From Amia ocellicauda (taxonomy: Eukaryota > Chordata > Actinopteri > Amiiformes > Amiidae), in contig NC_089855.1 in the NCBI RefSeq assembly GCF_036373705.1, positions 37,884,219 to 37,948,218 of the forward strand: DNA of 64,000 bases. The letters are read 5' to 3'. Below the pieces are notes generated by a model. It was not told where the DNA came from, searched no databases, and was given only the letters and a program-made list of their open reading frames with translations. Each line of letters opens with the position of its first letter. Within the stretch, counting starts at the first letter, position 1. Of this stretch, positions 1-64,000 are shown in pieces. The translations under genes were made by a program, and so were the position numbers.

Positions 1-390
1 ACTTGCCTCATGGACGCCCCTATCTCACCAGGCTTTACTTTTTGGCCCCTCTGTGGAGGAGATGCTATCGCGCACTTTTCAGGAGAGGGAGCAGTCCCTG
101 CAGCTGGCCTGAATGTACCCAGTGGCACCTCAGGTTCAGCAATGCAGGCCGGACCACAGTCCAGGTCACAGCCCCGCCCACCTGCCGATCTCCGCCAGTG
201 CCTCACTGGCAGGCAGGAACCCCCCCAGGCTCGCGGCCCACGGCAGCTCGTGGTAGGAGGGCACCCGGCCCGACCCCACCTCCTCCACCACCCGAGCCCC
301 GCCCCTGAGGTGTTCCAGCAGCCTCTGGCCCACGCTTACACCCCCCAGCAACTCTCCAATTGGCAACTGTGCACCCAAGACACTTGAGTG
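1..390 (+). pseudogene. DIRS gag-like C-terminal remnant
   Basis: One frame reads FGPSVEEMLSRTFQEREQS, followed by a proline- and serine-rich stretch, resembling the tail of DIRS ORF1 proteins. No intact frame remains and the start lies off the window. The function would be structural or nucleic-acid binding for the retroelement. The assignment depends mainly on its position upstream of the RT. Confidence 0.4.
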
Positions 391-504
391 CTCCAAATTA
401 TATCAGTTGGCTACTCCCTGCAATTCCAGGGCATGGTGTGTACCCGTTGCAGTGTGCCCCGCCGGGGCAGCATTAGGGATTTTATTCCCCATACTTCCTT
501 GTGC

Positions 505-1316
505 CCTAGAATGATGGCGGTTTCCGCCCCATCTTGGATCTGAGGCACCTGAACCACCACCTCAAGATGCTGCGCTTCAAGATGCTCAACCTGCGCACCA
601 TGTCCCAGGCCATCAAGCCCGGCGACTGGTTCACCACAGTGGATCTGAAAGATGCTTACTCCCGCAGGTGCACAGGAAGTTTCTCTGCTTTGCCTTCAAG
701 GGCTAAGCGTTCGAGTTTGCTGTTCTCCCCTCCGGCCTGTTGCTAGCGCCACACACTTTTTCCAAGTGCATGGACGTCGTGCTAGCCCCCTTGCGTTGCC
801 AGGGGGTCCGCGTCCTCAATTATCTAGACGACTGGCTGGTTTGTTCTCACATTCGAGGGAGCAGGTTCGGATATACATGGACCTGATTTTAGCCCGCCTC
901 TCCGAATTGGGCCTTCAGGTAAATCGAGAGAAGAGCCGCCTGATGCCAACTCAGCAGGCCCGGTTCCTCGGACTGCGCCTCGATTCGCCACGCTGGTGCC
1001 AGAGAGAGTTGCCTCAATACACACGTGTCTCTCCCTCTTCCGACTGAGAGCTCATGTCAGGGTGTCCCTTTGCTAGAGGCTGCTGGGCCTCCTAGCGGCT
1101 GCATCACAGACCCTCCTCCAGTTGAGGCCGTTGCAGTGGTGGTTCAGGTCTCTCAGGATGCACCCTCACCGCAATCGAGCACACCGAGTCACAGTCACTC
1201 CGGTGTGCTGGAAGGCGCTCCGTTGGTGGCGGAGCCCCCACAATTTGATCCTCGGTGTGCCCCTGGGGCCAGTTTACCACCGAGCAGTCATTATGACAGA
1301 CGCCTCCAAGCAGGGT
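505..1316 (+). pseudogene. DIRS reverse transcriptase and start of RNase H, broken
   Basis: The RT start is recognisable as a GGFRPILDLRHLNHHL-like segment, then GDWFTTVDLKDAY, which holds the first catalytic aspartate. After a frameshift near 665 come a LNYLDDWLV segment carrying the YLDD catalytic pair (about 815-840) and EKSRLMPTQQARFLGL. The RNase H start (MTDASKQG, about 1293-1316) is cut off by the insertion. In the family this enzyme copies element RNA into DNA. At least two frame changes make the copy inactive. Confidence 0.75.
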
Positions 1317-1678
1317 TGAGGAGCAAAAGTCCCAAAGTCCCAAAGTCGCTCTGCCTTCATTTTAACAGTCAGGGCTTTTATACACAAAAATCAAAGAGCT
1401 GGTTATAATCAGAAAGTCATTACTATGTTATCTTAAAAGTTAGCTAAGCAGAATATATATCATTATAGGACAGAGTTCATAGATCAACACATGGATTAGG
1501 GAGCAGGCACTTAAATCATACTGTTTGACATTGTCTCCAAGATTCTCATCGTAAATAACAAACAGAAATCAAGCTACCTTCTGGCCTGACCTTCTAGCTT
1601 GACCTTATCTTTCTTAAGTATACAAGAGAGATAAACAGGTATTAGAGAAAGAATTTCTAACTTTCGTTCCACACAGTA
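1317..1678. other. Foreign insertion inside the DIRS element
   Basis: The DIRS RNase H stops at MTDASKQG and resumes at about 1679. The roughly 360 bp between are AT-rich and non-coding. A TATAAAAG box reads on the minus strand (near 1376-1383). A solo LTR in antisense is possible, but no terminal repeat or target duplication could be confirmed. Confidence 0.4.
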
Positions 1679-2030
1679 CTCCTTGGACTGTCTCATTTCC
1701 TGCCAGTCCTGCGGGACAGATGTGTGCTGGTCCGGACGGACAACACAGCGGTTGCCTATATCAACAGGCAAGGAGGTCTCCGTCTCCGTCTGCTTCTGTG
1801 GGCGCAGCCACGGTTCCGCTGCATCAGAGCAGTTCACCTCCCAGGCCTATCCAACAAGGTGGCAGACCTCCTCTCTCGGGGAGGCCCCCCTGTCTCAGAA
1901 TGGCACCTCCACCCGCTTGTGGTACAACGACTGTGGAGCCGGTTCGGCAGGTCGGACGTGGATCTCTTTGCCTCGGCAGAGTCCACACACTGCCCACTAT
2001 GGTTCTCTGTCTGAGACCACTCAGGAACCC
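1679..2030 (+). pseudogene. DIRS RNase H remnant
   Basis: This stretch reads VLVRTDNTAVAYINRQGG, then HLPGLSNKVADLLSRGG and SDVDLFASAESTHCPLWFS. These motifs are typical of the RNase H and connector region of DIRS and Ngaro polyproteins. The frame is open for about 96 codons and then fails. It continues the RT remnant upstream, separated only by the insertion. Confidence 0.7.
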
Positions 2031-2836
2031 TAGGGATCGACGCGCTAGCCCACACATGGCCGCGCTGTCTCCTTTACGCGTTCCCACCGTTCCCCCTTCT
2101 CCCGGTGGTCCTGGAGAAGGTCAGGAGGGAACGAGCGACAGTCCTGCTGATAGCCCCACGGTGTCTCGCAGATTCTGGTTTGCGAACCTGATCGCCCTCC
2201 TCCAAGGAGAGCCTTGGCAGCTCCAAGTGGGAGCGGACTTGTTGTCCCAGGTGCAGGGCACGCTTTGGTACCCCAATCCAGGCCTCTTCCAGCTTTGGGC
2301 CTGGCCCCTGAGCGGGAGCGATTGATTGCTTGGGGTCTGTCAGACACGGTAGTGGCCACTATTCAGTCGGTGAGAGTTCCCTCTACGAGGTCGCAGTATT
2401 CCTACCGCTAGCGGACGTTTAGCACCTGGTGCCAAGGCGGCGGTCAAGACCCAATTAATTGCCCCATCGGGGTCATAATGCAAATTCTACAAGAGCTGTT
2501 GGACCAGGGCAAGTCCCTGTCCACGCTCAAAGTGTATCTGGCAGTCATCTCCACGTCATGTTCGGATTGATGGCGAGCCTCCTGGGTCTCATTTTCTGTC
2601 TGTGCAGTTTCTAAAGGGAGCTCGACGGCTACGGCCTCCTCGAACCCTTTCACTGCCCGCATGGCGCCTTGATGTAGTGCTGGACGCACTTTCCCAAGCC
2701 CCATTTGAGCCACTGAACTCAGCTGAGCTGAAGCTGGTGTCACTTAAGACTGCATTTTTGCTGGCAATCACCTCTGCACAACGCGTGAGCGAGTTACACG
2801 CCCTGTTCGTACACCCATCGTGTCTGTTTTGCGGGA
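2030..2836 (+). pseudogene. DIRS tyrosine recombinase region, broken
   Basis: The 3' portion contains LDVVLDALSQAPFEPLNS and LKTAFLLAITSAQRVSELHA. The latter matches the first conserved arginine region of DIRS tyrosine recombinases (A.RVSELHAL). The rest of the catalytic domain, with the His-x-x-Arg and tyrosine residues, is absent because the element ends at 2836. Several stops lie upstream. The enzyme would integrate a circular cDNA. Confidence 0.65.
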
Positions 2837-2849
2837 TTGAATAAAATAA

Positions 2850-5800
2850 GGTGTCTGGCTAACAATATGGTAAAGGCTAAACTATCCAATTGGAGTCTGT
2901 TCAAAGGGGTGTTTTCAGACACTACTCCTAAAAGTGCTAATAGAGAGGCAATGGGTAGTTCAAATATTTTAGAGGGAGTGTCAAAAATTCTGTTCCAAAA
3001 AGGGGCAAGTTTGGGGCAAGACCAGAATAAATGAAAAAGTGAAGCCGGATCTTGTTTACATCTAATACAGGTGGGATCAACTTCTGGGTAAATTTTTGAA
3101 AGTTAAACCCTGGACCAATGTAAGCGATGTACAATTTCAAATTGCATTAGCCCATGTCTGGCACAAATTGAAGAAGAGTGTACCCTCCTCAGTATGGAAT
3201 CCCAAACATCCCCCTGTAACTCTACACAAAGGTCATGCTCCCAGAGATTGTTAATAGAGGAGAGAGAAGGGGGTGACAGGAAAGAAATAATAGAATATAT
3301 TCTAGATATAGCACCCTTGGGTTCAGAGTATAAGTCTAATATGGAATCAACAGCAGATTTAGGAGGTATACATGGAAATTGTGGCGTTCTTGGTCTGGAC
3401 AAAACTCCGTACCTGTAAGTATCGAAAAAAAATATTTTGGGGAAGGCCAAATTTTTGACAAAGCTGTGTAAAAGAGGCAAATTTATTATTAATGTATAAC
3501 TGATTCATATACTTAAGACCACTAGTGTGCCAATTATGGAAGGCTCCATCCCCCAGAGAAGGAGGATAAAGGTAGTTACCATATAATGGTGCATGCACAG
3601 ATAGTGACTTTAGACCAAAAGACTTTCTGAACTGAATCCAAATCCTAAGACACTGTCTAATAAGAGGGTTGGTGCTGAGCTTAGCGAAAGAAAGTGGGAA
3701 GGAGGAGCACAACAGAGCTGATAAAGAAACTGGTTTACAGGAAGCGGCTTCCATGAGAATCCAAGCTGGATTGTCATGCCTAAAATGGGATTGCATCCAA
3801 TAAAGCAAATTTCAGAAATTAGCGTCCCAATAATAGAATTGAAAATTAGGTAATGCTAAGCCTCCTGAAGCCTTAGATCTCTGAAGATGGGTATTACCAA
3901 TGCGAGGGATTTTTTTGTTCCAAATAAATGACAAAATACTTTGATCTAATAAATAAAAGAAAGATTTGGGAATAAAAATTGGAATGCACTGGAAAATATA
4001 CAAAAACTTTGGAAGTATATTCATTTTGACAGTATTTATCCACCCAGTAAGTGAAAGGAAAAGTGAAGACCAACGTGCAAAATCTTGTTTCATGCTATCT
4101 GTTAAGGGGGTGAAATTAGTTTTAAAAAGATCTTTGTAATTACGAGTTACTATGATACCCAAATAAGTAAACTTCACTCTTGTGAAGATTTAGTTTGTAA
4201 CCCGAGATTTTCCCAAATTGTTCTAAAACAGAAAGGGCTTGGGGCAGGGATGAGGCAGGGTCAGAAATGAAGAGGAGTAAATCATCTGCGTAAAAGGAAA
4301 CTTTCTGCTCCCACCCCTCTCGAACCACACCCGAAATGGCCCGATCTCCACGCAATGCAACAGAAAGTGGTTCAATAGCAAGTGCAAATAACGGGGGAAA
4401 GAGAACAACCCTGTCTTGTACCGCGCTGAAGTGAAAAATAGTTAGAGGTAAAATTATTAGTACATACTGAAGCAACAGGGGAGGAATATAAAACTTTTAT
4501 CCATGAAATAAAATTAGGACCAAACTCAAATTTCTGAAGCGTTTTAAAGAGGTAATCCCACTCAACACGGTCGAATGCTTTATCTGCATCTAATGAAACC
4601 AGTATTTCAGGTATAGGAGAAGGGTGGGAGTATATAATATTAAAAAGGCGTCGGAGGTTAAAAAAAGAGTGTCTGTTCTTTATAAATCCAGTTTGGTCTG
4701 CAGATATTATATGAGGGAGCAAGCCTTCAAGGCGGCATACTAGCAATTTGGCAAGAATTTTATAGTCAGCATTTAAAAGAGATATAAGGTGGTATGAGGT
4801 ACACTCCAAAGGATCTTTATTTTTTTTGAGAAGCAGAGAGATTGAGGCCTGATGCAGTGTTGGAGGTAAAGCTAACGAGGTTTGATGATTCTGAAAACAT
4901 AGAGCTTAGTACAGGAGAGAGCAAGTTAGAAAATTCAATGGGGAGCCCATCTGGGCCAGGAGATTTACCACTTTTCAATGAAGAAATTACAAGTGTAATC
5001 TCATCTAATGAAAAGGTTTCATCCAGGTGATCTTTGGACAACTGGTCAAGAGTTGGGAATTCAACATTTTCAAAAAATGTGTCAATTAACGAGGGATCCA
5101 ATGGAGATTCAGAAGTATAAAGTGATGAATAAAAGTTTAGGAATTGATCATTAATCTCCTTATGATCAACAGTAATTATGCCTGATGATAGTTGAATTTG
5201 GGGGATAAGGCGAGAGGCCTCTGACTTACGAATCTGATGGGGAAGGAGTCTACTGGCCTTGTCTCCATGTTCATAGACTGTATATCGAGCTTTAAGCAAT
5301 AATTTTTCCGCTCTTTTTGTGGAAAGAAGGTCAAATTCAGTCTGTAGTGATAAACGCTGTTTGTAAAGAACTGGGGATGGGGAATTAACATATTGCTGGT
5401 CCAATTTTGAGATAAGCTCTGTTAGTTCACATAGCCGTTTAGAGCGGTTTCTGTTTACTTTAGCTGTAATAATCTGTCCACATATGTAAGCTTTTAGGGT
5501 TTCCCAAAGAGTGGAATGAGAGATCCCTGGTGTGGTATTAGTGTTTAAAAAAATGTTATTTCAGAAGTAATCAACTTAATAAAATCTTGATTGGACAGTA
5601 AAAGTGGGTCAAGTCGCCATTGACTGTGGACAGAAGACTGTTGAGGAGCATTGAGTTCCAAAACTAGAGTGGTCAGAAATAACAATGCCATGGTAAGTAC
5701 AATCCTGAACTAAAGGCAGGACTGTTTTGTCTATAAAAAAATAATCTATGCATGAGTAGGTCTTATGAACATGGGAAAAGAAAGAATATTGACGGGACGT

Positions 5801-6345
5801 AGGGTTAAAAAAACGCCATGGGTCGCATATTGTGTATTTCTCAAGGAAAGATTTAATAAGAGCAGCACATTTGGAAGGTCCTACAGTTTTTGAAGAAGAG
5901 CGATCCAAAGAGGGAGATAAAGTGCAATTAAAGTCTCCACCTAAAATGAGGTAATGCGAATTCAAATCAGGTAACAAAGCTAAAAAGTTTGAAATAAACT
6001 GAGTGTCATCCCAGTTAGGGGCATATACACATGCCAAGACCAGTGGTGTATTAAACAGGGTGCCTGTAACAATGATATAACGCCCTTTAGGATCGGCTAC
6101 TACGTGGGAAGCACTAAAAGGAGTAAACTTGTGAATAAGGATTGCAGCACCTCTGGATTTGGTTTGAGAATTAGAATGAAAAGATTGACCAACCCAATCC
6201 CTACGAATTCTAAAATGGTCTGTTGATCTGAGATGGGTTTCTTGAAGAAAAGCAATACTTACTTTTAAATTCTGAAGATGGGACAACACCTTCTTACATT
6301 TGATTGGATGATTGAGCCCCTTGACATTCCAGCTAATATAATTTA
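2850..6345 (-). pseudogene. L1 ORF2: endonuclease and reverse transcriptase, frameshifted
   Basis: Reading leftwards from about 6345, ISWNVKGLNHPIK and FLQETHLRSTDHF open an APE-type endonuclease. ILGGDFNCTLSPSLDR and IVISDHSS follow, the expected catalytic signatures. After a break, SGKSPGPDGLPIEF, LISLLNADYKILAKLL, DADKAFDRVEWDYL and GTRQGCSLSP are RT blocks, and FYADDLLLFI is the catalytic YADD block. The RT end and a C-terminal segment continue to about 2937. The protein would nick target DNA and prime reverse transcription. Frameshifts near 5600, 4810, 4400 and 3810 inactivate it. Confidence 0.8.
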
Positions 6346-6479
6346 TTTTACAACCCCCTTAGATTTACCATTTTGCGTCCCTAACATTTATGATTGGAAA
6401 CAAAAATTAAAAATGTATGGAAAAGAGGTGAAAACTGCAAGATGTGTAGAAGACCCACAATGTCAGATAAAATTGTAAT

Positions 6480-7400
6480 ATCCCGATCCCCCCTGAAAGC
6501 CCACAACGGTGAATAACACAACAAAAAGAGAGAAAGAAAAACAAAAATAAACATGAAGAAGAGAAGCTCAGCTCTCTACATCCCACACCCCACCCCAAAA
6601 CACCTCCCCAAACGAGATGCAAGCTTAAACTCAGAACACGCACACCGCGTACCTCGTGCATTCTCTGAGATGTGCCCACAGCCCCGCAATTATCACTGAA
6701 ATTATATATATGTATACATATACATACACAATCAAAGGCAGAACAGCCCTAAAAACATATCTATTGACATAGACAATACATATAAACAATGCCAATACCA
6801 GTATTATATGAAATTAAATAGTGGTGACAGTAATGATATTATTAATAATAATAGTAATAGTAATGACAACAATATCACCATTGCTTTCACCTGTAGTAAA
6901 CTTAAATACTAGGAAATACAGTACTAACACTAGCAATAACAGCTAAATAGCAGTAAAACAAGTAACAAGAAAAGAAAAAGGAAAAAGGAAAGAAACGCAA
7001 AAGTTCTGTACTCAAAAGTACTTTGAATATGCTTGAACTCCTATGCCTGACCGAAGGCAAGGAGACATCAGAATATCTATTCACCAGTAACTGTAAACAG
7101 GATAAAGGAAAAGTGGTTATATGACCAATGCACCGTATGATTGACAAACCAAAGCATTCAATTAGTATTCCCTTGTATTTTTTGTCGAAGACATATGACG
7201 CAGAATTTAACAAAAGACACACTCAACGCGCACTCTAGTCCTAGGGAAAGGAAAACAGAAAAATAAAGAAACAAATAACTCTGATGTCTATGCAGTATAC
7301 AGGACAAAGGTCCTAATAAAACATATTATGATGTCATACTTAATCACATATATCCATTACTTACAGTACCATAAAGATATGTTGCAGGTCCAGAAACAAC
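6480..7400. other. LINE spacer between ORF1 and ORF2
   Basis: No coding sequence is seen. The stretch includes a CCCCACCCC-rich tract near 6580 and an AT-rich part with many TAAT and TAGT repeats (6830-6880). It is unusually long for an L1 inter-ORF spacer, so extra inserted DNA is possible. Confidence 0.4.
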
Positions 7401-7405
7401 ACCAG

Positions 7406-7885
7406 TCAAGTAGCTTGGGTGGCAATGATGTTTTGATTCACAAAAGATATTGCAGCCTCAGGATCGGTGAAAAAACACTCGGATCCATTGTGGGTCAGTC
7501 TGAGTCGGGCTGGAAAGAGCAGACCATATTTCACTTCAGGGTAGTCTAGCAAAAGACGCTTCACCTTCGCAAATGCAGCTCGCCGTTTAGCAACCGATGG
7601 CACATAATCGGGAAAGATGAGGATCCTCTGACCGTGGAACAGCAAGGGGTTGATTCCTCTAGCTCGGCAGAGAATCTCTTCACGGACGTGGTAGTAGTGC
7701 ACTCTTAAAATGAAGGGTCGGAGATTTTCGCCCCGCTTTGGTCTTGGCTGGAGAGATCGGTGGGCTCGATCAAGGAGTGTTTTTTCCTCCATTGAAAGGA
7801 TGTCCTTAAGCATTTGAGCTATAAACTCAGTCAGTCTGGGCCCCTCTAAGCCCTCTCCGATTCCAATAATCCTGAGGTTGTTCAT
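7406..7885 (-). pseudogene. L1 ORF1 RNA-binding protein, N-terminally truncated
   Basis: The frame is open for 159 codons. It reads NNLRIIGIGEGLEG, FILRVHYYHVREEIL, GQRILIFPDYVPSVAKRR and YGLLFPARLRLTHNG, which follow the RRM and C-terminal domain of L1 ORF1 proteins (Transposase_22 family). These proteins trimerise and chaperone element RNA. The same frame continues 5' into a basic segment (about 7950) but the usual coiled-coil start is missing, so this copy is truncated. It lies upstream of ORF2 on the same strand, as expected. Confidence 0.75.
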
Positions 7886-7960
7886 TAGTAGAGAGCGGTG
7901 CGGCTTGGCCTTCCTTAGACGGGTCTCTCTTTCCTCTTGTACTGGGCTTTTTAATAATGT

Positions 7961-8122
7961 AAACAGACTTCGGGTGAGTCAGTAAATATAACGGCACTGA
8001 AATGAGTTTTTCAAAGTAAAGGAATACTAAAAAAAACTTTTCTAACCCTTGAAGCATTTGCGGGAGCTTACAGAGAACGTATCTTACTCGCTCATTGCTC
8101 AAGAGCACCACTCTCAGTAAAT
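7961..8122. other. Unassigned 160 bp between LINE and dispersed repeat
   Basis: Non-coding sequence with no recognisable motif. Confidence 0.3.
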
Positions 8123-8330
8123 CCTTTTAATGACATGCAGAAACCCAGAGAAGGGAGTAGCACTTAAGAGGAAGAGGAGTATGAAGAGCAATAATGTGTC
8201 ACCATATAACACCCCTTCTCATGTGTTTATACAGATCCCCATTAGCTGCCATGTTATTGCATATGTGATTGATTAATTTGAAAACGATGCTCCAGCACAC
8301 TGTCTCTACTAGCAAGTGTTATTTAAGCAA
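8123..8330 (-). repeat. Dispersed repeat L, copy 1
   Basis: About 200 bp here match 54506-54711 in the opposite orientation. Both copies share the blocks GTGTCACCATATAACACC / GGTGACACATTATTGC and ATGATGCTCCCGC-like ends, with small indels. The copy is followed by CACGAGCAAGAGTGCG, which looks like a transposon end. Only two copies are visible here and the family is not known to me. Confidence 0.6.
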
Positions 8331-8671
8331 TATCACACGAGCAAGAGTGCGATATGGCCCTACATCAGCACTGCTGTGATTCGGTCGCAGGCACGAGGCC
8401 ATAGGCCGAGTGCCGTAGGTAAGTCCTCTATGTCCTTTAAGTCCTCTAGGAAGTAACCTTTAAGTAATGTTCATCAGATGCAGTCAGCTTTTTGGGTCTT
8501 CCACTGTGTTTTCACTCTTCAACTTTTCTTCCAGTTTCTTCAAATTCCTTTATGGCAGCTTGACAATTCGGTTGGGCGGGCTATTGCTCACTGAGATTTG
8601 CCTTGTTGATACAAAACTATGTTTTTATGGCTGTCAAACTGTGTTAGCTTAGCCATTTCCAAACGAATTGA
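8331..8671. other. Unassigned non-coding sequence
   Basis: It holds a small palindromic-looking stretch, ATCACACGAGCAAGAGTGCG, and T-rich sequence from 8460. Nothing codes convincingly. Confidence 0.3.
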
Positions 8672-8905
8672 TATCTTGTGAGATGGCTAGATGAAGACAA
8701 ATTTGGTTCCCAAACCTCTCCTTGAGGCACCCCAACCTTTTCCATGTATTTGTTAAATTCCACCACTAGCACACCTGGATAAGCTAATAAATACCTTATT
8801 AAGTTGAAGCAGGTGTGGTGGTGGAATTAAACAAATACATGGAAATGTGGGAACCAAACCTGTGTTCGTCTAGCAATCTCACAAGATATCAATTACCTTT
8901 AGGAA
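8672..8905. repeat. Long inverted repeat (foldback), about 100-bp arms
   Basis: The left arm starts with GATATCTTGTGAGATGGCTA and runs to CCACCACTAGCACACCTG. The right arm is its inverse, from CAGGTGTGGTGGTGGAATTA to AGCAATCTCACAAGATATC. The arms share most bases with small indels and are separated by a loop of about 20 bp (TAAGCTAATAAATACC). The structure looks like a foldback element or a transposon inverted-repeat junction. Confidence 0.7.
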
Positions 8906-9009
8906 AACACAAGAAAAGTGGAGAACAGTCACAACTGAAAAAATTAAATAAAAAAAATGCTAAAAATATATATTCAGTGATTTCACATTACTCTATTACT
9001 CTGTAATCT

Positions 9010-9415
9010 CCCATAGTTGTTCAATTGGTTTGAGATCTGGTGACTGCGAAAGCCACAGCATATGATTCACATTTCATCAAATCATTCAGTGACCCCTTAG
9101 TGCCCTGTGGATGGGGGTATTGTCATCCTGGAAGAGACCACTCCCATCAGGATAGAAATGTTTCACCATAGGATTAAGGTGATCACTCAGAATAACTTTG
9201 TAATGATTTGCAGTGAAAGTTCCCTCTACTGGTACAAGTGGACCCAAACCATGCAAGTAAATGCCCCCCCCCCCCAGCATAACAAACCTTCCGGACCCCC
9301 TCGCTGTAGGGTTCAAGCAGTTAGGCCTGTACCATTCTCTTGTTGTATGCCACACATGCACTCGGCCATAGAGCATGATAGGATGTTAATTGCTTACTTG
9401 CATCATGCAGTACAC
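9010..9415 (-). mobile_element. Tc1/mariner transposase fragment
   Basis: The minus strand reads [18 protein letters not shown], then [18 protein letters not shown] and [16 protein letters not shown]. This is the middle of a Tc1-like DDE transposase including the second catalytic aspartate block (QDDN). Both ends are missing and no terminal repeats are visible. Confidence 0.75.
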
Positions 9416-9704
9416 CTGTTTGGAGGCATCTGCATTCATTATGTTCCTCCACTCATTTATTCAGGTTTTTCCTTAAATTTGTCACCCATCTGTGTATGTG
9501 TATATATATGTGAACTTTCACACTGCAAGCACAGCTTCCAGGGCAGAACACAGTGGAGACAGACAAAAGGGCCAAGGAAACACATCTTTTCAATGATAAA
9601 TGCTGAGGAGGTTTACACAAAAATAAAAATAAATAAAACCACTGGTCCACCTCACAAAACAGTGGGGGAAAAATAAATAAATACAAACACAAATCTGAAG
9701 CCCT
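9416..9704. other. Unassigned non-coding sequence
   Basis: AT-rich, with a short TATATATATG tract near 9502. No gene or repeat recognised. Confidence 0.3.
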
Positions 9705-9905
9705 GGGGGGTATTCCAGAAAGCGGGATTAGCAAGTAATCGAGATCTGTTGAGCCAGAATTTGAGGAAATCCTGAATTTGCTGTTCTACAAACCGAGATC
9801 AAAGTAATTCTATATCGGTAACTATGACAACACACCCTCTGAAGCTAACCTGCTATCTGGCTGGTAAACTTGAGCTAAGCCTGACCAATCACATATAAAC
9901 ATGGG

Positions 9906-11245
9906 TTGTCAACCAATCAGTCCCTTGACGTCATGGCCTGTCCGTTTGAAGAAAATCCAATTGGCATAGGTGCGCGCCGTGAAAGAATTGTTAAACCTCG
10001 AATAGATGTCCTGTCTCATTCAGAGCTATATCTTTATGAGCGTTATTGTTTTTCTGCACAGTCAATCATTTATCTCAGCAATCTACACATTTCCAACGTC
10101 ACACAAGGCGGATTTGCACTCACGCCGATACAGACACTGTGCATTGCCCTTAGATTTTTTGCCAATGGAAGCTTTCTGTACAATATAGGTGATGCAAAAC
10201 ACATCAGAAAAGCCACGGTATGCAGGGCCATTAGAAGAGTGTGTGTTGCATTAAAGCATTTTTTGCACATTTTTGTTACATTCCGTGGCCACAAATCCCC
10301 GGATGCCATTAGAGAGGAGTTCTACAGAATTGCAGGTATTGTACAGTTGCCTATGATCCATGTAGGGGGCCACAAATTTCCACAGACAATTTTGTCAGTC
10401 TGAAATTGTGTATGCATAAATTATGAAACTCAATGCATTCCTCAGGATTTCCAAACGTGATTGGGTGCATTGATGGAACCCATCTTCCCATCAAAGCTCC
10501 CCCTGGACCCAATGAGGCTGATTTTGTGAATAGGAAATCCTTTCACAGCATTAATGTGGAGGTACCAATTGAGTCCTTTGTATGTTAACCCTGTCAAAAT
10601 TACACCTTAATTTCAAAATGTCATTTCACTCACAGCTTTTTCCTCCTCTGGTTAGATCATTTGTGATGCACAGCAGCTGATCACAAATGTGGAAGCCAAG
10701 TGGCTGGGTCTATGCATGATTCGTGCATTTTCCGAGAGTGCACATTGTACCAGAGATTTCAGCAAGGTATATCTTGATAGTGACACATTGCTAATTTGAA
10801 ACCAAGCAGTAGGTTTTCAATCCTACTTCTTGGACTGATATATGCAAAGTATTCTGCAACAGAATCAACCATATAGGCAGAGAACAGTAAAATGTATACA
10901 AATTGTGCAACCTATGGTAATTGTGTTCTGTGACAATATAGGGCACTTTAATGGATATCTGCTTGGGGATAGGGGGTACCCCTGCCTGCCCTTTCCAATG
11001 ACCCCATATCCTGACCCTGCTCCTGGAACCCAGATGCTCTTCAACACAGCCCATGCCAAGAGCCAGGGTGGAGATGACACTGGGCATGATGTGTGGTCCT
11101 CCATAACATTGCAGTAATAAGGAGAGAGAGTGCCCCCCTATTGCTCCATTGGCTATTGATGATGACCCCACTGGCCACATCCAGGACCACATACATGGTA
11201 GGGCTGTGCGAGGCACTATTGCCAACAATCATTTTCAAGTGTAAC
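9906..11245 (+). pseudogene. Harbinger transposase (HARBI1-like), internal deletion
   Basis: Exon-like segments follow the family order. 9906-10350 holds LYLYERYCFSAQSIIYL, ALRFFANGSF and KATVCRAIRRVCVALK. 10447-10563 holds [18 protein letters not shown], with the first catalytic aspartate in CIDGTH. 10658-10770 holds a NVEAKWLGLCMIRAFSES-like piece, where the family normally has GSTHDSR. About 10960-11090 holds GYLLGDRGYPCLPFPMTPY, carrying the second aspartate. Then VLHNIAVIRRESAP (11093-11137) follows almost directly. The segment that should carry the catalytic glutamate between these is missing, so the enzyme is dead. Confidence 0.8.
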
Positions 11246-11453
11246 CTTAATGTAAAAGATTCTGTTAATTTCACCCCCCCAACAAATAAGTCTGTGCTGC
11301 ATGATGCTTTGTGACAAAGACAACTTGAGACTGTGAAGAAGGCACTTTTATTTGTTGTTGATTTGCTGAAAAAAAAAAAAAAAGGCATTATCAACTGGAT
11401 GTCCTTTCACATTATTTCATACCATTGTAGAACAAGGTTCAGTGTTCCCACCT

Positions 11454-12843
11454 TTAACTGGTGCTCCAGTAAAGTGATCTCCAACTCTTCTTTCGCTCCT
11501 TCAATTTGATATGCTCCATCTGGAGTTTCGATTTTTCAATTTCCACTTCCAGATGGCGCTTGTATACCTCTTTGACATCCACCTGAAAGGGGATACAAAA
11601 CATAATTTTACAGGTTTCACTAAAGGCCATAAACATGGAAGGTTATTTTACTTGAGTCAGTTTTAAATTACATGGGCTAAAAGCATACACATAAAATGCT
11701 GTATAGCTAGACTTACTTTACCAACATCTCTAGAGGTGGAAGGCTCAGCAGAGGCAGAAGTTCCAGTTGGAGGGAGGGACCATGTCCTGCTAAAGTACAT
11801 GGAGGATATGGTTTTAGTATGTGGCCAAATCAATTCAGACTCAATGTTAAAGAATAGTACCTCTAGAGGCCTCTCAGAACATGCAGAGATTGTGTCCTCA
11901 TCATGCTCTTCCTACAACACAACAAGGTTTTAAGTGTACACCTGCCATCCACATCTTACACAACTCCACATTTAACTCGGTTTCATATACTGCAGAAATT
12001 ACTCACAGGACTTTCAATGGGCCCTGGCTCCAGCAGATTAATGGTGCCATCAGTCACTACAGGAAGATGATGATGTATATGAAGACGAGGATGAGCAATT
12101 GCTAATCAATGTGATCAGCTTACCCTTTACATAGGCACTTGTGTCATGGGGGTCAGATGGCTCAGATGAGCTAACCCCAGTAATGCCATCCATTATTGGC
12201 CTGCCTCTATTATGATCCAGAGCCAACTCCTCTGCAGTGGTAAAGGCTGGTGGTGGGGGTCCTCCTCCTGTCCTCCTCTGCTCCACTTTTTTCCTGTTGG
12301 CTAATGAGTACAAGTACATACAAGTTTTTTACCACTCGACCATTTCAACACCTCTGAATTGGTGTTGCTTAGGCAGTTGTGAAGACAAAAAAAGCGTTTA
12401 TGACCTTACCATTTTGAACAATGTTCTTATACTTTACTCTTATTTGCTGCCAAGTTCACTTGACACCCCCAGGGTTGCAACTGAAAGAAAGGCACACATA
12501 TCAATCCATTTCAATATGCTACATAAAATAGAAAACATAATTGTTGCAGGTAACAAGTTCAATTACATTCACAACACATTAATGAACTTGTCTTACAACA
12601 TTCTCCAAAATCACACATTTTTGTTTTGAAGGGCTATTGCAATAATTATCTTGAAATACACATTTGACTGAAGAACGTACACATTCACTCTATCAGCAAA
12701 TTTTTGCCAAGTCTGCTCCAGTTCTTTTGCTGCCGCTGCAGTATTACTTTTTTAGGAGAAGACATCAATGTATTCATTATATGCTCTCGTGATGGTTTCT
12801 TGCTCCTGACTTGAGAAGTATGCGGCTCGCTGTTTCGTATCCA
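11454..12843 (-). pseudogene. Harbinger Myb/SANT-like accessory gene, broken
   Basis: On the minus strand the gene starts near 12843 with MDTKQRAAYFSSQEQETI and continues as a trihelix-type DNA-binding start, then meets an in-frame TAA near 12753. The middle (about 12130-12310) reads KKVEQRRTGGGPPPPAFTTA. The end (11470-11580) reads VYKRHLEVEIEKSKLQMEHI, a coiled-coil tail. In Harbinger elements this protein brings the transposase to the nucleus and to the element ends. This copy cannot make a full protein. Confidence 0.7.
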
Positions 12844-13066
12844 TGATTAATCATTTGTTTTGTGATCGATAGGCGATAGCTTCTTAAATGCTATGTGAAC
12901 GCTCCTAATTTCAGTTCATCCTATCCGAGATTGGTTGAACTTGATTACTTAAACTAGAATCAGCCTTTGTGGAACCGAGAAATCTTGAACTGTCATGTCT
13001 CTCTCAATCAAGTCGGAGTTCAGGCTATGGTTTAGCATTTCTTAAGCCACCTTTCTGGAATACCCC

Positions 13067-14126
13067 TCTGGTTGCTTCTCCTGTTTCTCTCCAACCCCCC
13101 TTTGACACACAAAAACTCCTCTTAAATGGTGTAGCTGGGGAAGAAAAACAATTACATTGGCTGCAGGTGCTGTCTAATTCCCCCACCCCCCCTTGATTAG
13201 TCACAGTTCTCTTTTGACTTTTGATTCCAGGGCTGGTAAAGATCCCTCCCATGGTGTGTGCTGGGTCTAGTCAGCCCTATTCCAGCCCCACATAATCTCC
13301 CCCTATTGGCTGATCTGTGAGCTGGCTCACATTCCTCCCCACTTTGCTTTGGCATAATCCTAAAACAGGAAGTAGTAGTCAAATCAGGGAGTCATGACAT
13401 CACATCAGCGTTAACAAGGTCATTAATGGAGTATGAATGTGGTTTGAATTTTTCAGGTTTTTAAGTTTTGTGGGGTCCTTTTAAATGTATGGCTTCTCAA
13501 GTTCAGAGAACAAACTTAATAATAAGAAGTTGTCACTTATTGCTTGAGCATCTGATTCTTCTTGACCTTATTTTATGGTTAAGATCAAGTCGCCCCAACA
13601 TGCAGATCTTATTTTACTTTACTTTATTTAATTCTTATATCTGACAGTACTTGTAATATTAGTCATTTTGATCCCTGTTAGATAGCACTTCAGTTTTATT
13701 ATTATGCTTATGTTTTGATTGTTTTCCTCCTTGCTCCCTTTCCCATAGCCCTTGACTGTGACCCTACATCTTGACAGCACTTAGCTTTTACTGTCCAGGA
13801 TGTATGACCTCACTTACTGTACTTGCTTGTGTATATTGGAATTTGTAAAATGTATTATATTTTGAATTGCTGTTTTATGTAAATTGAATTTGTTTTGTTT
13901 GATGCCTTTACTTAACTGTATTTTTGCACTTTGTTTTGTACTTATGTTGTAAGTCAAGAAATAATAATAATAATAATTCTTAGTTGATGAATTCCAACAT
14001 ATTACCTTACTGGCCCGCATATGAGATGGCCTCAAATTTAGAGAAGGTAGAGACAAATTTTGTAACAAATTACTGTTTTAGAAAACTAAAGGTTCTATGT
14101 GATTGAACCGAGATAAGATGGCAGTG
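13067..14126. other. Unassigned intergenic sequence
   Basis: A pyrimidine-rich part (13067-13400) is followed by T-rich DNA with a short AATAATAATAAT run near 13960. No gene or transposon could be supported. Confidence 0.4.
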
Positions 14127-14574
14127 TCACAGTCCCAAGGACTGGGGACGACAGGAAAATGGAGGACCCAGGTGCGGAGCGTGGTTGAGGCAGTCAAAAA
14201 CAAGCAGAGGTCAAGTAACAGCAAGGCAGGGCAAATGGAGGCAAGGCAAGACGTGGTCATGGTCACAGGCAAGGGTTGGTTGATCAGGCAAACAGTGTGT
14301 CAGGTAATCCTGAAGTCAAGGTCATGAGAAATCAGAGGTGGCAAACAGGTGATCAAAACAAAGAAACTGCTTGGAGATTAATCACAGGGAATACAAAACT
14401 TTACAGGATGATGGGGAGCATGTGTGTGGTAAATAATCAGGGTGATTGTGTGATGACTGAATGATTGCATTCGGGGAGCTGGGAAAGGAGATCGGTATGG
14501 ATGAGGCAATGGCTACCTCTGGTGGGTAAGTGCTTTTAGACAGGAATTTTAGAGGTGCTAGACAGGGCTGTGAC
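14127..14574. repeat. Candidate small non-autonomous element with GTCACAG ends
   Basis: The segment begins GTCACAGTCCCAAGGACTGG and ends with CTGTGAC, so the outer 7 bp are inverted copies. The interior is rich in CAGGCAAGG-like words and does not code. The short inverted ends are weak evidence and no target duplication is clear. Confidence 0.35.
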
Positions 14575-15239
14575 AGGCAGGGGTGTGAAGTGTGTGTGCT
14601 TGGTGGGGATTTGTTAAACTTTGATTGCCATTGCATTGACTTTTCATTATATGCTGGAATAAACTGTACTGAATAATAAACTGCAAACAAATTAACTTTG
14701 TGAACATACTGATAAAAGATGCACACAAATCAAAACTTTTGTATTTCTAATCATGTCAATTGTGAAGCTTCATACTTCATACTCAAATCAAAAGTAATGT
14801 AACAAAACCATAAACCATCTTTCTGGATAAAGGGTGAAAAACACATAAAATAAAATAACAGAGTCAGTTTCTCAAAGGAATACATTGCCTCATATTTTGG
14901 CTTGGCAGATTTTGATGTTAATTTCTAATGTTGATATCTGTCTTTAAAGCTCTAATTAGCATTGTTAATTTATGTCCATGTGAATTATCATATTGATCTA
15001 ATGATGAATGACTCCATTATTAATCATTATTTTCCATTTAAAGGACATTCAGTGAACCATAATGGAGTGATTCAGAATAACAGAAATATTTACAATAACC
15101 GAAGTAGTTACAAGTTGCCACAGACAGAGACAAGAGAGTACAGGTGATTAGCAGCCATCTTGTTGTTTGACTAGTTTCAGACCAGTCTTAGCATTGCTCA
15201 TTTTGTTTTAAGTTTGCCTTAATTGAAGTTAGCATTGTC
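14575..15239. other. Unassigned intergenic sequence
   Basis: AT-rich and non-coding; nothing recognised. Confidence 0.4.
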
Positions 15240-15305
15240 TGTAGTTTGCCGGTTCCGCTGCTGAGTTGGTGAAAGTAAACAGGTTGAAGAAAGGAGATTT
15301 AGTCA

Positions 15306-16101
<796 letters not shown>

Positions 16102-16285
16102 TAGACGGGCTACTGGTCAGAACTCAAATTAGATCCCAGTAACAGAACAGAATCTTTGTAGGCCAAACTTTTGAATAAAAGATCCGGAGGATTAGTGGTA
16201 GGAGTCCAACTCAGATATTCAGCAAAATGTTGCATTGTACAGTGTAATCAGGACTGCATGTAGCAAGGATGTTCTGTTCTCCTTG

Positions 16286-16724
16286 CACGTGACATTGTAC
16301 AATTCAACAGACAGCTAAACCTCTTATATTGCATAAGAAACAGTCTGTACTTGTATTCCAATATTTATTGCTGCACAGATTTTGCCCCAGTGAATCATGT
16401 GGCAAATAATTGGGTTGGTACAGTTTCCACTAAATAGAAAAATAAAAGAGAGGTGAAACTACAATTAAATGAAAAGAGAGTCTTAATTGCAATGTAAATA
16501 AACAGTTTACATACAATAAAACATAGCTATGGTAAATATAGCATCACAGAAAACTGGCAGGTCGATATGTCTTATAGACAGAACCCGTACTGAACGCAGA
16601 CCTGATACAGTATCTATCAAATAGAATTAATATATATATAACAAGATATAAATTGGAAAAATACTGTCATACATCACGTTTAACAAACAATATCTAGTTG
16701 CATATACACACATATATACATATA
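16286..16724. other. Unassigned AT-rich sequence
   Basis: No gene recognised; a short TATATATATA tract lies near 16630. Confidence 0.4.
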
Positions 16725-16840
16725 AAGTGAAACAGATAAAGGGCAAACATGGAAGTATCTTGGATAATGAACAAGTTGTGGCAAATGTTCTAAATGAGTA
16801 TTTCACTGAGGTTTTTACAAAAGAAAAAACAGATACAGTG
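16725..16840 (+). mobile_element. CR1 LINE fragment (linker before RT)
   Basis: KQIKGKHGSILDNEQVVANV and LNEYFTEVFTKEK match the segment at 61238-61340 in the larger CR1 copy downstream. The fragment is cut off by a Tc1 terminal sequence. Confidence 0.7.
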
Positions 16841-16893
16841 CATCCGGAAAGTATTCACAGCGCTTCACTTTTTCCACATTTTGTTATGTCGCA
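16835..16893. mobile_element. Solo Tc1-type terminal sequence
   Basis: ACAGTGCATCCGGAAAGTAT followed by TCACAGCGCTTCACTTTTTC is the outer end of a common fish Tc1 family. No transposase or opposite end follows. Confidence 0.6.
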
Positions 16894-16924
16894 GATAGTT
16901 TGTGTTGCTAACAAATACTAACTG

Positions 16925-17190
16925 TACAACGTGGGCACAAGGTAGAGGGAAGCCTGAAGAGCGTAGAGAGGGAGAATGGACGGGCAGTGTGGCGTTTGTC
17001 CCGCCCCTCCTCCACTGTGATTGGACGGCTGGGTAAAAACTGACAGTGACGAGCGCAGCGTATTACTCAAAGTTGAACATTTTTCAACTCTCGGCGACCA
17101 GAAAAAAAAACGCCCAGCGCTAGGCGCTCAGCGTGCAAACTATTGAGAAAACACGCCGACCTCAGGAAAGAACGCTTTGGTGGACACACG
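16925..17190. other. GC-rich, promoter-like patch in repeat DNA
   Basis: The patch has a CCCGCCCCTCC GC-box, a nearby inverted CCAAT box (GATTGGACGG) and several CpG-rich words such as GCGCAGCG and GCGCTAGGCGCTC, unlike the AT-rich surroundings. It may be a transposon promoter remnant. No gene follows it. Confidence 0.35.
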
Positions 17191-17204
17191 GGCTAAGTGT
17201 ATGT

Positions 17205-17290
17205 TGTCAAAAGTGTAGAATTTTAAACAAGGGAAGTAATGTTAAGACTGTACAATGCGCTAGTTATACCTCATCTGGAATACTGTTGTG
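17205..17290 (+). mobile_element. CR1 LINE fragment (late RT region)
   Basis: It matches 62383-62470 of the downstream CR1 copy (GAAGTAATGTTAAGACTGTA). Only about 85 bp are kept. Confidence 0.65.
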
Positions 17291-17577
17291 CTGGAAATAA
17301 GATTTGGAGTCGGCAATTCTAATCAGATTTTATTACATTCACGGGTTTAAAACAGTAGAACACAGCAACGGAAAGTATTAAACAAGTATAATGCTGTTTT
17401 TCCCGTGCACGTAATCAAATATTGTAAATATTGGAAATAGGGGATAGTTGTCACGTGACAAAATTAGGCAATGTGGAGGAAAAAAGAAATCATTTGTGCT
17501 TCTGTTCTTTGTGTGCTGTGACCCTGGAAGTTTCTGGCAAGTAACTGTTCATTTGTCTGCATTCTTTCCAATTCATT
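17291..17577. other. Unassigned non-coding sequence
   Basis: AT-rich; nothing recognised. Confidence 0.3.
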
Positions 17578-18340
17578 AGAACATAAGAAGAACATAAGAA
17601 AGTTTACAAACGAGAGGAGGCCATTCGACCCATCATGCTCGTTTGGTGTCCATTAATAACTGAGTGATCCAAGGATCCTATCCAGTCTATTTTTATATGT
17701 TCCCAAACTTTCAGCATCTACCACATCACCGGGGAGTTTGTTCCAGATTGTGACTACTCTCTGTGTGAAGAAGTGTCTCCTGTTTTCTGTTTTGAATGCC
17801 TTGTAGCCCAACTTCCATTTGTGTCCCCGGGTGCGTGTGTCCATGCTGATCTGAAAAAGCTCCTCTGGTTTCTCATGCATTACTTCTTCCAGTTCTATTC
17901 CTCCCATAGTGTACGTATAGTTTGTACATTTGATTACCTGCATGTAATACCTTGCACCTGTCCACATTTAATTAATAATACTGATCCCTGTGGAACTCGA
18001 CTAACAACCTCACTCCAGTTAGAAGCAACTCCTCTTATCAACACCCTCTGTTTCCTTTATATTAACCAGTTCATAATCTACTTGCATTACCCTGATTACC
18101 TACGGCTTCCAATTTTAGGATCAGTCTTTTGTGTGGAACCTTATCAAAAGCTTTCTGAAAATCTAAGTATATCATATCATATGCATTAATGTGATCTACA
18201 GCTGTAGTTGCATGTTCAAGAAACTAATAAATTAGTAAGACATGATCTGTCTTGTCTAAACCCATATTGACTATCACCAATATTATGGTTTTCATTAAGA
18301 TGCTCCTCAATTTTCTGTCTGATATATTTTACAAGTAATA
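17578..18340 (-). mobile_element. CR1 LINE 3' end, inverted and internally deleted
   Basis: Read on the minus strand, the RT part (near 18330-17990) leads to the C-terminal segment with FQISMDTRTRGHKWKLGYKA and HFFTQRVVTIWNKLPGDVVD. It ends in the tail CTTATGTTCTTATGTTCT, whose inverse is visible at 17578-17600. The catalytic RT centre is deleted. The same tail occurs at 62940-62965. Confidence 0.8.
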
Positions 18341-18344
18341 CAGG

Positions 18345-18535
18345 TGAGATGCACACCCTCCAGGAGAGAGAGGTTTACCCTACACCCCAGGCCCAGCAGC
18401 ACAGGCAGCCTGCAGGAGCTCAATGGCAGGGAGGCCCCCCGACCTCAGCTTCCAGGCCACAGCCCAGGCAAGAGCCTTGCCCTCCTGCTGACCTCTGTCA
18501 ATGCATTTCTGGCAGGCAGCCGGTCCTCAATTTGC
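18345..18535 (+). repeat. GC-rich fragment resembling the DIRS gag region
   Basis: TGACCTCTGTCAATGCATTT and CTGGCAGGCAGCC echo the 180-215 region at the start of the window. The match is short and imperfect, so the origin is tentative. Confidence 0.3.
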
Positions 18536-18559
18536 TAAGTTTTGGTACAAATTTCTCCT

Positions 18560-19125
18560 GAGCCTCTAGTAGTGTATTGTTTAAATATAACCATCAATTT
18601 TTGTCTTAATCTGTATTGTTTTAGACTTGGTCCTTGTTTTTTGAAAGTATGCCTCAAAGCTAACCATATTGTGATTGCAATTCACAATTGGTCCTCTAAG
18701 TAATATCCTTCTGATTCTCTCTTGGTCATTTGAAAATATTAAATCAATGCATGCACTTTCTCTGGTTGGTGCCCTGACAGATTGATTTAGAAAGCAGTCA
18801 TTTACCATCTCAACCATTTTTTTGTGTTTCTGTAGTGCCAACTGGGCTTTCCCAGTCTATGTTTGGGACATTGAAATCCCCCATTATATCAGCTACATCC
18901 TTGCAACATGCAGTCCTGATTACATTGTACAATGCAACTTGTTTCTGAATATCCGAATTGGGTGGTCTGTAACACACTCCTACCACTAATCCTCCAGATC
19001 TTTTATTCAAAAGTTTAACCCACAAAGATTCTGTTTCATTAATAGTATCTAATTTGAATTATTCTGCCTCATTGTAATTTCTGACATATAATGCTACCCC
19101 ACCACCTCTTCGATTATGACTGTGT
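18560..19125 (-). mobile_element. CR1 LINE endonuclease fragment
   Basis: The minus strand reads LNKRSGGLVVGVCYRPPNSD, DVADIMGDFNVPNIDWES and, after a frame change, SVRAPTRESACIDLIFSNDQ. These are endonuclease blocks of the CR1 clade, including GDFN. The RT and the N-terminus are missing. Confidence 0.75.
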
Positions 19126-20374
19126 CTCCTAAACTGTGTGTATCATTTCAACTTGTATTGATCCCCATCATGTTCTGTAAGCCATGTTTCTACACTTCCA
19201 AAGTGGAGGCTGAAACACTTTATTTTCATGTTGATTTGTTTCCTAGTGTGCATAGTTGTGTTTGCAATACTGAATTGATATCATCTTGTACTCCTCTTCC
19301 TCAGTCTGGTGATGTCCCTTGATATCCCAAAAAAGATACCCCATTAATCTGGAGTTTCCCACTTATGATGGACCAAGTGATGATGATGATTCCCTTAAAT
19401 GTATAGAAAAATGTCATGAAGGAAGTCATACTCCTGCATTTTGTCCTTTTTTCAAAGGCAAAACTAAAGTTAGGGGAGAAATTAGTAGTGATAAATCTTA
19501 TCACCATCCACATGATGATACTGCATCTACTGGGTTAGAAAAAAGTAACTGCACTGTAACTACTATAATGCGTGGATACCAAGAAATTATCTTCCAAAAG
19601 ATCTACTTGACAGAAGAGTAGTTATGAACCTCTTATTTCTGTCTCTTCTCAGATGATTGTGCCTTTATCTTTTTGCCAGTGGAAGCTATTCTGGCTGGAC
19701 ACAGGATCTTGTACACTTGTGAATGAGCAGCTCGGGACTAAATTGAAACATCCTCAGAAAAAGCTGAAACCCTGGGAAGCAGGCCCTTTATTTTTGGCAG
19801 CCAAGCAACCACTTGGATGGAGTGAGTTGAGTTTCACCTTAAATGACCAGTCCTTGATCTTTCTTACTGTGGTTTTGCCTTCTGAAACCCTTACTTTTTG
19901 CTGTAGTACTGGGAGTTGATTTATTCTCTTTCAGTGGTAACTAGATAATATGTACTGGTTCAAAAGTTCAAAAGTAGGGACTTTTTTTCTTTCATTCTTC
20001 TGTCTCTCTCTCTCCCTTTTATGTAATTACAAATATTGTAATTATATTTTGCATATGTACATCTATTTATGATATGCTGTACATTACTGTATGTATGTGA
20101 CCAGCCATTCCCAACCTTTTTAACTTCGCAGCCCACTCTCAAATCTCATGGTAAGTTGGCTGACCTAATCAGGGGCTTGACAAGTCCCTTGTTTCTTTTT
20201 GGTAGAAAAAAGAGTTGTGCAAAAGTTAAATCCATCAGATTACGGTTGGCAGTGCTCCAGGTTTGCTGGCTCCGGCTCCGGAGTGGCTCCACACTGCTGC
20301 TCCAGCTCTGGCTGCTTTTAACTGGCTTTAGGGTTGCCAGTCGGCCAGTATTTTAGCAGACTGTCCGGTATTTG
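19126..20374. other. Unassigned sequence with weak open frames
   Basis: A 100-codon frame (19319-19621) and an 88-codon frame (19653-19919) resemble no family I know and lack splice or promoter support. A small repeat with GGCTCCGGCTCCGGAG lies at 20260-20340. A hAT-like end, CCAGCCATTCCCAACC, is at 20101. Confidence 0.3.
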
Positions 20375-21534
20375 TACACTACATGGCCAACAGTATGTGG
20401 ACACTCCTTCTAATTAGTGTATATGGTATGTGGGAGACTCTGAGTCCAAGTGGAGGAAGATTCTATGGTCTGATGAGACCAAAATAGAGCTTTTTGGCCT
20501 CAATGCTAAGTGCAACATTTGGTGCAAGCCTAACAACACACATCATCCTGAGAACACCATCCCTACCGTGAAGCATGGTGGTGGCAGAATTAAGCAAATT
20601 GGATTCAGCAAAGTACAGAGCAATCCTATAAAAAACTGTTGAAGTCTGCAAGAGACCTGGGACTTGGGAGAAGATTAATCTTTCAGCAGGGCAATGACCC
20701 CAACCATACAGCCAAAGCCACACTGGAGTGGCTTAAAAATGAAAAGGTCAATGTCCTGGAGTGGCCCAGTCAAAACCTGGACCTCAATCCAATTGAGAAT
20801 ATGTGGAAAGAGTTGAACATCCAACTTGATGGAGCTTGAGCAATTTTGCAAAGACAAATGGGCAAACATTGCTGTGTCCAGATGTGCAAGCTGGTAGAGA
20901 CTCATCCACATAGACTCATGGCTGTAATTGCTGCCTCTAAAAGGTGCCTCTACCAAATATTGACTGAAGGGGTGATTACTTATGCATTCAATTATTTTCT
21001 GTTTTGTATTTGTAATTAATTTAGAAAAAAATGCATATCATATTTTTCACTTTGACATTATGGGAATGTTCGGTGTTGATCAGTGGCAAAAACTATGGTG
21101 GCCCTGAAGTGCAACTGCTGAAAATATAAAGCAGCGGCTGTGAGATTTACAGCGGCTGCGAGATTTGGAAGTGCTGAAAAAATACAATTACAATTACAAT
21201 TACAGTACTCAGCCTATATGTAAACTCCAAGAAGTGGTTTTTCTGATACAGTTATTAATTTACTGTAGAATCTTTATTTTCTGTTAACTGTATTTGAAAG
21301 ATTTTACATGTGAAAAAGTAAAGTAGTCCTGAATCCAATGTAAATTACAATGTCTAGTCACACAAAAGTGGGGCAGGCTAATTTGAGAGCAATTCCAAAT
21401 GATAGAGTAACACTCATTAATAATAATAATAATAATAATGTTGATGTTTATATAAATTGAAGATACTTTTCTTACAACTTTATTGTGTAAATGGGTTAAT
21501 TTATATATTGTTTTATTTGGTTTGCTTTATAATG

Positions 21535-22759
21535 TACACTCACCTAAAGGATTATTAGGAACACCATACTAATACTGTGTTTGACCCCCTTTCGCCTTCA
21601 GAACTGCCTTAATAATACGTGGCATTGATTCAACAAGGTGCTGAAAGCATTCTTTAGAAATGTTGGCCCATATTGATAGGATAGCATCTTTCAGTTGATG
21701 GAGATTTGTGGGATGCACATCCAGGGCACGAAGCTCCCGTTCCACCACATCCCAAAGATGCTCTATTGGGTTGAGATCTGGTGACTGTGGGGGCCAGTTT
21801 AGTACAGTGAACTCATTGTCATGTTCAAGAAACCAATTTGAAATGATTGGACCTTTGTGACATGGTGCATTATCCTGCTGGAAGTAGCCATCAGAGGATG
21901 GGTACATGGTGGTCATAAAGGGATGGACATAGTCAGAAACAATGCTCAGGTAGGCCGTGGCATTTAAACGATGCCCAATTGGCACTAAGGGGCCTAAAGT
22001 GTGCCAAGAAAACATCCCCCACACCATTACACCACCACCACCAGCCTGCACAGTGGTAACAAGGCATGATGGATCCATGTTCTCATTCTGTTTACGCCAA
22101 ATTCTGACTCTACCATCTGAATGTCTCAACAGAAATCAAGACTCATCAGACCAGGCAACATTTTTCCAGTCTTCAACTGTCCAATTTTGGTGAGCTTGTG
22201 CAAATTGTAGCCTCTTTTTCCTATTTGTAGTGGAGATGAGTGGTACCCGGTGGGGTCTTCTGCTGTTGTAGCCCATCCGCCTCAAGGTTGTACGTGTTGA
22301 GGCTTCACAAATGCTTTGCTGCATACCTCGGTTGTAACGAGTGGTTCTTTCAGTCAAAGTTGCTCTTCTATCAGCTTGAATCAGTCGGCCCATTCTCCTC
22401 TGACCTCTAGCATCAACAAGGCATTTTCGCCCACAGGACTGCCGCATACTGGATGTTTTTCCCTTTTCACACCATTCTTTGTAAACCCTAGAAATGGTTG
22501 TGCGTGAAAATCCCAGTAACTGAGCAGATTGTGAAATACTCGGACCGGCCCGTCTGGCACCAACAACCATGCCACGCTCAAAATTGCTTAAATCACCTTT
22601 CTTTCCCATTCAGACATTCAGTTTGGAGTTCAGGAGATTGTCTTGACCAGGACCACACCCCTAAATGCATTGAAGCAACTGCCATGTGATTGGTTGGTTA
22701 GATAATTGCATTAATGAGAAATTGAACAGGTGTTCCTAATAATCCTTTAGGTGAGTGTA
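21535..22759 (-). mobile_element. Tc1 element D1, complete ends
   Basis: Ends TACACTCACCTAAAGGATTA and its inverse (TAATCCTTTAGGTGAGTGTA) bound a 1225-bp element inserted in element C. It is a near-identical copy of D2 (38650-39863). Confidence 0.95.
21569..22609 (-). pseudogene. Tc1 transposase, D1 copy, one nonsense codon
   Basis: The protein starts [20 protein letters not shown] at 22609. It has a helix-turn-helix with [16 protein letters not shown], then WTVEDWKNVAWSDES with the first catalytic aspartate. A TGA at 22136-22138 replaces the arginine codon CGA kept in copy D2, a CpG-type change. Downstream the frame is open to 21569 and keeps [12 protein letters not shown] and [12 protein letters not shown] with the remaining catalytic residues. 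Apart from the single stop the gene looks intact. Confidence 0.9.
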
Positions 22760-23164
22760 TATTGTGCAGGCAAATGTGTTAAATGGTTTATTTGAAGTAG
22801 CCAATACAACAAAGGTTAAGGTTCCCAACAGGTTTTGTACAGAACACTACAGACAGGACATGGATAAGCAGAAAAGTACATTCAGTATAAACCACATGTA
22901 GAATTAAGATAAGTTAGAGAGACAATGCAGAAGTCCTTAATAAAATAAAAATACTATTTATATGAATTTGTTATTTATTATTGTTTCTTAGATTTTTTTG
23001 AGTTATTCATATTTGTTAAAGGCTTCTCTCTAATTTTGCATTTCCCAAATTCTGTTGACTCTTCCGGAGAACCAGGGTTGGCCGACGTGACCTGCTTGCT
23101 GTCTAATGGCATAAGTCAAATATATTTTACAATATACCCTCCCTTTCCATAATTGCTTCTGAAA

Positions 23165-23404
23165 ATGCTGCAGCAGTTGCTTTATTTTTTCAGCACTCTC
23201 AAATCTTACATACGCTGCAAATGTCGCAGCCGCTGCTTTATTATTTCAGCACTTCCAAATCTCGCAGTCGCTGCAAATCTCGCAGCTGCTGTTTTATTTT
23301 TTCAGCACTTCAAATCTCACAGCCACAGCTTTATTTTTTCAGCACTTACATATCTTACAGCCACTGCTTTATTTTTTCAGCAGTTGCACTTCATGGCTAC
23401 CGTA
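23165..23404. repeat. Subterminal tandem units of element C
   Basis: Five diverged copies of a 37-60 bp unit carry the core CTTTATTTTTTCAGCACTT followed by AAATCTCGCAGCCGCTG. The left end holds one to two inverse copies (21110-21180). Such arrays are usually transposase-binding sites. Confidence 0.75.
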
Positions 23405-23509
23405 AAAAAACTCCTGATTAAATCCATTCTGATTTCACAGTGACATGTGGAAAAGATCAAGAGGGGTAAATACTTTTGGCAATCTCCTTATCCAAGCATT
23501 GGCAGTAGA

Positions 23510-24480
23510 ATGAATTTACTGAGAGCTCAATGACTTTCAACGTGGCACCATCATAGGATGCCACCTTTCCAACAAGTCAGTTTGTCAAATTTCTGCCCTG
23601 CTAGAGCTGCCCTGGTGAGCTGTAAGTGCTGTTATTGTTAAGAGGAAACATCTAGGAGCAAGAACAGCTCAGCCATGAAGTGGTCGGCCACACAAGCTCA
23701 CAGAATGGGTCTGTTGAGTGCTGAAGTACGTAGCACATAAAAATAGTCTTTTGTTGGTTGCAACAATCACTTCCGAGTGCCAAACTGCCAATGGAAGCAA
23801 CGTCAGCAGAAGAACTGTTTGTCCTGGAGCTTTATGAAATTGGTTTCCATGGCCGAGCAGCCATGATCTCCATCCGCAATGCCAAGCGTCGGCTGGAGTG
23901 GTGTTAAGCTAGCCACCATTTGACCTGGGAGCAGTGGAAATGTGATCTCTAGAGTGATGAATCACGCTTCACCATCTGGCAATCCGACGGAGGAATCTGG
24001 GTTTGGCGGATGCCAGGAGAAGGCTACCTGCACGAATTCATAGACCAACTGTAAAGTTTGGAGGAGGAATAATGGTCTCAGGGCTCGGCCCTTAGTCCCA
24101 CCAAAGGAAATCTTAACGCTAGTGCCTACAATGACATTCTAGATGATTTTGCACTTCCAAATTTGTGGCAACAGTTTGGGGAAAGCCCTTTCCTGTTTCA
24201 TGACTGCATGACAACCCGTGCACAAACCGAGGTTCAAACAGAAATAGTTTGTCAAAGAACTTGTCTGGCCTGCACAGAGCCCTCACCTCAACCCCATCCC
24301 ACCTTTGGGATGAATGGAAAAGCTGACTGTCAGCCAGGCCTGATTGCCCAACATCAGTGCCCAACCTCACTAATGCTCTTGTGGCTGAAATCCCCTCAAC
24401 AATGTTCCAAAATCTAGTGGAAAGCCTTCCTAGAAGAGTGGAGGCTGTTATTACATCAAAGGGGGGACCAACTCCATATT
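23510..24480 (+). pseudogene. Transposase of Tc1 element A, multiply broken
   Basis: Fragments in several frames read [53 protein letters not shown] and FGESPFLF. The first catalytic aspartate block is present. The QHDN block and the PIEHLW block are damaged by deletions and frameshifts near 24205-24310. The element cannot code for its own movement. Confidence 0.75.
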
Positions 24481-24548
24481 AATGCCCATGATTTTGGAAT
24501 GAGATGTTTCACGTGCAGGTGTCCACATACTTCTGGCCATGCAGTGTA

Positions 24549-24989
24549 TGTACTTTGACCCCCTGTCCAGTATTTTTGGAAGATGTCTGGTTATTTTAAT
24601 TACTGTAATCTATTGAATATGTCGTTAAAAATGTTATCAGTGTACAATCTGCCCTCAACCCCCAACCCCATCGTCGTCTAATTGCCAGCACCCCCTCTAG
24701 GTTGACATTTCACAAACCCCCCCCACCAGGGGTCTGGTGTTTTCGTATCTTAAAAGTGGCAAACAAGGTGCAGGGGGCATGACTCCTGCATGTAACTCCC
24801 TGGCAAAAAACTTTTGGACAAACTAGTCAGGACACTTCAGATAACAGATGGCTAAAATTAGGTTAATTTAGGTAGATTAAGAATTTGGTAGGAATAAAAT
24901 AATTTGGAAATACTTAAAACTTTAGAGTTAAAATTGACTTTACTTCTTTTGCAAGTGGTTTATGAGAGATGTGCCCTGAGACTATAGAA
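24549..24989. other. Unassigned sequence after the Tc1 nest
   Basis: A C-rich stretch at 24655-24730 and AT-rich DNA; no gene seen. Confidence 0.3.
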
Positions 24990-25500
24990 TCACTTCTTGA
25001 ACGGAGTGAGAAAGTGAAGGTGTCATATAATTACAATAAAAAATTATGTATTATGTACTAATAGCTGGAGTGAGAACTGATCTTATTTTATAACCCCCAA
25101 TACACAACTCTACCTGAGGAACCCTGTCTTGATGCACAGAGGATAAAGTATTTATTTAACATGCCAGACCTGAGAGGCTCTGACATGGAAGCTCTCCACC
25201 TGAGCGGAGTCTCTCTCTGAACAGCAGAAGTTAACAGCTTTTATACAATGCATGACATGTGGTTCAGTGGGCAGGGTCAGTCACAGGTTTCCAAAAGTGT
25301 TGTCTTGAGGTCAGGTCTCTCGCCCTTGTAATGTTTGTAGTTGTCTTCCTGGGGGGAGGTGTGGAATATGGAAACCAAATGGCATCCTTTGATGTATTTG
25401 CAAAAGGTCTGATCCACGGTCAGCTTTTACAACTGTCAATCAATCATTAACAAAACAGTTCCTGCCAATCTGGGAAAGCAATTAAGTCCACAAACAAACT
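24990..25500 (-). other. LTR-like segment (antisense), tentative
   Basis: On the minus strand the order is a TATAAAAG box (near 25240), then about 85 bp later an AAATAAATACTTTATCC signal near 25150. This is the layout of a solo LTR promoter and polyadenylation site. No terminal inverted dinucleotides or duplication could be fixed. Confidence 0.3.
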
Positions 25501-25774
25501 TTAAAAAAACAGCTCTGGGCCCTCTCTCTCCTGTTTGATCCTTTTATTATTGACAGGAATGTCTATAGGGTATGCCCTGAACAACTGCATTAGTGGCTGT
25601 TGCTAGCTTAATAAATCTACTTTGCTCAGTCAGAATACTATTATAAATATAAAACATAATACAATTTATATAAAACATACTGGCTCTTCAATACCTATGA
25701 AAGTATATATTTTATTAATTTAAGAAAACTGGACTTAATGTCTGAGTGAGCTTAATGAAGGGGGTAAGAGTGGA

Positions 25775-25960
25775 GCAGCTCCATGACCTCAGCTCCGGCT
25801 CCAGAGCGCTCCGATGAGCTCCGCTCCGGCTCCAGCAATGCCAGCTCCAGCTCCACTCCGGCTCCAGAGCACAACTAACAAAAACTGTTCAGCTCTGCTC
25901 TGGATACAGGTCCTGGTGCTGGCTCCATGCTCCAGAGCTGGTGCACGGCCAACCCTACAT
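25775..25960. repeat. GGCTCC/GGAGC-rich low-complexity repeat
   Basis: Repeated words GCTCCGGCTCCAGAGC and CAGCTCCAGCTCCAC are arranged irregularly, related to the patch at 20260-20340. It is non-coding. Confidence 0.5.
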
Positions 25961-26049
25961 GTTCCGCTGAAGTGACAGCTCTTCTCGCTGTATACACGTC
26001 TCTGGTGGGGTCCAGAGACAGTTCTCTGGCAAGTTGAATGTTCTGCTGC

Positions 26050-26620
26050 TATAGCAAGGACAAAGTCTAAAGAACTATTGCAATTGAAAATGTTCGGTTT
26101 CGGTGAATTGTGTTGTCCACCATTTCTGTATCTTTATTGCATTATGCGACCAGGTCTCACAGCCATGACACTGGTAGTATGCATTGATCAAATACTTCTC
26201 TCTGCAGGCAAATGGCTTGATTTCAACAGCATGCTGATTCTTCCAAATGCACTCCATCCCACTCTTACTCTGCTTTTGATTTCTTCCATGATACCTCAGT
26301 CTGCACTGATTTGTAGTCCAAGGTATACTTCAATTTTCTTATATTTAACAAAGCTGTTAAGCATGACTTTTGTTTTACCCAGGTTCAATTTAAGTCCAGT
26401 TTTCTTGCTTGCATGTGAGAATTATTGAAATTGAAACTGCAGGTCTTCAGGTGTTTTTGCAAATATGCAATGCCATTGGCAAATCGTAAGTTGTTTAAAT
26501 GAGATTTGTATAAATGGAGTCTTGAACACTTCTTCAACAGATGCTGTTTAGAGTTTTGGAAAGATTTTGTCCCATTGATATACTCCTTTTCTGACAGTGA
26601 TCTTACAGCCAGCCTTCTTT
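26050..26620 (-). pseudogene. RTE-clade LINE reverse transcriptase fragment
   Basis: On the minus strand, pieces near 26600-26540 read WDKIFPKL and VEEVFKTPF, resembling the RTE segment before the catalytic block. LRFANGIAYL stands where the family has LRFADDI, so both catalytic aspartates are lost. KKTGLKLNLGKTKVML follows near 26400 and SRVRVGWSAFGRISML near 26260. This order is specific to RTE-like elements. The copy is a badly decayed internal fragment with frame changes. Confidence 0.65.
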
Positions 26621-26739
26621 CACACTACAATCCTAAAAAACAGCCCTGAGAAAAATGCATACCTGAGCTATGTTGCATACATCTGTGGATTTGTCGACTT
26701 TTTACATGTTTTAGCATGCAGGTGACTTTTTTTGACATT

Positions 26740-27085
26740 GCTTCAGTCCTCTGTTACTGAATTTCCAGAGAGCGGAATAACTTTAATTGCAGACACAATT
26801 TCCAAATGATTTTTAAAGTCTTGAAACAACGTTTCAGAAGCCGCAAGCATGGCATCCTTGATGACCTCACTGTTGCCCGCGAGCCACGTGTTGGGGATCG
26901 CTGAAGGGGACAAGTGGACCGAAACCATGCCAGGAAAATCCCCCCCAAAAGCATAACGGACCCCCCTCAATGTAGGGGTCAAGCAGTGAGGTGTGTACCA
27001 TTCTCTTGGTGTACGCCAAACATACACTTGCCCACTTGTCGAGAATATGGTGAAGGATGACTCATCTGACCAGATCACTTTTTAA
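26740..27085 (-). mobile_element. Tc1 transposase fragment
   Basis: The frame reads MIWSDESSFTIFSTSGQVYV and WRTPREWYTPHCLTPTLRGV, with the first catalytic aspartate block. A following SAIPNTWLAGNSEVIKDAM lies in the same frame. The later blocks are absent and the fragment ends in an AATTTTTAATTTTTAAT run. Confidence 0.7.
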
Positions 27086-28400
27086 TTTTTAATTTTTAAT
27101 CATGCGCAAACCAACCCGGGACACATGACTCGTAGGGGTGCTGGATTCAGCGTGACACCGGACCAGTTAATGACCAGTTCATTAACAAAAAACATTTCTG
27201 TTCAATTTTACATCGTCGCATTAACTCTCCATCATCATAATATCGCTGTAACACGTCTTTCCTTTCACGGAAGCTGCGCTCAATCGTCTTTCATTGCTGC
27301 CATTTGCCAACTCCTAACTAGTTATTGACCTCGTGAGACCATATTGTTATTGTAGTGTCTCTCTGACAGACCGCTGTTTGCTGCTGATTTCACTCATTTC
27401 TAATCAAAACTCTCCTCACTGCCCGCGTCTCTGCTGGCATTTTAAACATGGCGGCTGAACTCCAGCAAATAACTTTTTGTGGAGACGACTTTACCCCGCC
27501 CTCTGGCACCTGACGTCACTGGTTCTTAGGTTCCAGACCAGCAAGTTTTTGGTGCCAGAAAAAGCATCTCCGTGCGGTACCGAGCCAGTTCTTTTATGGT
27601 GGAAAAGCAAAAAATGGTTCCAAATTAGGCACCAGCTCTGAACTAGCACCGGCTCCTTGTCGGTGGAAAAGCTCTATAAGAGGCCTGGGCAACGTATTGT
27701 GAAGCCTAAGGGCTGCCCCAGCATAGTAAACAATCATGTACAATTTTGCCTAAAGGATTTTGTCATGGGCAGTAGTCTACTGTCTAAATGCTTTAAAGAG
27801 AACCTGATTACTTTAACTTTCCAAAGGTGAAATCAACATTAACCACTTGATTTCCTCCTTAGTATTAAAAACCTATAGTTTCAAAATTAAAATATGAAGG
27901 AAATTAAATCCTTTTCTAGAATAAATAACAAAATAAGAAATTGCTGTCAATATTATATGCCCCACCATGAAGCTTTACATTTGAATACATTACATTCTCC
28001 TAGTTATTTTCCCTGTCTCTATATTTAAAATGAATCATTTGATAAATAGCTGATATCATTGCAATATGAATAAGCTTTACGTGCCGAGAAATTCTTAGGG
28101 TCACATATTTGTTCAAATTAAATTGAATACTTCTATGCATCTGTAGATCCCATAATGAAACAATCAAAACCTGTTTTCATAGCCTTGAAGGCAAATTGCA
28201 CCATTTCTATGTAAGTGAGAGCTATCTTACCTTGTAAGAAGTATAGAAGATGTGCAACACAAGAGCTGAATCTTATTTTTTGCATGTCTTCTTTGGTTTA
28301 TCTCCTGCAGTATTTCATAGTTCATTCTCGGATTCACTGTTCAGAATGGAATGTGCAATGAAAGTCAACAAATACTGCAGGTTCACTGGGAGGGACTTAC
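27086..28400. other. Intergenic sequence upstream of the receptor gene
   Basis: A dispersed-repeat-like part (27490-27680) contains GGCACCAGCTCTGAACTAGC and GTGGAAAAGC words. The rest is AT-rich. No exon is seen before 28479. Confidence 0.4.
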
Positions 28401-28403
28401 AGG

Positions 28404-28415
28404 GAAAGTGAAACT
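28404..28415 (+). promoter_or_regulatory. ISRE upstream of the IFNAR2-like gene
   Basis: GAAAGTGAAACT matches the interferon-stimulated response element consensus GAAANNGAAACT exactly. It ends 63 bp before the proposed ATG. Such sites bind ISGF3 and IRF factors. The site predicts that type I interferon induces its own receptor gene; expression is not shown here. Confidence 0.7.
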
Positions 28416-28423
28416 TAACATCC

Positions 28424-28431
28424 TTTAAAAG
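28424..28431 (+). promoter_or_regulatory. TATA-like box
   Basis: TTTAAAAG lies 9 bp after the ISRE and 48 bp before the ATG, leaving room for a short leader. It is a weak match on its own; its position supports a compact promoter. Confidence 0.4.
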
Positions 28432-28478
28432 CAATGAGAGGCAGCAAGCTGTATCATTTGTATCATTTGACTCACTAG

Positions 28479-30786
28479 ATGCTCCTGTTAAAACTTCTGT
28501 GCCTGGCTGCTCTTGGTAAGTTGTATATTTTAATGTGCTATAGTATATTCTTCTGAACACTTTCCAACACATTTCTGAGCCATACATATGTATGGTTCAG
28601 AAATCTGTTGGAAATTATTCAGAAATTAGTATTTATGTGTGTGTGGTCCTATAACAGGCATCTGCAACCAAGGTTTACTACTGTTATCTGTTGCAAACAA
28701 ATAAGTAATTTCAAAAATTAAGAAATTATCTTAAAGATTAATTGCAGATGTAATATGCAGTCTGGACTAGACAAGCGTTTTAATTGACTGTCCCTATTTA
28801 AATTTTTGGGGGGATACATTATTAAAATATATTATTAAAAATATTTATAAATAATCATTTGTTTTGTGCGTTTATATGGTTAATAACCTGTAGGTTCTTT
28901 GTGTATTTTTGTCTCAGTGTACTCTTTTCTGTACTGCAGGCCAATGTGAGCTCCCATCTCCTACTAATGTCACCATTATCTCCCTCAACCTGGAGCATGT
29001 ACTCAAATGGGATCCAGGTCCTGGTTCACCAACTGGAACACAATACAGAGTTGAATATTTACATTTCCAGTATGTATCTGCCTGACAGATGACAGTGATT
29101 ACCAAGCGTGGCCCTGGAGAGCCCAGCCACACAGGACCAATCAGCCTCTCCCCATCCAAGTTTATAGACTTGGAAGAAATGCACAACTTTGTTATGTGCT
29201 TACTTAGTTTGTGAGATTAAATTAGGAAGAAGACTATGTAGCCTGTTGACATTTTCATTCCAACGTCTTGTGACATAGTAGGTCCTTTAAACACAAGGTC
29301 CTCCCACTACTCATATGTGCAGGTTTCCAGTAACATTAGAAAAAAGGTCTATTACAGATGCAAGGTGATTCCAATTGCTTGGAAACAGGAAGTCATTTTG
29401 GTTTCAACCCATCCAGTGCCCTGTGTGGGCCTAAATGACTGCTGCCTACCGAAACTACTCAAGGTCCTGGAGACTGCAATTTCCAGTTTGGGATACATAC
29501 CCAAAGAATTTGTTCTTGTAAATGCAGGTACAAATCACAAAAATTACAAGTACAACTCGCATATTTGTGAGTTACCACTCACGTATTTGTGAGTTGGATA
29601 GAGCGTAAAATCACTGTAAAAAATACATCACAAAGGTTACAGGCCAAGATTGTCGATTGTGGAACAATCAGTGAGGATTTAAAAGAGCATGCATTCAGCA
29701 ACAGAATGCCGGTGTTGTGACGTGAATACTCATGTGACATGCTGAAGCTAATGCTGTTTTTGTGTGCTTTTTAATATATCAATGCCAATCTCAATTCTAA
29801 TGCCAATTCTAAATGCTAACATTTTGTTGAAACTTTAAGGTAAAAATGAAAATGATGGAATATATAAAACAAAATTATTTTAAATTGAAAGTATAAACTT
29901 ACATCATGTCGACTGCAAAATACCTTTATTGTATTTTACAATTAACATTTAATAGTCGTGTAATAATCTTTATGCATCCTTTTAAAAAACATTTTGTTTG
30001 TGCAGGCTAGTTTGTTATTTAATTATTCCATTATTTTTGTTTCTTAAAGTTTCTACAAAATGTCTGCAAGATTTCCACTTGCCGTTACATCTAGTTACCT
30101 TTCTATTTTGAGCAACATATTTTAACAAAAAATACATGTATATGACTCCCTCATGATCTCAGTTACATTGACAAAAAGAATCTCTGATATTTTCCATTAT
30201 TATTTCTCTATGGGAGAATTAAAATTGCAGCTCCATAATTAAAAGTGCCCATTTGTGTTTCTTAAATCTGTCCTGTGTAGCCATGTGTGTTAGCATATCA
30301 GTATGAAATATACAGTCACAGCAGTCATGTTACTAACTTGTTGTAACTAACATGGTAGAATTTATTCTTAATGACAGTTAATGTTTTTTGTTTTTTTTAT
30401 ATATAGAATTATGAATACACCTACAACACTCTGTGATCCATAACTATCTTACTCAAACTGTTTTTCACAAATTCTGTGACAGCAATATAATTAAAATGTC
30501 CGCTATTGTATATTTTAAAGGTTTTCAGAGTTATAAATAAGTCTAAACAAGGGAAAGTTAAAAAACGGGACATGTAAACGATTTTGAGAAAATTGTCTGG
30601 ACACCAGGAAGTTTAATTAAAATCAGGGACTGTCCCGAAACCAGGATGCATGGTCCCCCTACCACTGAGGAAGTCAAATGAGCTATTAACTTGTCAAAAG
30701 AGCACTGCACATGTGTTGTTTTTACAATAAGCATATAGCATTAGTATTTTGACAAGATTGGAATTTACTTTGTATTTGTAGCTTTA

Positions 30787-30823
<37 letters not shown>

Positions 30824-32466
30824 TTAAATAGTGGATCCACAATAGAGCAGAATCTCAAAGTCATTTACAATGTCTTGTAGTTTTTGTTCCAGCCAAGCTC
30901 TTAGCTAAGTTTGTCTATTTATTCCCAGCAAAAACTGGTCTCCTGTGAAGATGTGCCTGAAGATCACCAGCCCTGGAGAATGTGACCTGACAGAGGAGTT
31001 CAGGGATATTTTCAAGTCATATGTCGCCAGAGTTCAAGCTTTCACAGAGTTAGAACAGTCCACCTGGTCGAAGTCAAGCTTTTTCCAGCCTATTTCAAAC
31101 AGTAAGACAAGATGCTGTTGTTCTGGTTGTCAAGTGTGTTATGAAATGGCTCCTTCATTTTCAGTAGAGCACAGGTTAAACAAATTACCTTATAAAGACT
31201 CAGGTTTCTGACAATCTTTAACTTCAGCATCATTACCAGCAATACAGAAACAATTACAGTAAGGAAAAAAAAATCGGCATTAATGTGGGAATAAGATCAG
31301 TAAACTTCAGGACGTGCATTAAAGTTAGAAAGGCATATTGTCCCCTAGTGGGGGAGCTAAAGTTGTACAGGTCCAGTTTGAAAACAGGTTTGTCTTGCAC
31401 AGACACTAGAAGATGATCAGGGACTGGGTAGTTTTGACCTCGGTGGGTAGGTCATTCCATCCATTTGGGGCACAGATATGGCACAGATATGGCACAGATC
31501 TCTCATCTCTTCAGACTGATCAAGGTAATGGCAAATAAGAATCAGCATCTCAATATGAGCTGAGATATGAGCCAGTCAGTGGTGAAAGGGGAGCATCGGA
31601 TTAATTTGGAAAATGGAGCCAGAGACAAGAGTCAGCAAAGGTTTCCTGTACATGCTGTGCCACAACGGAGGTAACAGGTGCCAGGTACCTGAAACCTGGA
31701 AGTGTTTTATCAGAGAAAGATGCATTACACTTCTATACATAAAACAGCTCATGGAAATTATGATGATGTCATCCATCTCTGAGCTTGGTAGAGTGTACAA
31801 GCTACAAGCCCTCTGCATCAGGGTCTGCTCATTTGGCATAGTGGGTTTGACACTCTGCTAACAGATCAGAAACTTGGCGTTATCCCAGAGACATTAGTTA
31901 AAATCTGAGTGGGGCTCCACTGCCATACTATACATGCATTGCCTTAGCTGTGTTGTTTTTAATATGAAAAGAAAGTAGCCTAATAGTTTAAGAAGATGCG
32001 TTTTCTTCATCTTTCCTATGTTAGAACAAGGGTTATATTAAATATCAATTGACAATTCAAAATGGGTGGATATTAAATGAAAATAACAAAAAATAAATAA
32101 AGTAAATCACTCCAAATGTATTATGTGTTGTCAATAGAATGAGCAGTCATCTGGCAGTTTAAAATACAGCCACAGTTGACAATGAAAATAAATTGACCCT
32201 CTGTCACAGCTGAATATTTCTGAAACACTGAAGAAACAAATAGTTGTAGCCAGTTACAATTAATCCAATTTCACACTGCTTAATGATTCAGCTTAAGACA
32301 ATTTATCAGAAATGGGACTAGCATCTGATCAAGAGAGGAAATAACAGAGAACTGTGAAGCTTCAAGGCTCATTAACTAAGATTCCTTCAAAAATATAGAC
32401 AAATGTGTTAATACTACCTCAAAATTAAAGGTCTGATCTATTATCACATGTGTATAATGCACAGTA

Positions 32467-32521
<55 letters not shown>

Positions 32522-35500
32522 TTTATTTCTTGGCAGACACCCTTATCCAGGGCGACTTACAACATAAGTGCAAAATACAGAAATAATTGTAATTATCATT
32601 ATTCAAAGGAACACAATGTGAAATACATTTAGTTTATGAATATATCAAATATCAAGTCAAGGCAGGTTATACACAATTTATTGTAATTTACATCAGTTCA
32701 GGATACATAAAGGAATGCTCTGTGCAGAGCCGATCAAATCCCTAGTGGGGAGCTCTGACCCACAATACTGTATGGGAGTACTATGTGAAAAAAACACTTC
32801 TACTATACTATTATAATTGTAAAAATATAAGGGACCTCGTCATACAAAAATTCAAACAAGATACCTAGCCATATATTCAAAGCTGATAATCTGGATTCCT
32901 TTAAGAAACACTAGTATTAATTAGATTAAGGACTTCTTAATTTTTGGCTGGGTTTAAATCAAAACTTTGACCCATCCGCTAATAGAAAACTACAGAACTG
33001 TACTCAGTTGCGGCTTCATTTATAGTTAGATGCCACTTTCTTCTAATCATAAATGTAACCGCTATGATGTACAGGTTTGTAGTTTTCTATTAGCGGGTGG
33101 GTCAAAGTTTTGATTTTATCAGGCACTTTGTCTCATAAATGGCATTATGCATAGCATCTGTTGTTGATGACCAATACATTAAACCATGTTTGTTGTATCT
33201 AAGAAAATGTAAAAAATGCAAAGCTGTTATTATAACTGCTTTAAGATTGGATTAATCTGATAGAGACAGCAATGGTTTGCTGTTTAAAATGTGTTTCACT
33301 TTTGGGTTTATGTTTATTGTACTTCAGTGATGATTGCAACATCTGCAATATTTTTGAATAGTTCTGAATCAAATTATTTATAAATAGACTTACAAAGAAA
33401 TAGGATTCCAAATTATACCAATTACTTTTTATCCTGTAATGAACATAACATATAGAACATAACTGAATGCAAACTGACATCATGTATTGGTGTCAAAGTT
33501 TATAAACTGATCAGGGTTAAAAATACAAACATATTACCTAAACTTTAATCAACATGGAGTCGTGTATAATGCCATGGTAATACATGATGATATGTTGTTT
33601 AGGAGTGCCACTATTTTCTCTTTAACCTTCAAGATTAATGTCTGTTTTTCTGCCTTCAAGCAGGGCCTTTGACAACTGTTCATGTTCAATTAACTGAATG
33701 TTTAAATCACTGTTACATTCCAGCAATCCTGGGTCCTCCTGAAGTAACTGTGTCTGGCTGTGGCGATTGCCTTCATCTACAGGTGAAGCCCCCAAAGGGA
33801 AAGAGAATGGACCACTTCTTAGCCTACTACGAGTCTGAATACATTTGCGAAGTCCTGAGTGCCACAGATGGAAGAAAGGCAAGACAGTTACCTAGCTATT
33901 GGAAAGTACACTGCACAATAATTTCCATTTTGTGGTCATATGTACCATTTATGTATATATTGGGCATTGATGTTTTAGAAAAAAAATACTTTTTCTTGCA
34001 GTTGAACACACTTGTGGTTTACTGTCTCCACCATACCACTTCCCTTTTAAAGTAAACAGGTGTCCAATTAAAGGAAATTATATTTCTGACACACATTGTT
34101 TTGATACCTAACCAAACAAGTCACAAACCAGATCTGGGTAAATACAAAGATCTGTTATCAGTACAGTACCACACATTTTTTTAAGACATTGCTGCTGATT
34201 AGATTCAGATTCAGGTGCATTACAGTAGCAATATTAGAAAAATAAAAAAATACTGTTTTTATTATTTGGTTTTAGAATACGTTTTTCTTTATTTATAAAA
34301 AAAATATTTGTAAACCATTACTGGACTACACAATAATATATTAAATATTTTGTAGAAATATTATTATTTTGTTAACATTACTAAATATTTATGAGATTAA
34401 TCCCTTAATTATGAAATTGTCACTTTATAATAAAATGTAAATATGAGTTGAAATATCATAACATTGACTAAGTTATTCAGAATTAAAACGGTACACTTCA
34501 CAATGTGAAATTGACGATAACTATTTACATAGACATTCACATTTGATTGTTGTATATTTTAAGATTTCACAGTATTCCATTGTATTCTTTACAGGAACTG
34601 TAACACAAATCCAAAGTCAGTGAAGCAATATGTAAGAAATTAGTTTATAATGTTTTTGTTTAGTTTTTTAACACCTTCACACTGGTTTTTTTTTTTACAT
34701 CTGGATTTGTATTTATTTTTTTAATTTCTCTACATATAATGTTCTCCAAGAAAATACATATTCTGTTGACTTTTTGTTTCAGATATTCAGTATGTTTTGA
34801 CAATATACATCAGCTTAACATCTTTATTTCTTATGTTCAGACATTAAATATTGCTTTACAAATGCTCACACAGAAATGTAAAGGGGAAAATGTTTTATAC
34901 TTAAATGTACTAATTTAACTATTTTCTCTCTTTTTATGCAGTTCACCCTGAGAATTTCAGGACAAAGAGTTATTGAATATTTGAAACCTGCCACAGAGTA
35001 CTGTGTCACTGTGAAAATGTACATAGGAATCAATCAGCATGCTATTCTTTCTAATCCACACTGTGTTTTCACCAGCTTACCTCATCTAAACAAAGGTACA
35101 CAGTACACAATTCTGTTGGGAAATGTACTTTTGGGCTTTTAAAAGTAATTAATCAATAACGGAAGAAAGTATTCAAACAAGAGAGGACATTATTGCTCAT
35201 TTGGTTTCAAGTAGTTAATCAACTTGAGAATTCCATTCAGACATTTTGTGCAGAGAGCACAATTCCATGGTTGGGTATCTTGTTCCATACTCTTGCAACT
35301 CTTTGAGTAAATATGTAAACTTTTTTTTCATAAGTATATTCAACAAAATGCATATAGTGTACAACATTCTAATATTATTTTCCTTTGATAAAGGGTCAAA
35401 TGTACAGAAGCGTATTGCTGCCACCTGAAAAAAACAAAATACGAGTTTTTTGTTTTTTTGTTTTTTTTGCGTATTTTGGGGGCATGTTGCTGCCAGAGAA

Positions 35501-35762
35501 TGTTTTGTTTGTTTGTTTTTTTAGGTAGTGTTTTGTTGCCACGAAAAAATTAATAAATCAATTGTAGTTCAAGACCATTTGTAGTTCTTATGGATAACCT
35601 CACGATTCGACAGAACTGGATAGGAACTGAAACTATATTGCACTTGCGAATCATTCTAAATATGCATCTCTTTAGTTAAAAGCCTGATATATTTAATTGT
35701 GTTGAAATGGTCTTGCACTACACATTTATTTTTTGTGGCAACAACATGCCTAAAAAATAATA

Positions 35763-35801
<39 letters not shown>

Positions 35802-38800
35802 ACTCCCCTTGCAGCAACACAAACAAACAAACAAAAAACGTAGAACTATATTGTAAATGTAAATACAACTATAAAATAGATGTTTTTATTATTATTATTT
35901 CTTATACATTTAAATGCATTTTACATATATTTATTATTTACATGTATTTCTCACCACTATATGACTTATTTTTAAATATATTTGTATTTACTTTGACAGT
36001 ATATTCAATGATTCAAAGGGATAGAATCTGTTTAAAAGTAGCTAATACAATACACTTTGAAAAACACTTTGATAAAAAAAAATACATTACTAAATGTATT
36101 TGGAAAAAGTAGACAGGAATAAACTGGTTAGTATATTTTAGGTAAAATAGGTGTTTTGTTGTAACATGAAAATGTACAGAACATTAAAAAACTTTTTAAG
36201 TAATAGATAGCAATATATATTTTAAACATATTTTTTTAAATACATATTTTAAAACTTTCTCTTCCATTTGGATTAATGCCCATGTCATCTGAAAGCAGTT
36301 ACAATTGAAATACCCTCAAAAAAAGGTTATACAATATGTACATGGACAAATTGCAGTAAAATATAGGAATGCAAGGTGCACTTATGTGTGTAAAGATACA
36401 CTAAGCCATGATACAAATATAGCTAAGCAAAGTAATTCCATAATAGTAATAATAGTAATAGTATAATCATAGAAAATGTACCATGCAAATGTACTGTGTA
36501 AAATGTTCATAACGGTAAAATGTATAGTGTCAGGCTGAATCATATATAGTCCCTTCTGTTTGTTTTGCAGTCCCTGTTGTACTAGGCCTGTTTTGCTTGG
36601 TCTTCTTGCTGAGTGTTATGGTCTGGGGATTCCTGTTCTACGGTTACATTCTGCGCTCTCTTTAAAAACATCTCCCAAATTCTTTGGTAAGGGATTTTTC
36701 TAATTCTATACAGAACCTTCCTTTCCAATTTAATCTATTCCAGCCTTATTCTGTAGTCTGTTCTTAAATTAATTTGCAGAAGCAGACTGCTTTATAGACC
36801 TGTTATGGAAGTGCCTGTATTTGATGTGCAGTATTTCTTTGAAGACAGCCAGGGCATTAATATGCTATTTTCTGTCTGAAATTGGCTGTCAGATTAATGA
36901 GTGTGTGGAAAATGTGAAAAATGTTTCTTTAATAAAACAAAATCACAATTATAATACAAAATCTGTGCTGGTGTGCTACAAGAAAACACAATCTTTATCT
37001 GTATGAGGCCTGATTGTTGTAATATGTAATCATGAGCAATAAGATCAGTTTAAATTCAATTTCTTAAATTGTGCAGTTTTCAAAATTAAAATAATGAATG
37101 GGAACTTTTTGGTGTAGGTCCATGACAATTCACCTTGTGACAATTGATCCTTGTGACAATTCTTCCATGCTGCAATTCGCCACCATCATATGTTCTCCAC
37201 ATAATCATTTGTAACCATGACTGCATTAACTTGTAGAGAGACATGCAAAGTATACATATATAGGTACATATACAGCTCTGGAAAAAATTAATATATACAC
37301 TGCTCAAAAAACACTTAAATCACACATCGGATCTGATAAACTCATAATGTGACTCAGTAGTGTGTATGGCCCCCACGAGCCTGTATGCATTCCTGACAAC
37401 GTCTGGGCATGCTCCTAATGATACGGCAGATGGTGTCCTGGGGGATCTCCTCCCAGACCTGGATCAGGGCATCAGTGAGCTCCTGGACAGTCTGTGGCAG
37501 TACTTGGCGGCATCGGATGCACTGATACATAACGTCCCAAAGGTTCTCAGTTGGATTCAGGTCTGGGGAATGTCAATGGCATCAATGCCTTCGTCATCCA
37601 GGAACTGCCTACATTGTCCTGCACCAGGAGGAACACAGGGCCCACTGCACCAGCGTAAGGTCTGACGATGGGTCTGAGGATTTCAACCCGGTACCTAACA
37701 ACAGTCAGGGTACCGTTGGCTAGCACAAGGAGGTCTGTGCGACCCTCCAAGGATATGCCTCCCCAGACCATCATTGACCCACTGCCAAACCGGTTATGCT
37801 GGATGATGTTGCAGGAAGCATAACGTTCACCACGAGGTCTCCAGAATCTTTCACGTCTGTCACATGTGCTCAGTGTGAACCTGCTCTCATCTGTGAAGAG
37901 AACGGGGCGCCAATGGCGGACCTACTAATTCTGGTGTTCTCTGGGAAATGCCAATCGAGCTGCATGGTGCTGGGCTGTCAGCACAGGTCCCACTAGAGGA
38001 CATTGGGCCCTCATGCCACCCTCATGGAGTCTGTTTCTGACAGTTTCGTCAGAAACATGCACACCAGTAGCCCACTGGAGGTCATTTTGTAGGGCTCTGG
38101 CAGTGCTCCTCCTGTTCCTCCTTGCACAAAGGAGCAGATACCGGTCCTGCTGCTGGGTTGATGCCCTTCTATGTCCCTATCCAGCTCTCCTTGTGTAACG
38201 GCCCATCTCTTGGTATCTCCTCCATGCTCTTGAGAATGTACTGGGAGACACAGCATACCTTCTTGCGATGGCACGTATGGATGTGCCATCCTGGAGGAGC
38301 TGGACTACCTGTGCAACCTGAATGGGTTGCAGTTACCACCTCATGCTACCAGTAGTGACAAGGACACTAGCAAAATGCAAAACTAGAGAAGATTCAGTCA
38401 GGAAGGATAAGGAGAGAGCAATTGTCTGTGGCCACCACCTGCAAAACCATTCCCTTTTTGGGGGTTGTCTTGCTGTTGCCTCCCCAGTGCACCTGTTCTC
38501 ACTTTCATTTTCACCAAAACAGGTGGCATTGATTCACAATCGCTTTGGTTTCCTAACTGGACAGATTGATATCCCTGAAGTTTAATTGACTTGGTGTTAT
38601 ACTGTGATGATTACGTGTTCCCTTAATTTTTTTGAGCAGTGTATATATATACACTCACCTAAAGGATTATTAGGAACACCATACTAATACTGTGTTTGAC
38701 CCCCTTTCGCCTTCAGAACTGCCTTAATTCTACGTGGCATTGATTCAACAAGGTGCTGAAAGCATTCTTTAGAAATGTTGGCCCATATTGATAGGATAGC

Positions 38801-41800
38801 ATCTTGCAGTTGATGGAGATTTGTGGGATGCACATCCAGGGCACGAAGCTCCCGTTCCACCACATCCCAAAGATGCTCTATTGGGTTGAGATCTGGTGAC
38901 TGTGGGGGCCAGTTTAGTACAGTGAACTCATTGTCATGTTCAAGAAACCAATTTGAAATGATTGGACCTTTGTGACATGGTGCATTATCCAGCTGGAAGT
39001 AGCCATCAGAGGATGGGTACATGGTGGTCATAAAGGGATGGACATGGTCAGAAACAATGCTCAGGTAGGCCGTGGCATTTAAACGATGCCCAATTGGCAC
39101 TAAGGGGCCAAGAAAACATCCCCCACACCATTACACCACCACCACCAGCCTGCACAGTGGTAACAAGGCATGATGGATCCATGTTCTCATTCTGTTTACG
39201 CCAAATTCTGACTCTACCATCTGAATGTCTCAACAGAAATCGAGACTCATCAGACCAGGCAACTTTTTTCCAGTCTTCAACTGTCCAATTTTGGTGAGCT
39301 TGTGCAAATTGTAGCCTCTTTTTCCTATTTGTAGTGGAAATGAGTGGTACCCGGTGGGGTCTTCTGCTGTTGTAGCCCATCCGCCTCAAGGTTGTACGTG
39401 TTGTGGCTTCACAAATGCTTTGCTGCATACCTCGGTTGTAACGAGTGGTTCTTTCAGTCAAAGTTGCTCTTCTATCAGCTTGAATCAGTCGGCCCATTCT
39501 CCTCTGACCTCTAGCATCAACAAGGCATTTTCGCCCACAGGACTGCCGCATACTGGATGTTTTTCCCTTTTCACACCATTCTTTGTAAACCCTAGAAATG
39601 GTTGTGCGTGAAAATCCCAGTAACTGAGCAGATTGTGAAATACTCAGACCGGCCCGTCTGGCACCAACAACCATGCCACGCTCAAAATTGCTTAAATCAC
39701 CTTTCTTTCCCATTCAGACATTCAGTTTGGAGTTCAGGAGATTGTCTTGACCAGGACCACACCCCTAAATGCATTGAAGCAACTGCCATGTGATTGGTTG
39801 GTTAGATAATTGCATTAATGAGAAATTGAACAGGTGTTCCTAATAATCCTTTAGGTGAGTGTACAGTGAGGGAAAAAAGTATTTGATCCCCTGCTGATTT
39901 TGTACGTTTGCCCACTGACAAAGAAATGATCAGTCTATAATTTTAATGGTAGGTGTATTTTAACAGTGAGAGACAGAATAACAACAAAAAAATCCAGAAA
40001 CACGCATTTCAAAAAAGTTATACATTCATTTGCATGTTAATGAGGGAAATAAGTATTTGACCCCTTTGACTTAGTACTTCGTGGCAAAACCCTTGTTGGC
40101 AATCACAGAGGTCAGATGTTTCATGTATTTGGCCACCAGGTTTGCACACATCTCAGGAGGGATTTTGTCCCACTCCTCTTTGCAGATCCTCTCCAAGTCA
40201 TTAAGGTTTCGAGGCTGACGTTTGGCAACTCGAACCTTCAGCTCCCTCCACAGATTTTCAATGGGATTAAGATCTGGAGACTGGCTAGGCCACTCCAGGA
40301 CCTTAATGTGCTTCTTCTTGAGCCACTCCTTTGTTGCCTTGGCTGTGTGTTTTGGGTCATTGTAATGCTGGAATACCCATCCACAACCCATTTTCAATGC
40401 CCTGGCTGAGGGAAGGAGGTTCTCACCCAAGATTTGACGGTACATGGCCCCGTCCATCGTCCCTTTGATGTGGTGCAGTTGTCCTGTCCCCTTAGCAGAA
40501 AAACACCCCCAAAGCATAATGTTTCCACCTCCATGTTTGACAGTGGGGATGGTGTTCTTGGGGTCATTCCTCCTCCTCCAAACATGGCGAGTTGAGTTGA
40601 TGCCAAAGAGCTCGATTTTGGTCTCATCTGACCACAACACTTTCACCCAGTTCTCCTCTGAATCATTCAGATGTTCATTGGCAAACTTCAGACGGACTTG
40701 TACATTTGCTTTCTTGAGCAGGGGGACCTTGCGGGCGCTGCAGGATTTCAGTCCTTCACGTTGTAGTGTGTTACCAATTGTTTTCTTGTTGACTATGGTC
40801 CCAGCTGCCTTGAGATCATTAACAAGATCCTCCCGTGTAGTTCTGGGCTGATTCCTCACCGTTCTCATGATCATTGAAACTCCACGAGGTGAGATCTTGC
40901 ATGGAGCCCCAGACCGAGGGAGACTGACAGTTATTTTGTGTTTCTTCCATTTGCGAATAATCGCACCAACTGTTGTCACCTTCTTACCAAGCTGCTTGAC
41001 GATGATCTTGTAGCCCATTCCAGCCTTGTGTAGGTCTACAATCTTGTCCCTGACATCCTTGGACAGCTCTTTGGTCTTGGCCATGGTGGAGAGTTCGGAA
41101 TCTGATTGATTGATTGCTTCTGTGGACAGGTGTCTTTTATACAGGTAACGAGCTGAGTATAGGAGCACTCCCTTTAAGAGAGTGCTCCTAATCTCAGCTC
41201 GTTACCTGTATAAAAGACACCTGGGAGCCAGAAATCTTGCTGATTGATAGGGGATCAAATACTTATTTCCCTCATTAACATGCAAATCAATGTATAACTT
41301 TTTTTATATCTCCAGTAATTCAGTCACCTAATCAGGACACTTGGCAGTGGTGGCTGTAGGCTACTTTAAATACATTAATGTTTGTATCTCCGCTGGCATA
41401 GTGAAAAACAGAACACTCATAGTTCTTTAGCAATATAACTAAAGCCAAACCAAGTTGCTGAAAATGTATGATCAGAAATAATAGAATACAATGAAAAACA
41501 CTAGAGAATGTTACTAAAATAACATTATATTACTAAGATAATTGTTTGTAGAATATCCACAATCCAAAACAATGCTATTAATCTAAATAATAATTTCTAT
41601 AACTTTCTAATATTGGAAACTACCAAAGCACAGATATACACCACAATGTTGTATTTACAACTCTGACAAGTTACTATAATTAAAGCATCACTTTTCCTCT
41701 TTCTCTACCTCTCTAGATGTCTTTGTCTTTTGATGCAAGCACTCAACAGGTCAACACTCCAGAAATGGATTGCTCAGTCAATTTCCTTAAATTAGACATG

Positions 41801-41932
41801 GAAGGCAAAAGGTGTAACTGGTACCACTTGAACACCAGTGTCAAAGAGGAGAGTGTAAGAGAAGAAGATAAAGGCTATGGGCACATTACATGCAATGCTA
41901 GTCCGGATACACACACTAACTTTCAACAATAG
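28479..41932 (+). CDS. ifnar2: IFNAR2-like class II cytokine receptor (CRFB1-3 group), seven exons, in-frame stop after the membrane helix
   Basis: Exons: 28479-28515, 28940-29069, 30929-31101, 33724-33878, 34942-35095, 36571-36686, 41717-41932. All phases agree (981 nt, 326 residues if the internal stop is ignored). Exon 1 gives the signal peptide [13 protein letters not shown]. Domain 1 (about 14-113) holds [20 protein letters not shown]. Domain 2 (114-216) starts TILGPPEV and holds PATEYCV and the IFNAR2-like [10 protein letters not shown]. Residues 217-240 form the membrane helix. Codon 248 (36663-36665) is TAA. KHLPNSL follows, like the box 1-type LPxxL site of IFNAR2, and the last exon gives a 71-residue tail with GYGHI. 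Intron 4 has a GC donor. The family binds type I interferon at the cell surface with IFNAR1. The next gene is IL10RB-like, matching tetrapod order. IFNGR1 is a less likely alternative. Confidence 0.82.
29070..30928. other. Intron 2 of the IFNAR2-like gene
   Basis: AT-rich with an (AAT)n run at about 30787-30823. No transposon with clear ends was recognised. Confidence 0.5.
31102..32466. other. Intron 3 of the IFNAR2-like gene, 5' part
   Basis: Non-coding; a small tandem of GCACAGATATG lies at 31478-31500. An 82-codon frame at 31613 has no family match. Confidence 0.4.
32467..32521. repeat. (ATT)n microsatellite
   Basis: About 18 ATT units, probably the tail of the LINE/SINE fragment next to it. 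Confidence 0.95.
32522..32575 (-). mobile_element. L2/SINE-type 3' tail fragment
   Basis: TTGGCAGACACCCTTATCCA and GGGCGACTTACA form the 3' end shared by many fish L2 LINEs and their SINEs, next to the ATT run that is its tail. Confidence 0.6.
32946..33125. repeat. MITE M, copy 1 (intron 3)
   Basis: The ends are inverse copies: TTAAATCAAAACTTTGACCC at the left and GGGTCAAAGTTTTGATTTTA at the right, with homology through CCGCTAATAGAAAACTA. The core holds CTTCTAATCATAAATGTAAC. The second copy is at 49668-49850. Confidence 0.85.
33879..33880 (+). other. ifnar2: Non-canonical GC splice donor of intron 4
   Basis: Exon 4 must end at GGAAGAAAG (33878) to join phase 0 to TTCACCCTG at 34942. The donor is then AAG|GCAAGA, the usual context of GC-AG introns. 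A GT further on (WK|GTAC at 33905) would add extra residues that the IL10RB-like neighbour lacks. Confidence 0.65.
35460..35845. repeat. Imperfect inverted repeat in intron 5, with (AATA)n
   Basis: TGTTGCTGCCAGAGAATG and TTTTGTTGCCACGAAAAAAT on the left face TTTTTTGTGGCAACAACATG and CCTTGCAGCAACAC on the right, around a loop near 35650. An (AATA)n run fills 35763-35802. It may be a decayed foldback element. Confidence 0.45.
35846..36570. other. Intron 5 of the IFNAR2-like gene, 3' part
   Basis: Very AT-rich, no element recognised. Confidence 0.4.
36663..36665 (+). other. ifnar2: In-frame TAA codon directly after the receptor membrane helix
   Basis: In exon 6 the frame fixed by both neighbouring exons reads GYILRSL, then TAA, then KHLPNSL up to the donor at 36687. 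Removing or adding a base in the nearby T or A runs would break the phase match with the last exon, so a substitution fits better than an indel. The stop lies 21 nt before the last exon junction, too close to be expected to trigger nonsense-mediated decay. Confidence 0.75.
37296..38643 (-). mobile_element. Tc1-like element G in the last intron
   Basis: The ends TACACTGCTCAAAAAACACT and (inverse of right end) TACACTGCTCAAAAAAATTA enclose 1.35 kb. The minus strand keeps transposase scraps: [20 protein letters not shown] and [17 protein letters not shown]. There are many frame breaks. It directly precedes element D2. Confidence 0.8.
38650..39863 (-). mobile_element. Tc1 element D2, complete ends
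   Basis: Same family as D1: TACACTCACCTAAAGGATTA at the left and its inverse at the right. The right-hand TA (39862-39863) is shared with the start of E1. Confidence 0.95.
38684..39713 (-). pseudogene. Tc1 transposase, D2 copy, 11-bp frameshift
   Basis: The frame starts at [20 protein letters not shown] (39713) and keeps [16 protein letters not shown], including the arginine codon that is a stop in D1. At about 39108 it lacks 11 bp that D1 has (TAAAGTGTGCC on the + strand, next to a GCC repeat), which shifts the frame after GMFSW. The downstream part (39100-38684) still encodes [12 protein letters not shown] and [12 protein letters not shown]. It differs from D1 by very few bases otherwise. 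Confidence 0.9.
40071..41084 (-). CDS. Full-length Tc1 transposase of E1 with a lost catalytic aspartate
   Basis: The frame from [20 protein letters not shown] (ATG at 41084) runs 337 codons without a break; an upstream in-frame ATG at 41168 lies in the palindrome and is unlikely. Residues 1-50 form the first helix-turn-helix and about 70-120 the second DNA-binding part. The catalytic triad should be D153 (WSDETKIE), D241 and E276 (NPIENLW), with 34 residues between the last two. Here residue 241 is tyrosine (QHYNDPKH, codon at 40362-40364), whereas E3 has QHDNDPKH. The protein could still bind ends but should not cut. Confidence 0.9.
41130..41222. repeat. Palindrome with a TATA box in each arm (E family)
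   Basis: GGTGTCTTTTATACAGGTAA and its near-perfect inverse TTACCTGTATAAAAGACACC bound arms of about 45 bp joined through AGGAGCACTCCCTTTAAG. On the minus strand the near TATAAAAG sits about 60 bp before the transposase ATG. Copies occur at 45614-45707 (E2) and 59455-59548 (E3). Confidence 0.85.
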
Positions 41933-42010
41933 TCTGAACCTGTCTGCCCCAAACTTGAGCTGCTCTGTGCGTGGGGTTTAAAAAACAGGACCTCAAACAA
42001 AATCAAAAGG

Positions 42011-42016
42011 AATAAA
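42011..42016 (+). terminator. ifnar2: Candidate polyadenylation signal of the IFNAR2-like gene
   Basis: AATAAA lies 79 bp after the stop codon and is followed within 50 bp by GT- and T-rich sequence (TTTGTTACTTGTTC). Other signals further on are possible. Confidence 0.4.
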
Positions 42017-42976
42017 GAAGGTTCTGTAAAGGAAGATATTATTGATTTGTTACTTGTTCTTCATTTTATTTTAGTTTCTGCCCTATACCAAGTGAGTGGT
42101 TATCCACTGTGCAATTCTAAATAATCAACTCTTTGGTTATTTTTGTATTGTTTTTCTTTTCTTTTATTCACTTTTTACCTTCCAATGTTGCACCCTGGCA
42201 TCACTGACCTACAATGATCTTGTTTCATGATAACATGCCTCAAGTTCAGTTTTCTCTGAACATGAGAGTCTTGAAAAAATCCATGTATTTTTTGTCTGAA
42301 CTTTTTTCTTCTGTCCTTCAAATATAAAAAAGCTAACTTTGTAACTAAAACAATTTAAGTAATGATAGATTCATGACCTAGTTCAGTCCAGTTCAAAAGC
42401 ATGGTAAATGCTTTTACGTGGTAAATTTTACAAATGCATTGTTGAAAATGACATTTATTGCATCTTGATATACAACATGGTTGTTGAATCAATCTGTCAG
42501 CATTATATAAACACATTTAATTTAGTTTAAACAATGTGTTTCACGTGAATGTGATTTATGTTCCAAAATGGTTGAGGACATCCTTGGTTAACATTGTCAT
42601 TGACAGCAAAGGGTATTCAAATGGGATTATATAGACCCACTTACCAAATAGTTCATAGATCATTATTGCCTCTCACCATGGCACTGAACAATCGCTTACT
42701 TAATAGGTTAATTGGGCTAAAGATGAGCACAGTTAAGAGAATGTGGACATAACAGAAGACTGACTGTTAGATCAGTCTTGCGAATATAAAATCAGTTTAT
42801 ATTACTGTGATATTGAGCTGAATCGAATTCAGATTATGCTTTTTGTTTGTTAAATTCTCTGCAAAACGGTGATACAACAAAATGCAATACTCTTAACTGC
42901 TCAGTGTTGTGATGTTTTTATATAATTTATATAAAATACTGAAATCATAACATCAATGCTGTATTATATAACGAAG

Positions 42977-43032
<56 letters not shown>

Positions 43033-43429
43033 CAAGGCTGTTAACAAAGCAGCACATTTATTGCCACTTACAGTTTCTTTAATTTTTTTGTGATATTTTT
43101 TATTTTTTTAGGGACATGAAAGAAACAACACACACCAAGACAATACAGAACATTAATCCAATGTCCCTATTCCAAATAGCACCAATTGCTAGTGGTTCAT
43201 ATGAGGTTCTGAGCAGATAAGTATATAGCTCAGAAACCAGACACGTTTTTCTACCCCTTAAGTCAACGTATTATGTAGACGGTGAGGACACAATACACAC
43301 ACATTGCAGAATGAAGACACAATTTAAAAAATATATAATAAATACCCAATAAATTGTACTGTAACTGGAGGTCCTGTGTAGGGAATAAAACTGTCTGAAA
43401 CTGGGTAAAATCCACCCTGGTATTATTCC
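42017..43429. other. Intergenic sequence with (AAT)n
   Basis: AT-rich, with an (AAT)n microsatellite at about 42981-43031. No gene recognised. Confidence 0.5.
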
Positions 43430-43915
43430 ACAGTTTGGGACAAGTCAGCTCTGCCTAAATGTTCTTGAGTGGTGTGCTGATTCACAGAAAGTGGACACAG
43501 TTGGCTGATGGCAGGGGATCTCTGCTATTAATAGCATATCAAAAGCTAAGGAATACGGAGACATTCTATCTACCATGCTGTTGGGAGGGGTGAGTTAATC
43601 ACCTCCAAGAGAGATATGGGTGAGGGGAATGGGTAAGCCATTACCCTGGAATGTGGGAGAGCAGAGTGAGGACTCTTATTGTCACTTTGTATGCTAATGA
43701 CCAGCTGCCATTGCCTACTTTGGTGGGTGGGTTAGTCACTGGAAGGTGTAGTTGGACAGGGGTTCAACTCATAAAAGCTGACTTGTCCATCACATCTTTG
43801 TATCAGTTTTGCCTTGCTGTACCCAGTACACACTGTGATCTATATTCTGGACTCTGTAATAAATCACATTTAACCTGAATTGTCTTAGTTCCAGTCAGTT
43901 GTACAGGAGGTTCCA
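43430..43915 (+). other. LTR-like segment, tentative
   Basis: A CATAAAAGC TATA-type box (43770) is followed about 85 bp later by AATAAA (43857-43862) and a TGTCTTAGTTCC tail. This is the R/U5 layout of a solo LTR. Matching ends and a target duplication could not be fixed. Confidence 0.35.
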
Positions 43916-43964
43916 TTGTATTACACATTGAATAAGACACAGTAGTTGTCTTTAGTAATATCCT

Positions 43965-44510
43965 CTAGTATATGAATTCCCATATTAGACCATTGAGGAA
44001 AAGCAAAAGGGTGTCCATCAGACAGCAATGCATCATTGTGAAAAATAGAAGAATGCGAAAACCATATTGTTTTGATTTTAATTTTAAATTTGGTAAGGAT
44101 AATCCTCCGGATGATGATTTTTCACAATGTAATACTTGGAGAATGATACGTGATAATTTCCCTCTCCACAGACATTTTGAGATTTGCAAGTTCAATTTAG
44201 ATCAGTATCCTAGAGGGACAGTTCTTTTTCAGTAATAATTAAATAATACCAGTGTTAACATGTCTGCTAAAGGGGGCAATCTCTGATGCTGTCTGTATCA
44301 TCTCCAGTAGTAATGGTCCCAACAGATTCCAGAAAACAAGAAAAAACCCAACAAAATCAGGTGATTTAGGCTTGGCCATACTTTGCAGTGCTTCTCTTAA
44401 CTCTGTCAAAGGGATCGAGGCACCCAGAGCCACTGCTTCACTATCTGAGAGACGTGGTAACTGTCGAGAAATTGTTTACATTTGTCACTATCAAATGACA
44501 TATCAGAAGT
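43965..44510 (-). pseudogene. L1-like LINE reverse transcriptase fragments
   Basis: From right to left, LTELREALQSMAKPKSPD (44400-44330) is the start of the RT fingers, and SSGGLSLPNLKLKSKQYGF (about 44110-44060) is the post-RT region. The catalytic core between them is deleted. The fragment ends at the Tc1 element E2. Confidence 0.6.
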
Positions 44511-44513
44511 ACA

Positions 44514-45938
44514 TACATTGAGGGAAAAAAGTATTTGATGCCCTGCTGATTTTGTACGTTTGCCCACTGACAAAGAAATGATCAGTCTATAATTTTAATG
44601 GTAGGTGTATTTTAACAGTGAGAGACAGAATAACAACAAAAAAATCCAGAAAAATGCATTTCAAAAAAGTTATAAATTGATTTGCATGTTAATGAGGGAA
44701 ATAAGTATTTGACCTCTTCGACTTAGTACTTGGTGGCAAAACCCTTGTTGGCAATCAGACGAGGTCAGACGTTTCTTGTAGTTGGCCACCAGGTTTGCAC
44801 ACATCTCAGGAGGGATTTTGTCCCACTCCTCTTTGCAGATCCTCTCCAAGTCATTTCGAGGCTGACGTTTGGCAACTCAAACCTTCAGCTCCCTCCACAG
44901 ATTTTCTATGGGATTAAGGTCTGGAGACTGGCTAGGCCACTCCAGGACCTTAATGTGCTTCTTCTTGAGCCACTCCTTTGTTGCCTTGGCTGTGTGTTTC
45001 CACCTCCATGTTTGACAGTGGGGATGGTGTTCTTGGGGTCATAGGCAGCATTCCTCCTCCTCCAAACACGGCGAGTTGAGTTGATGCCAAAGAGCTCGAT
45101 TTTGGTCTCATCTGACCACAACACTTTCACCCAGTTCTCCTCTGAATCATTCAGATGTTCATTGGCAAACTTCAGATGGGCCTGTACATGTGCTTTCTTG
45201 AGCAGGGGGACCTTGCAGGCACTGCAGGATTTCAGTCCTTCATGGCGTAGTGTGTTACCAATTGTTTTCTTGGTGACTATGGTCCCAGCTGCCTTGAGAT
45301 CATTAACAAGATCCTCCCATGTAGTTCTGGGCTGATTCCTCACCGTTCTCATGATCATTGAAACTCCACGAGGTGAGATCTTGCATGGAGCCCCAGACCG
45401 AGGGAGACTGACTGTTATTTTGTGTTTCTTCCATTTGCGAATAATCACACCAACTGTTGTCACCTTCTCACCAAGCTGCTTGGCGAAGGTCTTGTAGCCC
45501 ATTCCAGCCTTGTGTAGGTCTACAATCTTGTCCCTGACATCCTTGGACAGCTCTTTGGTCTTGGCCGTGGTGGAGAGTTTGGAATCTGATTGATTGATTG
45601 CTTCTGTGGACAGGTGTCTTTTATACAGGTAACGAGCTGAGTATAGGAGCACTCCCTTTAAGAGAGTGCTCCTAATCTCAGCTCGTTACCTGTATAAAAG
45701 ACACCTGGGAGCCAGAAATCTTGCTGATTGATAGGGGATCAAATACTTATTTCCCTCATTAACATGCAAATCAATGTATAACTTTTTTGAAATGCGTTTT
45801 TTCTGGATTTTTTTGATGTTATTCTGTCTCTCACTGTTAAAATACACCTACCATTAAAATTATAGACTGATCATTTCTTTGTCAGTGGACAAACGTACAA
45901 AATCAGCAGGGGATCAAATACTTTTTTCCTTCACTGTA
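44514..45938 (-). mobile_element. Tc1 element E2, complete ends, internal deletion
   Basis: The ends TACATTGAGGGAAAAAAGTA and (inverse) TACAGTGAAGGAAAAAAGTA bound the copy. It is a close relative of E1 and in the same orientation. Confidence 0.9.
44725..45568 (-). pseudogene. Tc1 transposase of E2, start lost and core deleted
   Basis: The normal start codon is changed (TAKTKELS instead of MAKTKELS, at 45568). The frame is open through [11 protein letters not shown] and [11 protein letters not shown]. It then jumps over about 180 bp: the part with the second catalytic aspartate is missing at 44999. The end of the protein with PIENLW-like sequence follows out of frame. It cannot be functional. 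Confidence 0.85.
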
Positions 45939-45939
45939 G

Positions 45940-46910
45940 GTTGAAGCCTCTGAGCTGGAGGCGGGCGTATGGGAATACGATGGGAATATTTTGCCCGCCT
46001 CTTGCGAGCTTTCTGTTTCCTTAGCTGAATGAAGTAGCCCTTGGTTCTAACCTTCACCATCTCCCACCACTCTATGGGAGAATCAGAAAGGTCCCTCAGG
46101 GTCCTCCACTCCTCGAGGTGCCTGCCAAAGGTCTTTATGACACGAGGGTCATTGAGCAGAGAGGTGTTGAGCTTCCAGACCCCAGGCCCCAACTCCCATG
46201 TGCTCGGAATGAGCACCTCTGTCGTCAGGAGCCTGTGGTCTGAAAAGAAGACCACCTTTGAAGACATGGTGGTCCTCTCCAGTGGCTGACTGAGGAGGAC
46301 GAGATCTATACTGGAGGAGCCAGAAGAACCCATCCAGGTGAACAAGGGCACCAGGTCCCGGCCTGCATCGCTGAGTTCAAAGTCCTCCACGTTCGGATTG
46401 AGATCCCTGCTGGATCTATCATTCCAGGGCTTACTCCGTTCTACATCCCTCAGGGCACAGTTGAAATCACCTGAAATGATAACTGGTAAGGTGCAGATCA
46501 GGAACGGCCATAGCTGAGGGAAAAAGAGGACTCTCTCTCTGGCTAGTGGGGGCATACATGTTGACCAGCCTCAATACAGCCCCCTTGTATTTAAAGTCGA
46601 CGCTGGCCAACCTGCCCGCCTCTATTACTTTACATTTTTTTGGTTCTATTAAGGTTTTTTTCAGGAGTACGGCAATCCCGTCTGCTCAGGACACGTTGGA
46701 CCCGGACAAGAAAGACTCACCCAGGGTCCAACTGTCCCGGAGATCTTTATGTTCTTTTTGGAATGTGGATGCCGCACTCCTGTAGACAGATAACATCTGC
46801 CTTCATGCTAGCCAGAGAGTTTAAAACATCATCCTTCTTTTTTACCTCAGCAATGCTTCTCACATTAATAGTTATGATATAATTAAGGCCATAATGGCAG
46901 TGAGAGCAAT
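45940..46910 (-). pseudogene. Tx1/L1-like ORF2 endonuclease domain, broken
   Basis: IITINVRSIAEVKKKDDVLN and MKADVICLQECGIHIP (46880-46755) start the APE-type endonuclease. After a frame break, LPVIISGDFNCALRDVERSK and FTWMGSSGSSSIDLVLLSQP carry the GDFN and SSIDLVL blocks, then VVFFSDHRLLT the SDHR catalytic block. WWEMVKVRTKGYFIQLRKQK leads towards the RT, which is absent. The family nicks target DNA. At least one frameshift near 46560 inactivates it. Confidence 0.75.
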
Positions 46911-47179
46911 TACCTGCTCCCGCTTCCTCTTCCCCACTTCTCTCTTCCCCCTCACCTAGCTTACCGCTTGCATCCATGACTTGCATCCAACCACTTGCCT
47001 CACCACATGATCCTATAGGAAGCCCATGAGGGGGGCTCGGGTCCCTCCACTCGGTAAGGCTGGGGGAACTCCACTGAGCCCAGAGCGCGTGATGCTGGGA
47101 GTTCTCCCTGGTTCCTTCGTAGCCGAGGCCCGACAACAGGTGGCAGAGCAGAGGCCCTGTGTGTGACCAAGGAGACAAT

Positions 47180-48890
47180 TGGATAGACCCTGTTCTGTCT
47201 TATTGCTGGGGAGGAGGCCGGTCTCTCCCTTCCCAGCGGTCTGTTGCCACAGGTCTCCGCCTCTAGCGCCAGTGACTTTGCCAACAAGGCCCGGAGGCCT
47301 TCAAGGTCGTGGCCACTGATGCTAGCTCTCCTCTCCTGAGGACCTGTGGCTATCACACTACCACTGGGAGGGCAGACTTCTTATTGTCCCTTCCCCTTCA
47401 AGAGACATCTGGGGAGTGGGGCAGGAGGGATGTTACTATAAGAGGGCCAGCCCTCTACCGGGCTGCCCATAGCCTTTCCACTGGGGGAGTGGAGAAAGCC
47501 CACAACTCTCCGCTCCAGATTCATAGAGAGGCGTGTAAAACTGAGGGGGGGGGGTCGCAGCTGCAGGGGAGGAGCTGACAGGGGGTGGGTAGCTAGCAGT
47601 ATTAACTCGCTTACTCATCACCCCCCCCACTCACTTTCCTCCTCTCTGCCCTTCTTCTTTTCCCCATGACTATGTTCCATTTACCCAACCCCCTCTGCCT
47701 CAGAGTCAGAGAGGGAGCCTATGAGACTCCTGAAGACTGTTTCCTCTCTACCCTCTTCTTGGGGTGTCTCCTTTACAGGAGCCTCAATTTGTTTTTCTTC
47801 CTCTCCACTCCCCCCAAGGGCCCGTGCCCTATTTGCATAGGGAGGGACAATTGCTAAAAAGGTGCCCTCTCCCACTGCACAGGTTGCAGACCCTCTCCTG
47901 CTCACAGGCTCTGGTCAGATGTTCTCCGCCTCTTGCACTTTATAACAGTACAAACTGTGGCTAAATGACCCAGGGCCCCGCAGTTCCTGCAAAGCTTGGG
48001 CATGCCATGGTAGAAGACAAGAACTCTGTTTGTTTCTAAAACTACGGTGCTCGGCAGGTGGCGTACCCCGCTGATGATGGCCACTTCCACCTGCAGGCGT
48101 ACCTGCCACCATCGAGCACCGGTCCAAACCCTATCCTCATCCATGACTCTCTTACTGTCTGATAGGATCTCACAATGCCTGGGAAAGCCAAGGCCGCCCA
48201 GTCACCCTTGCCCCCTGACGCATCACCGTCACCAACTGGTCTGCCGATGCTGCTATCTCCAAGATTGGTGGCAGGGTTGATGATGTGTCATCGTGCTCCA
48301 AGGGCCAAATATTGGGTCCAGCAGGCTCTCTGTGTTTCTGAGGCGAGCCGCTTGGGCTCCTGCCTCATATGCCCTTCGGAGCAGCGTCTCCGTGACGCGA
48401 CACTGCCTGTTGGGGTGGGGCAGGCCAGGTCGCGTGGCTCCGCAGACATTGGAGGTAGGGAGACGAGCACGTGTTCACACGTGGGAAGTCCACCAGGCCT
48501 GCTTTTGCAGCACGCTGGGTCCTGGCATAAGCCTCCCCTGTCATGGCTAGGCTGTTGCCAGATGGTCCCAGGTTGCCCTCACTTTGTTGATGAGGTCTGG
48601 AAGACGCGGGACGGCCCATGTGGGCCGCTGTTAGCGCTGACCCCTCTCAAACCTGGAGCATGGCAGGGCAGGATCAGAAGGCCAGGAGAACTGGAGACAC
48701 TCCATGGCCCTCTGAATCACTACCCAGAACTCCCAGTCCTGTCCCACAGGAGTAGGTGGGTTGTCCTCGCTCAACAGAGGAGTAGGGGTGGGTGAAACCA
48801 GCTCCTCTTCCATGAGCTCCACCTCAAGCTCTAAATCCACATTGATGGGGCAGAGGATCTCCCCACTCCAGCAGGGCAAGGTGCGACAAG
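47180..48890 (-). pseudogene. Tx1-like ORF1 with a CCHC zinc knuckle, broken
   Basis: The piece at 48144-47905 reads VFYHGMPKLCRNCGALGHLA and TVCTVIKC, a CCHC knuckle like the gag-type ORF1 of Tx1 and related fish elements. It is preceded by VEVAIISGVRHLPSTVVLE. Other parts (48880-48150 and 47850-47180) are proline-, serine- and acid-rich and frameshifted. The product would bind element RNA. Confidence 0.6.
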
Positions 48891-48900
48891 CAGGGGCGAG

Positions 48901-49433
48901 AGGAGCTCATCGTTTTTGATCGGGTTCCTATGGAAGTGCACAGAAACCCCTCCAGTTAGTTCAGAATATTACCAAGTTGTCCCTTTTCCATCTTAAGAAC
49001 ATTGCTCGACTGTGCCCTGTCTGTGGCAGAAAAGCTTGTACAGACTTGATTATTGCAATGCCTTACTTACTAGTGTGTCTCAGTCTGGTGATCACATAAT
49101 TCCTATACCTGAGGTTGCCAGATTTTTTGGCTGGTGCCCGCACTATATATTTGGGTCACACAGCTTATATCCAATTAGGCTATGTAACACACTTCCCATT
49201 GTGATCCGATACCCTGATCTGTGACTAGGAGCCCTTAAACTCAGTTTATTTGTTGTATGAATTAAATTATTATGATTACAATTATTCATTAAAAATAATA
49301 ATAATGGTACTATGCATTCACTGTCCAGTAATATTTTGTCTAGTCTTGACAAGAACATGAGTTGGAATCTGACAGTCCTGGTCTTGGTCTTGGACTTGTA
49401 TGGGCTGGTCTCAACACTGACATACAGATGTAC

Positions 49434-49435
<2 letters not shown>
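48901..49435. other. Unassigned intergenic sequence
   Basis: 48930-49080 (CCAGTTAGTTCAGAATATTA, TGATTATTGCAATGCC) resembles the end of a decayed non-LTR RT. It is too short to classify. Confidence 0.35.

Positions 49436-49519
<84 letters not shown>
49436..49519. repeat. (ATT)n then (GTT)n compound microsatellite
   Basis: About 16 ATT units pass directly into about 11 GTT units. Confidence 0.95.
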
Positions 49520-49520
<1 letters not shown>

Positions 49521-49667
49521 GTGCAAAATCAGAAGGCTTCGAGTGATACATTTCATTCTTCATTTGGTGTTTTATTAATTGTGTTCACCTACTGGATATA
49601 TGACTCAAAATATAATTTTCTTGCATAAACATGTTTATACCGTTATTACATATTAAATCAGACAATG

Positions 49668-49850
49668 GGCAGGATTAAATCAAAACTTTGACCCACCCGC
49701 TAATAGAAAACTACTGAACTATACTCAGTTCATTACTTCATTTTTAGTAAGATGACACTTTCTTCTAATCATAAATGTAACCGCTATGATGAACAGGTTT
49801 ATAGTTTTCCATTAGCTGGTGGGTCAAAGTTTTGATTTAATCTGGCCCAA
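49668..49850. repeat. MITE M, copy 2 (upstream of gene 2)
   Basis: GGGCAGGATTAAATCAAAAC at the left and its inverse (GTTTTGATTTAATCTGGCCC) at the right. The core CTTCTAATCATAAATGTAAC and the orientation are the same as copy 1 at 32946. It ends about 280 bp before the proposed start of the IL10RB-like gene. Confidence 0.85.
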
Positions 49851-49979
49851 TAGGTTCTGTATATTTTGCACATTCTTTTCCAAATGGGACTTCCCGTTTG
49901 TGTTGACCGTTTTTTTTTTTAGTGTCCATTACGTAACTGTGAAGATAGTATATTACATACTTCCCTTTCTGATTCTGTC

Positions 49980-49991
49980 AGTTTTGGTTTC
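49980..49991 (-). promoter_or_regulatory. ISRE-like site upstream of gene 2, one mismatch
   Basis: AGTTTTGGTTTC differs from the inverse ISRE consensus AGTTTCNNTTTC at one base. It lies about 140 bp before the proposed ATG. Weak evidence alone. Confidence 0.3.
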
Positions 49992-50129
49992 CCAGCAAGT
50001 CCCTCCCACACGTATAATGATGCAGACATGTATTTTAACTTTCAGTACAAGGAAATCAACCTCTTACAGTAAACATCCTGTGGAACTGTAGTCCTAACAA
50101 GAGACGTAATTAGCCACACTTTTGTCAAA

Positions 50130-53100
50130 ATGGGGTCCTTTAAAATCTGTTTTATCGAAAGCTGCTGTATATTGCAAGGTTTGTACCTTTTAACTTTAGT
50201 TGTGTATTTGTGTGTGCTTTCCGAGAGCTTTCAGCTATGGTAATGAACGAAGTTCTACGATAACTTGATTAGCAGTTTTAAAATGTATGTAGACTATAGA
50301 ATGTGTAGAATAGGATATTAAAAATGTTATTAATTATTTTCCACAATATTATGACTTGTCTTAATATGTCATTCGGTTGTTTTAGAAACCGTTCGGGGAA
50401 CTTTAACCATTTTAGCACATATTTTACAAATGTAAAAAATCGCATATTGATTCAATGAAAAGTAGTCTAAAGAAAACAGGCCAAAGTACAAATTGTCCGG
50501 GTTTCTTGAAAATAAACCATTTAAATATTCAACATGATGTCTATATACCCCGAAATATAGATTTTATAGTTAATATACTTAGATATTTTATTAACGCCTA
50601 TGGGTCTGGATAATTGTATCACTTCATCAGTGCTGGGAAATTGTATCTTCTTACTGACTAGGTAGTTTGCGTTACATCGTATATTTAAATCAGCTACATT
50701 ACAGACTGTGGGTTACCGGTACCTATAGAAAATAATATAACTTTCCCTGTGTCTCGAAATTTCACTGTGTCAGTTAATAAAGATGTGTGCTTCTAGACAA
50801 TCTCTAGAAATGTTAGTTTTCTGCAGAACATAATAGAGCATAGATGTAAATGTAATTTAAATTACAGTTATAGAGAATCTGTGTGAAAAATGCTTGGTAT
50901 GCCAAAGCAATGCCAAAAAATATGGGAAACTATTTTTTTTTTGTTCATCTACTATGGCAGCTGAATTATCATTGCATTGTGTTGCTTACATTTTGTATTC
51001 AGAGATCATATTTATATTTCCAGTGGTGCTTGCATCTTTACCTCCTCCAAGAAATGTAAGAGTGCATTCAATAAACCTTGGAGCCACACTACAATGGGAC
51101 TATGAGGCTTCTGCAACCAATGTCACCTATACTGCAACATTCATATACAAGTTAGTGGTTTAAATTCAATGATATTGGCATGATTATTAGTTATTTTTCA
51201 CAGTAGAAATGTTCTGTCCAAATATACAATTGTTTGGGGTTTTGTAAGAAATACAGTCAATCTTCAATATCATTTTAAATATATTTATTTGTTAACTGTA
51301 TACAAATTAGGGGATTGTATAATATGTTTGCAGGAATTTAATTACAGGTAAACAGAAAGACAAAAAAGCCTGAAAAGAATGGTCTTTCACGAGTAAATAA
51401 TCAAAGACCAAGCCACTAATTCAGGATACCCAAACTCATATATTTATAATAAATGTATTATAAGTTTATACATTTTTAAAATATTTTTTGGAAACACTAT
51501 GGAAAATAAAGCAGGATTAATGTCAAAGCCAGATGGTACTATTACATGAGAGATGCTATTATACAACACAAGAAGGGAGTAATGCTTACAAAGGCAGCTT
51601 TATGAGCAGTCAGGAGTAAATTTATACAATTTTGGAAACACATTGATTGAAAAAGGAATCCTTCTCCTGAGGGCTTATGGGGAGCTAATATTGTTGTTAA
51701 CTAAAGGGCAGTATTCATGAGACAGTGGTCAAATCTCAGAGTAGATTCTTCCTTCTGTATGTTAATGCAAGTCAAATTTTAACATTGCACTTTGGTTCTG
51801 TTTTTGAGTTGCAAAATCATGTTTGCAGTTTCTGCTCTTCCCTGAATTTTTGTAGGTCTTGATAAAGAAAAAAAAAGTATGTTTAAACACTAATTTGTAG
51901 ATTTAAGTGAGGAAATACTTTAGTGAAAGGAAACAATCAAATTTCAGGATGACTAATGTTTGTGTGTGTGTGTGTTTTTGAATGGTAATATGTTAGCAGT
52001 GCTTATTTTGGTAGTGTATGTGGCACTGAACGAAAGGCTAATTAGATTTTGCAAGTCAGGCTATAAAGGATTTGATTGATTTCACATTACTCCATTGGTT
52101 CATGACACTATGTTCTGAAGTTTCTGGTATTACAGGGGAAATAAGTGAACAATGCGAAACATGATTCCTTAAAACTGTGAGGAAGGTAATGCTTCCTCAC
52201 TTCTAAAAAAGGAGAACATAAGATGTGTCAATGTTTTGTTGTACTAAGCAGTGAGGTTATTATTTTGTTTTTAACATTTTTGCATTCAATACTTTTTATT
52301 TATTTTATTTAAAGTATTTAATGCATACAGTAGGCTCCAAATGTATTCAAGCAATCAACATTTAGTGAATCGTCTTTGGCTATGCTAACATTGAGGAAGC
52401 CATTTCTATAGCATTGTAATTGGTTCATTAACTTCTCAGGTGGAATATTTGACCACTTCTGCATGCAGAACCTCTCCATCTCCTTCAGCTTGGAAGGCTT
52501 GAATTTTTCAGTTATAAACTTAATAAATTTGAACATTGCATATTTAGAAATACATTCAACCATTTTTGACAGATATTCAATTGATGCATATAATATTGAT
52601 AGTCATTAAGTTTTTATTAATTTATTAATGTTGTTTAATCAGAGTTACATTTTTGTTGCCTCCAAATATACAGAAACAGCAGGAGGAACACAAAATGCAC
52701 TGAAAATCCCAGTGATATCCTGGAGTTTAGGAAAATGTGCTTGAAGCTTTATATTGGTTGAGGAATGCTGCAGAGAGTGGTTTCAAACCCAGTTCATGGA
52801 GGACAGTCTCCAGTAAGATCTCTTAATTTCACAGTTAATTAATTATGAATTAGAAATTATTAAAAGCAGGCTTAGCTTGTTCATATGTGTAGGTGGGGCA
52901 GAGCCCAACTAAAAATGAATCCACTCAAAAACATAGTGCTTTCTCAGAAACTCGTTATGCATATCAATATGACGTTATCTCAATGACTTGTTTGTTTATG
53001 CACAGTAATTCAGCAATAGGATTCATTTTAGAAAATGTGTAGGAATAATTAACATGTGAATTTATTTAAATTTAGCACCAATTTTAAAATCCCATTCTGT

Positions 53101-56100
53101 TTAAAAGTGTCCCGGGATTGTGGGGCCAGGTAGCAACCCTACCTAATGAGAGAACGAAAGGTCTGGTGATATAATAACAATATTGTACTTAATGAGAAAT
53201 TGTGGTATATAAACTTTGTCTGATTGCATGTTCAGTGCTTTTTTGTATAGTTTTTGTTAGTTGGGTCGTGAAGGTTTGTCATTCTATAAATGTGGGTTGC
53301 CGGGAAAAAAGTATGAAAACCACTGATCTAGACTATTATATTTCACAAAACAAAAAATTCTTGTTTTTCAGATATTTATATTTTTCATCCTGGCTAATAT
53401 TTTATATTCTTTTTTTTTATTTTTATTTTTTTCAATTGAATTGCTTTTCTCTGGAGTGCGACATCGCACAGGGCCACAATTTGGCAGGCTAGAATCAAAT
53501 AGACCTCTGTTATAACCTCACCTAGTGGAGTAAACAAGTCAGTGCAGGCTTTATATTTTTCCAGATGAACATTGTTTTATTCCCTGTAAACTGTATATTA
53601 CATTTATTCCTTCTTAATTTAGCCTTAGTCTTTCAAGGTTTGAACACTTCAATTTTTTTAGAATATACAATCATCTTGGTTTTGCATTTTGGAGTTGAAA
53701 ACACTGAAAATCTTAACCTTTTTTTTTCTTATACAGAACTGGAGAAGTTGTGGAAGAGACTGCATGCCAGGGGATTACAGAGAGAAAGTGTGACCTCACA
53801 AAGCTGTTGTCAGTTTTCGGTCAATACAATTTCAAAGTGAGAGCAGAGCAGGGGATTTTCACATCCCCGTGGGTGCAGAGTCCACGTTTCTCATTGGAAT
53901 TGAACAGTAACTATCTTTAACTATCCATTTGTAGGAAAGAAATTCAGTATTGTTGTAACATCCTGCAGTCACCTCTGAAAACAATATCTCAGGAACACTG
54001 TAATTGGAATTAGGGATGCACCGAAATGAACATTCTTGGCCGACAACAAAAGTCCATTAAAAAGTGGATGAACCCACAACAAATTAATAATCGTCCTAGA
54101 CATAAGCCTACTTGGCCTACTTCTTCAGGAAAAGTGGCTGGTTCTTCTTTATGAAAAGTAGTAAGACAAGTAAGACAAGCACCTAGGATCGGAATTGGGA
54201 TAAAATTAACTTTTTCGGCCACTAGCCACTGTGTCTGGTAGAAGGAAAAAACTTACCAGCCACTTGGTATTTTTACCAGCCAAAGGCAAACATCACCAAA
54301 AATGCATGAGGGTGCATAAGTGTGTGGTGAACATGTTAAAACATGGCAATTATTCAGGTAATTAATCAAATCACTATAACAAAAGCTAATTGCAGGTGTG
54401 TATGAGGGAAAAGGATCTGGATAGAAAAAACATGCTCCCACACAGTTTCTACTTGCAAGTGTTATAAGGTCTTTGACCAAAACACTGCATTCTGTTGAAT
54501 TATAACACTTGCTAGTAGAGGCGGGAGCATCGTTTTCAAATTAATCAATCACATATGAAATAACATGGCAGCTAATGGAGATCAGTATAAACACACTAAA
54601 CTAGCACATGAAAAGGGGTTTTATATGGTGACACATTATTGCTCTTCATACTCCTCTTCCTCTTCAGTGCTACTCCCTTCTCTGGGTCTCTGCACGTCAT
54701 TAAAAGGATTTCATTGGATTGGCTAGATATTCATAGAGTCACGGTCTGTGGTTGGGTAAAAAAATATATAATCTCTAGGAATGATGACAGATAGTAACAT
54801 CCTTTCCACTGGTAAATACCATGCACGCCAGCAAAGACGCGATTTAAACAAACCGCACGTTTCTCTTCAGCAGAATCTCCGCTACGCAGCAAAAAATGCA
54901 TGTCTCTATCGCAAATCATTTAAACACAAATTAATACGTTGTAATTGATGCAATTGATGAATACTTATCTAACACAACAACTTTGTTAAATAAATTTCAA
55001 TGTAAAAATACATTATTAGAAGACATATGGAAATGGCATAATAACAGCAGACCTGTCAACTCTCAAGCATGTCGTGTCAGACTCTTGTATTATTGTCCCG
55101 ACATTATCACGACTTTTTATTGTTACAATTTCAAATTAACTATAAAGGTTGTGACTATTTGTTTTATAAAGGAATATTTTGCAATTACAGCTGTAATTGA
55201 CCGAACAATATGTTTTTCTTTTTCATTTTTTAATACATTTTCATTCAATTGCCAGTTTAGCAATGTGAGCTGCAATGAAAATGCATTAGCATTAGCATTA
55301 GCTTCCTTGTGGCAATGTTTTCCAGTCACAATATCGAAATGCAAAATGTATAAGACCTATCTAGCTAGCTAATTTACACAATCTACTTGACTAAATGATT
55401 GACTTTTCCTGTCCACACCACACTCAGAATAAACAAAATAAACAGCAATAGCTGGTTGCTATTTGATCGTGTCATCAAAAACGTAATTGTTCGGTAACAT
55501 TTATTCGGTCTTTTCACTTATTTCGGTTGCCAAACATTCGGTGCATCCATAATTGGAATTTACAGGTACTTTAAAAAGGGCTCAGTCTTCTAACTGGGCT
55601 CCTATACTGTGCGCAAAGACTCCAATTATTGTGCAAAAAAAATGGATAAAGAAAGGAAACCCATGAAGTATCCTTAATGAAAACCAAAAATTACACATGG
55701 ACAAATATATTAACTTGAAAAGAATTGCATTTTCAAAACTGGGCTCGACACTTGGGAGTCAATTTATGAGAAGACTGTCTATGCTGGAACTGAGGTTGCC
55801 GGCCATTTTATTGGCTGTTGTGGACCCATTAGGCTACTTTTTCGTGTAGTCATAGATGTAGTGCAAATAAGCACAAATAAGAATATTAATAATGGAGAGA
55901 TCTTGAGAGATGTATGACTCACTTATTCTGTCAGCTGAAGCTCCGTTTTCTCCTTTCTTGTTGTATATTTTTTCAACCCTCGCTATTGTGTGAGGTGAAC
56001 CTTGTTCTAGTTCCACAATTTTCATATGTGCTTGGAACAATTTTCAATGCTAGCATGTCTTTTTTAATCATCACGGTTATCAGCAGAGTGATTTCCATGC

Positions 56101-56950
56101 TTATTTTAGTGTCACGTTGGTGCCATTTTGCCGATTGTGTGAGCCACATGAAATGAGACTGCAGTAGGCCTATAGACTGGCATAGTACAACTCACAGTCT
56201 TTTTTTTATTCATACTTTTTTATTGCTTTTTTAAATTAAATAATTTCAAATGTCACAACCCTTAGGATAATGTCACATGGATAGATTATTTTTATATATA
56301 ATTTAGACAAAGGTTTTTACACTTGTTTTGTATCTTCTAAAATTCAGCTACTCTCAGAAGTAATTTAATACTAATATCACGTCCCTTTGAATATTCAAAT
56401 ATTTGAATACTTGTACCTAGTTTGTCTTAAGAGGACATTTAGTGGAGACTTACATGCTATTTAGACTGTGCCCAAATCTTCACTAACCAGCTAGGGGGTA
56501 GGAACTGGATCAACGTGTGGATTGAGTGGAAAACACCAGGTCTAAGTATAGGAAAACAATTAAGAGGAAGTTTTGTTCTGTAGGCTAGATTAACAATACT
56601 GCAAAAGCAGGAATTACATAAAGAATTTGTTGCCTAATAATAAAATAGTGATGTTGGCCTTCGGAGAATATCTTACCAGTTTGTTCAAATGAAAAGAAGA
56701 AAAACAACTGGCATATTAATTGGTGCATTTGAATTAAGATTAGTCTGCACAGTAGCAGTATATTAATACTGAACTTTTCTCTACAGCAACTATCGGACCT
56801 CCCTCACAGGTGTCTGTAGATACTGCAAATGGTTTTTTGCATGTACAACTTCAGGATCCTGTGACTAACTTTAAAAACAAGACTCTGGAAGATGTTTATG
56901 GTTCAATTGAATTCAATGTTAGATACTGGAAAGATGGTGAAGAAGAGAAA
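50130..56950 (+). CDS. il10rb: IL10RB-like class II cytokine receptor (CRFB4), first four exons
   Basis: Exons: 50130-50178, 51024-51150, 53737-53906, 56787-56950 (510 nt, 170 residues). Their phases match those of the neighbouring receptor gene. Exon 1 gives a hydrophobic start (ICFIESCCILQVVLA across the junction) and is the least certain. Domain 1 reads LPPPRNVRVHSINLGATLQW, with an NVT glycosylation site, then ERKCDLTKLL and YNFKVRAEQGIFTSPWVQSP. Domain 2 starts TTIGPPSQVSV and holds DVYGSIEFNVRYWKDGEEEK, which closely follows the mammalian IL10RB pattern ending in YWKNGTDEK. The second half of domain 2, membrane helix and tail are not found up to 64000. The family chain pairs with IL-10, IL-22 and related receptors. 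IFNAR1-like (CRFB5) is the main alternative. Confidence 0.78.
51151..52325. other. Intron 2 of the IL10RB-like gene, 5' part
   Basis: AT-rich with a short (TG)n at 51962-51976. No element recognised. Confidence 0.4.
52326..52560 (-). mobile_element. Tc1 remnant: end and transposase tail
   Basis: TACAGTAGGCTCCAAATGTA looks like a Tc1 end. Next to it the minus strand reads EMERFCMQKWSNIPPEKLMN, like the C-terminal [15 protein letters not shown] of Tc1 transposases. The rest of the element is gone. Confidence 0.5.
53100..53325. mobile_element. hAT-like remnant
   Basis: The segment ends in ATGAAAACCACTGATC, preceded by GGGTCGTGAAGGTTTG and TGGGTTGCCGGG. This is the usual end of several vertebrate hAT elements (CAGTGGTTTTCA inverted). 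The left end is not defined. Confidence 0.4.
54011..55551. mobile_element. hAT element K, non-autonomous, with a perfect 8-bp duplication
   Basis: It begins TAGGGATGCACCGAAATG and ends with the inverse of TATGGATGCACCGAATG. ATTGGAAT occurs directly on both sides (54003-54010 and 55552-55559), the 8-bp duplication expected of hAT. No transposase frame is seen within 1541 bp. It sits in intron 3 of the IL10RB-like gene. Confidence 0.9.
54506..54711 (+). repeat. Dispersed repeat L, copy 2, inside hAT K
   Basis: It matches 8123-8330 in the opposite orientation, with GTGACACATTATTGCTCTTC and CATACTCCTCTTCCTCTT shared. It lies wholly inside the hAT element, so it was either carried by it or inserted later. 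Confidence 0.6.
55560..56786. other. Intron 3 of the IL10RB-like gene, 3' part
   Basis: AT-rich, no element or exon recognised. Confidence 0.4.
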
Positions 56951-56995
56951 GTAAGTCTTTTTTCTAATGTTAATTTATGTAATATACACGTACAC

Positions 56996-57034
56996 ATGCA
57001 CACACACACACACACGTGTATATATATATATATA
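56996..57034. repeat. (CA)n and (TA)n dinucleotide repeat
   Basis: A CA run passes into a TA run immediately before Tc1 element H, which uses TA as its target. Confidence 0.8.
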
Positions 57035-57509
57035 TACACTGATCAGCCATAACATTATGACCACTGACAGGTGAAGTGAATAACATTGATAATCTCGTTA
57101 TCATGGTTAGTGGGTGGGATATATTAAGCAGCAAGTGAACATTTTGTCCTTAAAGTTGATGTGTTAGAAGCAGGAAAAATGGGCAAGTGTAAGGATCTGA
57201 GTGACTTTGACAAGGGCCAAATTGTGATGGCTAGACGACTGGGTCAAAGCAAACTGCAGCTCTTGTGGGGTGTTCCCGGTCTCCAGTGCTCAGTACCTAT
57301 GAAAAGTGGTCCAAGGAAGGAAAAGCGGTGAACCGGCGACAGGGTCATGGGCGGCCAAGGCTCATTGATGCACAGGAGGAGCGAAGGCTTGCTTGTGTGG
57401 TCCGATCCAACAGACGAGCTACTGTAGCTCAAATTGCTGAAATAGTCAATGCTGGTTCTGATAGAAAGGTGTCAGAAGACACAGTGCATTGCAGTTTGTT
57501 GCGTATGGG

Positions 57510-59237
57510 CAGGGATGGGAAAAGATGCATCAAAATTTATTTTAAAATTAGATACCAAATACCTTAATTTTACGTGTATCAAAAATAAATACAAAATACA
57601 GCAGCCACACCATGTATCAAAATAAACTACTGTATTTTTGTATTTTAAAAATACTAAAAATACTTTTACAAGGGAGCATGAAATCACTTTGCAAACCTTC
57701 CATCTATCAGCCTATTTAATCTATCCCTTCACCAGTACACTGACTCAGTTGATTAAGTAGACAATGTTTGAGAGCAACAGCTTTTCTCTGCCTAACGAGT
57801 CATGCGATAAATCTGTTAACATATCAAATATTAACATATCCCTGTGATCACCCAGATGAAGGTTAGTTTTAAAGTAACCAACAGTTTAATTTTAAACTAA
57901 CAGTTTGCTAATGACTCATAATTGTATCCTAATTTAGTTACTTGGTGTTTGATAATGAAGGGCCTACTTTGCATCAGCAACACTAACCTAATGACAAACA
58001 AGTCATTCATAAGAAGACAACTGATGGCAGCTTTATTCAAAGCAAACTAGTTTCTAAGTTATTAATAATTTGATTGTTAATCATAAATATAATAATTATG
58101 TGTCAGGCAGTCATTCATGCAATGGTATGCAAAATCATGATCCTACTAGACAGCTACTTCAATTAGGGTACAATCATTTAGCAATCAATTATTTATTTAT
58201 CAATCATTGGACACATATTTGGAAGTTGAAAACAAACATTTTAGCACTTTTTCAACAATTATTCAATGATCAATATGTTTTGATTTTAAATGTAGCCAGA
58301 AACGTAATCAGAAAGTAGCAATAGAACTTGTCAAGGACTTCTAAACCAAATCCAACCACTGAATCTATTGAGAGCCTCAGAATATAGGTATAGTTGACAC
58401 ATGCACATTAATAGTGTAGTAAGAACATTTACTTCAACTCCAATAGAGAATACTAAAGACCAGGTATTCCAAAACAGTTCAAAAGTTCTACCAAAAGCAG
58501 TCAAACTTATGTGTGAGTGTGGGTGAGAGAGTAAGCGTGTGATTGAGTGAGTGTGTGGGTGTGTGAGAGAGAGGGAGTGTATTGAATGAATGTGTGTGCC
58601 CTGTGGCCTACATTGCAGAGGTCTCTTTAGCTACTGATGCCTTTAAGCACAACTAACTTTTCAAAAAGTGTGGCATTTAGACATCGTCGATGGAGCCGGT
58701 TGATCAGTCCAACAAAGGAAAATAAACTCTACTGGAGCTGAGGATGGGATGATTGTGTTAAACCTCACAAAAAGGTGCTTGATTAGGGGATACTGCTCCA
58801 AAGATGCCAATTCCCTCCTTTGATCCTCAAAGTAGTGCAAAGACTCCGGCTCTGCCTTGCTTTGAGTTGGTCCACATGCTCTGTGACATGAACTGTTAAA
58901 AATTTAAGCAATTTATGCAAAAAATGTATGGAAAGCTGGCAACCTACATGTTTCTCACCTTGACCTTCTTCTTCGGTCTATGGATCAATTTTCTGTTCTG
59001 ATCTCAACAAGTCTGGGCAAATTACTGAGTAGGCACCAATCAGAGGCAGCATTTTTATGATGTCATCATGTAGGCTTCTCACAAAGTATTTTACAGTATT
59101 TCTAAACTACAAAATACAAAACACTAAAGTATTTTGATACAAAATATGAAGCCATTTTCATCAACCCTATCAAATACAAATTACAAAATCCTATTTTGTA
59201 TTTGAAATACATGTATCATAAATACTGCCCATCCCTG
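57510..59237. mobile_element. hAT element I inside Tc1 element H
   Basis: The ends CAGGGATGGGAAAAGATGCA and (inverse) CAGGGATGGGCAGTATTTAT bound 1.73 kb without a transposase frame. The flanks CGTATGGG and CGTATGTA agree in 6 of 8 bases; the last two belong to E3. This fits an 8-bp hAT duplication. Confidence 0.8.
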
Positions 59238-59243
59238 CGTATG

Positions 59244-60791
59244 TACAGTGAGGGGAAAAAAGTATTTGATCCCTTGCTGAATTTGTACGTTTGTCCACTG
59301 ACAAAAAAATGATCAGTCTATAACTTTAATGGTAGGTGTATTTTAACAGTGAGAGACAGAATAACAACAACAAAAAAGTTATAAATTGATTTGCATGTTA
59401 ATGAGGGAAATAAGTATTTGATCCTCTATTAATCAGCAAGATTTCTGGATCCCAGGTGTCTTTTATACAGGTAACGAGCTGAGATTAGGGGCATTCTCTT
59501 AAAGGGAGTGCTCCTAATCTCAGCTCATTACCTGTATAAAAGACATCTGTCCACAGAAGCAATCAATCAATCAGATTAAAAACTCTCCACCATGGCCAAG
59601 ACCAAAGAGCTGTCCAAGGATGTCAGGGACAAGATTGTAGACCTACACAAGGCTGGAATGGGCTACAAGACCATCGCCAAGCAGCTTGGTGAGAAAGTGA
59701 CAACAGTTGGTGCAATTATTTGCAAATGGAAGAAACACAAAATAACTGTCAGTCTTCCTCGGTCTGGGGCTCCATGCAAGATCTCAATGATCATGAGAAC
59801 GGTGAGGAATCAGCCCAGAACTACACGGGAGGATCTTGTTAATGATCTCAAGGCAGCTGGGACCATAGTCACCAAGAAAACAATTGGTAACACTATGCCG
59901 TGAAGGACTGAAATCCTGCAGCGCCCGCAAGGTCCCCCTGCTCAAGAAAGCACATGGACAGGCCCGTCTGAAGTCTGCCAACATCTGAATGATTCAGGAG
60001 AACTGGGTGAAAGTGTTGTGGTCAGATGAGACCAAAATCGAGCTCTTTGGCATCAACTCAACTCGCCGTGTTTGGAGGAGGAGGAATGACCCCAAGAACA
60101 CCATCCCCACCGTCAAACATGGAGGTGGAAGAATTATGCTTTGGGGGTGTTTTTCTGCTAAGGGGACAGGACAACTGCACCGCATCAAAGGGACGATGGA
60201 TGGGGCCATGTACCGTCAAATCTTGGGTGAGAACCTCCTTCCCTCAGCCAGGGCATTGAAAATGGGTCGTGGATGGGTATTCCAGCATGACAATGACCCA
60301 AAGCACACAGCCAAGGCAACAAAGGAGTGGCTCAAGAAGAAGAACATTAAGGTCCTGGAGTGGCCTAGTCAGTCTCCAGACCTTAATCCCATAGAAAATC
60401 TGTGGACGGAGCTGAAGGTTCGAGTTGCCAAACATCAGCCTCGAAACCTTAATGACTTGGAGAGGATCTGCAAAGAGGAGTGGGACAAAATCCCTCCTGA
60501 GATGTGTGCAAACCTGGTGACCAACTACAAGAAACGTCTGACCTCTGTGATTGCCAACAAGGGTTTTGCCACCAAGTACTAAGTCGAAGGGGTGAAATAC
60601 TTATTTCCCTCATTAACATGCAAATCAATTTATAACTTTTTTGAAATGCGTTTTTCTGGATTTTTTTGTTGTTATTCTTTTTCTCACTGTTAAAATACAC
60701 CTACCATTAAAATTATAGACTGATCATTTCTTTGTCAGTGGGCAAACGTACAAAATCAGCAGGGCATCAAATACTTTTTTCCCTCACTGTA
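59244..60791 (+). mobile_element. Tc1 element E3, complete ends
   Basis: TACAGTGAGGGGAAAAAAGT and its inverse bound the copy. It is inverted relative to E1 and E2 and lies next to the right end of hAT I, inside that element's target duplication. Confidence 0.95.
59592..60582 (+). pseudogene. Tc1 transposase of E3, frameshifted, catalytic residues kept
   Basis: [20 protein letters not shown] opens at 59592. Compared with E1 the copy lacks SPRGV near 59785 and two bases near 59893, which shifts the frame after KKTIGNT. Another small deletion lies near 59980. From 59989 the frame is open again through [24 protein letters not shown] and [11 protein letters not shown] to GFATKY, so all three catalytic residues are present. 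Confidence 0.9.
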
Positions 60792-61232
60792 GCTGCGTAG
60801 CTGCAGACCAGTCAGGGTGCCTATGCTGACCCCTGTCCACTGCCGAAAGCGCCTACAATGGGCATGTGAGCATCAGAACTGGACCACGGAGCAATGGAAG
60901 ACTGTGGCCTGGTTTGATTAATCACATTTTCTGTTACATCACATGGATGGCCAGGTGTGTGTGCGTCGCTTACCTGGAGAACCAATGGCACCATGATGCA
61001 CTATGGGAAGAAGGCAAGCCAGTGGAGGCAGTGTGATGCTTTGGGCAATGTTCTGCTGGGAAACCTTTGGTCCTGTGGATGTAACTTTGACATGTACCAC
61101 CTACCTAAGCATTGTTGCAGACCACGTACACCCTTTCATGGACACGGTAATCCCTGATGGCATTGGCCTCTTTCAGCATTGGCCTCTATTACAACAGCAA
61201 GCGGTGTTATTACAACAGCAAGCAGTCAATAA

Positions 61233-62964
61233 AGGAGGAAGTGAAACAGATAAAGGGCAAAAATTGAGGTATCTTGGAAAACAAACAAGATGTGGCAAAT
61301 GTTCTAAATGAGTATTTCACAGAGGTTTTTACAAAAGAAAAGACAGATAACATACTACAGGTTAACAATCAGTCCAGGCAAATCCTAAGAGAGATCAGGA
61401 TAAATGAGTAGGAAGTACTAAAGGGACTAGCAGAATTAAAAACCAACAAATCACCTGGGCCAGATGGGATATTTTCAACAGTACTTAAAGAAATTAGGGA
61501 AATTATTTATAGGCCGCTAACTCAAATATTCCAAAGAACAGGGGATGTGCCAACTGACTGTAAGATGGCAAATGTCATACCAATCCACAAGAAAGGGGAC
61601 AAAACCAGGAAATTACAGACCAATCAGTCTCACCTGCATTACTTGTAAAATGTTGGAAAAAATTATTAGACAGAAAATAGAGGAGCATCTTAATGAAAAC
61701 CATATTCTTGGAGATAGTCAACACGGGTATAGATGAGGCATATCATGTCTTACTAATTTATTAGAATTTTTTGAACATGCAACTGCAGCTGTAGATCATG
61801 TGAAAGCATATGATATGATATACTTAGATTTCCAAAAAGCTTTTGATAAGGTTCCACACCAAAGACTGATCCTCAAATTGGAAGCTGTAGGCATTCAGGG
61901 CAATGTAAGTAGATGGATTATGAACTGGTTGATGTATAGGAAACAAAGGGTGTCGATTAGAGGAGTTGCTTCTAACTGGAGTGAGGTTGTTAGTGGAGTT
62001 CCACAGGGATCAGTATTAGGGCCTGTGCTTTTTCTAATCTATATTAATGATCTGGACTCTGGGATAGTTAGCAAACTTGTCAAATTTGCAGATGATACTA
62101 AAATAGGTGGTTCAGCAGATACAATCTTGGCAGCACAGGCTATTCAGAGGGACTTAGATAATATTCAGTTTTGGGCCGACACCTGGCAGATGAAATTCAA
62201 TGTGGACAAGTGCAAGGTAATACATGCAGGTAACAAAAATGTCCACTATAATTACACTATGGGAGGTACAGATCTAGATGAAGTAACGCATGAGAAAGAT
62301 CTAGGAGTGTATGTGGACTCCTCACTTTCTCCATCCAAACAATGTGGGGAAGCAATAAAATAGGCAAACAGAATGCTAGGGTATATTGTCAAAAGTGTAG
62401 AAATTAAAACAAGGGAAGTAATGTTAAGACTGTACAATGCACTAGTTAGACCTCATCTGAAATACTGTGTGCAGTTCTGTCCACCACACTTCAAGAAGGA
62501 TATTGCTACTCTAGAGGCAGTTCAGAGGAGAGCAACCAGACTTATTCCAGGTGTGAAGGGAATGTCCTACTTGGAGAGACTGAGGGAGCTGAACCTTTTC
62601 ACCCTGTAACAGAGAAGACTACGTGGGGACTTGATCCAGGTCTTCAAAATCATGAAAGGCATCGACCACATCAAACCAGAGGAGCTTTTCCAGATCAGCA
62701 GGGACACACACACCCAGGGACACAAATGGAAATTGGGCTTCAAGGCATTCAAAACGGAGAACAGGAGACACTTCTTCACACAGAGAGTAGTCACAATCTG
62801 GAACAAACTCCCCAGCGATGTGGTAGAAGCTGAAAGTTTGGGAACATTCAAAAATAGACTGGATAGGATCCTTGGATCACTTAGATATTAATGCACACGA
62901 AATGAGCTCAATGGGTCAAATGGCCTCCACTCGTTTGTAAATTTTCTTATGTTCTTATGTTCTA
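61233..62964 (+). mobile_element. CR1-clade LINE J, 5'-truncated
   Basis: It starts within the linker before the RT (GTGAAACAGATAAAGGGCAA) and ends with the tail TCTTATGTTCTTATGTTCT. It interrupts the transposase of Tc1 element H. It is the most complete copy of the family that is also scattered through 15.2-19.1 kb. Confidence 0.85.
61400..62891 (+). pseudogene. CR1 reverse transcriptase and C-terminal region, broken
   Basis: LKTNKSPGPDGIF-like fingers (61440) and KPGNYRPISLTCITCKMLEK lead to ILGDSQHGYR. From 61800 an open frame holds MIYLDFQKAFDKVPHQRLIL (first catalytic Asp), GVPQGSVLGPVLFLIYINDL, then KLVKFADDTKIGG (FADD catalytic block) and VDKCKVIHAGN. The C-terminus reads HKWKLGFKAFKTENRRHFFT and VTIWNKLPSDVVEAESL. 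Stops and shifts at 61410, 61600, 61736, 62363 and 62609 inactivate it. Confidence 0.85.
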
Positions 62965-63273
62965 ATGCGCCCTGCCACAAAGCAAAAATGGTTCAGGAAT
63001 GGTTTGAGGAACACAACAACGAGTTCAAGGTGTTGAATTGGCCTCCAAATTCCCCAGATCTCAATCCAATCGAGCATCTGTGGGATGTGTTGGACAAACA
63101 AGTCTGATCCATGGAGGCCCCACCTCGCAACTTACAGGACTTAAAGGATCTGCTGCTAACGTCTTGGTGCCAGATACCACAGCACACTTTCAGAGGTCTA
63201 GTGGAGTTGGCAAAAGGGGGACCTACACAATATTAGGCAGGTGGTCATGATCATGTTATGGCTGATCGGTGTA

Positions 63274-63510
63274 TATATATATATTTACACACAGTGGTGT
63301 ATGTTTGGTGTCACAATTGGGGGGGACATGCATTTTGATTACTCTGTGGAATGCGGGGTGGTAGTTGCGGAGTTTTAAAGTGTGGGGGGTGGGGTGGCTC
63401 AATATTCTTATCCAGCAAGGGAAAGCTGTCAATATTGGTAGGGACAATTTAACTTTTGGTCAACATTGGGGGAGATGCACCCCCCCATCCCCTTGTAAAC
63501 CTATGCCTAT
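63274..63510. other. Unassigned sequence after Tc1 element H
   Basis: (TA)n and G-rich stretches (GGGGTGGGGTGGC); no exon recognised. Confidence 0.3.
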
Positions 63511-63620
63511 ATACACTACCGGTCACCTCCAGTTTTCCAGTTTTTATTGAAATTTACGCAGTTTAATGTCTCCGTGTACTCTGAAATTAAAGCATAGAAC
63601 ATATAAACAATTGGAGATTA
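63511..63620. mobile_element. Solo Tc1 end
   Basis: TACACTACCGGTCACCTCCA and CCAGTTTTTATTGAAATTTA are the outer end of another fish Tc1 family. No transposase follows. Confidence 0.55.
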
Positions 63621-64000
63621 AAAATAGATCATTAAATGGTTTTGTTTAACAAAATTTAACCACTTAAGCTGACAAACCCCTCTGGTACCCTTAAAAGGGG
63701 ACCAAATCTGTGTGCATCTCTTTAATCCATGTGTACTCTTTACTGTTGTGTTGTATGTCAAGTGTTTGGTATACCATGAAAACTGAGACTCTCGTGTGAA
63801 AAATTTAGTTTTTATACACCCGCCGCATTTACGCCCCCCCTCCGCATTCTGAAATGGGGGGTGGGGGATACTTGGTCTGAGTAGGAATACACAATCTCAG
63901 AAAAAATTTACAATTATGACATTTTCTGGAACCAGACAGTCTACTGATCAAGACAATACCATCCACATCTTGGTAGAAGCAACACACATCCATAGAGAGC
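63621..64000. other. Unassigned intronic sequence at the window edge
   Basis: No IL10RB exon is seen here. A short G-rich tract (GGGGGGTGGGGGATAC) lies near 63855. Confidence 0.3.

Follow-up and report, generated by a model that had tools for sequence, protein, structure and literature searches.

An in-frame stop codon between the membrane helix and the box-1-like motif of a tandem IFNAR2-like gene in Amia ocellicauda, with the predicted anatomy of a membrane decoy

The membrane exon of a class II cytokine receptor gene in Amia ocellicauda has gained an in-frame stop codon by substitution in the assembly analysed here. The gene lies in a window of 64,000 nucleotides, by which we mean the whole stretch of DNA that was analysed (C6:37884219-37948218); the genome searched comprised 988,188,214 bases in 385 contigs. 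We read the gene as the third of three tandem IFNAR2-like genes (the CRFB1-3 group), which gained a stop and whose product would act as a passive membrane sink for interferon, and we give this reading a probability of about one half. From sequence features alone, a membrane decoy is plausible, with an early loss-of-function allele close behind it in likelihood.

Gene structure and domains

The class II cytokine receptor gene is complete in the window and has seven coding exons on the + strand, spanning 28479-41932 (Table 1). The first-pass annotation of this DNA, made by a model from the letters and a list of open reading frames, had covered the 3' end of the gene; the coding part starts at 28479. 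The joined exons come to 981 nt, the phases of all seven are consistent, and they encode, in order, a signal peptide, a pair of fibronectin-III domains and a single membrane helix, followed by a putative last exon of 71 codons. Within this frame there is one internal stop against 325 sense codons.

Both domains that define the class II cytokine receptors are present in the window protein. Pfam Tissue_fac matches residues 4-102 with 9.9e-25 (86.9 bits vs a cut-off of 27), and Interfer-bind matches residues 114-209 with 2.5e-16 (60.3 bits vs a cut-off of 21). The start phases of exons 2-7 are 1, 2, 1, 0, 1, 0, which are the common exon phases of the class and are identical in the two upstream relatives, A and B, described below. 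The introns are GT-AG, except for the GC-AG intron at 33879-34941 after exon 4; both relatives carry a GT donor at that place. The cysteine pairs 53/62 and 174/194 (numbering from exon 2) are retained in the window gene. The domain-1 pair is missing in A and the GCGDC pair of domain 2 is missing in B, both of which are long-tailed.

Table 1. Coordinates of the receptor gene, its stop codon and its neighbours. Positions refer to the window unless they carry the contig prefix C6.
Feature	Position	Strand	Basis
Coding exon 1, signal peptide	28479..28515	+	Phase fits exon 2; donor gtaagt
Exon 2, fibronectin-III domain 1, first half	28940..29069	+	Phase; Tissue_fac match
Exon 3, fibronectin-III domain 1, second half	30929..31101	+	Phase; Tissue_fac match
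Exon 4, domain 2, first half; GC donor	33724..33878	+	Phase; Interfer-bind match
Exon 5, domain 2, second half	34942..35095	+	Phase; Interfer-bind match
Exon 6, membrane helix, eight residues, stop, box-1-like KHLPNSL	36571..36686	+	116 nt; donor gtaagg
In-frame TAA, codon 248	36663..36665	+	Sense codons there in A and B
Putative last exon 7, 71 codons and TAG	41717..41932	+	Weak likeness to A/B tails
Relative A, exons 2-7	C6:37802087-37823770	Same as window gene	
Relative B, exons 2-7	C6:37852547-37875623	Same as window gene	
IL10RB-like neighbour, first exons	51023..56950, continues beyond	+	2.4e-20; next gene downstream

Elsewhere in the window, there is an open frame at 61412-62891 and another at 9885-10403, which we take to resemble a LINE-type reverse transcriptase and a HARBI-like transposase, respectively. 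Long triplet-repeat tracts at about 15420-15580 and 49420-49520 give runs of Gln or Asn and of Leu when translated.

A tandem array of IFNAR2-like genes

The 100 kb upstream of the window contains two further receptor genes, relatives A and B, which share the build and strand of the window gene. A whole-genome search with the window protein, which scores the best candidates only and so gives a lower bound, returned at least 23 matches; six are the window gene itself and four (E < 1e-6) are exons of A or B. The other 13 are weaker, and one of them is a further exon of A. Over the ectodomain, the window gene (C) shares 82 of 198 aligned residues with A and 83 of 199 with B, and A and B share 65 of 193. 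A search of viral_contigs for relatives gave one pattern match, without confirmation.

The window gene holds the cluster position of IFNAR2 and CRFB1-3, next to an IL10RB-like gene. Against solved structures, its ectodomain is more strongly matched by IFNAR1 (2.1e-20), IL20RA (2.3e-20), and IL10RB (9.5e-14) than by IFNAR2 (1.4e-7), so the structure comparison alone does not name the gene. That IFNAR2 is not the closest structure is not decisive, A and B being alike in this: B is best matched by IFNAR1, with IFNAR2 at 5.7e-7, and A has no IFNAR2 match at E 0.001 among the solved structures. From the tails of the relatives and the gene order, we infer that A, B, and the window gene form an IFNAR2 (CRFB1-3) array with the window gene as its third member. 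The IFNAR2-like identity proposed in the first pass is therefore upheld by gene order and the long-tailed tandem relatives, the ectodomain by itself not being decisive. Taken feature by feature, the window gene has the domains, exon phases, and gene order of an IFNAR2 and lacks the translated box 1 and the long tail.

Downstream of the IL10RB-like gene, receptor-like first-domain exons were seen at C6:37991557 and about C6:38047113. These perhaps belong to two IFNAR1-type copies, as named by position and weak matches.

The stop codon in the membrane exon

Exon 6 reads through the strongest 21-residue hydrophobic stretch of the window protein, then YGYILRSL, and then the stop. The predicted product is 247 residues long and extends eight residues past the membrane helix. 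Behind the TAA, the same frame continues with KHLPNSL, and 78 codons stay open. The first-pass claims of a stop in frame between helix and tail, and of a membrane-anchored product of this length, thus hold for the complete gene. In IFNAR2 and CRFB1-3, box 1 is translated behind the helix; here the corresponding KHLPNSL sits past the stop.

The position of the TAA is occupied by an Asn codon in A and, with B aligned from the exon end, by a Lys codon in B. One residue past it, the three genes read HLPRVL (A), SIPEVL (B), and HLPNSL (C). Given sense codons in both relatives, the stop is most simply derived in the window gene, which supports this part of the first-pass interpretation. Exon 6 measures 116 nt in both A and the window gene (113 nt in B), and the stop is therefore a substitution, not a frameshift. 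With the TAA codon excluded, there are 145 single changes by which the coding sequence could acquire a stop; 6 of these (about 4%) fall in codons 240-255, so the location of the stop is no more than mildly unusual.

The end of the TAA lies 21 nt before the last exon junction (36686). The usual distance limit for decay is 50-55 nt, and since the stop falls inside it, decay of the transcript is not expected, as had been argued from the 3' end alone.

We consider it very improbable that the stop is an assembly base error or a variant private to a single fish. A single assembly stands behind it, exon 6 DNA matches that assembly only at itself, and the TAA sits in a T3A5 context, where a run-length error is the likely type; a sequencing error was among the options named in the first pass. 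However, the usual run-length type of error would break the frame, and it is unlikely here because the frame behind the stop is intact and still matches relative A.

Splicing, readthrough, and polyadenylation around the stop

We scored ten GT sites in exon 6 as donors using a splice-site score matrix. The used donor scored 7.6 and the best other 2.0, the latter lying inside the helix, and no AG is present between the stop and the exon 6 donor. No usable splice site that removes the stop was found in exon 6, which speaks against transcripts that splice around the TAA, an escape the first-pass annotation had allowed for. Skipping of exon 6 as a whole is possible and would yield a predicted soluble form of 221 residues.

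Regulated readthrough, also raised in the first pass, would give both a short and a tailed form from one transcript, and the 78 open codons behind the stop would be in keeping with it. TAA, on the other hand, is the least leaky stop codon, and the spliced RNA past the stop is not unusually structured, folding no better than shuffles (z 0.42; 135/200 shuffles as good). We regard readthrough as extremely unlikely.

We also considered the AATAAA at 36931, in the intron about 245 nt past exon 6, as a poly(A) signal that could give a second route to a short form, and set it aside. It is not distinctive, because A (at 201 nt) and B (at 109 and 267 nt) also carry AATAAA after exon 6.

The putative last exon and the signalling tail

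The last exons encode 234 aa in A, 233 aa in B, and 71 aa in the window gene. The tails of A and B contain GYEH and GYEN motifs and end in GYLTR and GYMKR; human IFNAR2 ends in a C-terminal GYxxR. The long tail with a GYxxR end that marks IFNAR2 and CRFB1-3 is thus found in A and B and is absent from the window gene. The first-pass annotation had described an intact tail downstream of the stop. Its last exon is indeed open and in phase, with 71 codons and a TAG, and the frame is open from the stop onward, but an exon of this size, without GYxxR and only weakly like the tails of A and B, is hardly an intact tail.

Among 1621 open segments of the window, exon 7 was the best match to a profile of the A and B tails, but with an E value of 0.69 (the next was 2.7). 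A hidden long tail exon was sought with the same profile, and none of the 1621 window segments was better than the one at 41717; nor was any remnant of the A/B distal tail in the window found below E 1.7. In pairwise alignment, exon 7 scored 45 against the B tail (30/2000 shuffles as good) and 36 against the A tail (185/2000 shuffles as good), where it aligned to the acidic end of A. In a blind search with exon 7 as the query, the B tail came out on top among 559 segments and the A tail in second place among 297. Compared with the human IFNAR2 tail, exon 7 gave no signal (score 25; 353/1000 shuffles as good), and the membrane part plus tail gave one chance match only (E 2.5) against solved structures. 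Given so weak a likeness to the tails of A and B, either the signalling tail had probably been shortened by the time the stop appeared, or exon 7 is no genuine exon.

If exon 7 is not real, the receptor would normally end in or shortly after exon 6, and the TAA would be its ordinary end or a small shortening. The weak likeness to the A and B tails points this way, as does trout IFNAR2, for which PMC3828176 gives a tail of 24 residues. We nevertheless think this unlikely, as the acceptor (ctctctag), phase, and position of exon 7 fit, no segment of the window resembles the A/B tails better, and the JAK1 site is retained in the trout short form but falls past the stop in the window gene.

The intron before exon 7 contains two adjoining elements with transposase-like frames, at window 38642-39863 and 39862-41304. 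Many copies in the window and its flanks resemble them at 91-98%, and one of the two elements contains an open frame of 376 codons (40071-41201, - strand). We presume that the elements at 38642-41304 are Tc1-like.

Membrane decoy or recent loss of function

In the predicted product, the signal peptide and the two fibronectin-III domains are followed by a single helix and eight residues on the inner side, with no box-1-like motif. If expressed, it would be placed at the membrane and may still bind interferon and the common IFNAR1-type chain. Box 1 is the site of JAK1 recruitment. Without such a motif, recruitment of JAK1 would not be expected, and the product could only occupy interferon and the partner chain. 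It would in this way dampen the response by acting as a passive membrane sink, and signalling would be left to the long-tailed A and B. Helix present and signalling tail absent is the anatomy of an IFNAR2 decoy, and the predicted product has it; the anatomy would then be that of a membrane decoy, with decoy activity a prediction.

The distal STAT-docking tail was probably lost earlier, and the stop would then have completed the loss of signalling. Whether this order made a dedicated, genome-encoded membrane decoy, which lost first its STAT-docking distal tail and then its JAK1 site through a stop before box 1, is a more doubtful proposition. The same speculative reading would make the gene a gene-level counterpart of the splicing-derived primate IFNAR2 decoy isoform.

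The gene could instead be an early pseudogene or a segregating loss-of-function allele, that is, a redundant third copy with a recent nonsense change that is functionless in this state. We rate this somewhat below the membrane sink. In its favour, two long-tailed relatives adjoin, one nonsense without a frameshift is the pattern of recent loss, and a single stop in a redundant copy fits equally well. Against it, all splice sites are usable and the ectodomain is open with its cysteine pairs, which fits a still constrained ectodomain too. The several disabling lesions expected of a pseudogene are absent, a state that is compatible with a young one.

How young can be gauged from the lesions themselves. 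Assuming 0.1 indels per substitution, an unconstrained gene would have a probability of 0.42 of carrying no frameshift and not more than a single nonsense change at 1% neutral divergence; the value falls to 0.054 at 3% and to 0.006 at 5%. With the probability so low beyond a small divergence, we conclude that the loss happened recently or that constraint still acts on the ectodomain.

Comparison with known receptors

The comparisons below draw on excerpts of the cited papers. In fish, several IFNAR2 copies (CRFB1-3) are described in a review as lying in one region together with IL-10R2 and IFNAR1 (PMC5332411), and the clustered teleost CRFB1, CRFB2, and CRFB3 have the same domain build as the window gene. 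The intracellular regions of CRFB1 and CRFB2 are given as longer than that of CRFB5 (PMC8980424); such long tails are found in A and B, whereas the window copy has next to none.

A short-tailed fish IFNAR2 is already known from trout. This receptor, called CRFB3-like, is reported with 268 aa and the JAK1 site LPKT(S)L in its short tail (PMC3828176). It differs from the window gene in that its JAK1 site is kept, whereas the corresponding motif here is behind the stop. A review excerpt instead mentions intracellular CRFB2 and CRFB5 in trout (PMC4929537), so the naming of the trout short IFNAR2 is not settled between these sources. A literature search covering the openings of abstracts found no report of a tail-less fish CRFB and none of a stop before a JAK1 site. 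The two long-tailed relatives in the same cluster make the question of non-signalling members among the extra fish IFNAR2 copies directly testable. If the window gene is only a failing copy, it would document decay within a much duplicated antiviral receptor family.

Outside this family, IL18R1-Short is reported in a preprint as a membrane decoy (PMC13232192). Like the window product, it is a cytokine receptor cut after the membrane part, but it belongs to another receptor family, and a transposon-derived poly(A) signal within an intron gives rise to it (PMC13232192).

The nearest comparison is the short IFNAR2 of primates, made by Alu exonization and described as a decoy in a review (PMC12992808). 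It has the IFNAR2 ectodomain and helix without the signalling tail, as does the predicted window product. The primate form arises by splicing from a gene that produces the long form as well (PMC12992808), whereas the window copy carries a genomic stop in one tandem copy, before the box-1-like motif, and its decoy activity is predicted. If true, a genome-encoded truncation in a tandem copy would be a second route to a primate-type, tail-less IFNAR2 brake on the interferon response.
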